Source: Anseranas semipalmata (taxonomy: Eukaryota; Chordata; Aves; Anseriformes; Anseranatidae). From it: a DNA stretch of 64,000 nucleotides. Under the pieces are notes generated by a model. The model saw nothing but the letters and a program-made list of their open reading frames with translations, had not been told where the DNA came from and did not search any database. The first letter of the stretch is position 1, and each line of letters starts with the position of its first letter. The translations under genes and the position numbers were made by a program. Of this stretch, positions 1 through 64,000 are shown piece after piece. The stretch covers positions 236,030-300,029 of the forward strand of contig VXAA01000855.1 in assembly GCA_013399115.1 (NCBI GenBank), read 5' to 3'.

Positions 1-530
1 TATCTTAACAAATTGTGTGTCTTGGAGCAGGCTAACTACTGCATGAATAATAGTGTAAATTCACGCAACACTTAGATCTTTTATTTGTGAGATGGGATGC
101 TCCAACCTTAATCCAAAAGAGACTGGCTAGATTTGATGGTGTTCCTGTTTTTTGGACCACTAACTTTTCAATTCCACCTGGAAGATCAAGAAGTTAGGCA
201 AGTCAGCCTACATTTTCTCAAAATAAGACCAAGATTGCCAAGTATAGCACTTACAATTTGCATAACAAAGACTGAAATAGGTACTGCATTCAGGTAGACT
301 GCAGAATTTCATGTTCGAGGATAAAAGGCTTAATGATCTTTCATTTTAAGGACAGATCTGATCTATTATTAGTACAATACTGAATTACATACTTGTTTAA
401 ATGCAGAACTGACACAAAGCAATTGTTATTCGTGCTTAGCTGTGAATCTACCAGGAGTTCTCAGCTGATTTTAATCACGGTAGCAAGGATGTACTCCACA
501 ACACTTCAGATGAAACGGGTACCATCATAC
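1..530 (-). other. ATOSA: ATOSA intron 2 (partial)
   Basis: AT-rich non-coding sequence directly downstream, on the minus strand, of the splice donor that ends ATOSA coding exon 2. The donor GT is at 530-529 and reads GTATGA. I see no further ATOSA exon here, so the next one lies left of the window. No repeat or RNA gene was recognised. Confidence 0.75.
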
Positions 531-715
531 CTGAGCCAGTTTGTCACTGCATTCATGCTTAGTTGTTGGTGGCTGACTTGATTGTGCTGGAGGACAATGA
601 AAGCCCTCTGTTCTGCCCTTTATTGAATATTCAGGCGTTCGACCTTCAGTGATCAACAAGGCCAAGGAGACCAGGAACTCCTCAGCTTCATACTCAAAGT
701 ATTCATCTAAAGTAT
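531..715 (-). CDS. ATOSA: ATOSA (FAM214A) coding exon 2
   Basis: This 185-base exon encodes the conserved N-terminus of the atos homolog A protein. The reading frame runs from DTLDEYFEYEAEEF through LVSLALLITEGRTP to KHECSDKLAQ, which I recognise from vertebrate FAM214A. The family are nuclear proteins related to Drosophila atos, a transcriptional regulator of metabolic genes in invading macrophages. From memory, a nine-residue transactivation motif lies around residues 24-32, inside this acidic and hydrophobic stretch. The acceptor AG is at 717-716 and the donor GT at 530-529. An in-frame ATG at 722-720 exists, but I prefer splicing: the G that completes the first codon is supplied by the short exon at 30,686-30,701, giving MKPERDTLDEYF, close to the human start MKPDRD. 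The exon ends in phase 0 after a Gln codon. The rest of the protein lies left of the window. Confidence 0.93.
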
Positions 716-3700
716 CTGTCATTTCAAAAAGATAAACAATAATGTCACCTACTGTGTAACAAGCATTCAGCTGTTTGCTGTCCCTGCAGTTTGTTCCAAT
801 TTATACTTAAAACAAGAGCTATGATAAATGGATGTCTGTATCAGACTGACTGCCCTCCCCATAATGCCTAAGTTATCATACCACCAAAAACCAACTTTAC
901 TCAACCCATAACTTTGTCACTGCAAGCAGACAAAATTAGAAATACTCTAAAGAAAGCTACATGTAATAACTCGTCAAGTCACCAGACTTCACTGGTGCCA
1001 AGAAACAACAGTTTGTGTTGTGATCCACAGCGGAATCAGAGCTTTTCTAAAAGAAAAAAAGTTTCCTGCGTCCTAATGGAAGAAGCCTGATGGCAGTATG
1101 ACTTGACGTCATTAATATCATGCGACAGATATAAAGAGAATACACAATACATCATAAAATATATTAAAGAACTGAACAGGAAAAAAATCATAAGAGTTAC
1201 TTCTATTAGAAAAAGTGGGACACAATGTTCTTTAAGATTTTTATTGCGAGTTCCTCCTGCTGAGAACAGGGGTTATTTAAGAGAAGTCCATTTATAGTTA
1301 CCATTAACAGCTTTCACACATAGAAAAGGTTCATGAGGAACATACAGAATATTCACTGTTTTGTACAATGTTCAGTCTAAACTTGTGCAAAGAATTAAAA
1401 CCCAACAAGTCTCCATAAACAAAGCAGCAGCTGGCATTGCTCTTCATGAGTTCCACTGGCACACTCAATTCACGCAGAGCATGATGCAGCAGCCCCCTGA
1501 TTTCAAGGCATTTTATAGAGCACCCGTCTCCTCTCCCTCCCCCCTCATAAGGATGTCACAGAGCATTCAAACAGACTGAATTACAACCCGAGCAGGTCAT
1601 TCCCTCTCTGCTTGGACATGCTCAAGGATCATAATGATTCAGTTACTGAGGAGGTTACAGAAAGATCTCTCTTCTGAGGAAGCTAAAATACATTCGCTTC
1701 AAAGTCTATTTTAAGAGTAGCAAAATACAGCAGGTGGAGGCAAGACTGGCAGCGGTTCTTTCTTTTTATGCTTATGGGGAAGAAAGGCACATGACATCTT
1801 CACTATTTTAGCACGTGTCCTGTGTCATCCACCAAAACAAAACTGCCAAGAGGGACAGTTTTCTATTTCTATTCATGTTTTGATTACCATGGATAAAATA
1901 CCTTTCCTCTTGGATAAAAGAGAATTCAGGAGGGGTTTTTTTTATTTTTGGTTGTCATTCCCTAATACCAGAGCATTTAGCAAGCATGGCAAGACAGACT
2001 TGAGAAATCCATATAAGGGATATATTAAACAAGAACTCCAATTAAATGCCCAATTACCTGCATATGCAAATTGCAAAGTGTGTAAAACTAGCTCTTGCAT
2101 GCACATATTTGCCTAGTGCAGGCTCGCACTCCACAGACCCCAGGGCTTGCAGACTATTTGGCGGGATCTACATGAGGTACAGAGGAGAAGCCAGCATGCT
2201 GCCAGGGAACCAGGTTCGTTATACACGAGTCCCCATCTTTACAGACTTCCCCACCCTTTTTGAAGGGATGCACTTTCTTCTGTGGGCAAACAGAAGTGAA
2301 CAGAGTGCAGGGCCGTCTCCCCCAGCGGATTACCCGGTGCCTTTTGGTGGCAGAAAGGGCTACAGCCTGAACCTCCTCCCTCCGCGCAACCGCTGCCACC
2401 ACACGCAGCCAGCCTGTGGCTACAGCCACTGGAAGGCAGTGAGGGAGGCAGGGAGGCAACCACCCAGCCCCAGCTGCGCCTGGCCCAGGGACCCCCCACT
2501 CGGAAGGGAGCGTGGGGTCTGAACGAGATGGGTGCTGCCAGGACCGGTCACCTGGCTGCCGCCCGCCCGCAGGCGGATGAATTACCCTGGAGGACCCCGG
2601 GTGGCACGTGCACTATACATTAAATCATCTGGCATGAGTTAAGATGGTCAGTCATCCGATGGATGGCAGAAAATTACTAATAAAGTGTGCATGAAAGATT
2701 AAAGGAATGGTAAATAACAGAGAGGACAAGCCACTTATGTAGTGATATGAGTCACCTACAAAATTAGGCACCTGCAAATTTTTTTTTTTTTTTTTTTCAG
2801 GCAAAAGCCTGGTCAACAACAGGTAAGTCATACTTTCAGAATAGGGAAATGGGATTTGGAAAAACTCTGAAAAGCATTTAGATATTATCTTGCTGCTAAT
2901 ACAAGCATCATGCTCATCTCTGCATGTCCAAAGGTGACAGTAATTTTAAGAAAGGTACACTAGGATGGATCGCTCTTGGAGTACTTCTCCTAGTCTGATG
3001 TAGGAGTTTCAAAAATCTAGGAAGTGCTCAGCAGGAGTGGTGACAACTTAAACAAGAATGGCCTCATGCTTAGCAGATGAAACAGAAGGGGGAAAAAACA
3101 TTTATCCTTAATATAAGAGAAATTGTGTAGTTAAAATATGCAAAACCACCATGGTTTTAAAGAAAAAATTAAAGAGCTTGATCAAGATGCATGTGTTTAT
3201 ATAGACAGATCCTACCTCAGTGAAACAGCTTCTTACGGAACAGAAATGTGCACAGTAAGATGTGATGCCTGGAAATTTACTCTGGAAAACTTTAAATGGC
3301 AAGTAACAGTAATAGACATGCTCTATAATTAACACTAGCAGCTTACCACGTGGAGCAGTAGACCTTCTATTACTTGGCCTTCTCTTTCAGAAAGGATCTG
3401 AATTTGATCAAAAGCTTTTGGACTTGACACAAATTAATAAATAAATTCTATGGCCTGAGTGGTTCTTCATAGCTGGTTAGATTCAGGCAAAAAGCCCACC
3501 TTCCTTTTGCGTTAAAACCACCTGATACTAAAGTTTATACTTTATATATAGGCTGTTTGAACTTGTCCAAATGTGAATAAACAAGGTGAATCTATAGAAT
3601 AGAATATCCGAAACAATCATTACTCAAGATTCAGAATACATAGCTGGTACTACTTTACATAAAGAGATGAAGCTTAGTTTCAAGTTTAGTGCATAAACAC

Positions 3701-6700
3701 TGCTTGTGTTCCCGTATCAGACCTGGTATCTCAGAAGTTGCCAGTTCCTTGCCTTAAGCGTGGAAGAGGAGCCCAGCTAGCTGGAAAGACACATCTGTAT
3801 TGGCTGCAGTTACACAAATAGGATGTTTCAAATGGAAACTGCATCCCTTTAAAGGATGACAAACACCAAGTACTGAACTAGGAAATGCTACTGTTTTCAT
3901 AACAGCATTACAGAGGCAGAGACAACACTTAAAAATTATGTCAGCAGTGCAACAAACAAGGTATTTGATCTTCATTTTATTTTAAAGCACAAATAGCAAT
4001 GGATATTGAGAAATGTATTTTCCTACAAATTTCATGCGGCATATTGACTTTTTTTTTTAGTTCCACTAGATGTCTATATTATTTAAGAATTTCTAATAGT
4101 TTTAGTAAAGGAAAAAAAAAAAACTAGGAATACTGAGAAGCCTGGTACTTGTTCCTACACAACAGACACAGATGATGCAGTTGATGTAATTGAGGACAAG
4201 GGTGGAAAGACATTTATAGAAACAGCAAACTCAGTGTTTAGTTATAAAAAAAAAAAAGCCTTGGTGTATGTGTGCTGTAACAGTTTGCTTTTGTCTACAA
4301 TTCAGCCCTATTTAGGACATCATATACTGTGCACAGAATAACCTCAATCCTATAATCTGACTACAGACATGATTTTTATTCTGCTTCATCTCTAGCAACG
4401 GAACATGCAAGAGTATAATACAAAATACGCATCCCAGCAATGTATGGGTTTTATTCCCCTTAAAATAGATAAAACCCCAGTTAGTTGACACAAATACATG
4501 GGAATTAAAGTAATAAGGCACTACTGCTCTTTAATCACTAACTGAAACTCAAGTGTACTAAACCAGCAGTCACAAGAGAGAGCAACAGATGTCAAACTAC
4601 CATAGGAGTGAAAAAGAGAAAAATATAAATTTAGACTGAAGCTGCTACATATAGAACAAAACATACAATACTGGTGAATTTAGACCTGGAGGTACATCAT
4701 TTTTGGTATATGGAGGAGATAAAGCAACACAAACAACAAAGTATTTTTCTACATCTTCTGGACAAACAGGAAAGCCTGTTTAATGAGAGATATCGTGAAG
4801 AGTCTTCAGATCCTTGCCCTCCCCAGTCCACTGCACACATACACAAATCACTGGAGCACTACAGTAAAAAACAAAGAAAAAGTTGAAACAGGCTCATATT
4901 GTAAAATCTCTTGAAATTATGCACGTGGTACAAGTGAGCCACAAACCCACTTAACTGTAACCAAGGACTCTTCTGACACTTCAGCTCGGCCAGTTGCGCC
5001 CAGCTGATTCCTTTCCCAGCTAGGTCACGACTGTGTGGGCCAACTCCCTTCCCTTTCCTATTACAGTATTTTCTGTAGCAATTACAGAACGTGTTTTCAT
5101 GAGATGTGTATTAGAACAACATTTAATCTATCTTCTAGGCTTAGACAGGAAACAAAGACATTCGGTATCATGCAGCCCATTGTACTCCCGGGGCCACCCG
5201 AGGGCCACCCCACGCGCCTCTGCCCTTTCCTGCCTGGGTGGCAGCAGCTGGGAACGGCTCTGGGCAGAGCCCGGCCTCCTCGCCCCACACCATCATCCGG
5301 GGAGCTGCCTGCACACGGCCAGCTGGCACTGAACAGCTCTCACCCCACGCTTACCTGGTTGTCTTAGCACCTTTCGTACCGCACCGGTCACCACAAACAT
5401 CCACCAACCTTGTTGCTCTGCTCTCGGAAGGAGCTCACACTGCTGAGCATTTGGGGCCTTTCTTGAAGGAAAGGCTCATTTGTTCACTTACAGTATCCCC
5501 GAATCCTGACCTCCACTGATTCAGAGGGCTACTCCTAAGAGAGTACATGACACACAGCTAATAATTACCTTTAAATATGCTCCAGAATGGCCCAGACTGT
5601 CCCTGGAAAATCTTTAGCCACCCACAGCAGGTTGTGAAGGCCACAGATATAAAGTAACCAGGTTTCTATTTCACTTACTAGAAAGGTGAAACCCGGCAAG
5701 CACACCGCACCATACAAACCTCATCGTACCAGCCGCCCAGGCGCGCAGGCAGCCACCAGCCCTGCTGCCGGCCCTCTCCCGGCTGCCCGGCCAGCTCCAG
5801 GCGCTCGCCTGCGCCCCACGCACCCCTACAGAGTTCCCATCTCCTCCTAGCAAAGGCATCGCGAGGCATTTTATAAAGTTACAGCAAAGGCTCTCTGGCC
5901 CTTCCCCCAAAACAGCCAACGCTGAATAGGTTTTATTATCTCACTGTTCCAAGAAGTGGGTTAAAGGCAGTTCTAGGTTTTAACAGTAAGGCAGGAATTC
6001 AAGAAACTACTGTAAAGGAAATGAAACACAATGTAAACATTTGACTAACAGCTTCTCTTCTGGAATTAGAAACACCTACGGATGCTTCAGTTAACTAATT
6101 CCACATTGTGCCCCACTTCAAAGAAAGTTGCCCCTGAACCTCCAAAATTCATGATTTTCTGGATGTTGTGTCTGCATGCTACAAGCCCATAATTATATCT
6201 GAAGTCACACAGTTCACAAGCCTTGCAATATTAAGGTTTTAAGTATAATTTAAGCTATCAAGAGTCAAAATCATAAGCCGGCCTACTCCTCTCAAGAAAC
6301 AAACCATTAGGTAAGTTTATTCAAATTTACTCCTCTATAGATTTTTTTTTTCCTACATTGAATCCTATCTTAGTTCCTCACCAATCTTTGAGCCCGGGAA
6401 GCATGACAGCCATTACAAGAATGCTAGCACAGAAGCGCAATACCTCACCTTACTTCTGCTGCCTTCTTTTGTTCTCCAGGATATCGAGTTGAACCACTAC
6501 CTGATCATCAAACAGTTTGGGTGCAGGAAGGAAATGGCAGCATAGGAATTTTAAATTAGGACTGATGTTCAAAGAAAATAGACTAGAAGCTATACAAGTG
6601 CTGGATGTGCTTAGTTCTGCATAGAAGAATAGGAAAAAAATCACCTGCTTCACCACAACAGTTTATAATCAGAAAACAGAACAAAACACAATTTTGTAAG

Positions 6701-9700
6701 TAAAGGGTAACTTTTAAAAATCAAGACGTGGCTACATGGCAGCCGAAGAAGCCACTCCAGAGCCACACAAATCCATCAGCAGCACCGGTACCGCCAGCTC
6801 CCCTCCAGCCTGCAATGCTGCAGCAACTGCCCGCACCCACGCGTCGCTGCGGATCTACCGCACGGCTCTGCTGCGCGCATCTCACGACGCTCAGAACTGC
6901 GCTAGGTCAGTTTTACAGCAAATGAAGCTATCAAAAAGACACCGGGCTTAGAAATGGGCAGACAAAAAGTACAATTCCCATAACCACTTTTACCAAAACC
7001 CATTCAGGGTCAAGCAGTTTAATGAGTACAGACAAAATCCAAGCGAAGAAAACCAGTTTAATCCATTTAAAGCTCAAATTTTCTGCGATGATCTCAGAAA
7101 CTACGGCTCTTTGAGAGCACAAAATGCAGACTGGTAAACTGATCTGGGTGTTCCCATCTTGCTTCCTGCGCTTTGGCTGACATCCTATTTTGCCATCGCC
7201 GTACTGCTTACTGAGTCAGTTCTCTCCTCCAACTGTAGCTTTCTATTTTTACCTAGCAACATCAGTTTAACCTGCTTCTTTTGATTTTTTGGCATTCAAC
7301 CAAACTCTAGATCCAGCATTTGTATTTTGGTCAGAGAAACTAACTTTATTTTCACTTAACCAGGCAAAGAAAAGGAACACTGAAGAACAAATGATGTAAC
7401 CTGAATTGTTTCTTCCTCCATAAGGAAATCACAAATGGTGAAGCAGACCAATCATTATGATTTCATAGTCTGTATTTAATAGAAGAAAAGCAATACCTGA
7501 AAATAGGCAGCAAGTTCCAGGCTCATTTCAAAACCCACTTCATTGAGCTGCAAGAGAAATCACGTATTCTAAAATACAGCTGTTCCACTGTATCCTAACA
7601 AAGGTAGAAGAGCCCTGGAATGTCAGTGTACAGCTGTAAGAGCTTTAATGCTGACTTTTAAAAATATGTTTAGGATTTTAAATATAAGTAGGGTGGAGCA
7701 GAACATACACTTTTTGCTGATCTCTAGACCTAGTAGTCTACAGAATGGGTTACAAAAGATGCTACTTGTACTAACATGCTATAACCAGACAGGTACTGAA
7801 AGCAAAGAGGACTTTTGCCTCAGTTAATGCTCTTAATTAAACATATAACAATTTGCCTTTTCCTTTACACTAAGATTTCCTAGATTGCCATTTGGTTAAA
7901 TGGGAACTGCACAAAAAATTGTAACATAATGAAACGAACACGTATACCAGGAGCAGACTGAATAATTTCTAAGTTTTCCATTCGCTCTTCTCTAGCTCTA
8001 TTTTTCCCCTTGATTAGCTGATGCTTTGCCTACATTAGATATTAGAACAAACTGTGACTTGATAAACCTACCATAGAGAGAGGCCCTTAAGAAACTGACA
8101 AAGCAATAGGATTTCTAATTCAGCAGCTGTAAACTATTTTCTCAGATATTTTTGTTAGTTCATAAAAAGGAAAATAGTTAGAAAACATCTCTTTCAGCAT
8201 AGGTATGTGTCACTACAGGTAAAGAATAGATGCTCAGTAGACTGTACAGCTGTAATTGGAAAGGAATAAAGGTTTTCTGTACAGCCTTCACTCAGCATCA
8301 ACACTGATTTACCGTGCTCATAAATATGCTGATACAAATTTTGCAAGATTACATTGAAAAGAAATTACTGAAGCAATCCTGTTTTAAGCTCACACCCTAG
8401 TTCACAGGAGGGAGAGCAAGGGAACTGGGGAGATGAGACCTAGGCGAGCTTCCCAGCCTTCACCAGCACAACGTGCAACCACAGCCGACCAAGGTGGTTT
8501 GGGAGCTGAAGGAGCTGGGGAAGGAGGCAGTACACCACCCTACAACAGGAAACACAGCCTCCTTAAGCTTACAGAATGTATGGAAATTTCTTCCTAAGGT
8601 GCTTCCCAGAAAACGATTAAACATTTTTACATTAAAGTACAGATTTTCCTACATAAGATTTCTAAATATACATCCAAACTTTTTTCACACCAATTGGTTC
8701 TGATGGAGGTGACCTTCTCAGAGGGACGAGGCCTTGTCCTTCACCAAGGCTTCCCTAGCCAAGGGGACTCTGTTTGGAGATGAGGATGACGACGGCTGAT
8801 AAGGAGCTTCACTACCGTAACTCGCTAATTCAAGAACCAAATTAGCAGCAGCTACATGGCTGAGGGCATACAGACCGAAGGCTTTCATTGACTTGCTCAG
8901 CTTTCTGCTAGCTGTAAATACAATACTGCAGTGGCTCCATACCTGTTGCTTTCTTTTCAATGGAAGGCTAACATGAATTTACAATGAAAAAGCATGTGTA
9001 TTTGGCTAAGCTTCACCCCTTTCTGAAGGCATAGCAGCCATACGACAGTTGCAGCAATTGAGTACTGGGAGGTCTATCTCCATTTGGAAGCCAAGACATC
9101 CCTCCCATTACACAGGTTGACAGGAGCTCTGCATTAAATTCTGGCTGTGACTGCATTTTTATAATACATAAATAAAAGAGGATGCCAGAAATTTTATTTG
9201 AGGCCTTAAACACAATACAGTTCAGGACTGCAGACATAACTTTCCTCTTTAATTTGTTTAACAATCGAGTTTGACAAAGATTCAACTATTTGCAGACTTC
9301 TGCGATATTTCATACAGAGATTGGTCTAAAGATATAACGTAGCAATTTGTGATAATAAATCAGCCTCAGATGTTACTTGGAAAAAAAACAAAGCACACTG
9401 GACTGTTGCTTAAAAAACCTTCAGTAGGTATTTCAATGCTTATGAGAGCTGCCAGAACAGCCCTCTACTTAAACACTATGTGTTTGTATCTTGTGCTGCC
9501 CAAATTTCTGCTAAAATGTTGTTCTGCAGTTTATTCCTTCGTAGCATCTTTGCGAACAGCATTCATAGTGATGCAGACATGCCAAAAAATGCCTTTTTTT
9601 TTTTTTTTTTTAAAGTTTCCTCACTAACACTAAGAATCAATCTTTGAGATATTTCAAGCTTTAGCACTTTAGGTAATTACAGTACTTAGAAACTTTGACA

Positions 9701-12700
9701 ATGTAATTTCAAGTGTTCTTGTGCCTATTTTACTGTTAATACTAATAAAATAACATTTCTTTTCTGAGGAGGAATGTAAATTAGCCTTCAGCTCTCAAAG
9801 ATTTTGAGTGAATGATTCGGAAGAATCATGAAGGGGCTGAACAGACCTGAGGCAGGAGCACATAAAACTCCTGAGGGTGAATGCCACCTATGTTGTATGT
9901 GAGCACATGTCCCACTTTGTCTCAAACACCTGGTATTATAGCATAGACAAAAACACTATAGACAAGTCGGTATTCTCCTTCCCTATGGTCACTGCAAGAA
10001 AAAGAACCGTTACAACATGTGACATTTGCTTCGGACCATAGCCAGACCTCTTAAAAATAAACCAGAGCAGATTTGCGAAGTGCAACGTGAAAGCAAAACG
10101 CCCAACACTGACTCATTTTTGGGTGGAATCAACAGGGATGCCACGGCTGTTAGAGCCAGGGAAATCCCTCTGAAAAAAGAACCACGTGACTGACGGGATC
10201 GCACGTTGTGGAAAACCTTAACCAAGCACTCGGCCTTCAAAGCAATCCTGTTGCCGGAGCAGGGGGCATTTTGTGAGTAATGAAGCACTCAGCCTTCAAA
10301 ACAGGTGTCACACTCCGAAAGCTTTCACCGATCACTAGCCACTCACCTACACAAACCAAAAGGTGCCAACAAGCCCAGCTGGTGGGTTTTGTAGCCATCT
10401 TCTTCAGCCTGAAGTCAGGGACTACTGACTTTAATGAGCTACTTTGAACTCCCTGGGGAGAAATGGTACGTAAATCAGACATCCCTGCTATGTCCTCCTT
10501 GCTTTTTCTCTTGAAATGTGCCTTTTTTCAGTGGACAGAGAGATACAAGAATACAATTTCCAAAGACTACTGAGGAACCTCTTGCATGTTGAAAATCTTC
10601 TCAATTTTATCTACCAGCATCTGCTTCTAAGAGATACTGCAATTTCTCAGTTTTACTGTGGTGTGTCTTAAAAAAATAACAAAACAGTAAGCCAGAGAAG
10701 GATGTGGGACGAGGGGAGGGCAGAAATCTAGTTATTTTGAGAAAAAACACTTATGACCTAGTCCACTTTTTTTTTGGTGAAAATAGTCTACTCTATTAAA
10801 AGACTATTAAAACTGACTGAGGCCTCCCATATGCATAATTAGTATGTCATTTCTTCAGGGCCAAGAATTCTGATCCTCATCTGGATGCACCACTTCTCCT
10901 AAAGTTCTGGTATTACTACTAGCATTATGAGTTTGATATGAGCGCAAAAGAGGTGCTACCAGCAACTTGCCAACGCAGCGGCACGCTCTGCCGCAACACC
11001 TTTCCTTAAGGGCCCACAGCAGCCAATTTCAAATGCTGTTGTCTGACAGGAACCTATAAAAACTGTAATGTGGTGTCATGGATGAAAGAAGCGTTGAAAA
11101 CACCCGCACTTTTACCCAGTTCAGCCAATATCCCTGTCTCAGTTAACCCAACATCTAGACTAGGTGAAAATTAATTTGCCTTATTTTTTAAATTCTAGAG
11201 GAGATAACAGTTTATGCAGTTTTCCACAAGGCTCAAAAGACCTCATGTCCCAGGAATTAACAACTGTCAACTGCCTGGGCAGCAATGTACTTTTATTTCA
11301 ATCCAAGCCATCAGAATAGTCATTGTACATGCCTAGCCTTATTCCATCTGTGCAAGTACTGAACAGCTTGATGGATACAGGCTTTGTTCCTCTTTCAGGC
11401 AGTCTGAAGAATCACCAGGAGCCTGGCTGTGTGACAGCTATCTTGTTACAGGTCAGATTTACTTCAAGATGTAAAAAAACAACCCCACTAATCAAACTCT
11501 GGAGCACTTGGATGTCATTAGGCTTTCCCTACACAAACACACACACGCCGTGGAAAGTACCTTTTTAAAAACTGGACCCACTTGAGCATTGCAATTTAAC
11601 TAAAATACACTTGTTTGTTTAAAACATGTAAGCGTCTGCTTTCCCTCTGCCCTCCATTCAGCCAGCCCGCACTGCGACTCGGGAGGCTACCACAAACACC
11701 CCTGCCACCCGGCACCTCGTGGAACAAAACCAGCTTCTGACACTCCCGGGCACAAGACGCTCGTCTGAAGTGCTAAAACTAATGCTCCTAGAGCACGAAT
11801 AGCAGCAGTGTGCTCATAACACATCTGCACAAAACGCTTCCCGAGGGAAGTGGTGCGCTGACGGATGACCGCGCTGCGTGGGACCGGCCGGGCTGCAGCC
11901 AGCAGGCAGCAGTACGCCCGCGGGCTCTGACCTCGAGTCACCCACCAGCCCGGGCCCCCGCTCCAAGTTTGTTGTTTGTAACACCCTGTTCCGCATATTC
12001 TTGGAACATACTTTCCAGAGAACCTCAGGGACAGGGCTCACCCTTCCACTACCACTTCCAAGCGCGCCCCGGCAGCGAGCAGGATCAGCCTGCTCCTCCA
12101 GACAAAGCAGCACTCCATGCACCAGCGAAGGGTCCGGCCTCTGCACTTGCACGCTCTGAAGCCAGGTGACCTGTGAGTCAAGAGGCAGAGCAATGAAGTA
12201 TAAGGAAAACAAAACACTGTGCTAAAAATAGCATAAGCAAGCAGCGTATGAAGAATAAAAGTTTTTATCCAGTCAAGGCTCAAGGTCCTCCACAGGCTCT
12301 TTTGTATTTTGTGCAAAAACAACGGATGTAAGCAAAGAGATGAACAAAAAAACACAAGCCTTAGCTCCTCCTTGATAACTTGCAAATGTGTATTTAATCA
12401 AAAGTACACAGCAGGGGAAAAAAAGTGTTGAGTTTGAAACCAGCAGAAAATGTACTAATTTACAAAGCAAATATTCAATGAAACAAATCAGAAGATGTCA
12501 AAATTATGTTCTTACTGCTACTAGCAGTTTGGGCAACGTTAAGGATTTACCCACTTGTCAGGTTTAATAGACCCAAATTACTGTGAACGCTCAAGCTGAG
12601 CATCAGACCAAAAAAGCCCCCACAAACATCACAAAATCCAGGTACCTGACAGCCATATTCATTTTGTTAATCCTCTAAGTTACCAAAAAAGATTATGCAG

Positions 12701-15700
12701 AGATTTTCTGACACAAATCCACAAAGAAAATAAATCTCATTATTCTCAAGAGACCACAACGCATTATTTTGTTGGAGGGAGGGGATCCTTTTTAAAGAAG
12801 AGATAATAAAGAGTGAAGTATAGAAGAATATAATAAAAATATTTTAAGTTGACATCTAGGAATATATAACTAAATTGACTATTACTTTAAACAGCTAGTT
12901 TTTGCAATTACTTATCTTCAAGAACTAATATAAAACATAGTTGAGAGATTTTTAGCACAAAGCATTTTATTCTCATCAACTCAGTTAGTGGCTAATCTTC
13001 AAAGGACCAGAATCTGACATAGGGATCCAGGCACAAGGCAACTTGCCCTCTTCATCCTCAGAAAAGAGGTGAAATTGAGCTTGCTACACCCTTCTTGCCG
13101 AGTTGACCATCCTGTATGTGATCCCTGGCAAACAGCATTTAGAGAATAAAGGATTGCATTAGGCATGTGTTTTCACATCTTTTGGATGGTCTCTGCACCC
13201 CTTCACATGCTTCTGGGAGCTCCCGCGATGCTAGGCGCAGGTCACTGCCCCAGACAGGGAGACCCCTCCCCTGATGTGCAAAAAGGGTCCCCCCAGCACG
13301 CGCTGGTTCCCCGCCGAGGAGCCACGCTGCACCCGCTCCGCACCGGACCCGCATCTCCAGCACACGGATTTTGCCAGCAACGTACGAAACCCTAGGTTTT
13401 CCTCAGAGCTAAGTTCTTCCCAGTCCAAGCTGCAATGAAGCAGAAAGCGCGCCCTGCCAGCGCAGAGCTCGGGGCTGGGCACAGCTGATGTGACCACCCG
13501 GCAGCACCTTATTTGCCTTGGGCAGCACCAGTGGCACCCACATTTCTCATGGAATCGATCACTGAAAACAAGCGTGCAAGAGACAGAAAAGATTATGCCT
13601 CATCAGCATCCAGCCTAATGACGAAGGTACATATGGCAGGTGCCTAACAGGAAACCTTAATTTCCTCCTGTCTTTTTTGACTCTCAATACATATTTTTGC
13701 ATTCCTCTGCTGAAATCTTTAACAAAAGACTTTTTTTTTTTTTTTTTAAACTTTCAAGATCTTCCATGGCTTGCCATCATTCCTGTTGTCTCCCGCTCAC
13801 TATTACAGTAAACTTTTGCTTCCAATTAGCCCCCAACATTCATTTCCTTCACAGATGTGTTAGAGTTTCAAGACCGTTACTTACTTGTACTTCCCTCCCT
13901 CCCATGTTATGCTACAGTTGGGAAGAACACACATGGTGCAAAACAATGCTGAAACCACAGTTTATCTGGCTCATCAGTATTATCCTTTGTTTCCTCACGA
14001 TCCTCCCTGCTGGAATCCATTGATTTCGTTTGATACTTGCATAAGGTCTGAGGTGAGTACGGTCTTTTTGTTCCATGTTTGTACAACACATAGCAAAATG
14101 TGGCCCTGGTACCTGAATGTGCCTCTTAATTTGTATCACAGATAACAAATACTAATCACCAAGTAAGAATTCCAGGAATTTGCTTCCCTTCTCTTTGGAA
14201 GTCATATTATGGCTGAGGAGGCTGAAGAATTGTTTGATCCATCTAGGCGATCAAAGACAGCAACATGACACACTCTGCAAATACAGTCTGAAAATATACA
14301 GGGTCAGTACACTTGTATATAAAGGACTTTCTTCATTTGATAGAGACGCCACTATCACAATGTAAGACCTGCAGCCATAAATGTACCTCACAGCAACAGC
14401 TGAAGAAACTACTTATTTTTGAGAGCACTGATAAAAACAGGCTTACAACAGGTTGTTTATGCTTGGTAAGAAGTGACTCACATTTGGGAATATTCACAGA
14501 TTTTGTCTGTGGCTTTCCCCGGGGAACAAACTAAAACCTGCTTCAGCAGCACTTTTCTCCAGTAGTTTCAGTGCCATGAAGTTTAGTCTACACAAATACT
14601 CTTTAGGTGCCCTGCTCCAAAAAGAGATCTTGAACCTTCTATTTCCAGTTTAACTATAGTAGGTACAGGAACCATACAGAAACTTTGCTACAGCACATAG
14701 GAAAGTTAACTTTCAGGGTCCTTCTAGCATCCTGCTCAAAACAGCCACAGAGGCAAGCACATTTGCAAAAAGAGCACGGACAAAGGAAACCTGCAGCAGT
14801 ATTTCTCCAGGTTACCTTGCCTGTCTTTAACAATTCACAGCTGATACAAAAGTTTTTTGTATCACCAAAGTGGCAGATAAGGTCCTACCGTGCCCAGTGG
14901 CCAGAGCTTCAATCCGCCCTTCCTTCGGCCACAGATGAAAAGCCACATCCATCCCATAAGCTACAGGTTCTACCTAGCTTCTCTGTACCACACCCACACC
15001 AAAACCAGAGTTCCCTACCTCCTGCTCCTCCCTTTTCCCCCTGCAACACTCTTCTTATAGCAATAGGTAATTTTCATATTAAGTTAAATGAAAAGGATTC
15101 AGACGGATCTGCTCAGAATATAAACTTTTGTATTTAAACTAATACTTTAACTGCCAGGCATTTTAAAGTATACAGTACTTTAGAAAGATCTTATAGGAAC
15201 CAAAATATGTAAGGTCTCTAGGAATTCATATCCACATTCTCTTAGTTTATGTTTTCTCCTCCAGCTGGCCTGCTTTGCCCTTTAAAATTTATTTTAAAGT
15301 CATAAAACCAACAAGTCATCTCCAGTTCCATAAACTTTGCTAAAACTGGAAAAATGTGTTAGTAACCATGGGAACAGCGAGGAGCCGCTAGGTCAGGATG
15401 CAGAGAACTTCTCTGGTTCTGTCTGATCATTTGCATCAGAAGGTCAGCCATCTGTTATTAACTATTTAACAACAGTCTCACTTGTTATCTCTGGTGCCTG
15501 CTATTCAAGTTTGCAGAATCTATTGCCCCACCTTCAGCCCTTTTGTAAACTCCTAATCAATGTGAAAATTCATCTGAGGGTTCAGTTTTCTTCCGGGTAG
15601 GATGATCACAGTTACTAGACTTAGCTTGCTCGTCAATATTCTCCTTTCTCACCAAGGAAAAAGCATACATTTATGCAGACACCATCCTCTGGAAGTAGCA

Positions 15701-18700
15701 GCTTTATTCTTAGAGACATCAATCAGGGAAGAATTTTATCAGATGGTAGATGATGTGGCTGAACTGCAAGACAGGCTGCATCCCTCCCATTTAAGCATAC
15801 CCCACTACATTACATTCCCGAGTTCCACAGCATCCCTTGATCTTCTATATCTCATCTCCTCAACGCTGCAGAAGAAACTAGCTTTGTAATTTTACTTCAG
15901 AATATGAACAGCGTAGTCTCAACTAGGTGTTTCTAGCAAGGAAATACTGCCTTGTATCCTCTAAGATATGAAATATATGTACCAGCTCTACACGCTTAAA
16001 AAAAACAAACAAAAAACAGTTCTCACATTTGCAAGCTTAGAATTTTGTAGTCGAAATCTTTCACCTTGACCTCACTATCTTCATTCAAATCCATGTGACC
16101 TAAAACAAAGTACTGACTCTTTCTGAATCTAGTCCTAGGACAGCTGGCAAGGCTTGTTGCTCTTCGCTCACCATGCTCGCAGAAGAAAGTGGGAGGCTAC
16201 ACACTGACAAAAAGGGTACAATACATTGCTGGTTTTCTTTTTTACTGGTCCTAAAACTACTTAAAAAAATGAAATCAGTACTACTAGGCACATGTAACAG
16301 GCCTTCAGCAGGAAGTCCGTGCTTGAGTCATTTAACAAGGAAGTACTGCATCACATATGCCAAAGCATTCTGTTTACAGGTACAACCAGTAAAGCTCAGA
16401 CACCCAGATTTATAAAGTGAAGGAAAAAAAACTTGTAAAGTATTTATGTGGGAATATGGAAAGAGCTTTGCAGAGTATCAGAAGACGAAGTCACACATCC
16501 GAATGACAAGACAATATTTTCCAGTCTAGTCTTTCATTCAGGTGACAGGCACACCAACAACCTGTTATATGCACTAGCAATCTCAGTGTAGCAAGAACTG
16601 GTGCTGAGACAGCAGTGGCTAAGACACCTTCTCAGATTCCACTGAGATGAGAGATTTGGTAGATAAACCTACACGTGCATAGGACAGATCTAATATAATG
16701 CAAGGGCTTAGAGTGCCACGTGATACTGTATGAAAACAAGAAAACAGAATTTCGTTACTTCTGGTGCCAAAGAGTAAAATGCAACTAAACAGTCTAGACC
16801 ATCTAAAAAGGTTTTTCTTGCCGTATTCAGGAAAAATATCCATTAGAGTTACTCAACTTCACATGTGAAGGCTTTGTGAATTACACCCAGGGCAGCTTTC
16901 TGGCTATCAAGCCCCGTCTACTCCAGAGATTTGGTTCAACTCCAAGAAGCTATCCAAACACTGATGGCACATCTAAGCCCAAGATAAATACAGCCACACT
17001 GAGGAAGAACTGTTAAGCACATTTTCTGTCTACATGTGAGGCACTTACTAATGCTGCTGGGCTGCTTTTTTTTTTTTTCTCCCCAGAATACCTGAAAAAC
17101 AAGAAAGTGAGAAACCAAACAGTGCAAATGCACTGCTAATAACAAAGTTTTAAAAGAATATTCACAAGGAGAAGAGATAGAAACACTCAAGAATTCAAGA
17201 ATTTTATTTTAATGGACAACACATGAAACATTAGATATGTAGTATGCAGGTTAAGTAGGAGCTGATACTCTTAGAACTTTATTACAACCATCGTGTCAGG
17301 TAGAAGTCACCCCTACATGCTGGAAACTTTTGCAGCACTGCTGCTAGAACAGAACTGGCTACCCAGGTGCTTTAAAAAACACACAGGAAAAAAAGCATAG
17401 GACTTGTTAGGAACTATCCTCAGGTGAGGAATGTAGATTCTGAATCCCCTTATTTTATCTGAAATAAAGAAAGACAAAACAAAAACCCCACAAACTATTT
17501 CCATGACATGTAAGATCTGACCTGTAGAACTGCAGTTTCTTTCTGCATTCATCTTCTCTTTATGCTTTCTCACTTCATCTCCCCAAACTCTTTGATGTTA
17601 CAACCTGTTCACTGCCATCTAAGTGGTGGGTAATTTATCTTGTGGAACTTTGTCAGAACACGTTTGACCACCCAAAATCCTCCTCCTAGCTAGCAAGGCT
17701 ATGTTCAGCTTCAGGAGGTTTCTTTCGGTATTTGCAGTCGAGATTATTTAGAGCACGGAGTGGAGGGAAAGAAGTAAGGCTAGTAGACCAAAGGCAGAGA
17801 CTCTACTTCTTCATCAGAAATGCAAGGAGCTCGGAAAGAACAGAGATGAAACCCATGATGGTGAAGTAGCATGAAGCTCCTCAGGCAATTTTTCCAACGC
17901 TATTAACCTTCACCTACAAGGCCTGCCCTGAAGTGGTTAAACAGTAACCTGCAAAAGTAGAAAAGTTACAAAAGAGACGATATATACTTCTCATTTGAAA
18001 AATGTCTGGGAGAACCGCCAGGCCCACAGAACGGTTTTTTAAACTTTATTTAGGGGGATAAATGAGAACATTACAACTCTCAAGCTATGCAAGAGAGCAC
18101 TCACTTTAAAATGGACACCAGAGCCTACTACAGAATTTTGAATGCATAGAAAGAGAACGTTTTGATAGTTTTAGAATAGAACTGCGTCACACAGCCCAAT
18201 TCAGCTACTAACAAGTTCCCACACTAAGTCATGTTATTAAGCTTTAACAGTCTTCCAGTAGCCAAAAGAATTAAATGCTACAGAAGGTTGAAATGTAAAG
18301 GCTTAACAGAATTTTGTCAGTTTGCCTCCCCCTCTTCTAATGTGGGGTCATTTGCTACATAGGTGCAAAATAGCAGACGGTAAATTAACACATTTAAAAC
18401 TTAATATATTCAATAATAATGAAATTTCACTTTGTCCTCTCAAAAGTTCTTTACTGCTTCCTAAAGCAACATGTCAGTGACTGAAACAAGCATTCCCACA
18501 GAGAGCACAGTGGTGGGATCACTCCTGCACCAGGAGACGGGCACCTGAAGGCAGAAGGCTCGCTTACGGAGAGCTCCGGTAGCTTTCAGAGGAATAGGGG
18601 CCAGCTCTACACCCTGGGTGAAAATATACGCACGTACTTGGCCTGAACATTTGCATGTTTAGAGGATGTATTTGTAATAAAAAGGAATGGATAATCCTCA

Positions 18701-18920
18701 ATTCAGCACTGAATTCAGTATGTTATCTAATTAGCTTTATACACAGCACAGAGTTGAGCAATCAGTAAGCAGCTAATTAAAAATATATGTTTTCAGTTGC
18801 CCCAAAAGCTGACATAGTTTCATCAACTTCATTTGCCCCAAGATAAGCGAGTAGTGGCAAAGGACCGATAATGCTTTTGTGCATTGTTTCCAGCAGAAAT
18901 CAAAACACTGTAAGTTTCCT
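716..18920 (-). other. ATOSA: ATOSA intron 1, 3' part
   Basis: About 18 kb of mostly AT-rich intronic sequence. No open reading frame here resembles a known protein. It holds scattered A or T runs (for example near 2,779, 9,597, 13,731 and 17,067) and several GC-rich, CpG-containing pockets at roughly 2,110-2,620, 5,160-5,345, 5,690-5,840, 11,680-12,170 and 13,180-13,500. The pockets account for most overlapping ORFs in this stretch. I recognise no interspersed repeat, tRNA or microRNA precursor. The intron assignment rests on the splice-compatible exons at either end. Confidence 0.7.
10224..10303. repeat. Short direct duplication in ATOSA intron 1
   Basis: Two 21-base copies, at 10,224-10,244 and 10,283-10,303, match at 19 of 21 positions. 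Both begin AAGCACTC and contain GCCTTCAAA. They start 59 bases apart. The origin is unknown; a small local duplication is the simplest reading. Confidence 0.6.
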
Positions 18921-18923
18921 CCT

Positions 18924-18953
18924 GCTGCAGGAGAAAGAAAAAAAAAAAGGAAA
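18924..18953 (-). promoter_or_regulatory. Strong candidate 3' splice site beside the internal CpG island
   Basis: On the minus strand an almost unbroken pyrimidine tract (18,953-18,931) runs into CTGCAG, with AG at 26-25 of the 18,9xx block, so an exon would begin at 18,924. It lies just downstream, in ATOSA's direction, of the CpG island at about 19-19.8 kb. This arrangement would suit an alternative 5' exon. No matching donor or coding sequence could be fixed, so it may be a chance pyrimidine tract. Confidence 0.3.
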
Positions 18954-18989
18954 CGACCTACATAACAAGGCACAGAACAAACTCAGTTA

Positions 18990-19830
18990 AGCTTCGGGGG
19001 TTTTGGGGAGGAGGAGGAGGAGGCGGCGCCGGGTTCCCCCCACAGCACTGAAGCAAGCAGCGAAGCCTGGCTACGCTGCGCAGCGCGGCGGGCAGCCCGG
19101 ACACGTAACCGCCTCGCTTCGAACGCTGCCGGGCGTGCCCGGGCCGCTCGGCGCCCTGGCCGGGCCACGGCCATGGGTCCGCGGGCTGAGCTTCCAGGCG
19201 GCCNNNNNNNNNNNNNNNNNNNNNNNNNNNNNNNNNNNNNNNNNNNNNNNNNNNNNNNNNNNNNNNNNNNNNNNNNNNNNNNNNNNNNNNNNNNNNNNNN
19301 NNNNNNNNNNNNNNNNNNNNNNNNNNNNNNNNNNNNNNNNNNNNNNNNNNNNNNNNNNNNNNNNNNNNNNNNNNNNNNNNNNNNNNNNNNNNNNNNNNNN
19401 NNNNNNNNNNNNNNNNNNNNNNNNNNNNNNNNNNNNNNNNNNNNNNNNNNNNNNNNNNNNNNNNNNNNNNNNNNNNNNNNNNNNNNNNNNNNNNNNNNNN
19501 NNNNNNNNNNNNNNNNNNNNNNNNNNNNNNNNNNNNNNNNNNNNNNNNNNNNNNNNNNNNNNNNNNNNNNNNNNNNNNNNNNNNNNNNNNNNNNNNNNNN
19601 NNNNNNNNNNNNNNNNNNNNNNNNNNNNNNNNNNNNNNNNNNNNNNNNNCGGGGAGGGCCGGGGGGGGGCACGGAGGCAGCGGCTCTCCCGGGGCGCCCG
19701 TCCGCGGCCGGGCGGCTCGGAGACCGCGGGTACAGGCAGCGCCGCACGGAGAGCTACGTGCAGAGCGTACCGCTTCGCCGGTCACCGACGTTCGAGCTTC
19801 CTGCACGCTTCATCTCAGTTTGCTTTCCGA
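18990..19830. promoter_or_regulatory. Internal CpG island in ATOSA intron 1 (interrupted by gap)
   Basis: Both flanks of an assembly gap are GC-rich and dense in CpG. The left flank has a GGA run near 19,010 followed by GGCGGCGCCGGG; the right flank starts with long G runs. It stands out sharply from the AT-rich intron on either side. In birds such islands usually mark promoters, so an alternative ATOSA promoter or a non-coding transcript start is likely. The direction cannot be decided because the centre is missing. The long ORFs here exist only because N reads through without stops. Confidence 0.6.
19204..19649. other. Assembly gap (446 N)
   Basis: A continuous run of N inside a CpG island. 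ORFs spanning it are artefacts. Confidence 0.99.
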
Positions 19831-22800
19831 GTATTCGTATTTCATGGAACACTCGCTTCTGCAAAAACACAGCAGTTCACACAGTTGTCCAAAAAGCAGC
19901 TTCGAGTTTTCTTAATCGAACACCCACCTAGCCTTCCTGCCAAGTACTCAGCTGACTTCTGTGAAGCTGCTACGCGTTAGGTGCGGGAGGAGGGAAGGCT
20001 TAGTGCCCTAAGCCGGCTGCACACAGGCAGGGTGAGCTCTGCACATGTCAGGGGAAGAACACCCCAGAAATGAACACATCTAGCCGAATAAAATGCTAAA
20101 TGTTGAAGTCATAATATTAGAAATTCCACCCCCAAAAAGAATATCTTGAAGCATGCTACTCATTATCAGTTTGATCTCACACTTTTCTACAAATTCCAGC
20201 AGAGGCACAAGGCACATATGATAACAGGACGCTGACAGTGTGACTGAACATAAGAGAATACCGTCATGCATAGATATATATACACAGGACTTTATCCTAA
20301 GCTGCACGCTACACCATCAGAAAGCGTCTGCACTTAAAATACTAAAAATACCCTTGCAGCTTTAATACCGTGCAAAGTGACAAGTAATAAGCAAGATAAA
20401 GAGACTGCATGTTAACGCACCTTCTGCCACAAACAGGACAACACTCATTAAAATGAAAAAAGATGGGGCCTTGACAAGAATTTGATTCCAATACAGGCTT
20501 TGGGAATAAGCAGCCCTACACATTTCACAAAGGAGGAAATCCCAGCCAAGTGAGGTTCATCTCTGCATCAAGTCAACTATGCACCAATTAAGAGGCACTT
20601 ACCAGCAGACGTAATTGGCACTATCCCTACGTTACAAAGAACACCCAGCTTCAACCTTCAGAGGGCCGTGCCAAAACGCAGGATGCCTATTAACGAGCTA
20701 GTTCAGAAAAACACTCCGGCTGGGATTCCAGCCCTGCCTTACTCAGGAAGAGCGACGCGAACACATGACCCCTACGGAGCCGAGCAGAAGTGACTTCAGG
20801 GCACCTTGTGTTTACACAGTCCAGTTGCAGAGACAACACAAGCTAAAAACAAAAGCACACTCCTACCAACGTGTCCTTTGTTTTAAACAATCGTCTGGGA
20901 TTAAATTATTCATCTGCAGAACATATAAAAAATCTTTTAAGCCAAGAGCCAGAGAGATGGCCTGCAGAGGCCCCAAGGCCCGGGCACCATCCCCAGGGCG
21001 GCCCGAGGCACAGCGGGTGCTGCCGATCGCCCCTCCGCTGCTCCACACCACCAGTGGCTGGGAAAAGCTGCTGCAAGTTCCCGCTTCACTCACGTAATAC
21101 TGGAAATGCACAGCTTTTTCAGTTTGCTTTATTAGCAGCTGGGTGCTAGCCCCTCATCACAGCCACATGCAACCCTTGGGTAAGACATCTTAGCCTTTTT
21201 TTTTTTTTTTTAAGCCTTCTTTTTCTCCCTCTGACACTCTCCAATTCACCACCACCAGTACCCCCCAGCTTCTTCATCCAATTTCCGTCCACAGTTCCTC
21301 TCCTTGAGGGAAACAGTGAAATGCATCGGCACAAAGTTACTGTTGGGGAGATAACATTACGTAGACAACCCCATTTCCCCTCCTTCCCCCTCAGATGCTC
21401 CATTCCTCGGAACAAAGCAGAGGTCAGTTCTTGATACTTGCCACGCATGTTAAGGAGCTGATAAGATACACCGTACACAATCTTAATTTATGTATGTTTT
21501 TCCTTTTTCTGACATTTAAAGTCAACTTTCATGGGTGAGAAAGACTACATATAGTCTACAGAGCATCTAGAGAAGCTGAAAGCAGATGCTAACAGTTTCA
21601 CCGTGATTTTGAAAGGAAAAAATATCAATGCATATCATAAAGCTGCTCAAAATTTCATACTAGAAGCTTAACTGAGGATGAATAGAGAGAGTTTATAGAA
21701 AATGTGCTACAACATTTACAATTTTGAAGGCCATTATATATTCTGGGATGGGATGAAAGAACATACAATGCATATCAAGCACCACCACTTAACCTTTTCT
21801 CTCTAATTGATCCAAAATACTTTCTCACAGAAACTCTTGTAAAATCAGTGAGACTATGCATAGGAAATGACCAAAGGCAGTACAAGACCAGCCAATCTTG
21901 GTGAACTTCATCACGCAATGTAAGATGAGGCAGGTGTGCATTCTAGCAGTTTTACTCTGAATGCATTCAACATTTTCCCCTTCCCATTCCTCAGCCTTCC
22001 AGCCCCTCGCAAGTAAATGGACTTAACCTTCCCGTGCTCTTTTAAAACTGATCTCCAATCTAAAACTTTCCTAGTACTATCAACTATTCCCGCTGTTGCA
22101 GCTTCACAAACTGGCTACTTGGTTTACTCATTCACTTGTTAACAGCTTGCACATTACTGAGAAGGGTCTTCCGCACCCTCTGTGCATTAGCATGGTGGAA
22201 GCAGTTCCGCTGCCTGAACATCTGACAGCTAGTAGTGCGGCTCGTGCAGTTTGCTAACCATCAGTAACCAGCCCTCTTCTCCAGCCCTAGTTCTCCAGAT
22301 ACTTTGTTTCTCACAGCCCCTTCATGGTAAACAAAGTGTCATTGGCCATTTGAATAGCCTATGATTCAAAAAGAAGCTGAGTTTCCCCCTCAAAATAAAG
22401 CAAAACAAAGCCACGCTTCATTAAAAGGCATCTGAAGTGGGAAGCCTTGCATAGGAAATTCGCTTAAAGAGTCTTGTTTAAAAAAAAAAAAAAATTATAC
22501 AGAAGAGACAGAGATTTACTTTTGAGCAGTATGAGAGTTGATATCAATCCCTTTGACCTAACCATGCATTCCCAGTTCATACTGATCCTGACACTTTTGC
22601 CCTATTCAGTTCCTACCAGTAGGAAATTCCCCCTCCTTTTCTCCACGTCACTGGAATATTTACTACAGCTCTTCTCTTCCTGATCCATCTGTTCTCTTCC
22701 CTGTTCCCCTGCACCCCCAAGTCAAGCTACTTGATAAGAAAAGCCAAACTAAAAGCTGTGATAAAAAAGGGCAAGCAAATAGGAGGCATCAACCCAACAT

Positions 22801-25800
22801 ATCAAAAATTCACTCTACACTAGCACAGAAGTTACGTCCTCAGTGACTAGTCTCCACAAACATTTACTCAAATGTTACTCTTAACCACCCCTGCCCCTCC
22901 AAATCTGCAGACGAAGCTTTCTACCAAACTCACTGGCCTGCCTGAGAGCACGAGTTTTAACCATGGTTGCACTCAGATTGTTGGGCTAGTGTCACGGCAG
23001 GGCACCAACAAGAACACCACCTGCTTGGGGAGAAGGGCTTCCACTACCCTGAAAGAAGAGCGTGCTGACCACAGCAGCTCTTCCTGCACCTTCTCTTTCC
23101 CCTGACCCTCAGAAGAAGTCACCACGCTCTGGCACACCGCCCCACCACCTCCCACGGTGGTACTGACCGTGCTGTGGGTATGAGCTAACACCCACCATCC
23201 TCAGTTCTCCACCAAAGTCCTCTTTCTACCCTTCCCTCCCCCTAATGACAAGATGTTACTTGCACAGCAGCCTGAGAAAGGAGCTTAATTTATTGCAGCA
23301 TAGGGAACTGTGAAACATGCCCTAGAAGTCTTGAAGATTCATCAGTGGGCAAAAGGAATCCCTGCATGCACAGCACCTGTAATAGGTTAAACTAGTATAA
23401 GCAGTCACCTGTGTCTCACTAAAGAATGTCACACTCTGAAATGGACCTACTTACCAACCTGGTTCCCAGCAATCTTAATGGAAAAAAAATCACCAACTTC
23501 TCAAGATGCACAATGTAAAACAGATGACATGCCACATGTGCAACCAGAAAGGCCTTATGTCAGATAAGTTCTCTTTACTTCAAAATATGTTTTTATTATA
23601 CCTCAGAAGAAAATCTGACTGCGCACTTACAGCGATATCCATCCCACCCTGCAATGGACAAAGTCATGCTTAACAACAGGTTTGGGAAGCCTTTTAGGAA
23701 AATGCATTGATCACAAAGAGGAAGTGCCCAGTGGCTACTGGGTACTGCCTGCCTGGACAGAGAAAAACAGTGGATGCCTCCCCAGCAAAATGAAAAATGG
23801 TCAAATCAAAATAAACGTGTACAAGGGGAAGCTGAAGAACTCCCCTTTCTGCTCTTAAAGAAACAAAGTTGTCCAGAAGACTTCTCAGTACACTATTTTG
23901 TTTGCTTCTATTTATAATAATGACTCTTACACTCAGAATCGACATGGAAGTTTCATTAGTATTACACATGAGAAGTACTTCATTCCCCATGTGTCCATTT
24001 GCCTCCACTGACTCATACCCAGCTCTCACCTGCAAATTATTCCTGAGAATATCCTAGTACTATCCCATTATATCTTTGTATTTTGAGTCAAGTAATCCCC
24101 TCCCAGATAGCAACTTTAAATAGTTTTGGCCCAAAAGCTAACATTAAAAGGTAAAGCACCAACCATCAGTGAAAAGAACTAGTCAGGCCCATGTAACAGT
24201 AGAAGAATATCTGAATACAAGTGAGCTAAGTAAAAACATTTGATTTGGTCAAAGTAACACCGGATTGTTAAAAAAACTGCTGGAGAATTTTCATAGCTGC
24301 TATACAATGCAATTATATGGCTTATGAGTAGCCTTTTGAAAAAAATCGCTCGTCTGATCTTGGTACAGTTACACATGCAGATAAAGAATAACCGTACATG
24401 GCTCAGGCTGTGCATTTAGGGCCATATTCATCCCACCCTGCAAGAGACGAGCAGAAAAAGGACTACGTAATGGATGTGAAGTCTTCCAAAGTCCAACTGT
24501 ATTTGCATTCACCTAGGCTTACAGACATGCTTAACTGCCTATTCATACATGAAGTTTTTGTACTCAATGGTACAAAGGTGACTGTGCAATTGTACATGCA
24601 CGCCTAGAACATTTTAAACTTAAGAACTAGCTTCTGCCTAAACATTAAATACAAATGACCTGGAAAGACTGAACAATTTACTACTACCTTGAAAGACAAT
24701 GATGTGAGAAACCTTTAAAATATAAAAAACAGAGTTTATAAACATCACGTCAGGATGGAGAAAGTATTTATTAAAGTTGTAATTACAGATAAACTACAAG
24801 ACCTTATTGACTGAAAGAACAGCTAGTAACTTGGACTGGTATCTTAAACTTGCTGCTGATAGAATAAAACACTATGGCTATTTCACCACCATTTAGCAGT
24901 TGCTATTAGCAGACATTTGTCAAAATAACAAAGAAACATTTTGTAAACAGTGAAGTAGAGCAAGTTCTTTTAACAAATGTCATATAGCCGGTTTGTTCCC
25001 TTCAGTTACTCTGTTTTCACAGAAGATTTCTAATTTTAATAAGCAGAATTTCATTTGGCAACAAGCTCACATCTCTCATGAGAATTGTATTTATAAATGT
25101 TAGCTTATTTTTAAAAACATTTAGAAGCTGGCAGACCTCAGATCCAATAACAGTTTCAACACTGCCCTTAACAACTAAAATCCCATCTAATATGCTTCAG
25201 CCCAAGCATCTCATCTGGCGAGCCAAAGTTTCTCACTTCAGCCAGTGAAGAAAACAGTCAGAAAGGTCAAGTTGTATAGCCCAAGCCTATGGACTGGCAT
25301 AGCCACAAGACTCAAAATACCCACTTAAATGCCTCTCATTGTCAGTTTCATCAACAGGAGCCCCTCTGAAGGCGGCTAGTATGGACAAAACCAACCAACC
25401 AACAACAAAATTGTCAAACTTCGTACTAGTATGGTTTGTTTTCCCTGAGGAACAGACAAAAAACTACCATTACTGAACGCCAATAAAAGCTCTCTTCCAA
25501 CGCAAGAGCTAGCGCTACAATGGGGATGTGCCTCTCTATCGATATCTAGGCACACGTTGCACAACAGGGAGAAAAACCTTAACATAAGCAGGTATTTCAA
25601 ACCAAAACTTAAGGTTTTCTGATTCTACAAATGAATATTGCTAGATTTATTTTTGGAAGAAAAAAAGGTTGAGCACCTAAAAGCTAAGAATTCCCCTAAG
25701 TTTTTTGTTTTTCTAGCAGAAATTTAATAGAAGAGCATATATTCCTATCTCCTGGGGGCAAGGACAGAGTTATATTGAAAGAAAGGAAAAAAAAAAAAAA

Positions 25801-28800
25801 AAAAAGCTTATATTCCTGTTCACTCATCCTCAGCGCATAATCTGTAGACACAGTGAATATCAGGACAAACCTGCTCCCCCCAAAGATTAGGGGTAGATGG
25901 CTTCATGCCTTACAAATGGAATCTGACTGTAATATCCTGACCACCTGTCAGCATGGTTTGTTTAGTTCTTTTATCCTAAACAGTTTTAGTTTCTTTTAAA
26001 GAATAAGCTGTTTTTATTTGAAAGCAATCTACGTAGGAAAAGCAGGCACGTATCCACCCTTTCCTGCCCTTCACTGCTAGCCCCCCTCGCCTCATGCACC
26101 CTTTCCCGTTGAAGACGTGCTGGTGCACAGCAGCGTATCGTTGCCAGAAACGCTTCCTCCTGGGCCAGGAAGCGGCGTCACCCCCAGCTCATTATCACAC
26201 AACCTGCATTTACCTGCGGCAGCCAAGCCAGGAGCATTGCTGAAACGCTTTCAGGGTGACAGCTCCACTGAGCAGGAAGTACCTCATTTCCAGTTTATTA
26301 CTTTGTTTACTGTCTACATCGTTCCACCACCAAAAAATTTAAGTGCTTTGTGACATTTCCCTGAGAAGATATAAAATTAAAGTGCCTGTATCACAGTGCA
26401 ATATGGAACACTAAAATACCACTCATCCTTTTTCAAGAGGTATTTTCACTTCTGGATCCACATACTCCGCAGCATATCTTTGCCAAGAAGTTTTCCACAA
26501 AATCTTCCATGGAGTTAATACAGGCTATAAAACTCTGTGGTTTTTTTAAACAAGGACCTTGCCCGACCTCCTAACTTAACAACTAACTCCACAACCCCTA
26601 ACCACGCTGGTTCAGCTCACTTCCTTCAAGCACGTGCTACCCCCCAGTTCTTCCTCAAAAGAGTTTGATGAAGAGCATCCAGATTAACTCTTCAGCTTCG
26701 TTAATTTCTCCTCCAGCTTTCCTTGCAGATACATCCACAACTCCTTCAGGTATGTTTCCAAAATGAGGTTGTAAACAGCCTTCTGTTTAACCAAAGAGTT
26801 AGCTCCTTCCATACCAAATCACCCAAGAGGGTGCAAGTCTCTTAACCCAGATACTACAAACAGACCCAGAGGTGCACCTCTGAGTTTGACTTGCAAAGAA
26901 GGAAGGAGAGGAGAAAAAGCAATCTTCAGACTGATTGCTCCTCTCTTGCAGGCAGAAAGCTATTTCCTTAAATTAAGATAGTCTCAAGGAGGAAATTAAT
27001 GCTTCAGAATGTAAGACAACTGCTTTTTGCTTGATTTGTAAGTGAAAACAGAATAGTCTCTAAACAGACAAAATGTAGAAGAGGAAGAAACAAAGCAAGG
27101 TAATAAAAAAGTAAGAAAAGACTAGAATAAGGTGATAAAAAACAGCCATCATGAAAACACACACAAACAAGCCTGTCTTCCTCCTTTAAGTGATCATTCA
27201 TGCAGGGCTGGGAGCGGCGGGGGGAAGGAAGGAGCAGCAACTCGGAGCTATTTAGGCTATAGTAAGACTTCTGATGTCGTGTGACATTCCCACAGCAAAA
27301 ATATCGCTACACTGCCGATTCATCTAAACCACAAGATTTTTTCCAGTTGTGCACCAAGTGTACTCTAAGAGTACAAAACAAGCCATCCAAGTTTGGCAGT
27401 ATGCTATCACCCTGACATTATGCAATGTTTTCATTAACTCCAATGGTGAAACAGTGTGTTTATACAGTTTATGAACAAAGCTGAACTGGAAGAGTCTGCA
27501 AGCACTCTGCTGTGAATTCTAGTTCTGTCTTCCAAACTCAATAAACTGGTGAAGCGATCTGAAGTCATTAGAACGAAGTTCAATAGAAGCAAGAGCAAAG
27601 CTTTGTACTTGAGAAAGGAAACAGAGGTCCAAACATGTGACATGAAGCAGCTGACCAGGCAGCTGTACTGCAGAAAGTAAATCGTGATGATATCATGGAT
27701 CAAAGCTAGGTAAGCTGATACGTTGTTACTGCAGAAAGAGAAAAAAACAAAATTTGAACGTCACTCCAAAAGCACTGTAAGAAAGAGAAAGTTCCTTCTT
27801 TTCACTGGCACTGGTGAAGCCTCAGCTGAAGCAACGCGACCGCTGTATTTTAAAATGCTTCACGACTTCACTTTAAGAATGCCAGCATAGAAAAGGTAAA
27901 GCCAAGCAGCCACCAGTATTTTAGTTACTGCATTGTCTAGACCCAGTATAGAGGTATGTACGTGAACGTGCCTGGAGCAGCCACTGCCCTTCCACGCTGA
28001 CACCCCACCTGATGGATGGGTCATGGGACATGCCCTGCACATGCCCTCTGACTCTGCACGTCAAAGGAAGAAATCCGCATTCCTACTTGCGCTTTCAAAG
28101 CTATCACCTCTCTTCCTGCCTCACAAAACTGCTCCACGGGTTTGCCTTACAGCACCTCACACACCATTTCCTCCACGCTGCTCTCAGGTATCAGGTTTAT
28201 ATCCGTAATTTTCAAACTTTCCTTATTATAAAGAGAGGTAACTTTACCTTTGGGCCAGATTTCTTTACTTAACAAAATTTTCCCTTTTTAATTTTTGCTC
28301 GTGCCTCTCACCTCCTTAAGTGGAAATATTCTATAACGTTTTCCCCCTGTTAAAGATGTGGTTGCAAAATTAGGTTTCCCCTTTCCTCCCCTGTACCACC
28401 CATCTCTACTGGTGATAATGAGAACCTTACAGGTAGTAATAAAAGCTAAACAATATCTTCTCCCAACACGTCTGGGCATTACAATCTTATTAAGTATAGT
28501 TTTAGGTGTAATTCTAATTATGAGAACCATGCATCTCAGCTCCAAGTGAATTCTCATATAATTACTTGTGCAAATGAAAAAAAAAATCAATTTCAAGTCT
28601 TCCCAGGTCTGTTTCTGTTTCCCTTGCTGTGTGGATCCGCAGTCTTCTCAGGGTCCTGAAGGCCTGTAGGAAAGCGAAGACTGGCAAGCCGAGTGGTCTG
28701 CGTCCCCCCTGCCCTTTGCTATTAATTTGCCACGACTGGAAGCAGGTGACTGCACACTTGACTGCTTGTATCCTGTAGTGCAGCTGCTATGCAGAAAGCA

Positions 28801-30685
28801 GCACGTGTAAACATTCGCATGATTCGTGCCTCTGCAGGCCGCATGTGGCATTTAGGCAGCACTTTCACAACCCCCTTTGTGCGTGGTATTACTCTATTAC
28901 ATTAGCACACAGTTAAGCTGGAGGCATTTACTAAAATGGCTGGAGATACTCTCCAACGTTTGCCAAGATCAATGATTTATTTTAAGACTTTTGTTAGTTA
29001 TCTTAAAAGAATTAAGACATTACTTCTGATACATTTCACCCTCTTTGCAATAGACGTTTTATAATGGATAGGACTCTCAATTAACTGTTAGCTTCCAAGG
29101 GGGAAAAAAAAGGCAAAAACTAGCAACTTGCTTTCTTTATAATTTTGGTTCCTTCCACACCAGATTGATTTAAAAATGCATCTGATAACTTATCATACAG
29201 CAGCTAAAAATGTTTCCATTGTTCTAATATTTTCTGCCTAAAAATCAAAGAACAGAATAGACAAAGGTCATACAGAGGTTTTGGATTGCTACAGTAGAGT
29301 ATTGTAAAGCTGCAGACATTGACTTGGGTTTTATCTGATTTTGAAATTTTCTTCCATCCTGACAGTAGATAGTTTTCAAACTTCAGTGTCTAATATTAAA
29401 ACCTAAAGAGATTCTAAAAACAACCTGCTTTGCTGCAGTTAATCACATGAAGTTTTAAGCAATTAAGAAACAAGAAAAGCAAAGAGGAAAGCCCATTTCA
29501 ACCCCCTAGTATTTAAATCACATTAATTTATGTATACATTTACAAATCTATTCTGTACTATATATGTGCTATTGTCACAGCATATAATCATTACAGCATA
29601 TACATACATAAAGTCCACCTAAGAGTGGTCAATTGTGCAGTGTCTCTATTAGCAAACATATCATTAACAAACCTAATTAAGATGAGTATATCATGTAAGT
29701 GTTAGTATTTAAGAGATGGATATCTAATCTATACTAAAGTGTTTCTCAAAACACCAAAGTGATTATAACACAAAATGAATGCGTTTTTAAAACTGAAAGC
29801 GACCAGGTAGACAACAGAATCATCAAAACTTTAAGAAACCCAAATATCTATGCAAGGATTTATATTGATTAACGCTCACAATTATACAATAGGCAATTAA
29901 AAGATTTGCTTTTTTGTAAACTAATCTTTAACTAACAGGAATCAATAACCACTGCTCATGTGGTTCAAAATAGAAGTCATGACATATTTTCAACTCTAGG
30001 GGCATCAGCAGCTGTTGCTACACCGCAAAAGAGCTGAAGCGTTATAAACATATACGTAGACAGCCGACTTTATTTTTCTGCAAAACCAGATGTCAGTAAG
30101 CAAGATCAATAACCAAATGACCATGAAAAAGCAGTATTTTAGCACGCTTGTTCTGATGCATCTCCTTCATAACCGGAACAAAAAACACCGACAGGTTAAA
30201 AACAAACAGACAAACCAGATGTAAGTTACGGTTATTTTCAGGGTGTTTTTCAGCGACACTTTGACGTTTTTGTCCATGTGTTGACACTGCCTATAGATGC
30301 CCGATTTGCCTTTGACCGACTCTCGCTTCAGCACTGCAGCTCTGTGCCACCAGGCTGGCTATATTTGACACACAAATTGCACCACTTCCAGAGAAAAGGG
30401 AGTTTGCTCCGGTATTTGTCTCGTTTTCATCAAACCAAGGCAGGGGAAGAAAAACCGAAGGACGGGCAGGACAGTGTTGTTAATTATCTTCAGATCATAC
30501 TTTCGCAATATCACACTCTCATTAGCATTTCCTGAGTTGAACCCGAGCGCCTGTATTCTCTCCCATCCCCCAGAACGACACGGGAGGGGATAAGGAAATT
30601 GAGCAACGACACAGAAACAAAATAGCAAGCTACTGCTAATTCTACAAACAAATGCCCCAAATCGGATGTTAACAAATCGTTTTAC
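19831..30685 (-). other. ATOSA: ATOSA intron 1, 5' part
   Basis: About 10.8 kb of AT-rich intron between the internal CpG island and the ATOSA start exon. It begins at the donor GTAAAA (30,685-30,680). It holds A or T runs (21,197, 22,477 and 25,787 areas) but no recognisable exon, RNA gene or mobile element. Short ORFs overlap on both strands and match nothing I know. Confidence 0.65.
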
Positions 30686-30701
30686 CTCGTTCCGGCTTCA
30701 T
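30686..30701 (-). CDS. ATOSA: ATOSA first coding segment (start codon, 5 codons plus 1 base)
   Basis: The minus strand reads ATG AAG CCG GAA CGA G followed by GTAAAA, a good splice donor. The bases encode MKPER, and the trailing G completes an Asp codon with the AT that opens the exon at 531-715. The joined start, MKPERD then TLDEYF, agrees with the human protein start as I recall it (MKPDRD). The ATG has A at position -3, a favourable initiation context. The segment is far too short to be found as an ORF. It sits at the edge of a CpG island, about 260 bases below a TATA box, which supports it as the genuine 5' end of the gene. The intron it opens is about 30 kb long. Confidence 0.88.
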
Positions 30702-30962
30702 TTTCTCTGTTTCTTCAGAGGTCTGAGACAAGCTTGAATGGTTTGTTGGCTGTCCCGGCGAAGACTCGCCGGCTGCCTCCAGCCAGCGATATTTTTTGTG
30801 TAAAAACAATAAAGCGCGGCCGGGCGCGCCCCCGGGGCTGCCGAGACGCCGCCGCTAGCAGCTGGGCCCCCCGGCTCGCATCGCGGCGGCCGGGCGGGCG
30901 GGCAGAGCGGAGCTGAGCAGCGCTGAGCCCGCCTCCCGCAACTTGCCAGAGTGTCCTTCCCT
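30702..30962 (-). other. ATOSA: ATOSA exon 1, 5' untranslated region (predicted)
   Basis: Sequence between the predicted transcription start (a CA at 30,963-30,962, 29 bases below the TATA box) and the ATG at 30,701. The upstream half is GC- and CpG-rich and the part next to the ATG is AT-richer. No splice pair is needed inside it. The exact start is inferred, not observed. Confidence 0.55.
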
Positions 30963-30983
30963 GACACAGCGCCGGAGCGGGGC

Positions 30984-30991
30984 TATTTATA
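30984..30991 (-). promoter_or_regulatory. ATOSA: TATA box of the ATOSA promoter
   Basis: The minus strand reads TATAAATA followed by GCCCCGCTCC, within a CpG island. A CA dinucleotide 29 bases downstream could serve as initiator. The opposite strand reads TATTTATA at the same place, so the element could also work in the other direction. Confidence 0.6.
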
Positions 30992-31056
30992 ACCTGCCGG
31001 GAGAAATCCCACAACAACAAACCCCAGCTCACCCCCGGCCCTACGCGCCTCTGAGT

Positions 31057-31754
31057 NNNNNNNNNNNNNNNNNNNNNNNNNNNNNNNNNNNNNNNNNNNN
31101 NNNNNNNNNNNNNNNNNNNNNNNNNNNNNNNNNNNNNNNNNNNNNNNNNNNNNNNNNNNNNNNNNNNNNNNNNNNNNNNNNNNNNNNNNNNNNNNNNNNN
31201 NNNNNNNNNNNNNNNNNNNNNNNNNNNNNNNNNNNNNNNNNNNNNNNNNNNNNNNNNNNNNNNNNNNNNNNNNNNNNNNNNNNNNNNNNNNNNNNNNNNN
31301 NNNNNNNNNNNNNNNNNNNNNNNNNNNNNNNNNNNNNNNNNNNNNNNNNNNNNNNNNNNNNNNNNNNNNNNNNNNNNNNNNNNNNNNNNNNNNNNNNNNN
31401 NNNNNNNNNNNNNNNNNNNNNNNNNNNNNNNNNNNNNNNNNNNNNNNNNNNNNNNNNNNNNNNNNNNNNNNNNNNNNNNNNNNNNNNNNNNNNNNNNNNN
31501 NNNNNNNNNNNNNNNNNNNNNNNNNNNNNNNNNNNNNNNNNNNNNNNNNNNNNNNNNNNNNNNNNNNNNNNNNNNNNNNNNNNNNNNNNNNNNNNNNNNN
31601 NNNNNNNNNNNNNNNNNNNNNNNNNNNNNNNNNNNNNNNNNNNNNNNNNNNNNNNNNNNNNNNNNNNNNNNNNNNNNNNNNNNNNNNNNNNNNNNNNNNN
31701 NNNNNNNNNNNNNNNNNNNNNNNNNNNNNNNNNNNNNNNNNNNNNNNNNNNNNN
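31057..31754. other. Assembly gap (698 N)
   Basis: A continuous run of N directly upstream of the ATOSA promoter. Several ORFs of more than 350 residues cross it only because N contains no stop codon. Confidence 0.99.
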
Positions 31755-32887
31755 CCCCTCGCGCCGCGGCCGTGGGGTTGCGGGGCCTTCCTCGCCGCCT
31801 CGGCGCTCCCACGGAGGCCCTTCGCCCCGCCGCCGCCGGCCGCTTGCCGGGTGTCCCTCTCTTCGGCCCGGTGAGGGCCGTGCCTTCGCTCTGGCTCTGT
31901 GTATTTCGACACAAGCGCGTGTCCGCCGCTGTAGGGACACATATATACCTGTACATAGGCGTCGGCTGAGCGGCGACTCAAAGAGGCGTGAAGTGCCCCA
32001 TCGCTGGGCGCTGTGCCCCCGCCCGCGCTGCCCTGACAGGAGCTGCGAAGGAGGGGAGGCCTTGTTTGTGTCCTCGGCCCGGGAGAGGCTGCCGCCCTGG
32101 TGTCCTCCGCTCTCACGCCCCTTAACTGCCACACTCTAACTGCTTGGCGCTCACTTTACACCGATAACTGTGCTGTGCCGGAAAACAATGGAGTCAGCTG
32201 TGCTGCGGTTACACAGCCACATTAATCCAGCAGAAATTCAAGTTTCCCCCAAAGGGACAGGCCTGCTCCATCCTTCGTTTCAAGGTCTATGAGACTGCAT
32301 GGCAAAGCAGGTCAGGAACCTGATGTGCTGAAAGCAAACCTCCCTGTGGCTGTCAGCATTTTCCGCTCTCTGAGCCAGCTCAGGCAGGAGCTACAGGCAG
32401 ATTGCTAGTGCCAGCACAGACGCTTTAGGACAGGGTCTGTTCAGGTGTGCCAGGATCCCTGCAGATGTATATACCTAGGATTGGCATAACTACCCCGTCT
32501 CACAGATAGATGATCAGCCGCTGACATTGCAAAGCATGTAAAATTTCAGAACGACTCAATTCTACACTATTTGGCTTATGTAAGCTGTGACCATTTCCCC
32601 CTCTCATTTATCAGATGTACATCATTACACTGGGCAGGTGCTTCAGAGAATAAACTGTCCAGTAAACATCTCTCTTTTCAGTCATACCCCAAAATACATA
32701 GGCCAGTAGGAGTATCACATGCAGTGCTTAGATATTACACTCATAAGTACACGAGTGTCACTTCTGTTGCTGTGTGACTGCTGCAGACGTGTTTGGCAAT
32801 TACAGACCTCAGCTCTCTGCCGGATGCAACATAATTGCAAATGTGGCAATCCAGAATTATAAAAGGAGGAATTTGACTGAGCAATAA

Positions 32888-32903
32888 GTGTGTGTGTGTG
32901 TGT
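32888..32903. repeat. (GT)n microsatellite
   Basis: Eight GT units followed by a GT-rich tail. Confidence 0.9.
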
Positions 32904-33582
32904 ATGTCTATGTGAAGTTCAGCATGACTACACAGAGCATGATTCAGCCACCTGTCAGATCCTCCTACTGGTGATAGTCACCCAAATGAAAAGTCACATC
33001 CTTTACGCCACTAATTGTTGCTCTAAAATATTGCATATTAGCTTGTAGCTTGTTCTAATATTGGTTTTACAATCAAAATTGAATCTGTCTTTCTACTGTT
33101 TAAATACAACTGTAGCTATTTAACTGTTATGCGTCACATAGTTTTTAGTTTTTAATCATTTTTAAAGTCTTAATCTCTCTTTGGCATTTTTTTTTTAACA
33201 ACTCACCAGGCACAGATAAACCCAGCTTCTGAGAAAATACTTTATCAAAGCACTTTTCCCACAATGTTTTCTTAACTAATGAGCCAAACAGTAAGTGCAC
33301 AGTTTCCAGTTTCTTCACAATTCAGGCCAATGAGAAATGTAGGTGCCAGCCTGAAAACCACTTATCATAGAAAAAGGAGAACATTTAAGGTCTATGATGA
33401 GAGTAAGCCAGGTCCTAGTGCCCATGACTGTGTATGAGATTTCAGGGTCAGCTTCTCCTGTTGACCCAGACCATTTCTGGACCCAGCAAGCAAAGGGTTT
33501 ATTTGAGATATATGCTTCAAGTCCTGCTTTACTTCAGGCAAAGGGCTCTTTCCCTTTTGACCAAACAGACATATAACAGATC

Positions 33583-33611
33583 TAAAATAATAAATAAATA
33601 AATAAATAAAA
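33583..33611. repeat. (TAAA)n microsatellite
   Basis: AATAAATAAATAAA-type repeat with one irregular unit at its left end. It lies within a 185-residue minus-strand ORF, which argues against that ORF being a gene. Confidence 0.9.
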
Positions 33612-34692
33612 ACAGAAAATTGAGACTGATTAGATCTAATTACATAATATCTCATGAATAATACTAAAAGCAAATTAACGATGAACATCCCAAACAAAGA
33701 TGTGGACTCAGTTTGTCTACAGTGGCTAAAAATGGCCTTGAACTCGCTTGAACTCATAACTTTCCTCCCAGTCAGCGACCAAATGATGAGCACTGCATGA
33801 ATATGCAGTGAAAATATGACATAAGGGGATTCAGCCATGAGAATTCGCTTACGCATACTTGAAAATTCTTTGAGAACAATGACAGCACTGAAACGTGTTT
33901 CTGACCGTAGAAGCCAAACATAAAGCATCTGAAAAACACGTGGATGCATTACACATCACATAAAAGCAGGATTAGCTTAGAAATACAAACAGATCTTTAA
34001 CTGCCAAGCCTACCAACATACACTTCTGTGAGCACAAGCACGAGCCAAACTTGGTTTCTTATCAGTTTATGTCTCACAGCTGATTAGCTTTGGTGTCTAC
34101 GCAGGTGAGAGCTTATGCTGCAGTGCCTGTGCAGTCGCAGCAGCTCTCACACATATAGTCTCTGGTGCTTAAAAGTGGGAGTTTCTGTGGGAGCCTTGTT
34201 CTCTGCAGAAACATTAACAAGGCCATTGGATTTTTTAAAATCACTACTTGGGGCAGTGTGACACACTGGTGTCACTTAAGCCTTGTTCCCATAGACATAG
34301 AAAGAAGCCTTGCTTATTACAGAAAGTTTTCAAAAAAACAGTTTCTTCAAGATAAAAGTACAGCTGTGCTTTCTTTCAGAACTTCAGCACTTTGCGCTTT
34401 TGGTAACTGTCCCTGCAACCTGGAACAAAGCGTATTTTTGGTTATACCCCTAAGCATCTTTTTAGCATTAATCGTCGCAGAAGTGATGCCTGATGCAGCA
34501 GATCAAGATTCCTGCAATTCCTGCAGATAATTGCTGCCTGTTAAGTGGCACAGCACAACTGCTTTTGACATGGTTGCCTCTGTGTTAAAAAATCACCACA
34601 CCTGGGAGAATATTGAAGCCAAAGGATGAAGTTAGACAATCTGAAATAGACTAGGAGATACAGTCTGCAGTGAAACAAACTTGAAATGTGCT

Positions 34693-34718
34693 AAAAAAAA
34701 AAAAAAAAAAAAAAAAAA
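34693..34718. repeat. 26-base A run
   Basis: Pure poly-A. I see no AATAAA in the 30 bases before it and no recognisable gene body, so there is no support for a processed retrocopy. Confidence 0.9.
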
Positions 34719-36614
34719 TATGAAAAATCAACTGTAATTTAATTGTTACCAGTAGTAACCACTTTGGAAAGAGCATTAAAATAGAAATGAGTTATGTGCT
34801 TGTAGGAATTTATTAATCTGTAGGAATAGAAGAGCCAACTGTTACTGAGAAAATTGTAAACCCATATAATTAAAATGCCATATGTTCTGAATATTTAGTT
34901 TTAGGGGTTATAATCATTTTGGGGTTGGTTTTTAATTAATCAATATATACACATAAGTGAGTCTAGTTGAATAGAAGAGCATTCTTTCTCATAATTATTT
35001 CTCAAAATACCTATAACCACAATAAAAAGCTTGAGAAAAATGTCTTCCCTATGTCTGCCTTCCTTTGTGTTATGACTATTGGCTTCAGCCTCCAGTACTT
35101 TTGAGTGTACATTTTAGCCCCATTCATCTTTATTTAACAGCTAGATTTAAGTACGTTAGTAGCATCAACCTAAAGAGATCAAAAAATGAATTAAAATTAC
35201 CCAAACTGCATTTCCCATCCTCACGGTTTCCAGGTAGCATGGCTCATTATGCTGTGCAGAGATACTGCAGTGGCATTAAGTCAGTGCATCCAGAGTTCCT
35301 CCACTGGATTCCTGTCCCCCTGACCTGAGAGGCAGGAAGATCTTGCTGGTGGGAGCCGCGGAGGTGGTTTTGTTCAGTGCTTATCTCCAGCCTGTGCACA
35401 AGTTCCTCCACTACTGTTCTCACCAGCATAATTTTGAACAGCCCTTAGGCCTCTCCCAGTTACATTTGGGGCTTGTCTCAGGATCAAAGAGAAGAAAATA
35501 AATTCCTCTAATCTTTTCATTTTGAATCCCCAAACAGCCTGTTGTATCACAGTCTGGCAAGATGGGCTATATTCGTGTAATACAGAGTACTACATGATGA
35601 GAACTCTGTGTACTGGATATGTACTGACACAGTTATACATAAGGATAGGAAATGAAAACCTTCAGCCCAGGATGTCCAGCATCAGCCTGTAATATTTGGT
35701 CATTTAAATAAGAACAGCCTGATTTTCAAAGGAAAAATAATCTCCAGCTCCCACTGCCTTTAGCAGAATCCATAGCATTTTTAAAAACCTGCCCACCTCT
35801 ACTCAAATTCCTAATTATGGAATTAGGCAACTAATTATAGATACATTTTGAAAATGTTGGCCTATGGGCTTGATTCTCTGCTTGTTACATCAGCTCTCCG
35901 TGGTATAAATGCTTCAGTCAAGTCCATGGAGTTACTTCCACAGGAAACCTGCCCCGTGACTGGAAAATCAGGATCCATGGCAGGGTAGGAACAGGAGTAT
36001 TTTAGTTGTCTTTCTTAGAAACACAGATCACTGGCCTGGTGCTAAATATTTTGAAGAACGTAAACAAACACAAGTGTAAATCAGTAGGCGTTCTGCTGTT
36101 AGACCCTGGCATTTGCTAACATACAGGGATTTATATTTTCATATAGTTACTACCCAAAACCTCCACTGCTTATTTTCACTACTCTTTCGCCCTTTTAAAG
36201 TAAAAATATATAGCTATTATCACATTCTTGTCTCTTAAATTAACTTCTTGAAATTATTAAAATGGCATCTGATATTTTTCCCCCCACGTACTCTTAAATT
36301 CCTTTATTTTCCAAGCAGTACTTTCTCACTGGAGAAACAGCCACCACTAAGTTAGGAGGGAACTATGAGAACGACGGAGCAATAATTGCACCCCTCTCAA
36401 AAGGAAAGCTTGTACTCCTTGCCAGAAATCATTTCCTGGACTCAACACTTTGCTGCTAGACCTTGCTCACATACAGCAGATTCCTTTAGCTGGAAGCAAT
36501 CAGGTCCCTGTCCTGTGCTGCTCCTCCAGTTCCCTGAATCCATGGGATGCCATGTGCCTTCTCCGCTTTTCTGGCAGCAGTGGCAGGTGCTCAGCACTGC
36601 TCAGGATGGGATCT

Positions 36615-36635
36615 CTGCTGCTGCTGCTGCTGCTG
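36615..36635. repeat. (CTG)7 trinucleotide repeat
   Basis: Seven perfect CTG units in intergenic DNA. Confidence 0.9.
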
Positions 36636-39600
36636 TTGCAGAGAGTGAGGTCTAACAGTTTGTCTTTCTTTTTGCCAGCTGGAAGTATTTTCCATAATTC
36701 CCTTTGGAAACAGTGACTTGTATAATCTCTTCTCTGTTTGGAGCACCTCCTAAAAGGATGTTTCATAAACCTCCCGTGCCTCTTTAGTAACTGCTCCGTG
36801 ATGCATAATTGGATACAAGCTCGGAAGGAATAGTGCCGTCTCATCTGAAGGGGTGACTGATGGGAATGGAAATACACAAGTATGAAGATAAAGGCACATA
36901 AAGGTTCTGCTTTACAGAAAGGCTAAGTTCTATGTAAATGTCAACGTAAGCACATATCCTCAGTAAGATTGCAGCAGTTAACCTTCATTGGATCAGCACT
37001 TCACAAATCATGCAGTAATACACTGAAAAGTGAACCATATACTTGTGAATAGATCTTTAATTTCTGAAAGAGAGGGAAATTCTTTTTTACATAGAAGATC
37101 TTTTCGTTGGCTGTAATGTTCATTCTAGACTGGAAACAGTATTTTTCTTCAATATTTTTTCAAGGGGATTGTGCAAGTTCACTGATGAATGTTAACATTA
37201 CACAATGTTTACCCAGGACTAAACTTTGTGGAAACATTTATCAGAAAATATATAGGTTTCCATAGTAAAATTTAAGTTTTTGTAGCAGCAGCAAGCCCTG
37301 GCATTCCCTGAACAGAAGCTAGAGAAATATATTTGCCAAGAGAAACAGCAAGATGTCATCATCAGCAGCAGAAGTTTAGGGGAAAGTAGAAGCACAAGAA
37401 CTGTTTCCAATCTAGGTCATCTCTTGCCACTCAGCACTGCCAGTTTACTTTTGAGCAGGTGTATCCAGAGGCTATGCCTCAGTTGCTTGTTTCAGTGATG
37501 TGGCAGGAATCCAAGCACCCTATTTATATTTTTTTCTATTAATTTCAGTGGCAAGTAGGTGAATAACACTTGGAAGGATGTGTTTGGAGTTTTGTAGTGC
37601 TGTTTTTTCTATTGCTAAAGGCTTGACCCATCTTGCAATAATTTCCAGTGCATTCCTGCACAAGTAATTGCACCAAATTAATTGTTGGTGTAACTCCATC
37701 TGGTAGGAGCTCATGAAGTTCAGCCTCTGATGCCTCCGCCAGCCCTGTTTACTTTCCCTCTCCTACCGCAGCAGCTGGCAGCACTGCTCCCCGGTCATGG
37801 TTTACCACCCTACCAGAGCAGCCGGCACATCCCAGCCCGCTTCTCCCGGCTTGGGCAGCTCTCATTGCTGCCAGGACTCATGTTCACACCCTTTGACCTC
37901 ACATGCCTCCACTGCTGCCGGCTGCTCATCTTGTACCACAACCACCTTTTGGCAAGTTTCTCTGCACAGCTTTCTGACAGCTTGCCACCCCATTCACCAT
38001 CTGCAAGGCAGGCTTTTGGACTCATCCAGGTTCAGGCAGTGCTGATCCTCCCCAGCAGGGCTTGCTGCTGGACGCATCCTCCATCACATCGGTACCCATT
38101 CCACAGGAAAGTCCAGCAGGCACAGGTGAAGCAGAGCCAGCATCCCTCTACAAGGCCATCTTGTTGTACATCTCGCCACGCGAATATAGCTGCTCCACCT
38201 GGGAGAAAACTGACACAGTGAGCACATTCACAATATAAGGAATTACTACAGCTACACTACTGAGGGTATTGAAATTACAGATGACTTCCCATGTGCACTG
38301 TAAATAAAAAGGATAAGTTCTTTACATAGCGAAGTGATTACCTTGCTGGAACAACAAGTCCAGCCTACGGTTCCACCCAGGTTAAATTAACACCACAGCT
38401 CCTATTGGACTTACGAGAGAGTAGGACAGGAAAGTAGCACACTGTTAAATGCAGGGCAATATTTAATGTAACCACATGCGTGGTTTACAAGAGAAGCTGT
38501 ATATCATTTACTAAAGTAGACAGTGAGTTGGGGTTTATTAGGTAAATGCCAGAGCTATTGCAAAACTGCCATGGCCTGGTTCTAAAAATTTTAGTTGCAT
38601 AGTTATTAGCCAGAGCCCTTCTGATATATTCATGGCCATCCAGTGACATATGGTACATGTTAATAGTAAAGACTGAATAGAAATGGCACTGAACAGAAAG
38701 GGTTGCACATACATAATCAGCATTGATTTTTCAGTATAGACACATGACAATTACCCAGATTTAGTTTTCACTGGTTCCCAGTTTGGGGAATTTTTTTCTC
38801 CTTTTTTAGATGAAAAGCGTTCCCTAAAATTCCACTCATTAGCTGCTGTCCTGTGGCTGGACAGCCCGTGGAGACGAGCACGGTGTCTCACCTCGCTTGC
38901 TGGCAGGGCTGCTTGTGTCAGTTCCCAGCTGCACTCTTTCAGTACACCAGACCTCCTCTGATAAAGACCAAGCATACCTCACCCCAATCATAATGTTTGT
39001 AAACTTTACTGTAAACCAAAACAAGTTATCTTTTCAGGAGAATAACATCCTCTGGAAATTGAGAGTATAACAACAACTATATCAAAAATGAGCATGAAAA
39101 GCTGGACACGGAAAGGCTTGATTCTACTTTGCTGTGTAAAAAAAAAATACATCTGTGCCTGGCAAATGTCATCAATGGTGAAATCCTTGGCCCACATACA
39201 AAGGTCAACTCCCCTTCGTACAGAGGGAGCTAGGATTTCAGCTTGGGCTATATTGGGTAGTGCTTTCTTTGCTACTTTCACACTAGTTAAACTGTAATTG
39301 TAATCCTTAGAGTTGATTTATTCTCATGTTGCATAACATTATTTGAAGGGGAAGGGAAATCGACATTCATGCAAGGATCTCAAAGGCAATAAAGTACAGC
39401 ATGTATACTGGAAAAAAATAAACTTGCAGTAAGTTATTAAATTGCTCAACTTTGGATGGCAATTAAATCTTGAAAATGAAAAAAGATCATGGTACTTATT
39501 TATAGCGAAGTCAATCTTTACTTAATTAGGCTATGTATTTTTTTAAACTAGCAGGACAGTTAGAACATTGTTGCGCTATCTTTGCTTATATTGCTTTTGG

Positions 39601-42600
39601 CTCTGTCTGAATTTCTTGGTTAACTTATTTTCCCTTTAAGTTGTTTAACTGAGTTTCTTTCTTTGCACAAAACATAAGCAGCTTCACTGCCTCAAAAGGA
39701 CAGAGCCTGATTGTTCCCTTGCTTACATCAGTGCAAATCAGCAATGACCCCACCACAGTCTATAGAATCACATCAATGTAAAGGTGACGTCAGAGAGATA
39801 GCAGTCAAAGCCCTTGTTTCGAAGTCAATTGTTTTTGCTTAAAAAAAAAGAAAGGATGAGTACAGAAGACATTTGTTCTCCTTCTCAACTGAAATGTCAA
39901 ATAAGTGCTGCAGTTTTGGCATCTGCTCCACGTGGGGTTTGCACACATGGATCACGTTGCAAAAAACAGAGCCCTAGTCACAAACACGCTAGGAGCCTAT
40001 GGCCTTGATCTGATCTTAAGAAAGGGGGAGGGTTTTGCCCCTGTTTGTTTGCTGTCATTGAGACTTCTTTTTCCACTGTCCAGAGCCAATGGCAAACCAT
40101 CCTCAGATGTCAGCAACAAAGCTGCAGCAACAAACACGTGCTGCATTGAAAGCCATTCCTCAGCTGTTTCACCAAGTCGATTGCTCTGCACTTTTAATGT
40201 TTTCAGCTTTTCACTTGGTAAGTGAAAAACATCATATTGGGACTTGTAATCTTTTTTCTTTCCCTTTAAATAATCAGGTATATTGCTTGTGAAAGGGACT
40301 GAGGGGGGAGCTGGAGAGAGGATATGGCTCCGGACTGTCCTGGGGGCTGCCGTATATGGCAGCATCTTTGGGACTGCTCTTACTTACGGCAGCGCCTTCC
40401 TGACGCCCCAGCACAGCCTGGACTTGCGAGGGCACAAATGCTGCAAAGTCACTTCTGCTCTGTGGCTCTCGTCTAGTGCTGAATCTTAATCCCCATGTGG
40501 TTATCAGCCTTGGGGGTTCCCCCCCATGTTCACAGGGCAGAACACAGGCGCTTGCTGCACAGACCCGGCCGGCTGCTCGCACGGGCACCGCACGCTGCGT
40601 GCCTTGCGCCCATCGTCTGCCACCCGGCTGCTGGCCTTTCCTGTCCCCTCCGCAGCTGTCCAGTGCTGGCGTTGTTTGCACGGTGGCACTTCCCGGTCTG
40701 ATAACAGTCTCCTCCGTCTACGCAACAGGTGCCCAAAAGCTTTACCTGGCAGCAGCGCTGAGCACTTGTATAACATGGGCTCCACAACGCTCGCATGGCT
40801 TTAGCGGGGATTAGGCTGTGCCTGTTACGCAAACCGGAGCCACCCGATCTCGTGGACACACCTGCCTTTCATCTCAAGCGTCAAGGGAATGGTTTACAAA
40901 TGACATCTGAATCGAAGCATTAGCCTTTTTTGCATCATTGCTCAAAAAGCAGAAGTACTGCGGGTGTCAATCACTTCCTTACGCACGTATTGCCTAGCAA
41001 ACCATAACCTAAAATTTGTTCACAAAACATTTGAGCTGCTGCGGAGTGCGGAGAAACTGCAGCTTGTGTTGAACAGAAAACCCAGAGACTCCCTCGCGCT
41101 TCTTCCGGGTGGGGAGTACACATTGTCAGTGGTGTAGTTATGAGGAGAAAAATAGGCAAAGTAGAGGTGAATGAAACAGGGGAACACAGACCGAGCTGTG
41201 GATGAAGACAAACTGCTGGGCGCAGGCAGGAGAGCGAGACCGCGACCGCTCGCCTCCGGTCAGGGCACGGCGGTGCTCGCGGCCCCGGTGCCACGCTCCT
41301 CCGGTGCCCGGGGCGCCCGCGCCAGCCCTGACCTCAAAGAAAACGTGTGCGGCCCCAGCCGGCAGCTGAACCCCAGAGGGGAGGGCTGCCAGCGTGGAAC
41401 ACTGGCTGCTTTGTGCAGGCAGATGAGCAGTATTTACCTGCTGGAAGAGTTTGGGTTTCAGTATTTATATTTCATGGCACAGTCTCTGTGGAGCAATGAG
41501 GTTCCATTGTGTGGCACTTGCAGCAGTCAGAGAAAACAAAATATTATTTCCGTGAACAAGCTTGTACCCTGGAAAGGCAGGGCAAACACGTACACAAACA
41601 GAAAAGGGAGGTGTCTGATGTCCATACTTAAAAAAAATCGCTCATTCATGACTTGCTATTAATACCTTGTCAGCTATTCAAGACATTTAAAACTCATTTT
41701 CATCAGCATAAATTGCAAATGAAATACACAGCGAGCATTAGAAATGCTAGACAAGTAGCTATGACTCTCGATGCTTACTCACTGGTATTTTAAGCATCAT
41801 TTGCCATTGAAAGAAGACAAAAAGTAAGAAAAAGCATTGAGTTCAGTCAGAATGTGGTGTGTAGAAATACAGGCAGGGAGGAAAGGATGGGAAGTGAGGA
41901 CTCACTGTAACTGCAGGTAGAGGGCTGCATATTTTCAGTCATTTGTGTTTTCCCTATGACATGCTGGTATGATTTCCCATCTAGTGAGACAATTTGAAGC
42001 AACGCATTTTCACTCACTTTTGGCTAAGGAGTAAGCAGTAAAGTATACTTATATTTCAATGCATGAAAAGAGAGAGCATTAAAAGTATTTAGAGTATCAG
42101 TGTCAGCTGTACTGCAACTGTGTGTTGCATCGAATGCTCTCCTGGAAAGTATTTTCAGCACGTATAAATGCAGAATCAGAATTAGAGGGCTGTTCTAAAT
42201 TATAATCTTGATTTTCCAAAAATAAACGCTATCCTAACCTCACCCACGCTGGCTTCAGTCACAGGCCTCTTTTTGGCAGCAGCTCCATCGACTTCGCTCG
42301 CCTCTGGCTGCCTCTGAGGTCGATTCCAGATTCTTTTCAATCCAATCAAGAAAATTCAAAATAAGAGAACAGTGTTAAAGTACAGTTTGCTAACTTATAA
42401 AACACCAGTAAAACTGAAAAATGAATAGCAAAGGCCATAAAATAGAATGAGGAATAAAGAAAATACATTGCTTGAGAAACAGCCTTTTTCCTGTTGCTGC
42501 TCCCAGACCACGTGTGTACATTTTTGCACTAAAACCCCTTGAAAACACTGGCTTCTCCATCTCTTCAGATTTTGATTCATCATCGGGTGTTAGCAGATTA

Positions 42601-45600
42601 TTTAGAGCACAAGCCTTCTAAACAGTCCCTTTTGTTTTATATACATTAATTGCTCCTGCTGTCAGCCAGAGGGAGATGTATCACCAGTAGGATAACATAT
42701 AAAGCTAAGTGCTGTCTTGCCAGGGAGAGTAGAAAAATATTCTGTGATTTTTATAACACCTTCTCCCTAAGGCTCACAATGCACTTTACAAGTAAGATTG
42801 AATTAAGCTTGTCAGCACTCTGTATGGGAGGTAAATATTTCTTTCCCTATGTTGGGGAAGGGAAACTGAGGCATTAATATTAAGTCTTGAGCAAAACATC
42901 TAGCTGTATGCTTTCAAGTGCTTGAAACTTCTCACATGATTTAATTAAGCACATACTCAAGAGTTTTTCTGGAATAGTGCCTGAGAAGGATGCTACAGCC
43001 ACGCTGCCGATACATCTGACAGCTGGGAAACCACCCCAGCTTCCCTATCACTCACTTGTTAGTGACAAGGACTTTTTTTTAAATCCACTGTTGTCCCCAG
43101 AAAACGCTGCTCGAAGCCAGGTGGTTTGGCGACGAGTGCGCTGCTTTGATGGAGCGTGCGGGCGTGAAGCCGCTGCAGCCCTGGCAGCTGTGCCCCCGCC
43201 GCGGGACCTCTCCCACCTCCTGTCCCAGCTCCAGCACCAGCTCGGCCCCAGTGCCCGCGGCAGGGACGCGCTCATGCTCGCTCCCAACCCCGCCGCGCAG
43301 CGCTTCTGGGCTGGAGCCGCCACGAACCCGCAGCAGGGCCCCAGGTGCCGGCTGCAACCCGCTTGCTCTCTTTCCTAAGGGTCTAATTGCTATTTGCGGG
43401 CAGCCCGGCGGGACCAAGGAGCTGCTGCAGATCGCAGCTGTGTATTAATGGAAACCAGAACAGGCCCCATTTTTTTTGTTATTGTGCCAGGCTATGAACG
43501 GCAGGTGCAGGAATGGGAGCACCCTGTGGGAAGGAGGTAGCGGCTGACCTGTTTAGATTGGTTTGAACCAACAGCATTTCCCTTGCAAGATGTGGCGGGA
43601 CCACTGCAAACAAGGTGCGAGCAGCCCCAGGCTCCAAAGCAATGCTGAGCCTGGGGAAAAGGCACCGGCTGCAGAACGATCGCAGCTGAGGAGCACCGAC
43701 AGCACGAGGGTGAGCACGCTCGCCTGACCCGAAGGAGCGCACCCCTGGGTGCAGGCTGTGGGTCCCCTCCAGCGCTTCAGGCACTGCCGTGTGCTTCCTC
43801 ATGAGGCTGGTGACAGCACCAGCATCCAAAAGCGGTGATCTCGCTTCTGTCCCCTACTGCACAGGGCTTCCTGCAATTCAGTGTTTGCCAAGTGAGGTGT
43901 AATGTAAAAATCCACATGAAATATAAGAAAGGAACAATCTAAAGCACTTCTAAGGTCAAGTGCTTTGGAAAATCAGGGCTGTACAACTCGTCAGGGATTT
44001 TAAATCTGTTTTTAATGTATATCCTCATACTGATGACCCTACACAGCAAGCCTGAGATTGAAACAACCCTTTTAAATTAATATATAATACATTATTATTA
44101 ACACTGCATATACCCTAATTAAAGGGATAATAGGGAACATATAATCTTTGCTGGTCGCTGTGAATGACACTAGGCTGGAAGCTAATTGCCTGCTCCAGGC
44201 AGGCCTCCTGCCGAAGCGGATGGAGCTGAAGAAGCCGCCAACGCCCAGCTGGTGCGAAGCCCCCTGCTCGGCAGCCCGCCCGCCCCGCAGGCTCGGGACA
44301 ACTAATGCCAGCCCCAGATGAATGAGATCCTCAAAACTCATGACACTGATTTCTGATTAAAAAAAATAATAATAATAATTACAGCTGATAAGTTTGGTGT
44401 GTCTCACGTGCCTCTGGTTCTGGCAGTTTAGGGATTGCCATCACATCATGGTTATGATTTTCACAACGAACATGACAGCTAGAAGCGTAGTGCCTCCCTC
44501 CCTTCCCACATGAAGGTTACAGTTCTTGCTTGTGCGCTTCTAGCGCATGGGGCTTTAGGACAAGGCTGGTTTTGTGAGGCTTCCGACGAAGCCGGCAGCA
44601 GGCACTCACATCGATCTGAAGGCAGGTGTTCCTGGGAGCATCCTAAGGGACTTCCATGGAGCAGGGCAGCTCTGGGAATGGACCAGGCAGCAGGCTCAGC
44701 CCTGCACGTCATAGCATCGCTCTTCAGCCAGGATTACACCTTAAATTATTTAAAAAATACCTATAAACAGAATATATACTCATCACTAGAGAAGTAAACG
44801 CGTTGCAGAAGGTTCCATGTCTGAATCGGAGGAGCTTGGACCATAGCAACTTTGCAGAGGGACACCTGCCAAAGCTGCCGGTCTGCACCCACCCCTTTCC
44901 CCAGCGCTGGCAGGCCTGGGGCTGCGGTTACAGCCCATCCCTTGCGACCCCCTGCCAATGCCAGCCCTGCCTGCAGGGACACTGCCCGCTGTCCCCCAGC
45001 CCTGCAAGCAGCGGCCATCGGGAGCGGTGTGTCCATTGGGCAGGTCACAGACCTGGGGACGGGCCAGGGGCTGGGTCTCCATTTGCGTTTCAGCACGACG
45101 CTGACCCCCACCCGCATCCCCTGGGGGAAGTGGGGCTTTGCCCCGGCAGCACGGCCGGGGTGCCCCTGCCCCAGGGCCAGCCGCCCTCGCCCGCTCCCCC
45201 ATGGGGCTGCCCAGCTCCCGAGGAAGCGGCCGTCGTTTTCCAACGTGAATCATGATGACTCTCTTGCTATTGTCAGCGACTGCTAAGAACATGACAAATT
45301 TTCTCTTATTCCTGTGAATCCAACAGCCACACAGCCTTTCACTACCATAAGCAGCAAAGAAATGTCTAACCCAGGATTTAAATTAGAGCCAGGAAACCTC
45401 TGCTATCCTTTCCTGTGTAAAAGAGGTTTTTAAAGTAACAGGCAGTTTGGATATGGCTTTCGAGTCCCAGGCTCCAGCCCTGGGTCTGTCGTGAGAAGCG
45501 TCACAAATGTCACTGGGGTTTGCTTAAAAGGAGATTACTGAAATGACTTGTATTTTAGTAACACGTTTATAAGGAGTCAGGTCAGAGTGCAGGCAGTGAA

Positions 45601-46199
45601 GACCTGAGTGGGGCCAGGATGCACCGCAGAGGAGCAAGGACAGACAGGGGAGCATGGGCTGCAGGCACGGTGGGAGGTTTTGCCATCAGCTGAGGCTCGT
45701 CCTTGCTCATCTGCTTCAAGCCCTTCACTTTACAGGATGTTACAAGCATTGCTGAACCCAAACTAATAGTGGTACCAGCAGCTTGTTCTGGCTGCTTTCA
45801 CATTCCTGTAAACAATTCAACACTTTGTCAGCGCAGTAAATCAGGAAGCCTTGCTTTTGTGCATGTTCCTCCGAACTAGTGCTCACACGACAGCAGCTCT
45901 TACTGTTAGACCTTTGCCAGCCAGTGATCTGCTTGTAGCTGTTCCCAGTACACCCTTGGATATTTTAATTACTTTATTTGGTAGTAAAATTTTTTGATGA
46001 ATGATTGGGAAAGAATAAAGCAACCATATCCAAAATCTATACTAAAATAGCAAACTCCCTTATAGACTCTGAAGCACTGGCAGCTTGGAGACGGCCTAAG
46101 GTTTTTGAAGCCCGTGCAGCAACGTGTGCTCATTCCTACATGGAATTTCCATAATTCCTCAATCAATTACCTGGAAAAAGCTGCCATTTTAATCAAAAC

Positions 46200-46500
46200 C
46201 CTAAGGGTAGATGAAATCATGAGAAAACACAAGCTATATTGCAACGGATATTGACTGTAACTCATTAAGATGTTAAGATATTGACATCCCGTTTGATGAG
46301 AAAAATGTCTGATAGCGAGCGTACATAACAGTTACAGAGAGCGCCGGCATCAACACATCATAATGAGTAACTAATGATGTCTGAGGCCTAACTGGGCGAT
46401 TAAAGCAGCATCCTTTGATCTGTGTCACTGACTTGATTTAACGCCGTGCCAAGATTGAATCTCTGTGCACCACTGGGGAGATTCAAGTCATTTGAGTAAT
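46200..46500. promoter_or_regulatory. Candidate regulatory element downstream of ONECUT1
   Basis: AT-rich, non-repetitive stretch about 3 kb past the proposed ONECUT1 3' end. GATATTGAC occurs at 46,247-46,255 and again at 46,277-46,285, exactly 30 bases apart. A TCF/LEF-like CTTTGAT lies at 46,413-46,419. The ATTGA core resembles part of the ONECUT site, but neither copy matches the full consensus. Enhancer function is a guess until conservation is checked. Confidence 0.25.
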
Positions 46501-47500
46501 TTGCTGGCCTGGTCCCACATCACCGCGGTGCTTGCGGTGAACGCGGTGCTGCCATGACCGCCTCACCCCAGCAGGGCCGCCGCTGCCAGCCTGGGCATGG
46601 CTCATGGCACAGCACCTGCCACCAGCCCTTGCTGTGCCCTTCGGTCCCTGCCCCTCACCGAGCAGTGCCACGGGCAAGTCTGGGAGGCATCTTCCATCAG
46701 GAGGCGCTAATAGGAAGATGCCTCAGTGCCTTTTACCCAAGCCCGTTGTGCACGGTAGGCAGGAGTCACACTACACAGAACAACAGGATTTGGGGCTTCT
46801 GGCACACGCGGGGCTTTCTGTTCAAACCCTGTGCTTGCCTGGGGCGAGGAAAGCTTCAGTACCTGTTCTCCAGGAGAGCAACGAGAGTGCTGGAGGCTGA
46901 GCCTGCCTGTGCCACCAGTGGTCAGGGCTTCGGCTGTGGTCCCACGAGAGTGGTGACATCCCCCGGCCACCTACTTGTGCCCCACTTCCACTGCTGGGCA
47001 TCCCAAAGGGCATCCTGGCAGGGCAATGATGTTAACCTCTCCAGGTGACCCTGCAGCCGTGCTAGGCACCCGCTTCTGTTTCTAAGCCATTTTTTACAAA
47101 GGGCTTTTTCCCATTTTTACAGAAATAACAGCATCCGGGCCCCAGATGCGCAGGTGCAATCCTGCGATCCCCATTCAACCACCAGTCACCCCGCAGGGCG
47201 AGCAGCACAGCAGCTGCCCAGCACAGGCTGCGGGCACATCGCAGCCTCCTCTCCCCCACAGCAGTGCCCTGGTGGGAGCACGCTGCTCAGGGCTGGCCCT
47301 GGGGCCACCCGACCACCGGGCAGCCCCAGCATGCCTGCTGGTGACGTCCTTGCCCTTGCCAAGGAGGTGGGCCCAGCCCCACAGGCAGCACTTCCCTCCT
47401 CCCCAGCCCTCCCCTGTGCCCCAGCCTCAGGCTCTGAGCACTGATGGTTAATTTATGGCACAGGCAGCAGCGCTGCCCCATCGCATGCAGGGCGCCTGAA

Positions 47501-47522
47501 CCACCACCACCACCACCACCAC
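47501..47522. repeat. (CCA)n trinucleotide repeat
   Basis: Seven CCA units plus one base in a GC-rich pocket. Confidence 0.9.
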
Positions 47523-49224
47523 CCAGCCAAGCCCATGCAAACACAAACCTCTGAAACGCTCAGATCTGCGCTTGAAGAAGCCCGTGTTCTCCCCAGAACA
47601 CCCCAGCCCCACTCAGCAGGTCCCCAGCTAGGGGAGGCCGGGCGGGCTGGGGCAGCCTTTATTGGCCTGGGTCAATCTCAGGCAAGGGGCTGCAGCTGCT
47701 GGGAGCTGCGTCACGGCGCTGCCGGCTGCCTCCTGTGCGGAGCGGGCGCGAGGCAGCCCCAGTGCTGCTCCCGTGCCCCTGTGGGGCTGGCTGCCACAGA
47801 GGCGAGAGGGACTTTTCTCCCTCCTGTGCTGGTGGAGCTGTTTTGCACCTTTCTTCTTGCTGTCTCTGCCCTTCACTGTATGTTACTGCTCAGCAAGCAA
47901 AGCTTGTGACACTCGCTCATTTTTTTGCGTTTCCCATGCCTGTGGTGTGTCCAGCTGAGCCACTCCGAGCACACTCGAGCAGAGGATGCGTGCCTTAGAG
48001 TCGAGCAAGGCTCCAATGTAACAAGATAAGTCAAAAGCTGTGCAGGTTCCCGGGGCACCCCCAGCCGTCCCCAGCAGCTTTCTGTCCCTGCAGCACCCGC
48101 CGGGGACCCGGGGGGCTCCTCGCTGCTGGCGGAGCCCAAGGACCGGGAGCAGCGAGCCCCAGCAGCACCCCGCTGTGTCCCCGCAGGCGGCCTGCCCTCC
48201 GGGGCCGGGCTGCTTCCCGCAGGGGGGCCGGGCTGCGGCTGCTGCGCCTGAGCCCGCGCCCGGGCAGCCTGGGCCTGGCCGACGCGGTGCTGCCGAGAGC
48301 AGATCCCACGGGATCGCTTCTGGTGAGGAGGGCGTTTCTGGTTTGAGAACGGGGGCCTCCCCTGCCCTTTGCGTTTGTGCTTGCCCTGGATGGGCGCTGC
48401 CGGTGGTGCTCTGGTTCTGGCGTGGTCTCGGGACGGCAAGGCCCGGGGGAGCCCCGACCGGAGGCGTTCCGTGCCCCTCTCGGCTTCGCAGAGCGAGGAA
48501 GTCGGGTGGCAGGGCCTGGTCCACAGGCGGCTCCAGAGGGAAAACACTGTCAGCAGAGTCCAGGCCATCCGTCAGAGCAAAGGTAGCTGGTGCCGTGATT
48601 TACGGGATAAAAATGACGTTTTAATCCTCCGCTCAGCACCGCAACCTGATTTGCCACAAAGAGCTGTTAAATTTTGTGGCTGTGCCTCCGCACTTCACTC
48701 GGAGCTAGGGAGAAGATGGCTCCATGCGCTGCGGGATCTCTCGTGGCGGGGGCTCTCCTCCCACCGCTCCCAAGCGATGGGTAATCTCTGCCATCAGATC
48801 CCCGGGAAAAGACCCCGGGGATTACAGGGAGCGGAGGCATTAACAACAGTGACAGGAAAGGAATACAATATCCCTTCAAACAATTAAATATTGATCCTGC
48901 GGGCCTGGGGTGGACTCCACTGCACGAAAGGAAACACCTCTGTGAATTAGCTTGGTGACATCCATACCCTAAGACACTGCAAAGGAAACCGAGATTACGT
49001 GCTGCACTTATTTCTGTGACGTTTTCTCCCCCTGCTAGAGGAACGCAGGGGACGGGCGCGCGGGGGGCCCCGTGTGCAACCCTGGGGGGTGGCGGGAGGG
49101 GGTGGGCACGGTGCTGGGTGGCATGAGGGGCCCTTTCGTCCCCGCCGTGGGTGTCCCCACCCGTGACAGCGCCCAGCGCTGCCCGCCCGGCCCCGTGCTC
49201 AGGCGCTGCCGCGTGGTGGCACGT

Positions 49225-49287
49225 GGAGACACAAAAGGAGGCACGAGATGGCTAAATTTAAAGTGCTGGAAAATCCAACCTTTTATT
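49225..49287 (-). terminator. ONECUT1: Candidate distal poly(A) site of ONECUT1
   Basis: The minus strand has AATAAA at 49,287-49,282. About 15-25 bases further is a plausible cleavage zone near 49,262. A GT-rich element reading CCTTTTGTGTCTCC follows around 49,240-49,226. Signal, spacing and downstream element together fit a standard cleavage site. Beyond it the sequence changes to GC-rich intergenic DNA. No transcript evidence is available here. Confidence 0.45.
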
Positions 49288-49360
49288 TACTACATTTTTG
49301 TGACTACATAAACGCTGAAACATTTTAACACTGAAAAGCATGATGACATCATCACTTGCT

Positions 49361-49412
49361 TTTTTTTTCTTTTTTTTTCTTTTTCCCCTTTTTTTCTTTT
49401 TTTTATTTTTTG
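49361..49412. repeat. T-rich low-complexity tract
   Basis: Runs of T separated by single C or A on the plus strand, so A-rich in the ONECUT1 transcript, about 100 bases before its proposed end. Internal priming at this tract could mimic a poly(A) tail in cDNA data. Confidence 0.85.
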
Positions 49413-49863
49413 CTTAGCAAACACAGCAGATGATATTGCACGGCATAAAGTGAGAACAGTAGCAAAGCTTAAAAAAAGTAACTTAAGGAAACCTTAACGC
49501 AGTACAGGAGATACTCAGAAACAAAGCAGGATAATGCCTAGCGCATTACACTTGTCGCTACACACAAAAATACAGAAGAAGAAGCGCTTGACTAAGAGAG
49601 AGATTGAGGAAATATTAGCAACCAACCGTAATTAGGTACAATAATCACTTTGAAATGCAGATGCAACGCATGAACTACGACTGCTTCCTAATGGGCAAAC
49701 CAAAAACGACGGCCAAGTTGTCTTTCATCAGAGCCTTCTCTGTGCCCCCCTTTTCCCGCTGCTCTGAGGAGCCCCCCCCGGCCCCGCCGCCGTCCCGCCC
49801 CGGGGCTGGGGCTGCTGATTGTCTCTGGCGCCCCCTCTGCGCGGCGGCGGCTGGCGCGGGCGG

Positions 49864-49864
49864 N
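49864..49864. other. Single ambiguous base (N)
   Basis: One N beside a GGGGCT-repeat, likely an assembly ambiguity in GC-rich sequence. Confidence 0.99.
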
Positions 49865-49868
49865 GGCT

Positions 49869-49890
49869 GGGGCTGGGGCTGGGCAGCGGG
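49869..49890 (+). other. Predicted G-quadruplex motif
   Basis: Four G runs (49,869-72, 49,875-78, 49,881-83, 49,888-90) separated by CT, CT and CAGC fit the standard quadruplex pattern. They lie on the strand opposite the ONECUT1 transcript, so the RNA would be C-rich. Confidence 0.55.
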
Positions 49891-52441
49891 CGCGGGGCGA
49901 GGAAGACAACCGCCAGCGCGAGTGAGAGACGATGCTGCGAAGTTTATTTCCGTTTAATACTGCCGTTTGGTTCGTACTGCGAAACTAAAAGGATGCCACA
50001 ACGATTATGCAATAAATGCAGAACATACCATGAGAAACCAAACTACTAAAACAGAAAAAGGAAACTTTTTTTTTTTTCCCCTAAATACAGTTCTGTCCAG
50101 TGTTTAATAGCTAATGCTGGATTCATAGACTAATACTTTGCCTCCCCCCTCCGTGTGAAACATAACTCATTGCACGGCATTAGTTTATGTATTAAAAGCA
50201 GACATTTAGCCAATGCTTACCGACAGACCATTTAATGATCCTGCATTTCAGAGCACCTTTATTGCCCCACTTCAATACTCGAAGTATAAAAATGTATCTA
50301 GAAAGTGTAACTTCTGACCAAAAGCTCAAACCCTGCCCTTGTCCTTCCCTCCCTCAACCCCTCTGACATCCCCCAAACAAAAACAACGTACACCTGGAGC
50401 TTAACTACTGTGCATGGAAAGGAAATATTTACATCCGTCACAAACCATGTCAGTACACAACATTTAGTTGAAACAGAATCTATTATTTACGCAAAATAAA
50501 ACACAGGTGAGCGGCATCCTATTTTCTGTGCCATGATGCCACCATCAGCTTTGCAGAATTATCATTGTCATTACTCTTTTTCAACTCAAAACTGCTTTTC
50601 CCCTCCGGAGCTGAGCGGGGGGCGCGGTGTGGCACACGGTCCCCACGCAGGACGGTGACATTGCCGCCCGCCCGCCCGTCCCCTCGCGCCGTGGTTCTGC
50701 CGCCGTCCCCGAGCCCGGGCGCGTCCCCCCTCTGCCTCGCGGGACCTGGCCCCTGCGGGTGGCACAGTGGCAGTGGCACGGCAATGGCCTGCGTGCCAGG
50801 GCCCGAGCGCTGCCAGCTGGGGTGCAGCCGTCCCCGCTGTCCCCAGGGAGGGAAAACCCAGCGGGGCTGGCCGCAGCCTTCCCACGCGCGGCGTGTCCAG
50901 ACCCAGGGCAGCCGTTCTCGAGGGCGTGCGCCCGCTATTCGCGCTCCCGTGCGAATGGTGAAGGGAAACGGAGCTCAGCAAAGTCTCTCACAAATGCCAG
51001 TGCTTTGAAACGTTAAACAACTTTGAAATCTTTGGGTGCGCGGGTCTTACCCGCAAAGGAACCTTTCTAGAAGAAGACAAATAAATTAAAGGAAAAACGC
51101 GCTAATAATGCCTTTCTGCTTTCTAAGTGACAAAAGCACTACCTTGAAACACTCGTTTTGGCATGTACAAGTCTGGGGGAAGGGAGGCCTGGGGGATAAC
51201 CTGGCAGTGTTCGGAACACGCGTAGAAGTGCATGCCAAGACAAGGCTGAAGTCACACCCTGCAGTCAAGAGAAGCACTCTCCTTCAGTTTATCTCAGCAT
51301 CAAGAATGAAAAGATTGTAACATAAAGCTTTGGCCATTTTTGAATCTACTATATACAATTTTTTTTTTTAAACTACATAGTCATAAATTAAAGCAGTGAT
51401 TAAATAAGCGTATACAAAATGTAATTAAATTAAAAATCACAGCACATTATAGAGAAAAAATAGGAACCATTTATCACAGCAGAGAATATTTTTTTTACCC
51501 TGTGAAAAGAACATTGGCTAGCAAACACAAAGCATCCAAACTGAAACGAAAGAAATCAAAGCCATTTTTCCCTTTCTTGCATTCATTGCAAACAGCGATC
51601 TTTACCCACTTTGAAACATTCCCAGGAATAGGATCTTCCTTGAGTATAACAGAGAAGTTCTGCCAAAACAGAAGGAAAGAAGAAACCCAAACCCAACCAC
51701 GGCGATAAAAAAGGAACATACAAACAAAACAACCCCTACAAAATAAATAAGAATTATAAAGCTTTTTTTAAGTAACCTTAACAATTATCAAACTAGTAAG
51801 TTCTGCCTTATCACATAGACTCTCTATACAACATAACCCTAACGATTTATTACTATGAGGTATTTGGAGGAATTGGTAAAAGCAATGCACGGCCTGTCTG
51901 GGCTGAGGGACTCACGCTGCTTGCAGGGGAAGGAGGAAGGAACCTTTGGTTTGTCAGCAAGAAAGTGGAAAAAAACATTTTCCTTTGGTATCAAAGAAAG
52001 TTTCATTGCATGGTTGCACGGCAAAAAGCACCACGGTGAAGAATTATTCCTTTTTTCATTAGTGGCCTTTCTAACAGGCTGAGGTATTCAAAGAGTATAA
52101 GGTGAGAGATAAAGAGGTCAACAGCGGTTTAACACTTTGGTTCAAGCAAGGCACTCGTCCTAGGAGTTTACAAAGTTTGCAACATGTTTGCCTAGAGCTT
52201 TATTATTATTATCCTTATCATCGTCAGTAGTAGCAGTTGTAGTAAGAGAAGTAAGTATTCGTCAGGTTACCATCATTACTATTAAGGAGAAGACAAGTCT
52301 ACACACTGGGTGAAGGCGAGGACAGGGTGGGACGGGGAGGTGAGGAGGAGGAGTTCCCTTTACAGACCGAGGCCGTGCATGAAAAATCTTTGGTATTCTT
52401 TGGTATCATCAATGTGATTAAAATCACCAATGGAAATCGAG

Positions 52442-52449
52442 TGAGGTAG
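52442..52449 (-). promoter_or_regulatory. ONECUT1: let-7 8-mer site next to a miR-9 8-mer
   Basis: The transcript strand reads CTACCTCA, the full 8-mer seed match for let-7. Only two bases separate it from the miR-9 8-mer at 52,452-52,459. Confidence 0.55.
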
Positions 52450-52488
52450 CGTCTTTGGTTCACACTATAAATAGTAGATCTTTACACA

Positions 52489-52489
<1 letters not shown>

Positions 52490-52519
<30 letters not shown>

Positions 52520-52526
52520 TTTTTTA
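52490..52526. repeat. T-rich low-complexity tract
   Basis: Three T runs separated by single C bases; A-rich in the ONECUT1 transcript. Confidence 0.85.
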
Positions 52527-52750
52527 ACACGTGGAAGTAGCTATTCCTTACCTTTTGCTTCTTTGTCTTTAGCAAATAGTTACCAAATGTATTGTAAAGC
52601 TAACCACACCACAATAATAAACCAGAAGGCTAAGCAAAGTCTCAAAATTAGCCTCTGGACCTTTGAATGCACCCAAACGCAGCTGGATAGAAAAGGGTAA
52701 GTGCTTTCTCTTTGTTTGCTAAATGCATAGTTTTCATCCTTATGTACAAA

Positions 52751-52773
52751 GGAGGAGGAGGAGGAGGAGGAGG
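52751..52773. repeat. (GGA)n trinucleotide repeat
   Basis: Nearly eight GGA units, opening a GC-rich block in the proposed ONECUT1 3' UTR. Confidence 0.9.
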
Positions 52774-53639
52774 ACAGGAGGAAGAAGGACTGTTCCTCAG
52801 GGCGAGAACGTGGCGCGACAGCTGGGGCGAGGCGGGCATCCTGGGACTGTCAGGAGGCCGGCAGCGGCACCCTGGCAGCACCACCACCGCGCCCTGGTCG
52901 CCTGGCTTTACCTGAGTAGGGAGAGGAGGACGAGGCCTCTGGGAGCTGCGTGGGGCCGGACCGAGCAGCGCTGCCTGCCGGGAACCTTTCACTTTCCCTG
53001 CAGAGCCAGCGATGCCGTTTAGGATGGGGATGGATGCGGACATTTCACCTTTCGGCCGGCCTCCCCTGGGGTTGTTACGGTCAGCGTGGGCTGCCCGGGG
53101 GGCCGAGCGCGCCCGTGAAGCCACCTGCGGCTGAAGCCCAGCCTCCCGATGCCCCCAGGTCTCGGGTTCTGCTCCTCTCCTAACCGCTCCTGGCAGATTT
53201 TTAGGTCCTTCGGTTTTGGAATCTGAAACTAATTTCCAGTTTGTCAGGAATGAAGTCCCGACCTTACCCAAGCGACCAGACAGACTGACGCTAACGTGAT
53301 GGAGACAGGCCCTTCTGCGCGACGTCAAGCGCGGCGCTACAAGACGCCGCGGCTCGGACACGGCAGCGGCCGGGCCCCGGCTGCCCCTGCTCTGCCCGTG
53401 CTCTGGCGGCATGGCCAGGGCGCAGCGGGGGCCCTCCCCCAGCTGTCTGCGCCGCGGTTTGAACGTCATCAAAGAAAAGCGTGTTCTTGGTCTATTGAGA
53501 GTATGAGGCGCGTATTGCTTATGGGAAGAGTGGTCTTGTTCTCGATGGCTTATGAAAAAACAAAAGGTTTATAGGTACTTAAACAGACATGGTAAAAAAA
53601 AAACACTTAAAATCTGTAACTTGTGCATCAGTTTTGGCG

Positions 53640-53750
53640 TGTGTGGATATATGTGTGTGCACGTATACACATATACACCCACAGAAAAATGTGTGTGCAT
53701 GTATGTATACACAGATCTACTCAGGGGCTTGTGTGGGTGGGTGTGTATCA
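53640..53750. repeat. TG/CA-rich alternating tract with a short inverted repeat
   Basis: Alternating purine-pyrimidine sequence. Within it TATATGTGT (53,648-53,656) and ACACATATA (53,667-53,675) pair perfectly around a 10-base loop, so a small hairpin is possible in DNA or in the transcript. Confidence 0.7.
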
Positions 53751-55074
53751 GATCCTGAAATTGCATATTGGGTGCAAATTTAATGCTGGTATGAAAGTTC
53801 TCTTTGGTTTCAGCAAGTAGTCTCTAAAGACAATACAATGGAAATACTAAAAAAACACGGCAATGTACTTTGAATTTCCCTGCATTTTTAAATTCTCAAG
53901 TTTTAAATAAATAAGGCTTTATCTTCTAAACTATAGGTACGTTACAAAGCAGTGTTTTGCTGGAAAAAGACTAAAACATTAGTTATCACTGTCCTTTACT
54001 AATCTTACACTAATGAAACTGCATTCTTAAGATCCTTTATAGGTGAGCTTATTAATATTTGTCAATTATGCCTCATTGGGAATGGAACACTTTAAAAGAA
54101 AGCTCGCTAAAATTTAAGGTAGGCTAGAGGCTGTAAAACCTCACAGATTATACATTTTAATAGACATTTGCTTTGCCATTTTAAAACTGAGTTTAACATA
54201 GAAAATGGGGAGAAATATCTGTTGCCAAAAATCTTGGTTTTATTTGACTTTATTTTAATAAAGAGATATTTCAGTTGAATTCTAAACACTTACTGGAAAT
54301 TAACTGTATACCCTGAAACTTGACTAGACCCTGTCATCTTGGGAAATAAATGGTGCTACAAAGTTGCTCAACTTTGGTGTTGCTAGTATTTGAGTGGGCT
54401 TCATCACAAAAACCTGTGTTGTTGATGTTGGTTGGATTCTAGTTTACCTTGAATTTTTCTTTCTCTCTTCTTTTTTTTTTTTTCCTTTAAAAAAAGTAAG
54501 TAAGATTACCTATTTCTAATCCTTTGGGCCTAACCTGCATATTTGGTTACTTTGGAATTCCACCTAATAGAATTACTACAGAAATTTGGAACACCGGTTA
54601 GAAACCTAACAGGCACATGTATGGTTTTTAAAGTCTATTTTCCCCTTACGCTAAAATTTAATATGCAGATGTTGCATGCTTTTCTTTTTAGTCTTATCGG
54701 AGTAGGGATGGGCTGATTTATCTTCTAAGGTTCTGTTAGCAACAGAGCAGTTAAAGCTTTACAGCTACAAATTTTAAACTATTTCATGCATTATCCTGAT
54801 TAACAGATGAGCAAGAAAGAATGCCCAGAACAAAAGCTCAGCTTGCTGCCCGCAGATACGAAGCCACGAAACAACAGGCTGTGCCTCGGCGTCATGGGAA
54901 CTCTGCTATTGACTTCAGAGGAACCATAATTTGGCTTTCCAAAAGCACTCCCGGAGCTCCTGTCGGAGCTGTTCCCACCAACATTACCTGATGTCCTACC
55001 GCTGTTTTCAACAGGAAAAGACCCCGAGTCTTCAAAGCTATCACTATTCCTTTGCCTAGGAAAGTCAATAGGTT

Positions 55075-55092
55075 AAAAAAAAAAAAAAAAAA
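55075..55092. repeat. A run on the plus strand
   Basis: About 18 A bases followed by A-rich sequence; a U run in the ONECUT1 transcript. Confidence 0.85.
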
Positions 55093-56160
55093 GAAAAGAA
55101 AAAAGCTCACTAATGTCAATGAGCATTGATCAGGTGCCGGGCCCTGTGGTTTTACCTTTCGTCACATTGTCTCGTTTGCACACAGAGTGCCCTGGGGTAC
55201 GGGCGGGCCGGGCGGAGCCGTGCCCCCACAGGCAGCACCGCTCGTGCTCCCCGCTGCCCACCTCCCTGCCTGCCGCGGGCCCGCTGGTGCTGGCATTCTT
55301 TCTTGCCAATCGTGGGGGGAAGAAGCAATGGTGTGGTATTCCTAATGGCAAATAACAGTCTTGATTACAAGTTTTTATGTGTTATACAGTTAGATTAGTT
55401 TATACCTATAACTCTACATAGTATTTTGTGTAAAAATAGCTTTGGAATATTAAAATCATTGCAATAAAATACCTGCAATATAATTATTAAATGTGTTCTT
55501 TGGTAGCTAGTCGATTTTTTTATGGATGGAATAGTTTTCCTTTTTTAAATCTGAACATTCCTTAACAAACAAAGAGAATGCACTGGTTTAGGTACCATTC
55601 AAAATTTCTTTGCCTAGTTTGAACTTGTTTCCGGGCGTCGTGCCAGGGAAGCTCAAACACCGAAACAGCAAAAATCACACTACCGTTCAACTGAATTCAG
55701 ACGACTCCACACCTTGCTGGTTGCGCCGTGGCACAACCCTCTCTGCAGACCAGCCCTGACTCAGTCCCTAACCACCGGCGTGTACACAGTACGGATACAC
55801 TGCACACCTTCATGGCAATCGCTGTGGAAATGAAGAGCCATATCTGAAAAGATGTCCATTCAATGACAAGAAATCACTATGCTCCAAACCACTAAACAGC
55901 CAAGGACGGTGAAGATGATCATGGACGAAGGTGTGAGACCAGTGGTCTGTTTCTCCTCTCTTTGTGTTCCATTTTGTTCACTCCATTTCGCTCTCTTCTT
56001 TCGTTTTATTTTTTGCGAGTCGTCGTCTTACTAAAGCATGTGTCTTAGAACAAAGTCATAATGCAGGTGAAATAAGTCTTTGGTTTCTTTGGACTTATAA
56101 ATAACATTTTTTTCAAATAGTTCTAAGTATAAACCTGCTATCTTGAGGTCCTGGTCTGTC

Positions 56161-56185
56161 TTTATTTATTTATTTATTTATTTTT
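56161..56185 (-). terminator. ONECUT1: Tandem AATAAA array just after the ONECUT1 stop codon
   Basis: A (TTTA)n microsatellite on the plus strand reads as five overlapping AATAAA hexamers on the transcript strand. It starts about 39 bases after the stop codon. If used, it would give a 3' UTR of well under 150 bases. Whether it is used is unknown; it may only be a microsatellite. Confidence 0.45.
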
Positions 56186-56223
56186 AAAGCTTTTCCACCG
56201 AGGTTTAGTTCGTGGTTATTCCT

Positions 56224-56516
56224 TCATGCTTTGGTACAAGTGCTTGATGAAGAAGATGAGTTGCCTGAATTGGAGCTGCCCTCGTCTTGCCACTTATCCA
56301 GACTCCTCCTCCGTGCATTCATGAAAAAGTTGCTGACGGTGCTCAGCTCCAACCCAAGCTGCTGGGAAATGGTGATTTGTAATTCTTTGGACGGACGCTT
56401 ATTTTCCTTGAATATTGCATGTAGAGTTCGACGCTGGACATCCGTGAAGACCAACCGAGGCTTTTTGGGGGTATTCCCTCTGTCCTTCCCGTGCTCTTGT
56501 TCTTTCCTCTTGCACG
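56224..56516 (-). CDS. ONECUT1: ONECUT1 (HNF6) terminal coding exon with homeodomain
   Basis: The exon encodes the last 97 residues of a ONECUT transcription factor, counting the Ala codon split by the intron. The acceptor reads TTTTCTTGCAG, with AG at 56,518-56,517. After a basic linker (CKRKEQEHGKDRGNTPKK) comes a divergent homeodomain ending FFMNARRRSLDKW. It has Phe and Met at homeodomain positions 48 and 50 in place of the usual Trp and Gln, the hallmark of this class. A Ser-rich tail ends in TCTKA before TGA at 56,226-56,224. The cut domain is encoded upstream, beyond the right edge. The factor activates liver, pancreatic, retinal and motor-neuron genes. I choose ONECUT1 over ONECUT2 and ONECUT3 from the tail sequence as remembered and the ATOSA neighbour. 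An ORF beginning at 56,535 is intron read-through, not a real start. Confidence 0.95.
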
Positions 56517-59500
56517 CTGCAAGAAAAGGGAGCACTGGTTAGAGAGGTCTGGTAGAGGAGTAAATTACAACCAGAAAAGAAAAGGATCATTAACTTCAGC
56601 TTCAACATTTGGTGAGGACATGTGACACGAGATAAGACGGATACATTTACACGCAGATACCATGGATCTACCAACAGGTACTCACATGAATCTGTGCTGC
56701 TGTAAGGTTTGTAAATGTGAAAAACAATTTGACATGGCCTTTCAGCCACCTGCCTCTGCAATAGCTACTCTTACCCTTCGCAACACCCGTTTTATGCATT
56801 TCGTAGGCTCTTTGGGGTGAGAAGAACCAGCCTGGGTGCCCATGGCATTCAGCAGGCTGCCTTCGATGCGCTACATGGGAGACGGTGCAGGGCGTGCAGA
56901 GCACTTTTCTCATGGCAGGGATGTAGAAGGTGCTGCGGGACGGGCAGGGAGCGATGCAGAGCAGGCACAAACGTGTCCCTGTGGTTTTGTCACCAGCTCC
57001 CTCACGTGGGGACATGCGGGGAGGGCTCCTGGCCTGGCCCTGCTGGGCCACGTGTGCTGCCACACACGCGTCTGCATGTCAGGGCAGCCCCTAGATTTAC
57101 TGCCTTGCCTTAATATGTAAAATAAATGCAAGTTTAAACATTTAATTTTTAACACATTATAAACTATCAAAAAGTTAAGGAATATAAATTCGAAAATGCC
57201 TTTATCATTGTCTGTTAAAACTCAGAAAATGCTGTTACTGAGAGCTACATTCTGACAATGCCCGTTAGTGCTGGGTGTTTAACTATGTAATATCCCTATG
57301 AGGTAGAGTGGAAATTCACTGAGCTCTTAAATCAACCTTTCCCACATTATTTATCCTCAGTCTTTGTTGCCAATACATTTCTGTATTTCTTTTTTTGGCT
57401 GAGAAATAAGGAACTGGGAGAAAACAGGACCCTGTTACAGTCTTACAGGCCCAGATGATTCATGTATTTTGAACAAAACAAACCACATTTTGACACACAG
57501 AATAATGGTATTGTAAACCTTCCCTGTGGAATTTCACCTTCTTCTCTCTCTCTCCCCTCCGTTCCCTTTCCGAGTGCTATTTTACCCCACCTCACTAACA
57601 GGCAGCAGCAACCTGAAATCTGCCCTGCAGATCACCTGCTCGGCAGAATCCGAGGGGTTGGAAGCGCGGCTCCGAGTTCCCCGCCAGCCTTTCACCATCT
57701 GCCAGCTCATATTGTTAGCATTTAGCTGGATAAAAGGTTTCCCTGGGAGGACAGATTGGTCTGTCTCACTTTCAAAAGAGTCTGAAGTTGTCCGTTTCCT
57801 CTCCTTTCCCTCCAACAATGTTCTTTAATGCTGATTTAGAGAGGTATTTCTGAAGAGAATACGGATGTTCTGTCTCCGTGTGTCTAGTCCTTATTTCCAT
57901 GGAGATCAGTGCTGGTCATATTAAGAATTTTGTGCAGTATCTCCACCTATCCCACGGATACTGGAATGAAGACAGCAAATTACTTTGCAAAGGTCCTTCC
58001 CACACCTTTTATTGCTACTGAGAGCCAGCATTGGCACGAAGGTTTAATCTCTTGAGGAAGATACAGAATAGCCACCCACCGCTTGCACCCCCAGAAGCAG
58101 CGACGCCGCGGAGCTGCGAAGCAGCCCAGGAGGCAGGACCCGCGCCCCGGGCTCCTGCCCTCTCCACGCAGCAGCTGTGGGAGCGCTCCCTAACGAGGCG
58201 TATCCCGGCCACGTGCCCCTTCACAAGCAGCGACACATCGATCTCCAGGACTGAGGTGCCAGGCTCTTATCCTCTATAGTTATTTTCATCTGGAAACCTT
58301 TGAAGAGTGCTTTGAAGTTACATCCTGACCTCTGAAATACGGTATCACTTGTGGGCTGAGAAGCAGGTTTCTTCACGCGAGCAACCCCTCATGAAGATGA
58401 GCTGGTGAACTCACTGCAGGGATCAGGTCCTGCTGAAATAATTCTGCATCACAACTGAAAGTAAACTGGTAACTCGCGGGTTCAAAATACTGTTGCAAGA
58501 ATAGTCCATTAGTTACCAACCGCTATTGGAAATGAGAAAATGAGGAGTGCAGGAGATATCAGAGTCTCAGCCTTTTACACTCCTAAAAAATTGAGGCTCA
58601 GAAGCTCCCATGAGAGCAGCTGCGGGGCTCAGCTTCAGCAACCGCAGCCGCCCCCGACTCTGCCCCTGCTAACAGGGACAAACCAAACCCATGCCACACT
58701 CGCTGTGCCTAGTAACTCATATCTTCACACTGCTTTACACCTCACTGTTTCAAAGACTGCACAAGTTGCAGCTTTCACCTAGATAGGCTGTCCAAGGAGA
58801 CCTTCATTTTCCACACCATCCTCACTACACCAACAGCGCGACCCACGCCAGCATTGTGCGCTGCTCCAGCAGGAACCAGCACGGCACCGATCACAGACAC
58901 AGCATTAAGTACAAAGCTGGTTCAATTAGCTGCGTGAGCCTTGGGGGTTTCAATCACAAACGAGTACAGGAGTTCTCTGAAATCATAGAGAATTAAAAAA
59001 AACAGCCATGAATTGTGAAACTAACTTGCTTATCCTGATGTCTACCAGAGCTTGTGCTCATCTCCTGAAATTTAATGTTCCTGAATAATTGTTTACCTAG
59101 AGAATGTCCCAAAAGTTACTAACTACCTTGCTCCTGAACTTTAGTTGTATCAGAGACCTCATTGTTACTGGTAGCAACATCACAGGAGTCAGAAAAAAAG
59201 CCCTCATTGCTGGGAAGAAAAAACAAATTCTATCAAGTCTATGATACAGATAAGCCAAGTTTAGTATTTTGCATGTTCCTGGAGATTGCTACTTCTCTCC
59301 AGTTTGCCAGGCACCTCGCCTTGCAGGTAACTGGTGATACCACACACGTCTGGGTGATGGAGCACGCATGGCGTGGTTAACACCCCCGACTCCACTCTTC
59401 CCACGGGCCGTCTGCCGGCTGGTGAAGAGAAGAGGGGGACAAAACCCAACAGCACCCGCGGCAGCAGCACCGGCTGAATCCCTCCTGCTGCCAACAGCAG

Positions 59501-61532
59501 CTGGCAACAGCTGCCCGATCCGCAGCGCAAAGCTTGTTTCCTGTCCAGCTCCGCTCCTGGTAATGGTCCCGAGCGGCAGACCGAGGGCAAAGCTTCCCAA
59601 TACGCCTAAGTGTTCAAAGAGCTCTTGCAACAGCGCTGCCAGGCCTCCTGCGTGAGCAGGAAGGGTGGATCCCACCTTTCATCTTCTGCCTTGTCCAGAC
59701 CCAGGAATATTAATAGCACTTAAAAATAAATAATGGTGATAATGAAAAACCGTAATAGGGTTTCCTGACGATCATTTTCCCTGCATTGGAGCCAATCAAT
59801 TTTAATAATAAATCATAGCTTCCAGCTTGCCAGAGAACAAACGCGCACCACGGGACGAAACGCGCTGCAGCGTGAGCGCCTGTGCAGGCAGGCAGAGGGC
59901 GGGCACACGCTGGAGCCGTCCAGCTCCGTGCCCCAGCCCGGGTCACAGCCGGGCAAAGCAGCGGTGCCTGCAGCAGCCACGTCCTCCTCTGGTGGCTGAG
60001 CTCAGTGGCTTCAGACACCGACTGGCACGCTGCTTTGGAAAAACACCACAGCCTGTCTTCAAAACTGTTTGCCACACACCGATACAAGGATTTTACGTAG
60101 CAGAAGATAATGAAAATAAATTGCACTGCTGTCCTTCACAAGCACCTGCCCTCTCACACAGCACAGAGGCTGAATTTGGGAAGAAATGCCCCGGAGGCAC
60201 GCACGCCTCCATGGCACAGCACAGCACAGCGTGGCACAGCTGCGCCCTCGCGGCCCCGCGCAGCCCCTGCCCTGTGCCCTGGGCTGCCCCAGCCGAGCGC
60301 TGCGCCTCGCAGTGCTTTCTGAAAGAGCCTTAAGAAAGCCTAGTCAAAAATATCAAAGCAGAGCATAAGGAAAGAGTCACTTTGACTCTGGCAACACACG
60401 TGCAGATATGACAATGTAATATCATCAGTGCCAGAAGGAGCCTTATAAATCCACTGCTGAACTCTGGCCTCTCCCAGTCACTTCCATCTTCCTCTGCCCC
60501 GAGCAACAGATATCTTTGACACTTGCAATTCTCCTGATAGAGTCCATCAATCTATTTTTGTCTCCCTTTGTTCCTTCCGAGTTGCCCGAGGGACCTGGCT
60601 GAGTTAACTCTCCGGAGCTGGTGAGGTCTGTACATCTCCTTACAGCCCAGCTGTTGGTGAGCAGCGCTGCACCCACGATCTCACCACCGCCGTGGCACCG
60701 TTCAGCACCGCTCGTCTCCAGCGCAGGGCTGGCCCGACTGCCTGCAACACGACGGGAGCGATCCTGTGCTTGCAGGGGTGCGGGGAGGATCACGTCCCCT
60801 GTGAAAATGCACTAATTACATCCTTAGGTCGGGAGAGAGACAAGGATACTTTGCCTATCTGTGATGTGAACCGCTCTGTTCCGTCTTTCTAAAAATCCAG
60901 GTCATGGTAAGTGCAGGTGTTAACCCTAACACGTGATCTAGTCTTTCATCTCTACAGGGTGAATTTCTTTTTAAAATCTACGGAAAATAATCAATTACCA
61001 TAACGTCGATTTTCAGGAGCACTTTGTGTGTGCACGTGTGCCTAGCTTTACATGGTAAACATGAATTTTCCTTCCTAAAAAAGGAAGGGGAAGAATGAAA
61101 CCAGTAAAACGCTAAGGAAACCTACTTTCTGCTCTTTTGTTTTGGGTACATAATAAAATACCACCACAAGTTCTGGCTTCCTTGTAGCGCAGTGCGGGGA
61201 GCAGGCTGCCGCGTGCTGGCCACCCCTGGCCACCCCGGGGTGACAGGTCACCCGCCCAGCTCCGCGGGTCGCTGCTGAGCGCAAGCAGTTATGCCTTGAT
61301 GGTGGTGGGGTGCACCGCACGAGGTGGGGCAGTGGTCTTGGCTCAGCTCCTCGCCAGCAGGCTCCCACTGCGCTAATTTCCATCTGGTCTGATGCATCGC
61401 TCGGCACCGGTTAGTGCTGCGCCTGGGAGGCTCAGCCGGACATTATGGACAGAAGGAGCCCCCAGGGGCCCAAATCTCTTCTCAGCCGTGGGCACAACCG
61501 CTCTGAAGTACCTCAGGAAGATGAAGCAGGGA

Positions 61533-61580
61533 CACGTGCGCACCTGCACGTGCAGCAGGCAACACCACGTGCACGTGGTG
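61533..61580. promoter_or_regulatory. Cluster of four CACGTG E-boxes with an 18-bp palindrome
   Basis: CACGTG occurs at 61,533-61,538, 61,547-61,552, 61,566-61,571 and 61,572-61,577, with a CACCTG E-box at 61,541-61,546. The last two CACGTG copies abut inside a perfect palindrome at 61,563-61,580. Such sites bind bHLH factors of the MYC/MAX, USF, CLOCK/BMAL1 or BHLHE40 type. It lies in the ONECUT1 intron. Function is inferred from the motif alone. Confidence 0.5.
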
Positions 61581-63457
61581 GCACACTGAACCCTCCCTAC
61601 CTCAGAATCCCCCTTTCAGGATGAAATGATGCTCATGAACTTTGAAAGATCAGATACCACCGAGGTGGGAAAGAGCAGCCATCTGGACAAAGCCTAGCAA
61701 AACTTCACTATCCATGAGCATTATCTTTGCTTCAGACAGGTGGGGAAAAAAGTAACAGCATTACGCTTCTCTCAGAGACTCCAGTGCACGGTTCCCAGGA
61801 AGCAGCAGGGGAATTTGCAAGCTAACAGCTTCACATGTGTGAGCTGAGAGCAGTCACCCTTCCCCGAGTGGGAAAACCCCGGGAAGTGATGCAGCCCAGC
61901 TCTAACAAGTGCCAGCAAAAGCGCTGCATTCTGCATATGCCACAGGGGAGACAAGGAAGCACGTATTAGATTGACCTGAGAGAGTTCTCAAAAGTTTTGT
62001 AAGGGGCCCTTTCCCCCCTCCTCTTGCAAAGGCAAATCATTTAGCTATCTCAAGTTCATGTCTACAGGATATGTCTAAGAGACATAAAATACCTTTCAGA
62101 ATTTCCTCCTTAAATGCATTTTCTAATCTTTGTTGTGTCGAGTCTATAGAGCCTGGGACCTGCCTGAGCTGCGGTCTGAATCGGGCCCACTGAGACCCCA
62201 GGAATCTCCTTCTAAAGTGCCTGTTTCTAGTTTTGAAATGTCACAAAACATCCAATAACATTTTCAGAGAGTGAAAAGTCTTCACCGGTACAAGCTAGAG
62301 TATCCTGAAGGATATTCCTCTGAAGGAGGCTCTACCGTTGGGTGGAGATGGCAGCAGGGTTTCTGTAGGAGGCTGCAACTGCGTAAGGACTTTGGACATC
62401 AGAGATAGTCCTAATCACACTGGCTGCAGGAGCTCAGTGGCAGCAAGTAGCCAAAAGTTTATGGTAAATTCATAGTGATGATAATACATAATAAAGTGTG
62501 ATAAGCTCCATCTTTATCATGTGAAAAACACCTCTGGAGCGTGCAGAGAGACACATGGATGACAGATCTTTCCTAATCGTCAAAAACTTTGTATTTCGGG
62601 GAACACAAGAACAAGATTAGGGGCCTATAAGACACATGCTACCTGACCACTGACTTCACCACACGAGCTAAAAGCAGGCAAATCTGGCCTGGATGAATAA
62701 CTACAGCTCCCGTGTGCTACTCACCCTGCTCGAGCACCGCGTGGTGGCCCTGTCCTTCTCATCCCTGCTCAGGGCCTTTGAAGGGGCCGGGCAGACAGGA
62801 TCCCTCCGGCACGGAGCTGCGTGGGGCAGCTCGCGGCCACGTGCTCCTGCTGCTGCTGAGCCCCCAGAAGCTTCCGGCTGTGGTAGGACAACGCCTGTCC
62901 CATGTCCACAATGAAAGCCTGCACGGGTGACATTGGCTGCTCCCCAAGACTTTCCCCTTTCATCTGAAGAGAATATGGACTACACTGAAGTGTCTGAACA
63001 CACACCAAGTATTCACATATTACTCCTGGCACCACTCAGGATTTCATCTCTCTGGGAATTTGTGTTCACACTTACTTAGAGTGCAGGTGTATCCATCTTC
63101 CCAGAGGTCATTTGGTCTGGATTTATTTCTCTGCCACCACACTCAGGCAACGCTCCTCTTCTGTTGTTTCATAACATGAGAAGAGTTAAGTATGTTTCTA
63201 TATGGGAAGCTCACAGAACGGCATCAGCTGGCCAACATAAAGACCCCAGCTGAGACTGTGAATGGTAAACATCCCACTGCTGTGCGCTGTATTAAAATGA
63301 GTGACCTTAATTCGCTGCCACTGGAGTAATAAGTGAATCCGACTAAGTCACGCTGACTCAACAGTTTGGGATTCCGGGGTTTACACAAACCTAGTGTTGA
63401 CGGATCTGTAACCACTTGCATGAGCTGACATCACCATTACAGAACCTGCTGCTAAGT

Positions 63458-63705
63458 GGATCAATCAGGGGAAAGCACCCGATAGTCCTGCGATATCATT
63501 TAAAGCAAATGTTAAATTTCTTTAGCTGGGTCCTTAGTTAACCATATTACCGTGACAAATATTTCTTTGTCTAGCATAAGTAGTTAGGATTTAATCACTT
63601 TAACGGCATCTTAATTACCCCCAATGAATTGAAAGGACATTTAATAGCAAAGATTAAATTGCCTTAATGAACGATTTTTGTGACTACATCAATATTTTAA
63701 CCACG
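63458..63705. promoter_or_regulatory. Candidate homeodomain-site cluster in ONECUT1 intron
   Basis: AT-rich block beside a GC-rich island. TTAAT or ATTAA cores occur at 63,591, 63,611, 63,641, 63,653 and 63,664. GGATCAATCA at 63,458-63,467 fits the ONECUT binding consensus, so autoregulation is conceivable. This is a motif-based guess. Confidence 0.25.
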
Positions 63706-64000
63706 TTAGCGCTTCCCGCCGCGCCCACGAGCGGTGGCGGCGGCCGGCCCCTGGGTGGCGACCTCTCCTCGCCTCGCCTCGCCTCGCCGCTGCCGCGCGG
63801 CTCCGCTCCGCCCGGCTGGGGCGCCCNTCCGCTCCGCTCCGCACCGCCCCGCTCCGCGCCGCCCAGGCAGGGAGCGCCCAGCGGCCCCGCGCCGCCCGCC
63901 CCGTCCCGCTCCCGCTAACGGGCTTTTACAGGTGAACCGCACCGGGCCCGCTGGCCACGGGCAGCCTCGCATCGCGCGTTACCGCCGGTTCTGGCACCGC
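63706..64000. promoter_or_regulatory. CpG-rich block at the right edge
   Basis: GC-rich, CpG-dense sequence with short tandem units (CCTCG near 63,770-63,787 and CGCTC near 63,801-63,855) and a single N at 63,827. It may be the flank of the CpG island that covers ONECUT1 exon 1, because the gene's upstream exon must lie to the right. No ONECUT coding sequence is visible in it on either strand. Confidence 0.5.

What the first reader, a model, noticed from the sequence alone, without database searches (positions are those of the whole stretch)
51944..56084. Ten miR-9-5p seed matches on the ONECUT1 transcript strand
Six 8-mers and four 7-mers occur in 4.1 kb, all in the orientation that a minus-strand 3' UTR needs; I found none in the opposite orientation there. 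Elsewhere in the window I noticed only one such 7-mer, at 34,088-34,094. Chance would give roughly 0.25 sites in 4.1 kb. miR-9 control of Onecut genes is known, but this density suggests strong, graded, miR-9-dependent dosage control. It also independently supports the long 3' UTR.
Basis: partly seen in the sequence, partly recalled or inferred. Interest (0 to 1): 0.8.

Follow-up and report, generated by a model that had tools for sequence, protein, structure and literature searches.

The report
miR-9 site array in ONECUT1 3'UTR
The end of the ONECUT1 gene in what is probably a bird carries ten matching landing sites for the brain microRNA miR-9, far more than chance would give; that miR-9 represses this gene is already known, and the one fresh hint is that part of the array seems shared with the sister gene ONECUT2.

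Summary
The minus strand at 51,944-56,084 carries ten ACCAAAG words, six of them ACCAAAGA, and none on the other strand. About 0.5-0.6 are expected (P about 1e-9; 5e-7 under the strictest null). In the 4.4 kb below the stop codon only a TCC-repeat word is more over-represented, and miR-9-5p ranks first of 85 recalled miRNA families. The window holds the ONECUT1 last exon and 3' UTR of what is probably a bird; the same genome encodes miR-9-5p letter for letter. Best explanation: an authentic multi-site miR-9 target. The regulation is known: a review reports miR-9 repression of OC1 in chick spinal cord, and human OC1-3 3' UTRs respond to miR-9. Not seen in print: one site and its upstream A-tract align with a miR-9 site in the ONECUT2 3' UTR, suggesting a module older than the ONECUT1/2 duplication. 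The 8-mers 2 nt apart resemble a doublet described in human OC2. Transcript ends, occupancy and conservation in other species could not be tested.

The parts
56224..56516 (-). ONECUT1 last exon, coding part (homeodomain, ends ...SSSTCTKA, stop TGA 56226-56224); acceptor AG at 56518-56517 read by eye
   Evidence: Pfam Homeodomain 2.2e-11; best PDB match hepatocyte nuclear factor 6, 3.9e-47
51830..56223 (-). 3' UTR holding all ten sites, if the AATAAA at 51851-51846 is used (end about 51,830 inferred)
   Evidence: AATAAA 51851, 63% G+T in the next 54 nt; end inferred
49282..49287 (-). distal poly(A) signal AATAAA; a longer 3' UTR of about 7 kb would end near 49,265 (inferred)
56229..56235 (-). 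ACCAAAG in the coding sequence over the last codons (7mer-m8); the same word is in the last codons of the ONECUT2 gene, so protein constraint can explain it
56086..56092 (-). CCAAAGA (7mer-A1), one nt upstream of the next site
56077..56084 (-). miR-9 8-mer
55497..55504 (-). miR-9 8-mer
54372..54378 (-). miR-9 7mer-m8
53801..53808 (-). miR-9 8-mer
52453..52538 (-). block aligned with the ONECUT2 3' flank, ending in a shared miR-9 seed match (A-tract + CTATTT[A/C]TAGTG[T/A]GAACCAAAG)
   Evidence: 78% over 90 columns, E 4e-12, partly A-rich
52452..52459 (-). miR-9 8-mer (the site shared with ONECUT2)
52387..52404 (-). doublet: two miR-9 8-mers separated by 2 nt (ACCAAAGA AT ACCAAAGA)
52135..52141 (-). 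miR-9 7mer-m8
51983..51989 (-). miR-9 7mer-m8, 39 nt from the next
51944..51950 (-). miR-9 7mer-m8, last of the array, 93 nt above the AATAAA at 51851

Best explanation
The ten words are real miR-9-5p target sites kept by selection in the long 3' UTR of an ONECUT1 gene, probably of a bird. In neural cells that make miR-9, Argonaute loaded with miR-9 pairs its seed with these sites and recruits the deadenylation and decay machinery (general knowledge), so ONECUT1 mRNA and protein fall as miR-9 rises; [quoted passage not shown] The six 8-mers, predicted to lie in the more open stretches, probably do most of the work; sites well apart should add up, and the doublet 2 nt apart is probably filled by one complex at a time. 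Shown here: sites, strand bias, excess over chance, gene identity, a miR-9 gene in the genome. From the literature: miR-9 repression of OC1 in chick (seen in a review) and through the human OC1 3' UTR. Inferred: transcript reach, occupancy, selection and additivity in this species.
For: Counts and strands. Excess over several nulls, P 1e-9 to 5e-7; in the first 4.4 kb only a TCC-repeat 7-mer ranks higher. First of 85 recalled families, Bonferroni 6e-8; no other family survives correction. At most 2 sites per 4.1 kb strand in 129 kb of the same genome and in the parts of the window tested. Flanks largely unrelated. Gene identity. A mir-9 hairpin above Rfam's cut-off with the mature miR-9-5p letter for letter. 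8-mers in more open predicted structure than 7-mers in all four settings tried (P 0.005-0.019). ONECUT2 of the same genome has three 8-mers in the first 2 kb from its stop, 0.10 expected, P 1.6e-4 (span chosen after seeing the sites). Literature: PMC4284387 passages, PMC10914762 section 10.
Against: No RNA, CLIP or reporter evidence for this species. As a group the sites are not more accessible than other positions of the UTR (P 0.23). Pairing of the miR-9 3' part beats shuffled tails by more than one SD at only 3 of 11 sites, the coding one included. 8-mers are not over-represented among the seven-mers compared with background (6 of 10 against 13 of 32, P 0.47). Conservation in other species is untested; PMC10914762 says that mouse OC1 lacks miR-9 sites and that few PAR-CLIP reads fell on OC1, which it ascribes to low expression.
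Confidence: 0.88

Rival explanations
1. Isoform-gated target: short 3' UTR forms exclude most sites, so the array matters only in cells that use distal poly(A) sites.
For: AATAAA words lie at 56166-56182 (five, overlapping) and 56010, just above and just below the first UTR site, and others at 54254, 54244 and 52204. PMC10356556 (passages) recalls longer 3' UTRs in neural tissue.
Against: The signals near the stop sit in A-rich sequence with little G+T downstream (0.37-0.43). The AATAAA words with most G+T after them are 51851 (0.63), 49287 (0.59) and 50263 (0.57), all beyond the ten sites; within the array the values are 0.43-0.54 (0.31 at one ATTAAA). These are motif scores only. It would modify, not replace, the best explanation.
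Confidence: 0.2
2. DNA-level motif cluster: ACCAAAG is read by a transcription factor (SOX/TCF-like CAAAG core, recalled) in an enhancer that overlaps the 3' UTR.
For: The CAAAG core is shared with such motifs (recalled, not tested).
Against: 10 of 10 sites have one orientation (sign test P 0.002), which such factors do not need, and the array starts just after a stop codon.
Confidence: 0.04
3. Sponge: the ONECUT1 3' UTR mainly titrates miR-9 away from other targets, as PMC10356556 proposes for ONECUT2.
For: Many sites on one transcript; ceRNA action is claimed for OC2 (passages).
Against: A transcription-factor mRNA is unlikely to rival the miR-9 pool in neurons (inference); simple repression of OC1 is what the review on chick describes.
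Confidence: 0.06
4. Chance, base composition or a local repeat.
For: ACCAAAG is not rare in the whole window (18 against 14.4 expected).
Against: Cluster P about 1e-9 to 5e-7, one-stranded, flanks largely unrelated.
Confidence: 0.005

Closest known systems
miR-9 control of OC1/ONECUT1 in chick spinal motor neurons (Luxenhofer et al. 2014, not read; seen through passages of PMC4284387, PMC7719755 and PMC6861003)
   Same: Same microRNA, same gene, in a bird.
   Different: Whether that paper maps the same sites is unknown to me; the species of this window was not identified. PMC6861003's table names Foxp1 only as the target beside that reference.
miR-9 targeting of human OC1, OC2 and OC3 3' UTRs (PMC10914762, section 10 read)
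   Same: Multiple 8-mers per 3' UTR; reporter repression; in OC2 two 8-mers with seed sites 2 nt apart, like 52387-52404 here.
   Different: The doublet described there is in OC2, this one in OC1. Mouse OC1 is said to lack sites.
ONECUT2 3' UTR with up to 26 miR-9 sites (PMC10356556, passages)
   Same: Multi-site miR-9 target in the sister gene.
   Different: There spread over some 14.6 kb; here ten in 4.4 kb. The ONECUT2 flank of this genome has 5 seven-mers on the sense strand in its first 15 kb, with some bases unread.
Onecut1 3' UTR used as a miR-9 target reporter in the Xenopus study of Bonev et al. 2011 (PMC3361082, one passage)
   Same: Onecut1 3' UTR treated as a miR-9 target.
   Different: No site map in the passage seen.

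Membership tests
canonical miR-9-5p target (multi-site) | 7mer-m8 or 8mer seed matches on the sense strand below the stop codon | tested here: met
   10 sites, 6 of them 8-mers
canonical miR-9-5p target (multi-site) | more sites than chance and one-stranded | tested here: met
canonical miR-9-5p target (multi-site) | the microRNA is encoded in the same genome | tested here: met
canonical miR-9-5p target (multi-site) | sites conserved between species | not testable with these tools
   no vertebrate collection at hand; paralogue comparison only
canonical miR-9-5p target (multi-site) | sites lie in the mature transcript | tested here: inconclusive
   stop codon and poly(A) signals placed; no RNA data
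canonical miR-9-5p target (multi-site) | Argonaute binding and repression that depends on the seeds | not testable with these tools
   literature only: repression through the human OC1 3' UTR
ONECUT1 gene | ONECUT-type homeodomain and C-terminus, nearer to HNF6 than to ONECUT2 | tested here: met
   PDB: HNF6 3.9e-47 against ONECUT2 2.6e-37; second gene in the genome 80% identical
ONECUT1 gene | CUT domain in the upstream exon | not tested
   the contig ends with the window, at 64,000
ONECUT1/ONECUT2 shared 3' UTR module | alignable sequence around a miR-9 site, same orientation, in both 3' flanks | tested here: met
   one block only; core score 18 against at most 15 in 15 other loci on both strands; but 16 of 7,228 null pairs reach its flank score
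ONECUT1/ONECUT2 shared 3' UTR module | the doublet of 8-mers follows in both genes | tested here: inconclusive
   present in ONECUT1; in ONECUT2 unread bases follow the shared site, and no doublet is seen in the rest of 30 kb

The most novel reading that the evidence does not exclude
The block at 52,387-52,538 (A-tract, CTATTT-TAGTG-GAACCAAAG, then two 8-mers 2 nt apart) descends from a miR-9 response module already in the 3' UTR of the ONECUT ancestor before the vertebrate genome duplications. It would have stayed as the core of miR-9 control in both ONECUT1 and ONECUT2, with the other ONECUT1 sites added around it and the whole array lost in mouse ONECUT1.
Probability: 0.45. Interest if true: 0.5.

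Novelty: already known. Interest (0 to 1): 0.3.

Why it matters
It confirms from sequence alone that ONECUT1 is a heavily multi-site miR-9 target in this (probably bird) genome, and it predicts the transcript end and the strongest sites. If the shared ONECUT1/ONECUT2 block holds up in other vertebrates, it would be a traceable case of one microRNA response element kept in two sister genes since an ancient duplication, and it would make the lack of sites reported for mouse ONECUT1 a natural experiment.

Tried and rejected
Chance and composition: rejected with Markov orders 1-3, same-composition words and 15 background loci. Repeat origin of the sites: no site pair matches beyond 20-22 nt at 73-80% in the 20 of 26 families shown. 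Better pairing of the miR-9 3' part as a common feature: not found, 3 of 11 sites above one SD. General openness of the sites: not found, P 0.23; only the 8-mer against 7-mer contrast stands, with 6 and 4 sites and no correction for the four settings. Excess of 8-mers among the sites: not found, P 0.47. miR-9-3p (AGCTTTA): 5 sense sites in the 7 kb UTR, P 0.0015, but 0.13 after correction for 85 families, and 2 antisense; left as a lead. Open frame of 306 codons at 52648-53568: no Pfam match at E up to 1. Rfam scan of the window at gathering scores: no match. Paper searches for Onecut paralogues with miR-9 sites and for multi-site comparisons listed nothing; these are word searches of an open-access library only. 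A genome-wide count of the 2-nt doublet was tried twice and not answered.

Weaknesses: the block shared with ONECUT2 is partly A-rich, so its E-value of 4e-12 overstates the case. With A-runs masked in the target the core scores 18, against 13-14 for the ONECUT2 antisense and reversed controls and at most 15 in the background loci. Of the 16 null pairs that reach its flank score, the 12 printed all stem from one GC-rich 21-nt match; the other 4 were not printed. The block was found after the fact, in the only blastn run. The 15 background loci were picked by contig number, are not random, and three lie on the window's own contig. In the longer UTR readings (to 50,200 and 49,250) ACCAAAG falls to third and fourth place among 7-mers, behind TCC-repeat words and poly-A (only words seen at least 3 times were ranked).
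Full report
WHAT IS THERE. The window lies at the end of a contig of a 1.1 Gb genome. On the minus strand, after a splice acceptor at 56518-56517 (read by eye), an exon encodes a homeodomain and the C-terminus SSSTCTKA, and stops at 56226-56224. Pfam gives Homeodomain, and the best solved structure is HNF6 = ONECUT1, ahead of ONECUT2. A second gene, 80% identical over the 97 residues, is on another contig; I name it ONECUT2 from its residues by recall.

THE COUNT. ACCAAAG occurs 18 times in the window, which is ordinary (14.4 expected, 21 of 100 shuffles reach it). None is on the plus strand there. Six of the ten are ACCAAAGA; that share is not higher than in the background (13 of 32, P 0.47). 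Fitted to the interval itself, 0.54 copies are expected at Markov order 2 (P 3.5e-10) and 1.17 at order 3 (P 4.8e-7). In 128,768 bases of 15 loci of the same genome there are 32 copies on both strands, which gives 0.51 for 4,141 nt of one strand (P 2e-10), and no 4,141-nt one-strand stretch holds more than 2. Among the 7-mers seen at least three times in the first 4.4 kb below the stop only TCCTCCT, a TCC-repeat word (a period-3 repeat lies at 52750-52782), ranks higher; in the longer readings of the UTR ACCAAAG is third or fourth, behind repeat words and poly-A. Of 85 recalled microRNA families miR-9-5p is first (Bonferroni 6e-8) and no other survives correction; miR-9-3p is second.

WHERE THE ARRAY ENDS. 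All ten sites lie within 4,280 nt of the stop. The AATAAA at 51851, with 63% G+T after it, follows the last site by 93 nt; others at 50263 and 49287 would give UTRs of about 6 and 7 kb. If ten sites were scattered evenly over the 7 kb, all would fall in the first 4,280 nt with P 0.008. A main 3' end near 51,830 is my inference.

SITE QUALITY. The 8-mers are predicted more open than the 7-mers in each of four folding settings (one-sided P 0.005-0.019, n = 6 and 4), but the ten as a group are not more open than the UTR at large (P 0.23). Pairing of the miR-9 3' part beats shuffled tails by more than one SD at 3 of 11 sites. These look like seed-driven sites. Three neighbouring gaps are 60 nt or less (55, 10, 39), P 0.03 if ten sites were scattered over 6,954 nt. 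Two 8-mers form a doublet, ACCAAAGA-AT-ACCAAAGA; a 7mer-A1 also lies one nt above the 8-mer at 56077. PMC9650897 (passages) notes that very close sites hinder each other, while PMC10914762 (section 10) reads its human OC2 doublet, seed sites 2 nt apart and the strongest OC2 sites in PAR-CLIP, as cooperative. This is an open point that a reporter could settle.

THE SISTER GENE. In the same genome, ONECUT2 has three miR-9 8-mers in the first 2 kb from its stop (0.10 expected, P 1.6e-4, span chosen after seeing them) and five 7-mers in the first 15 kb (1.86 expected, P 0.04; one antisense), fewer than ONECUT1; part of it is unread. A blastn of the two 3' flanks gives one strong hit, ONECUT1 52,538-52,453 with ONECUT2 nt 5217-5306 from the stop, same orientation, 78% over 90 columns, E 4e-12, ending exactly at an ACCAAAG in both; the next hit is E 0.005 on the opposite strand. 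Part of the block is an A-tract. Of six pairings of A-tracts (three by two) only this one has similar sequence downstream (18 against 6-8), and the core scores 18 in ONECUT2 against 13 antisense, 14 reversed and at most 15 in 15 other loci on both strands. Over 77 site pairs it is the best (11, next 6); among 7,228 pairs sharing some other 7-mer, 16 reach 11. I take it as probably homologous. It also argues that the ONECUT1 transcript reaches at least 52,453. The bases after the shared site are unread in ONECUT2, so the doublet cannot be compared.

THE MICRORNA. The Rfam mir-9 family finds one place above cut-off in this genome (64 of 184,929 first-look candidates were scored, so more copies may exist), and it contains miR-9-5p letter for letter.

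WHAT IS KNOWN. PMC4284387 (passages) reports that miR-9 targets OC1 in chick spinal cord, with mutually exclusive expression, and drives the switch to late-born motor neurons (Luxenhofer et al. 2014, not read); PMC7719755 (passages) also lists OC1 as a miR-9 target in spinal cord. PMC10914762 (section 10) reports multiple 8-mers in human OC1, reporter repression through human OC1, OC2 and OC3 UTRs, no sites in mouse OC1, and few PAR-CLIP reads on OC1. PMC3361082 (one passage) uses Onecut1 as a miR-9 target. PMC10356556 (passages) counts up to 26 miR-9 sites in OC2. So the regulation is known. A map of these ten sites and the shared ONECUT1/ONECUT2 block I have not seen in print (searches; open-access library, mostly listings and passages).

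VERDICT. Real, strong, and ordinary in kind.

Noticed in passing
51323, 51757, 52595, 54752, 56185 (minus strand): Five AGCTTTA words (miR-9-3p seed matches) on the sense strand of the 7 kb UTR, 0.82 expected; not significant after correction (0.13). Both arms of the miR-9 hairpin might act on this UTR.
   Followed up: partly
52648-53568 (minus strand): An open frame of 306 codons, largely G+C-rich to the eye, lies inside the presumed 3' UTR, without Pfam match; no miR-9 site lies in it.
   Followed up: partly
14864-29753 (plus strand): Six ACCAAAG copies on the plus strand and none on the minus strand in 15 kb; perhaps the A-rich bias of that strand.
   Followed up: no
about 49,445, 50,179 and 52,023 (minus strand, read by eye): TGCCGTGCAA words recur in the 3' UTR (GCCGTGCA seen 4 times, 0.09 expected); two GTGCAAT words of miR-25/92 type occur in the 7 kb. 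Unexplained.
   Followed up: no
   Followed up: no
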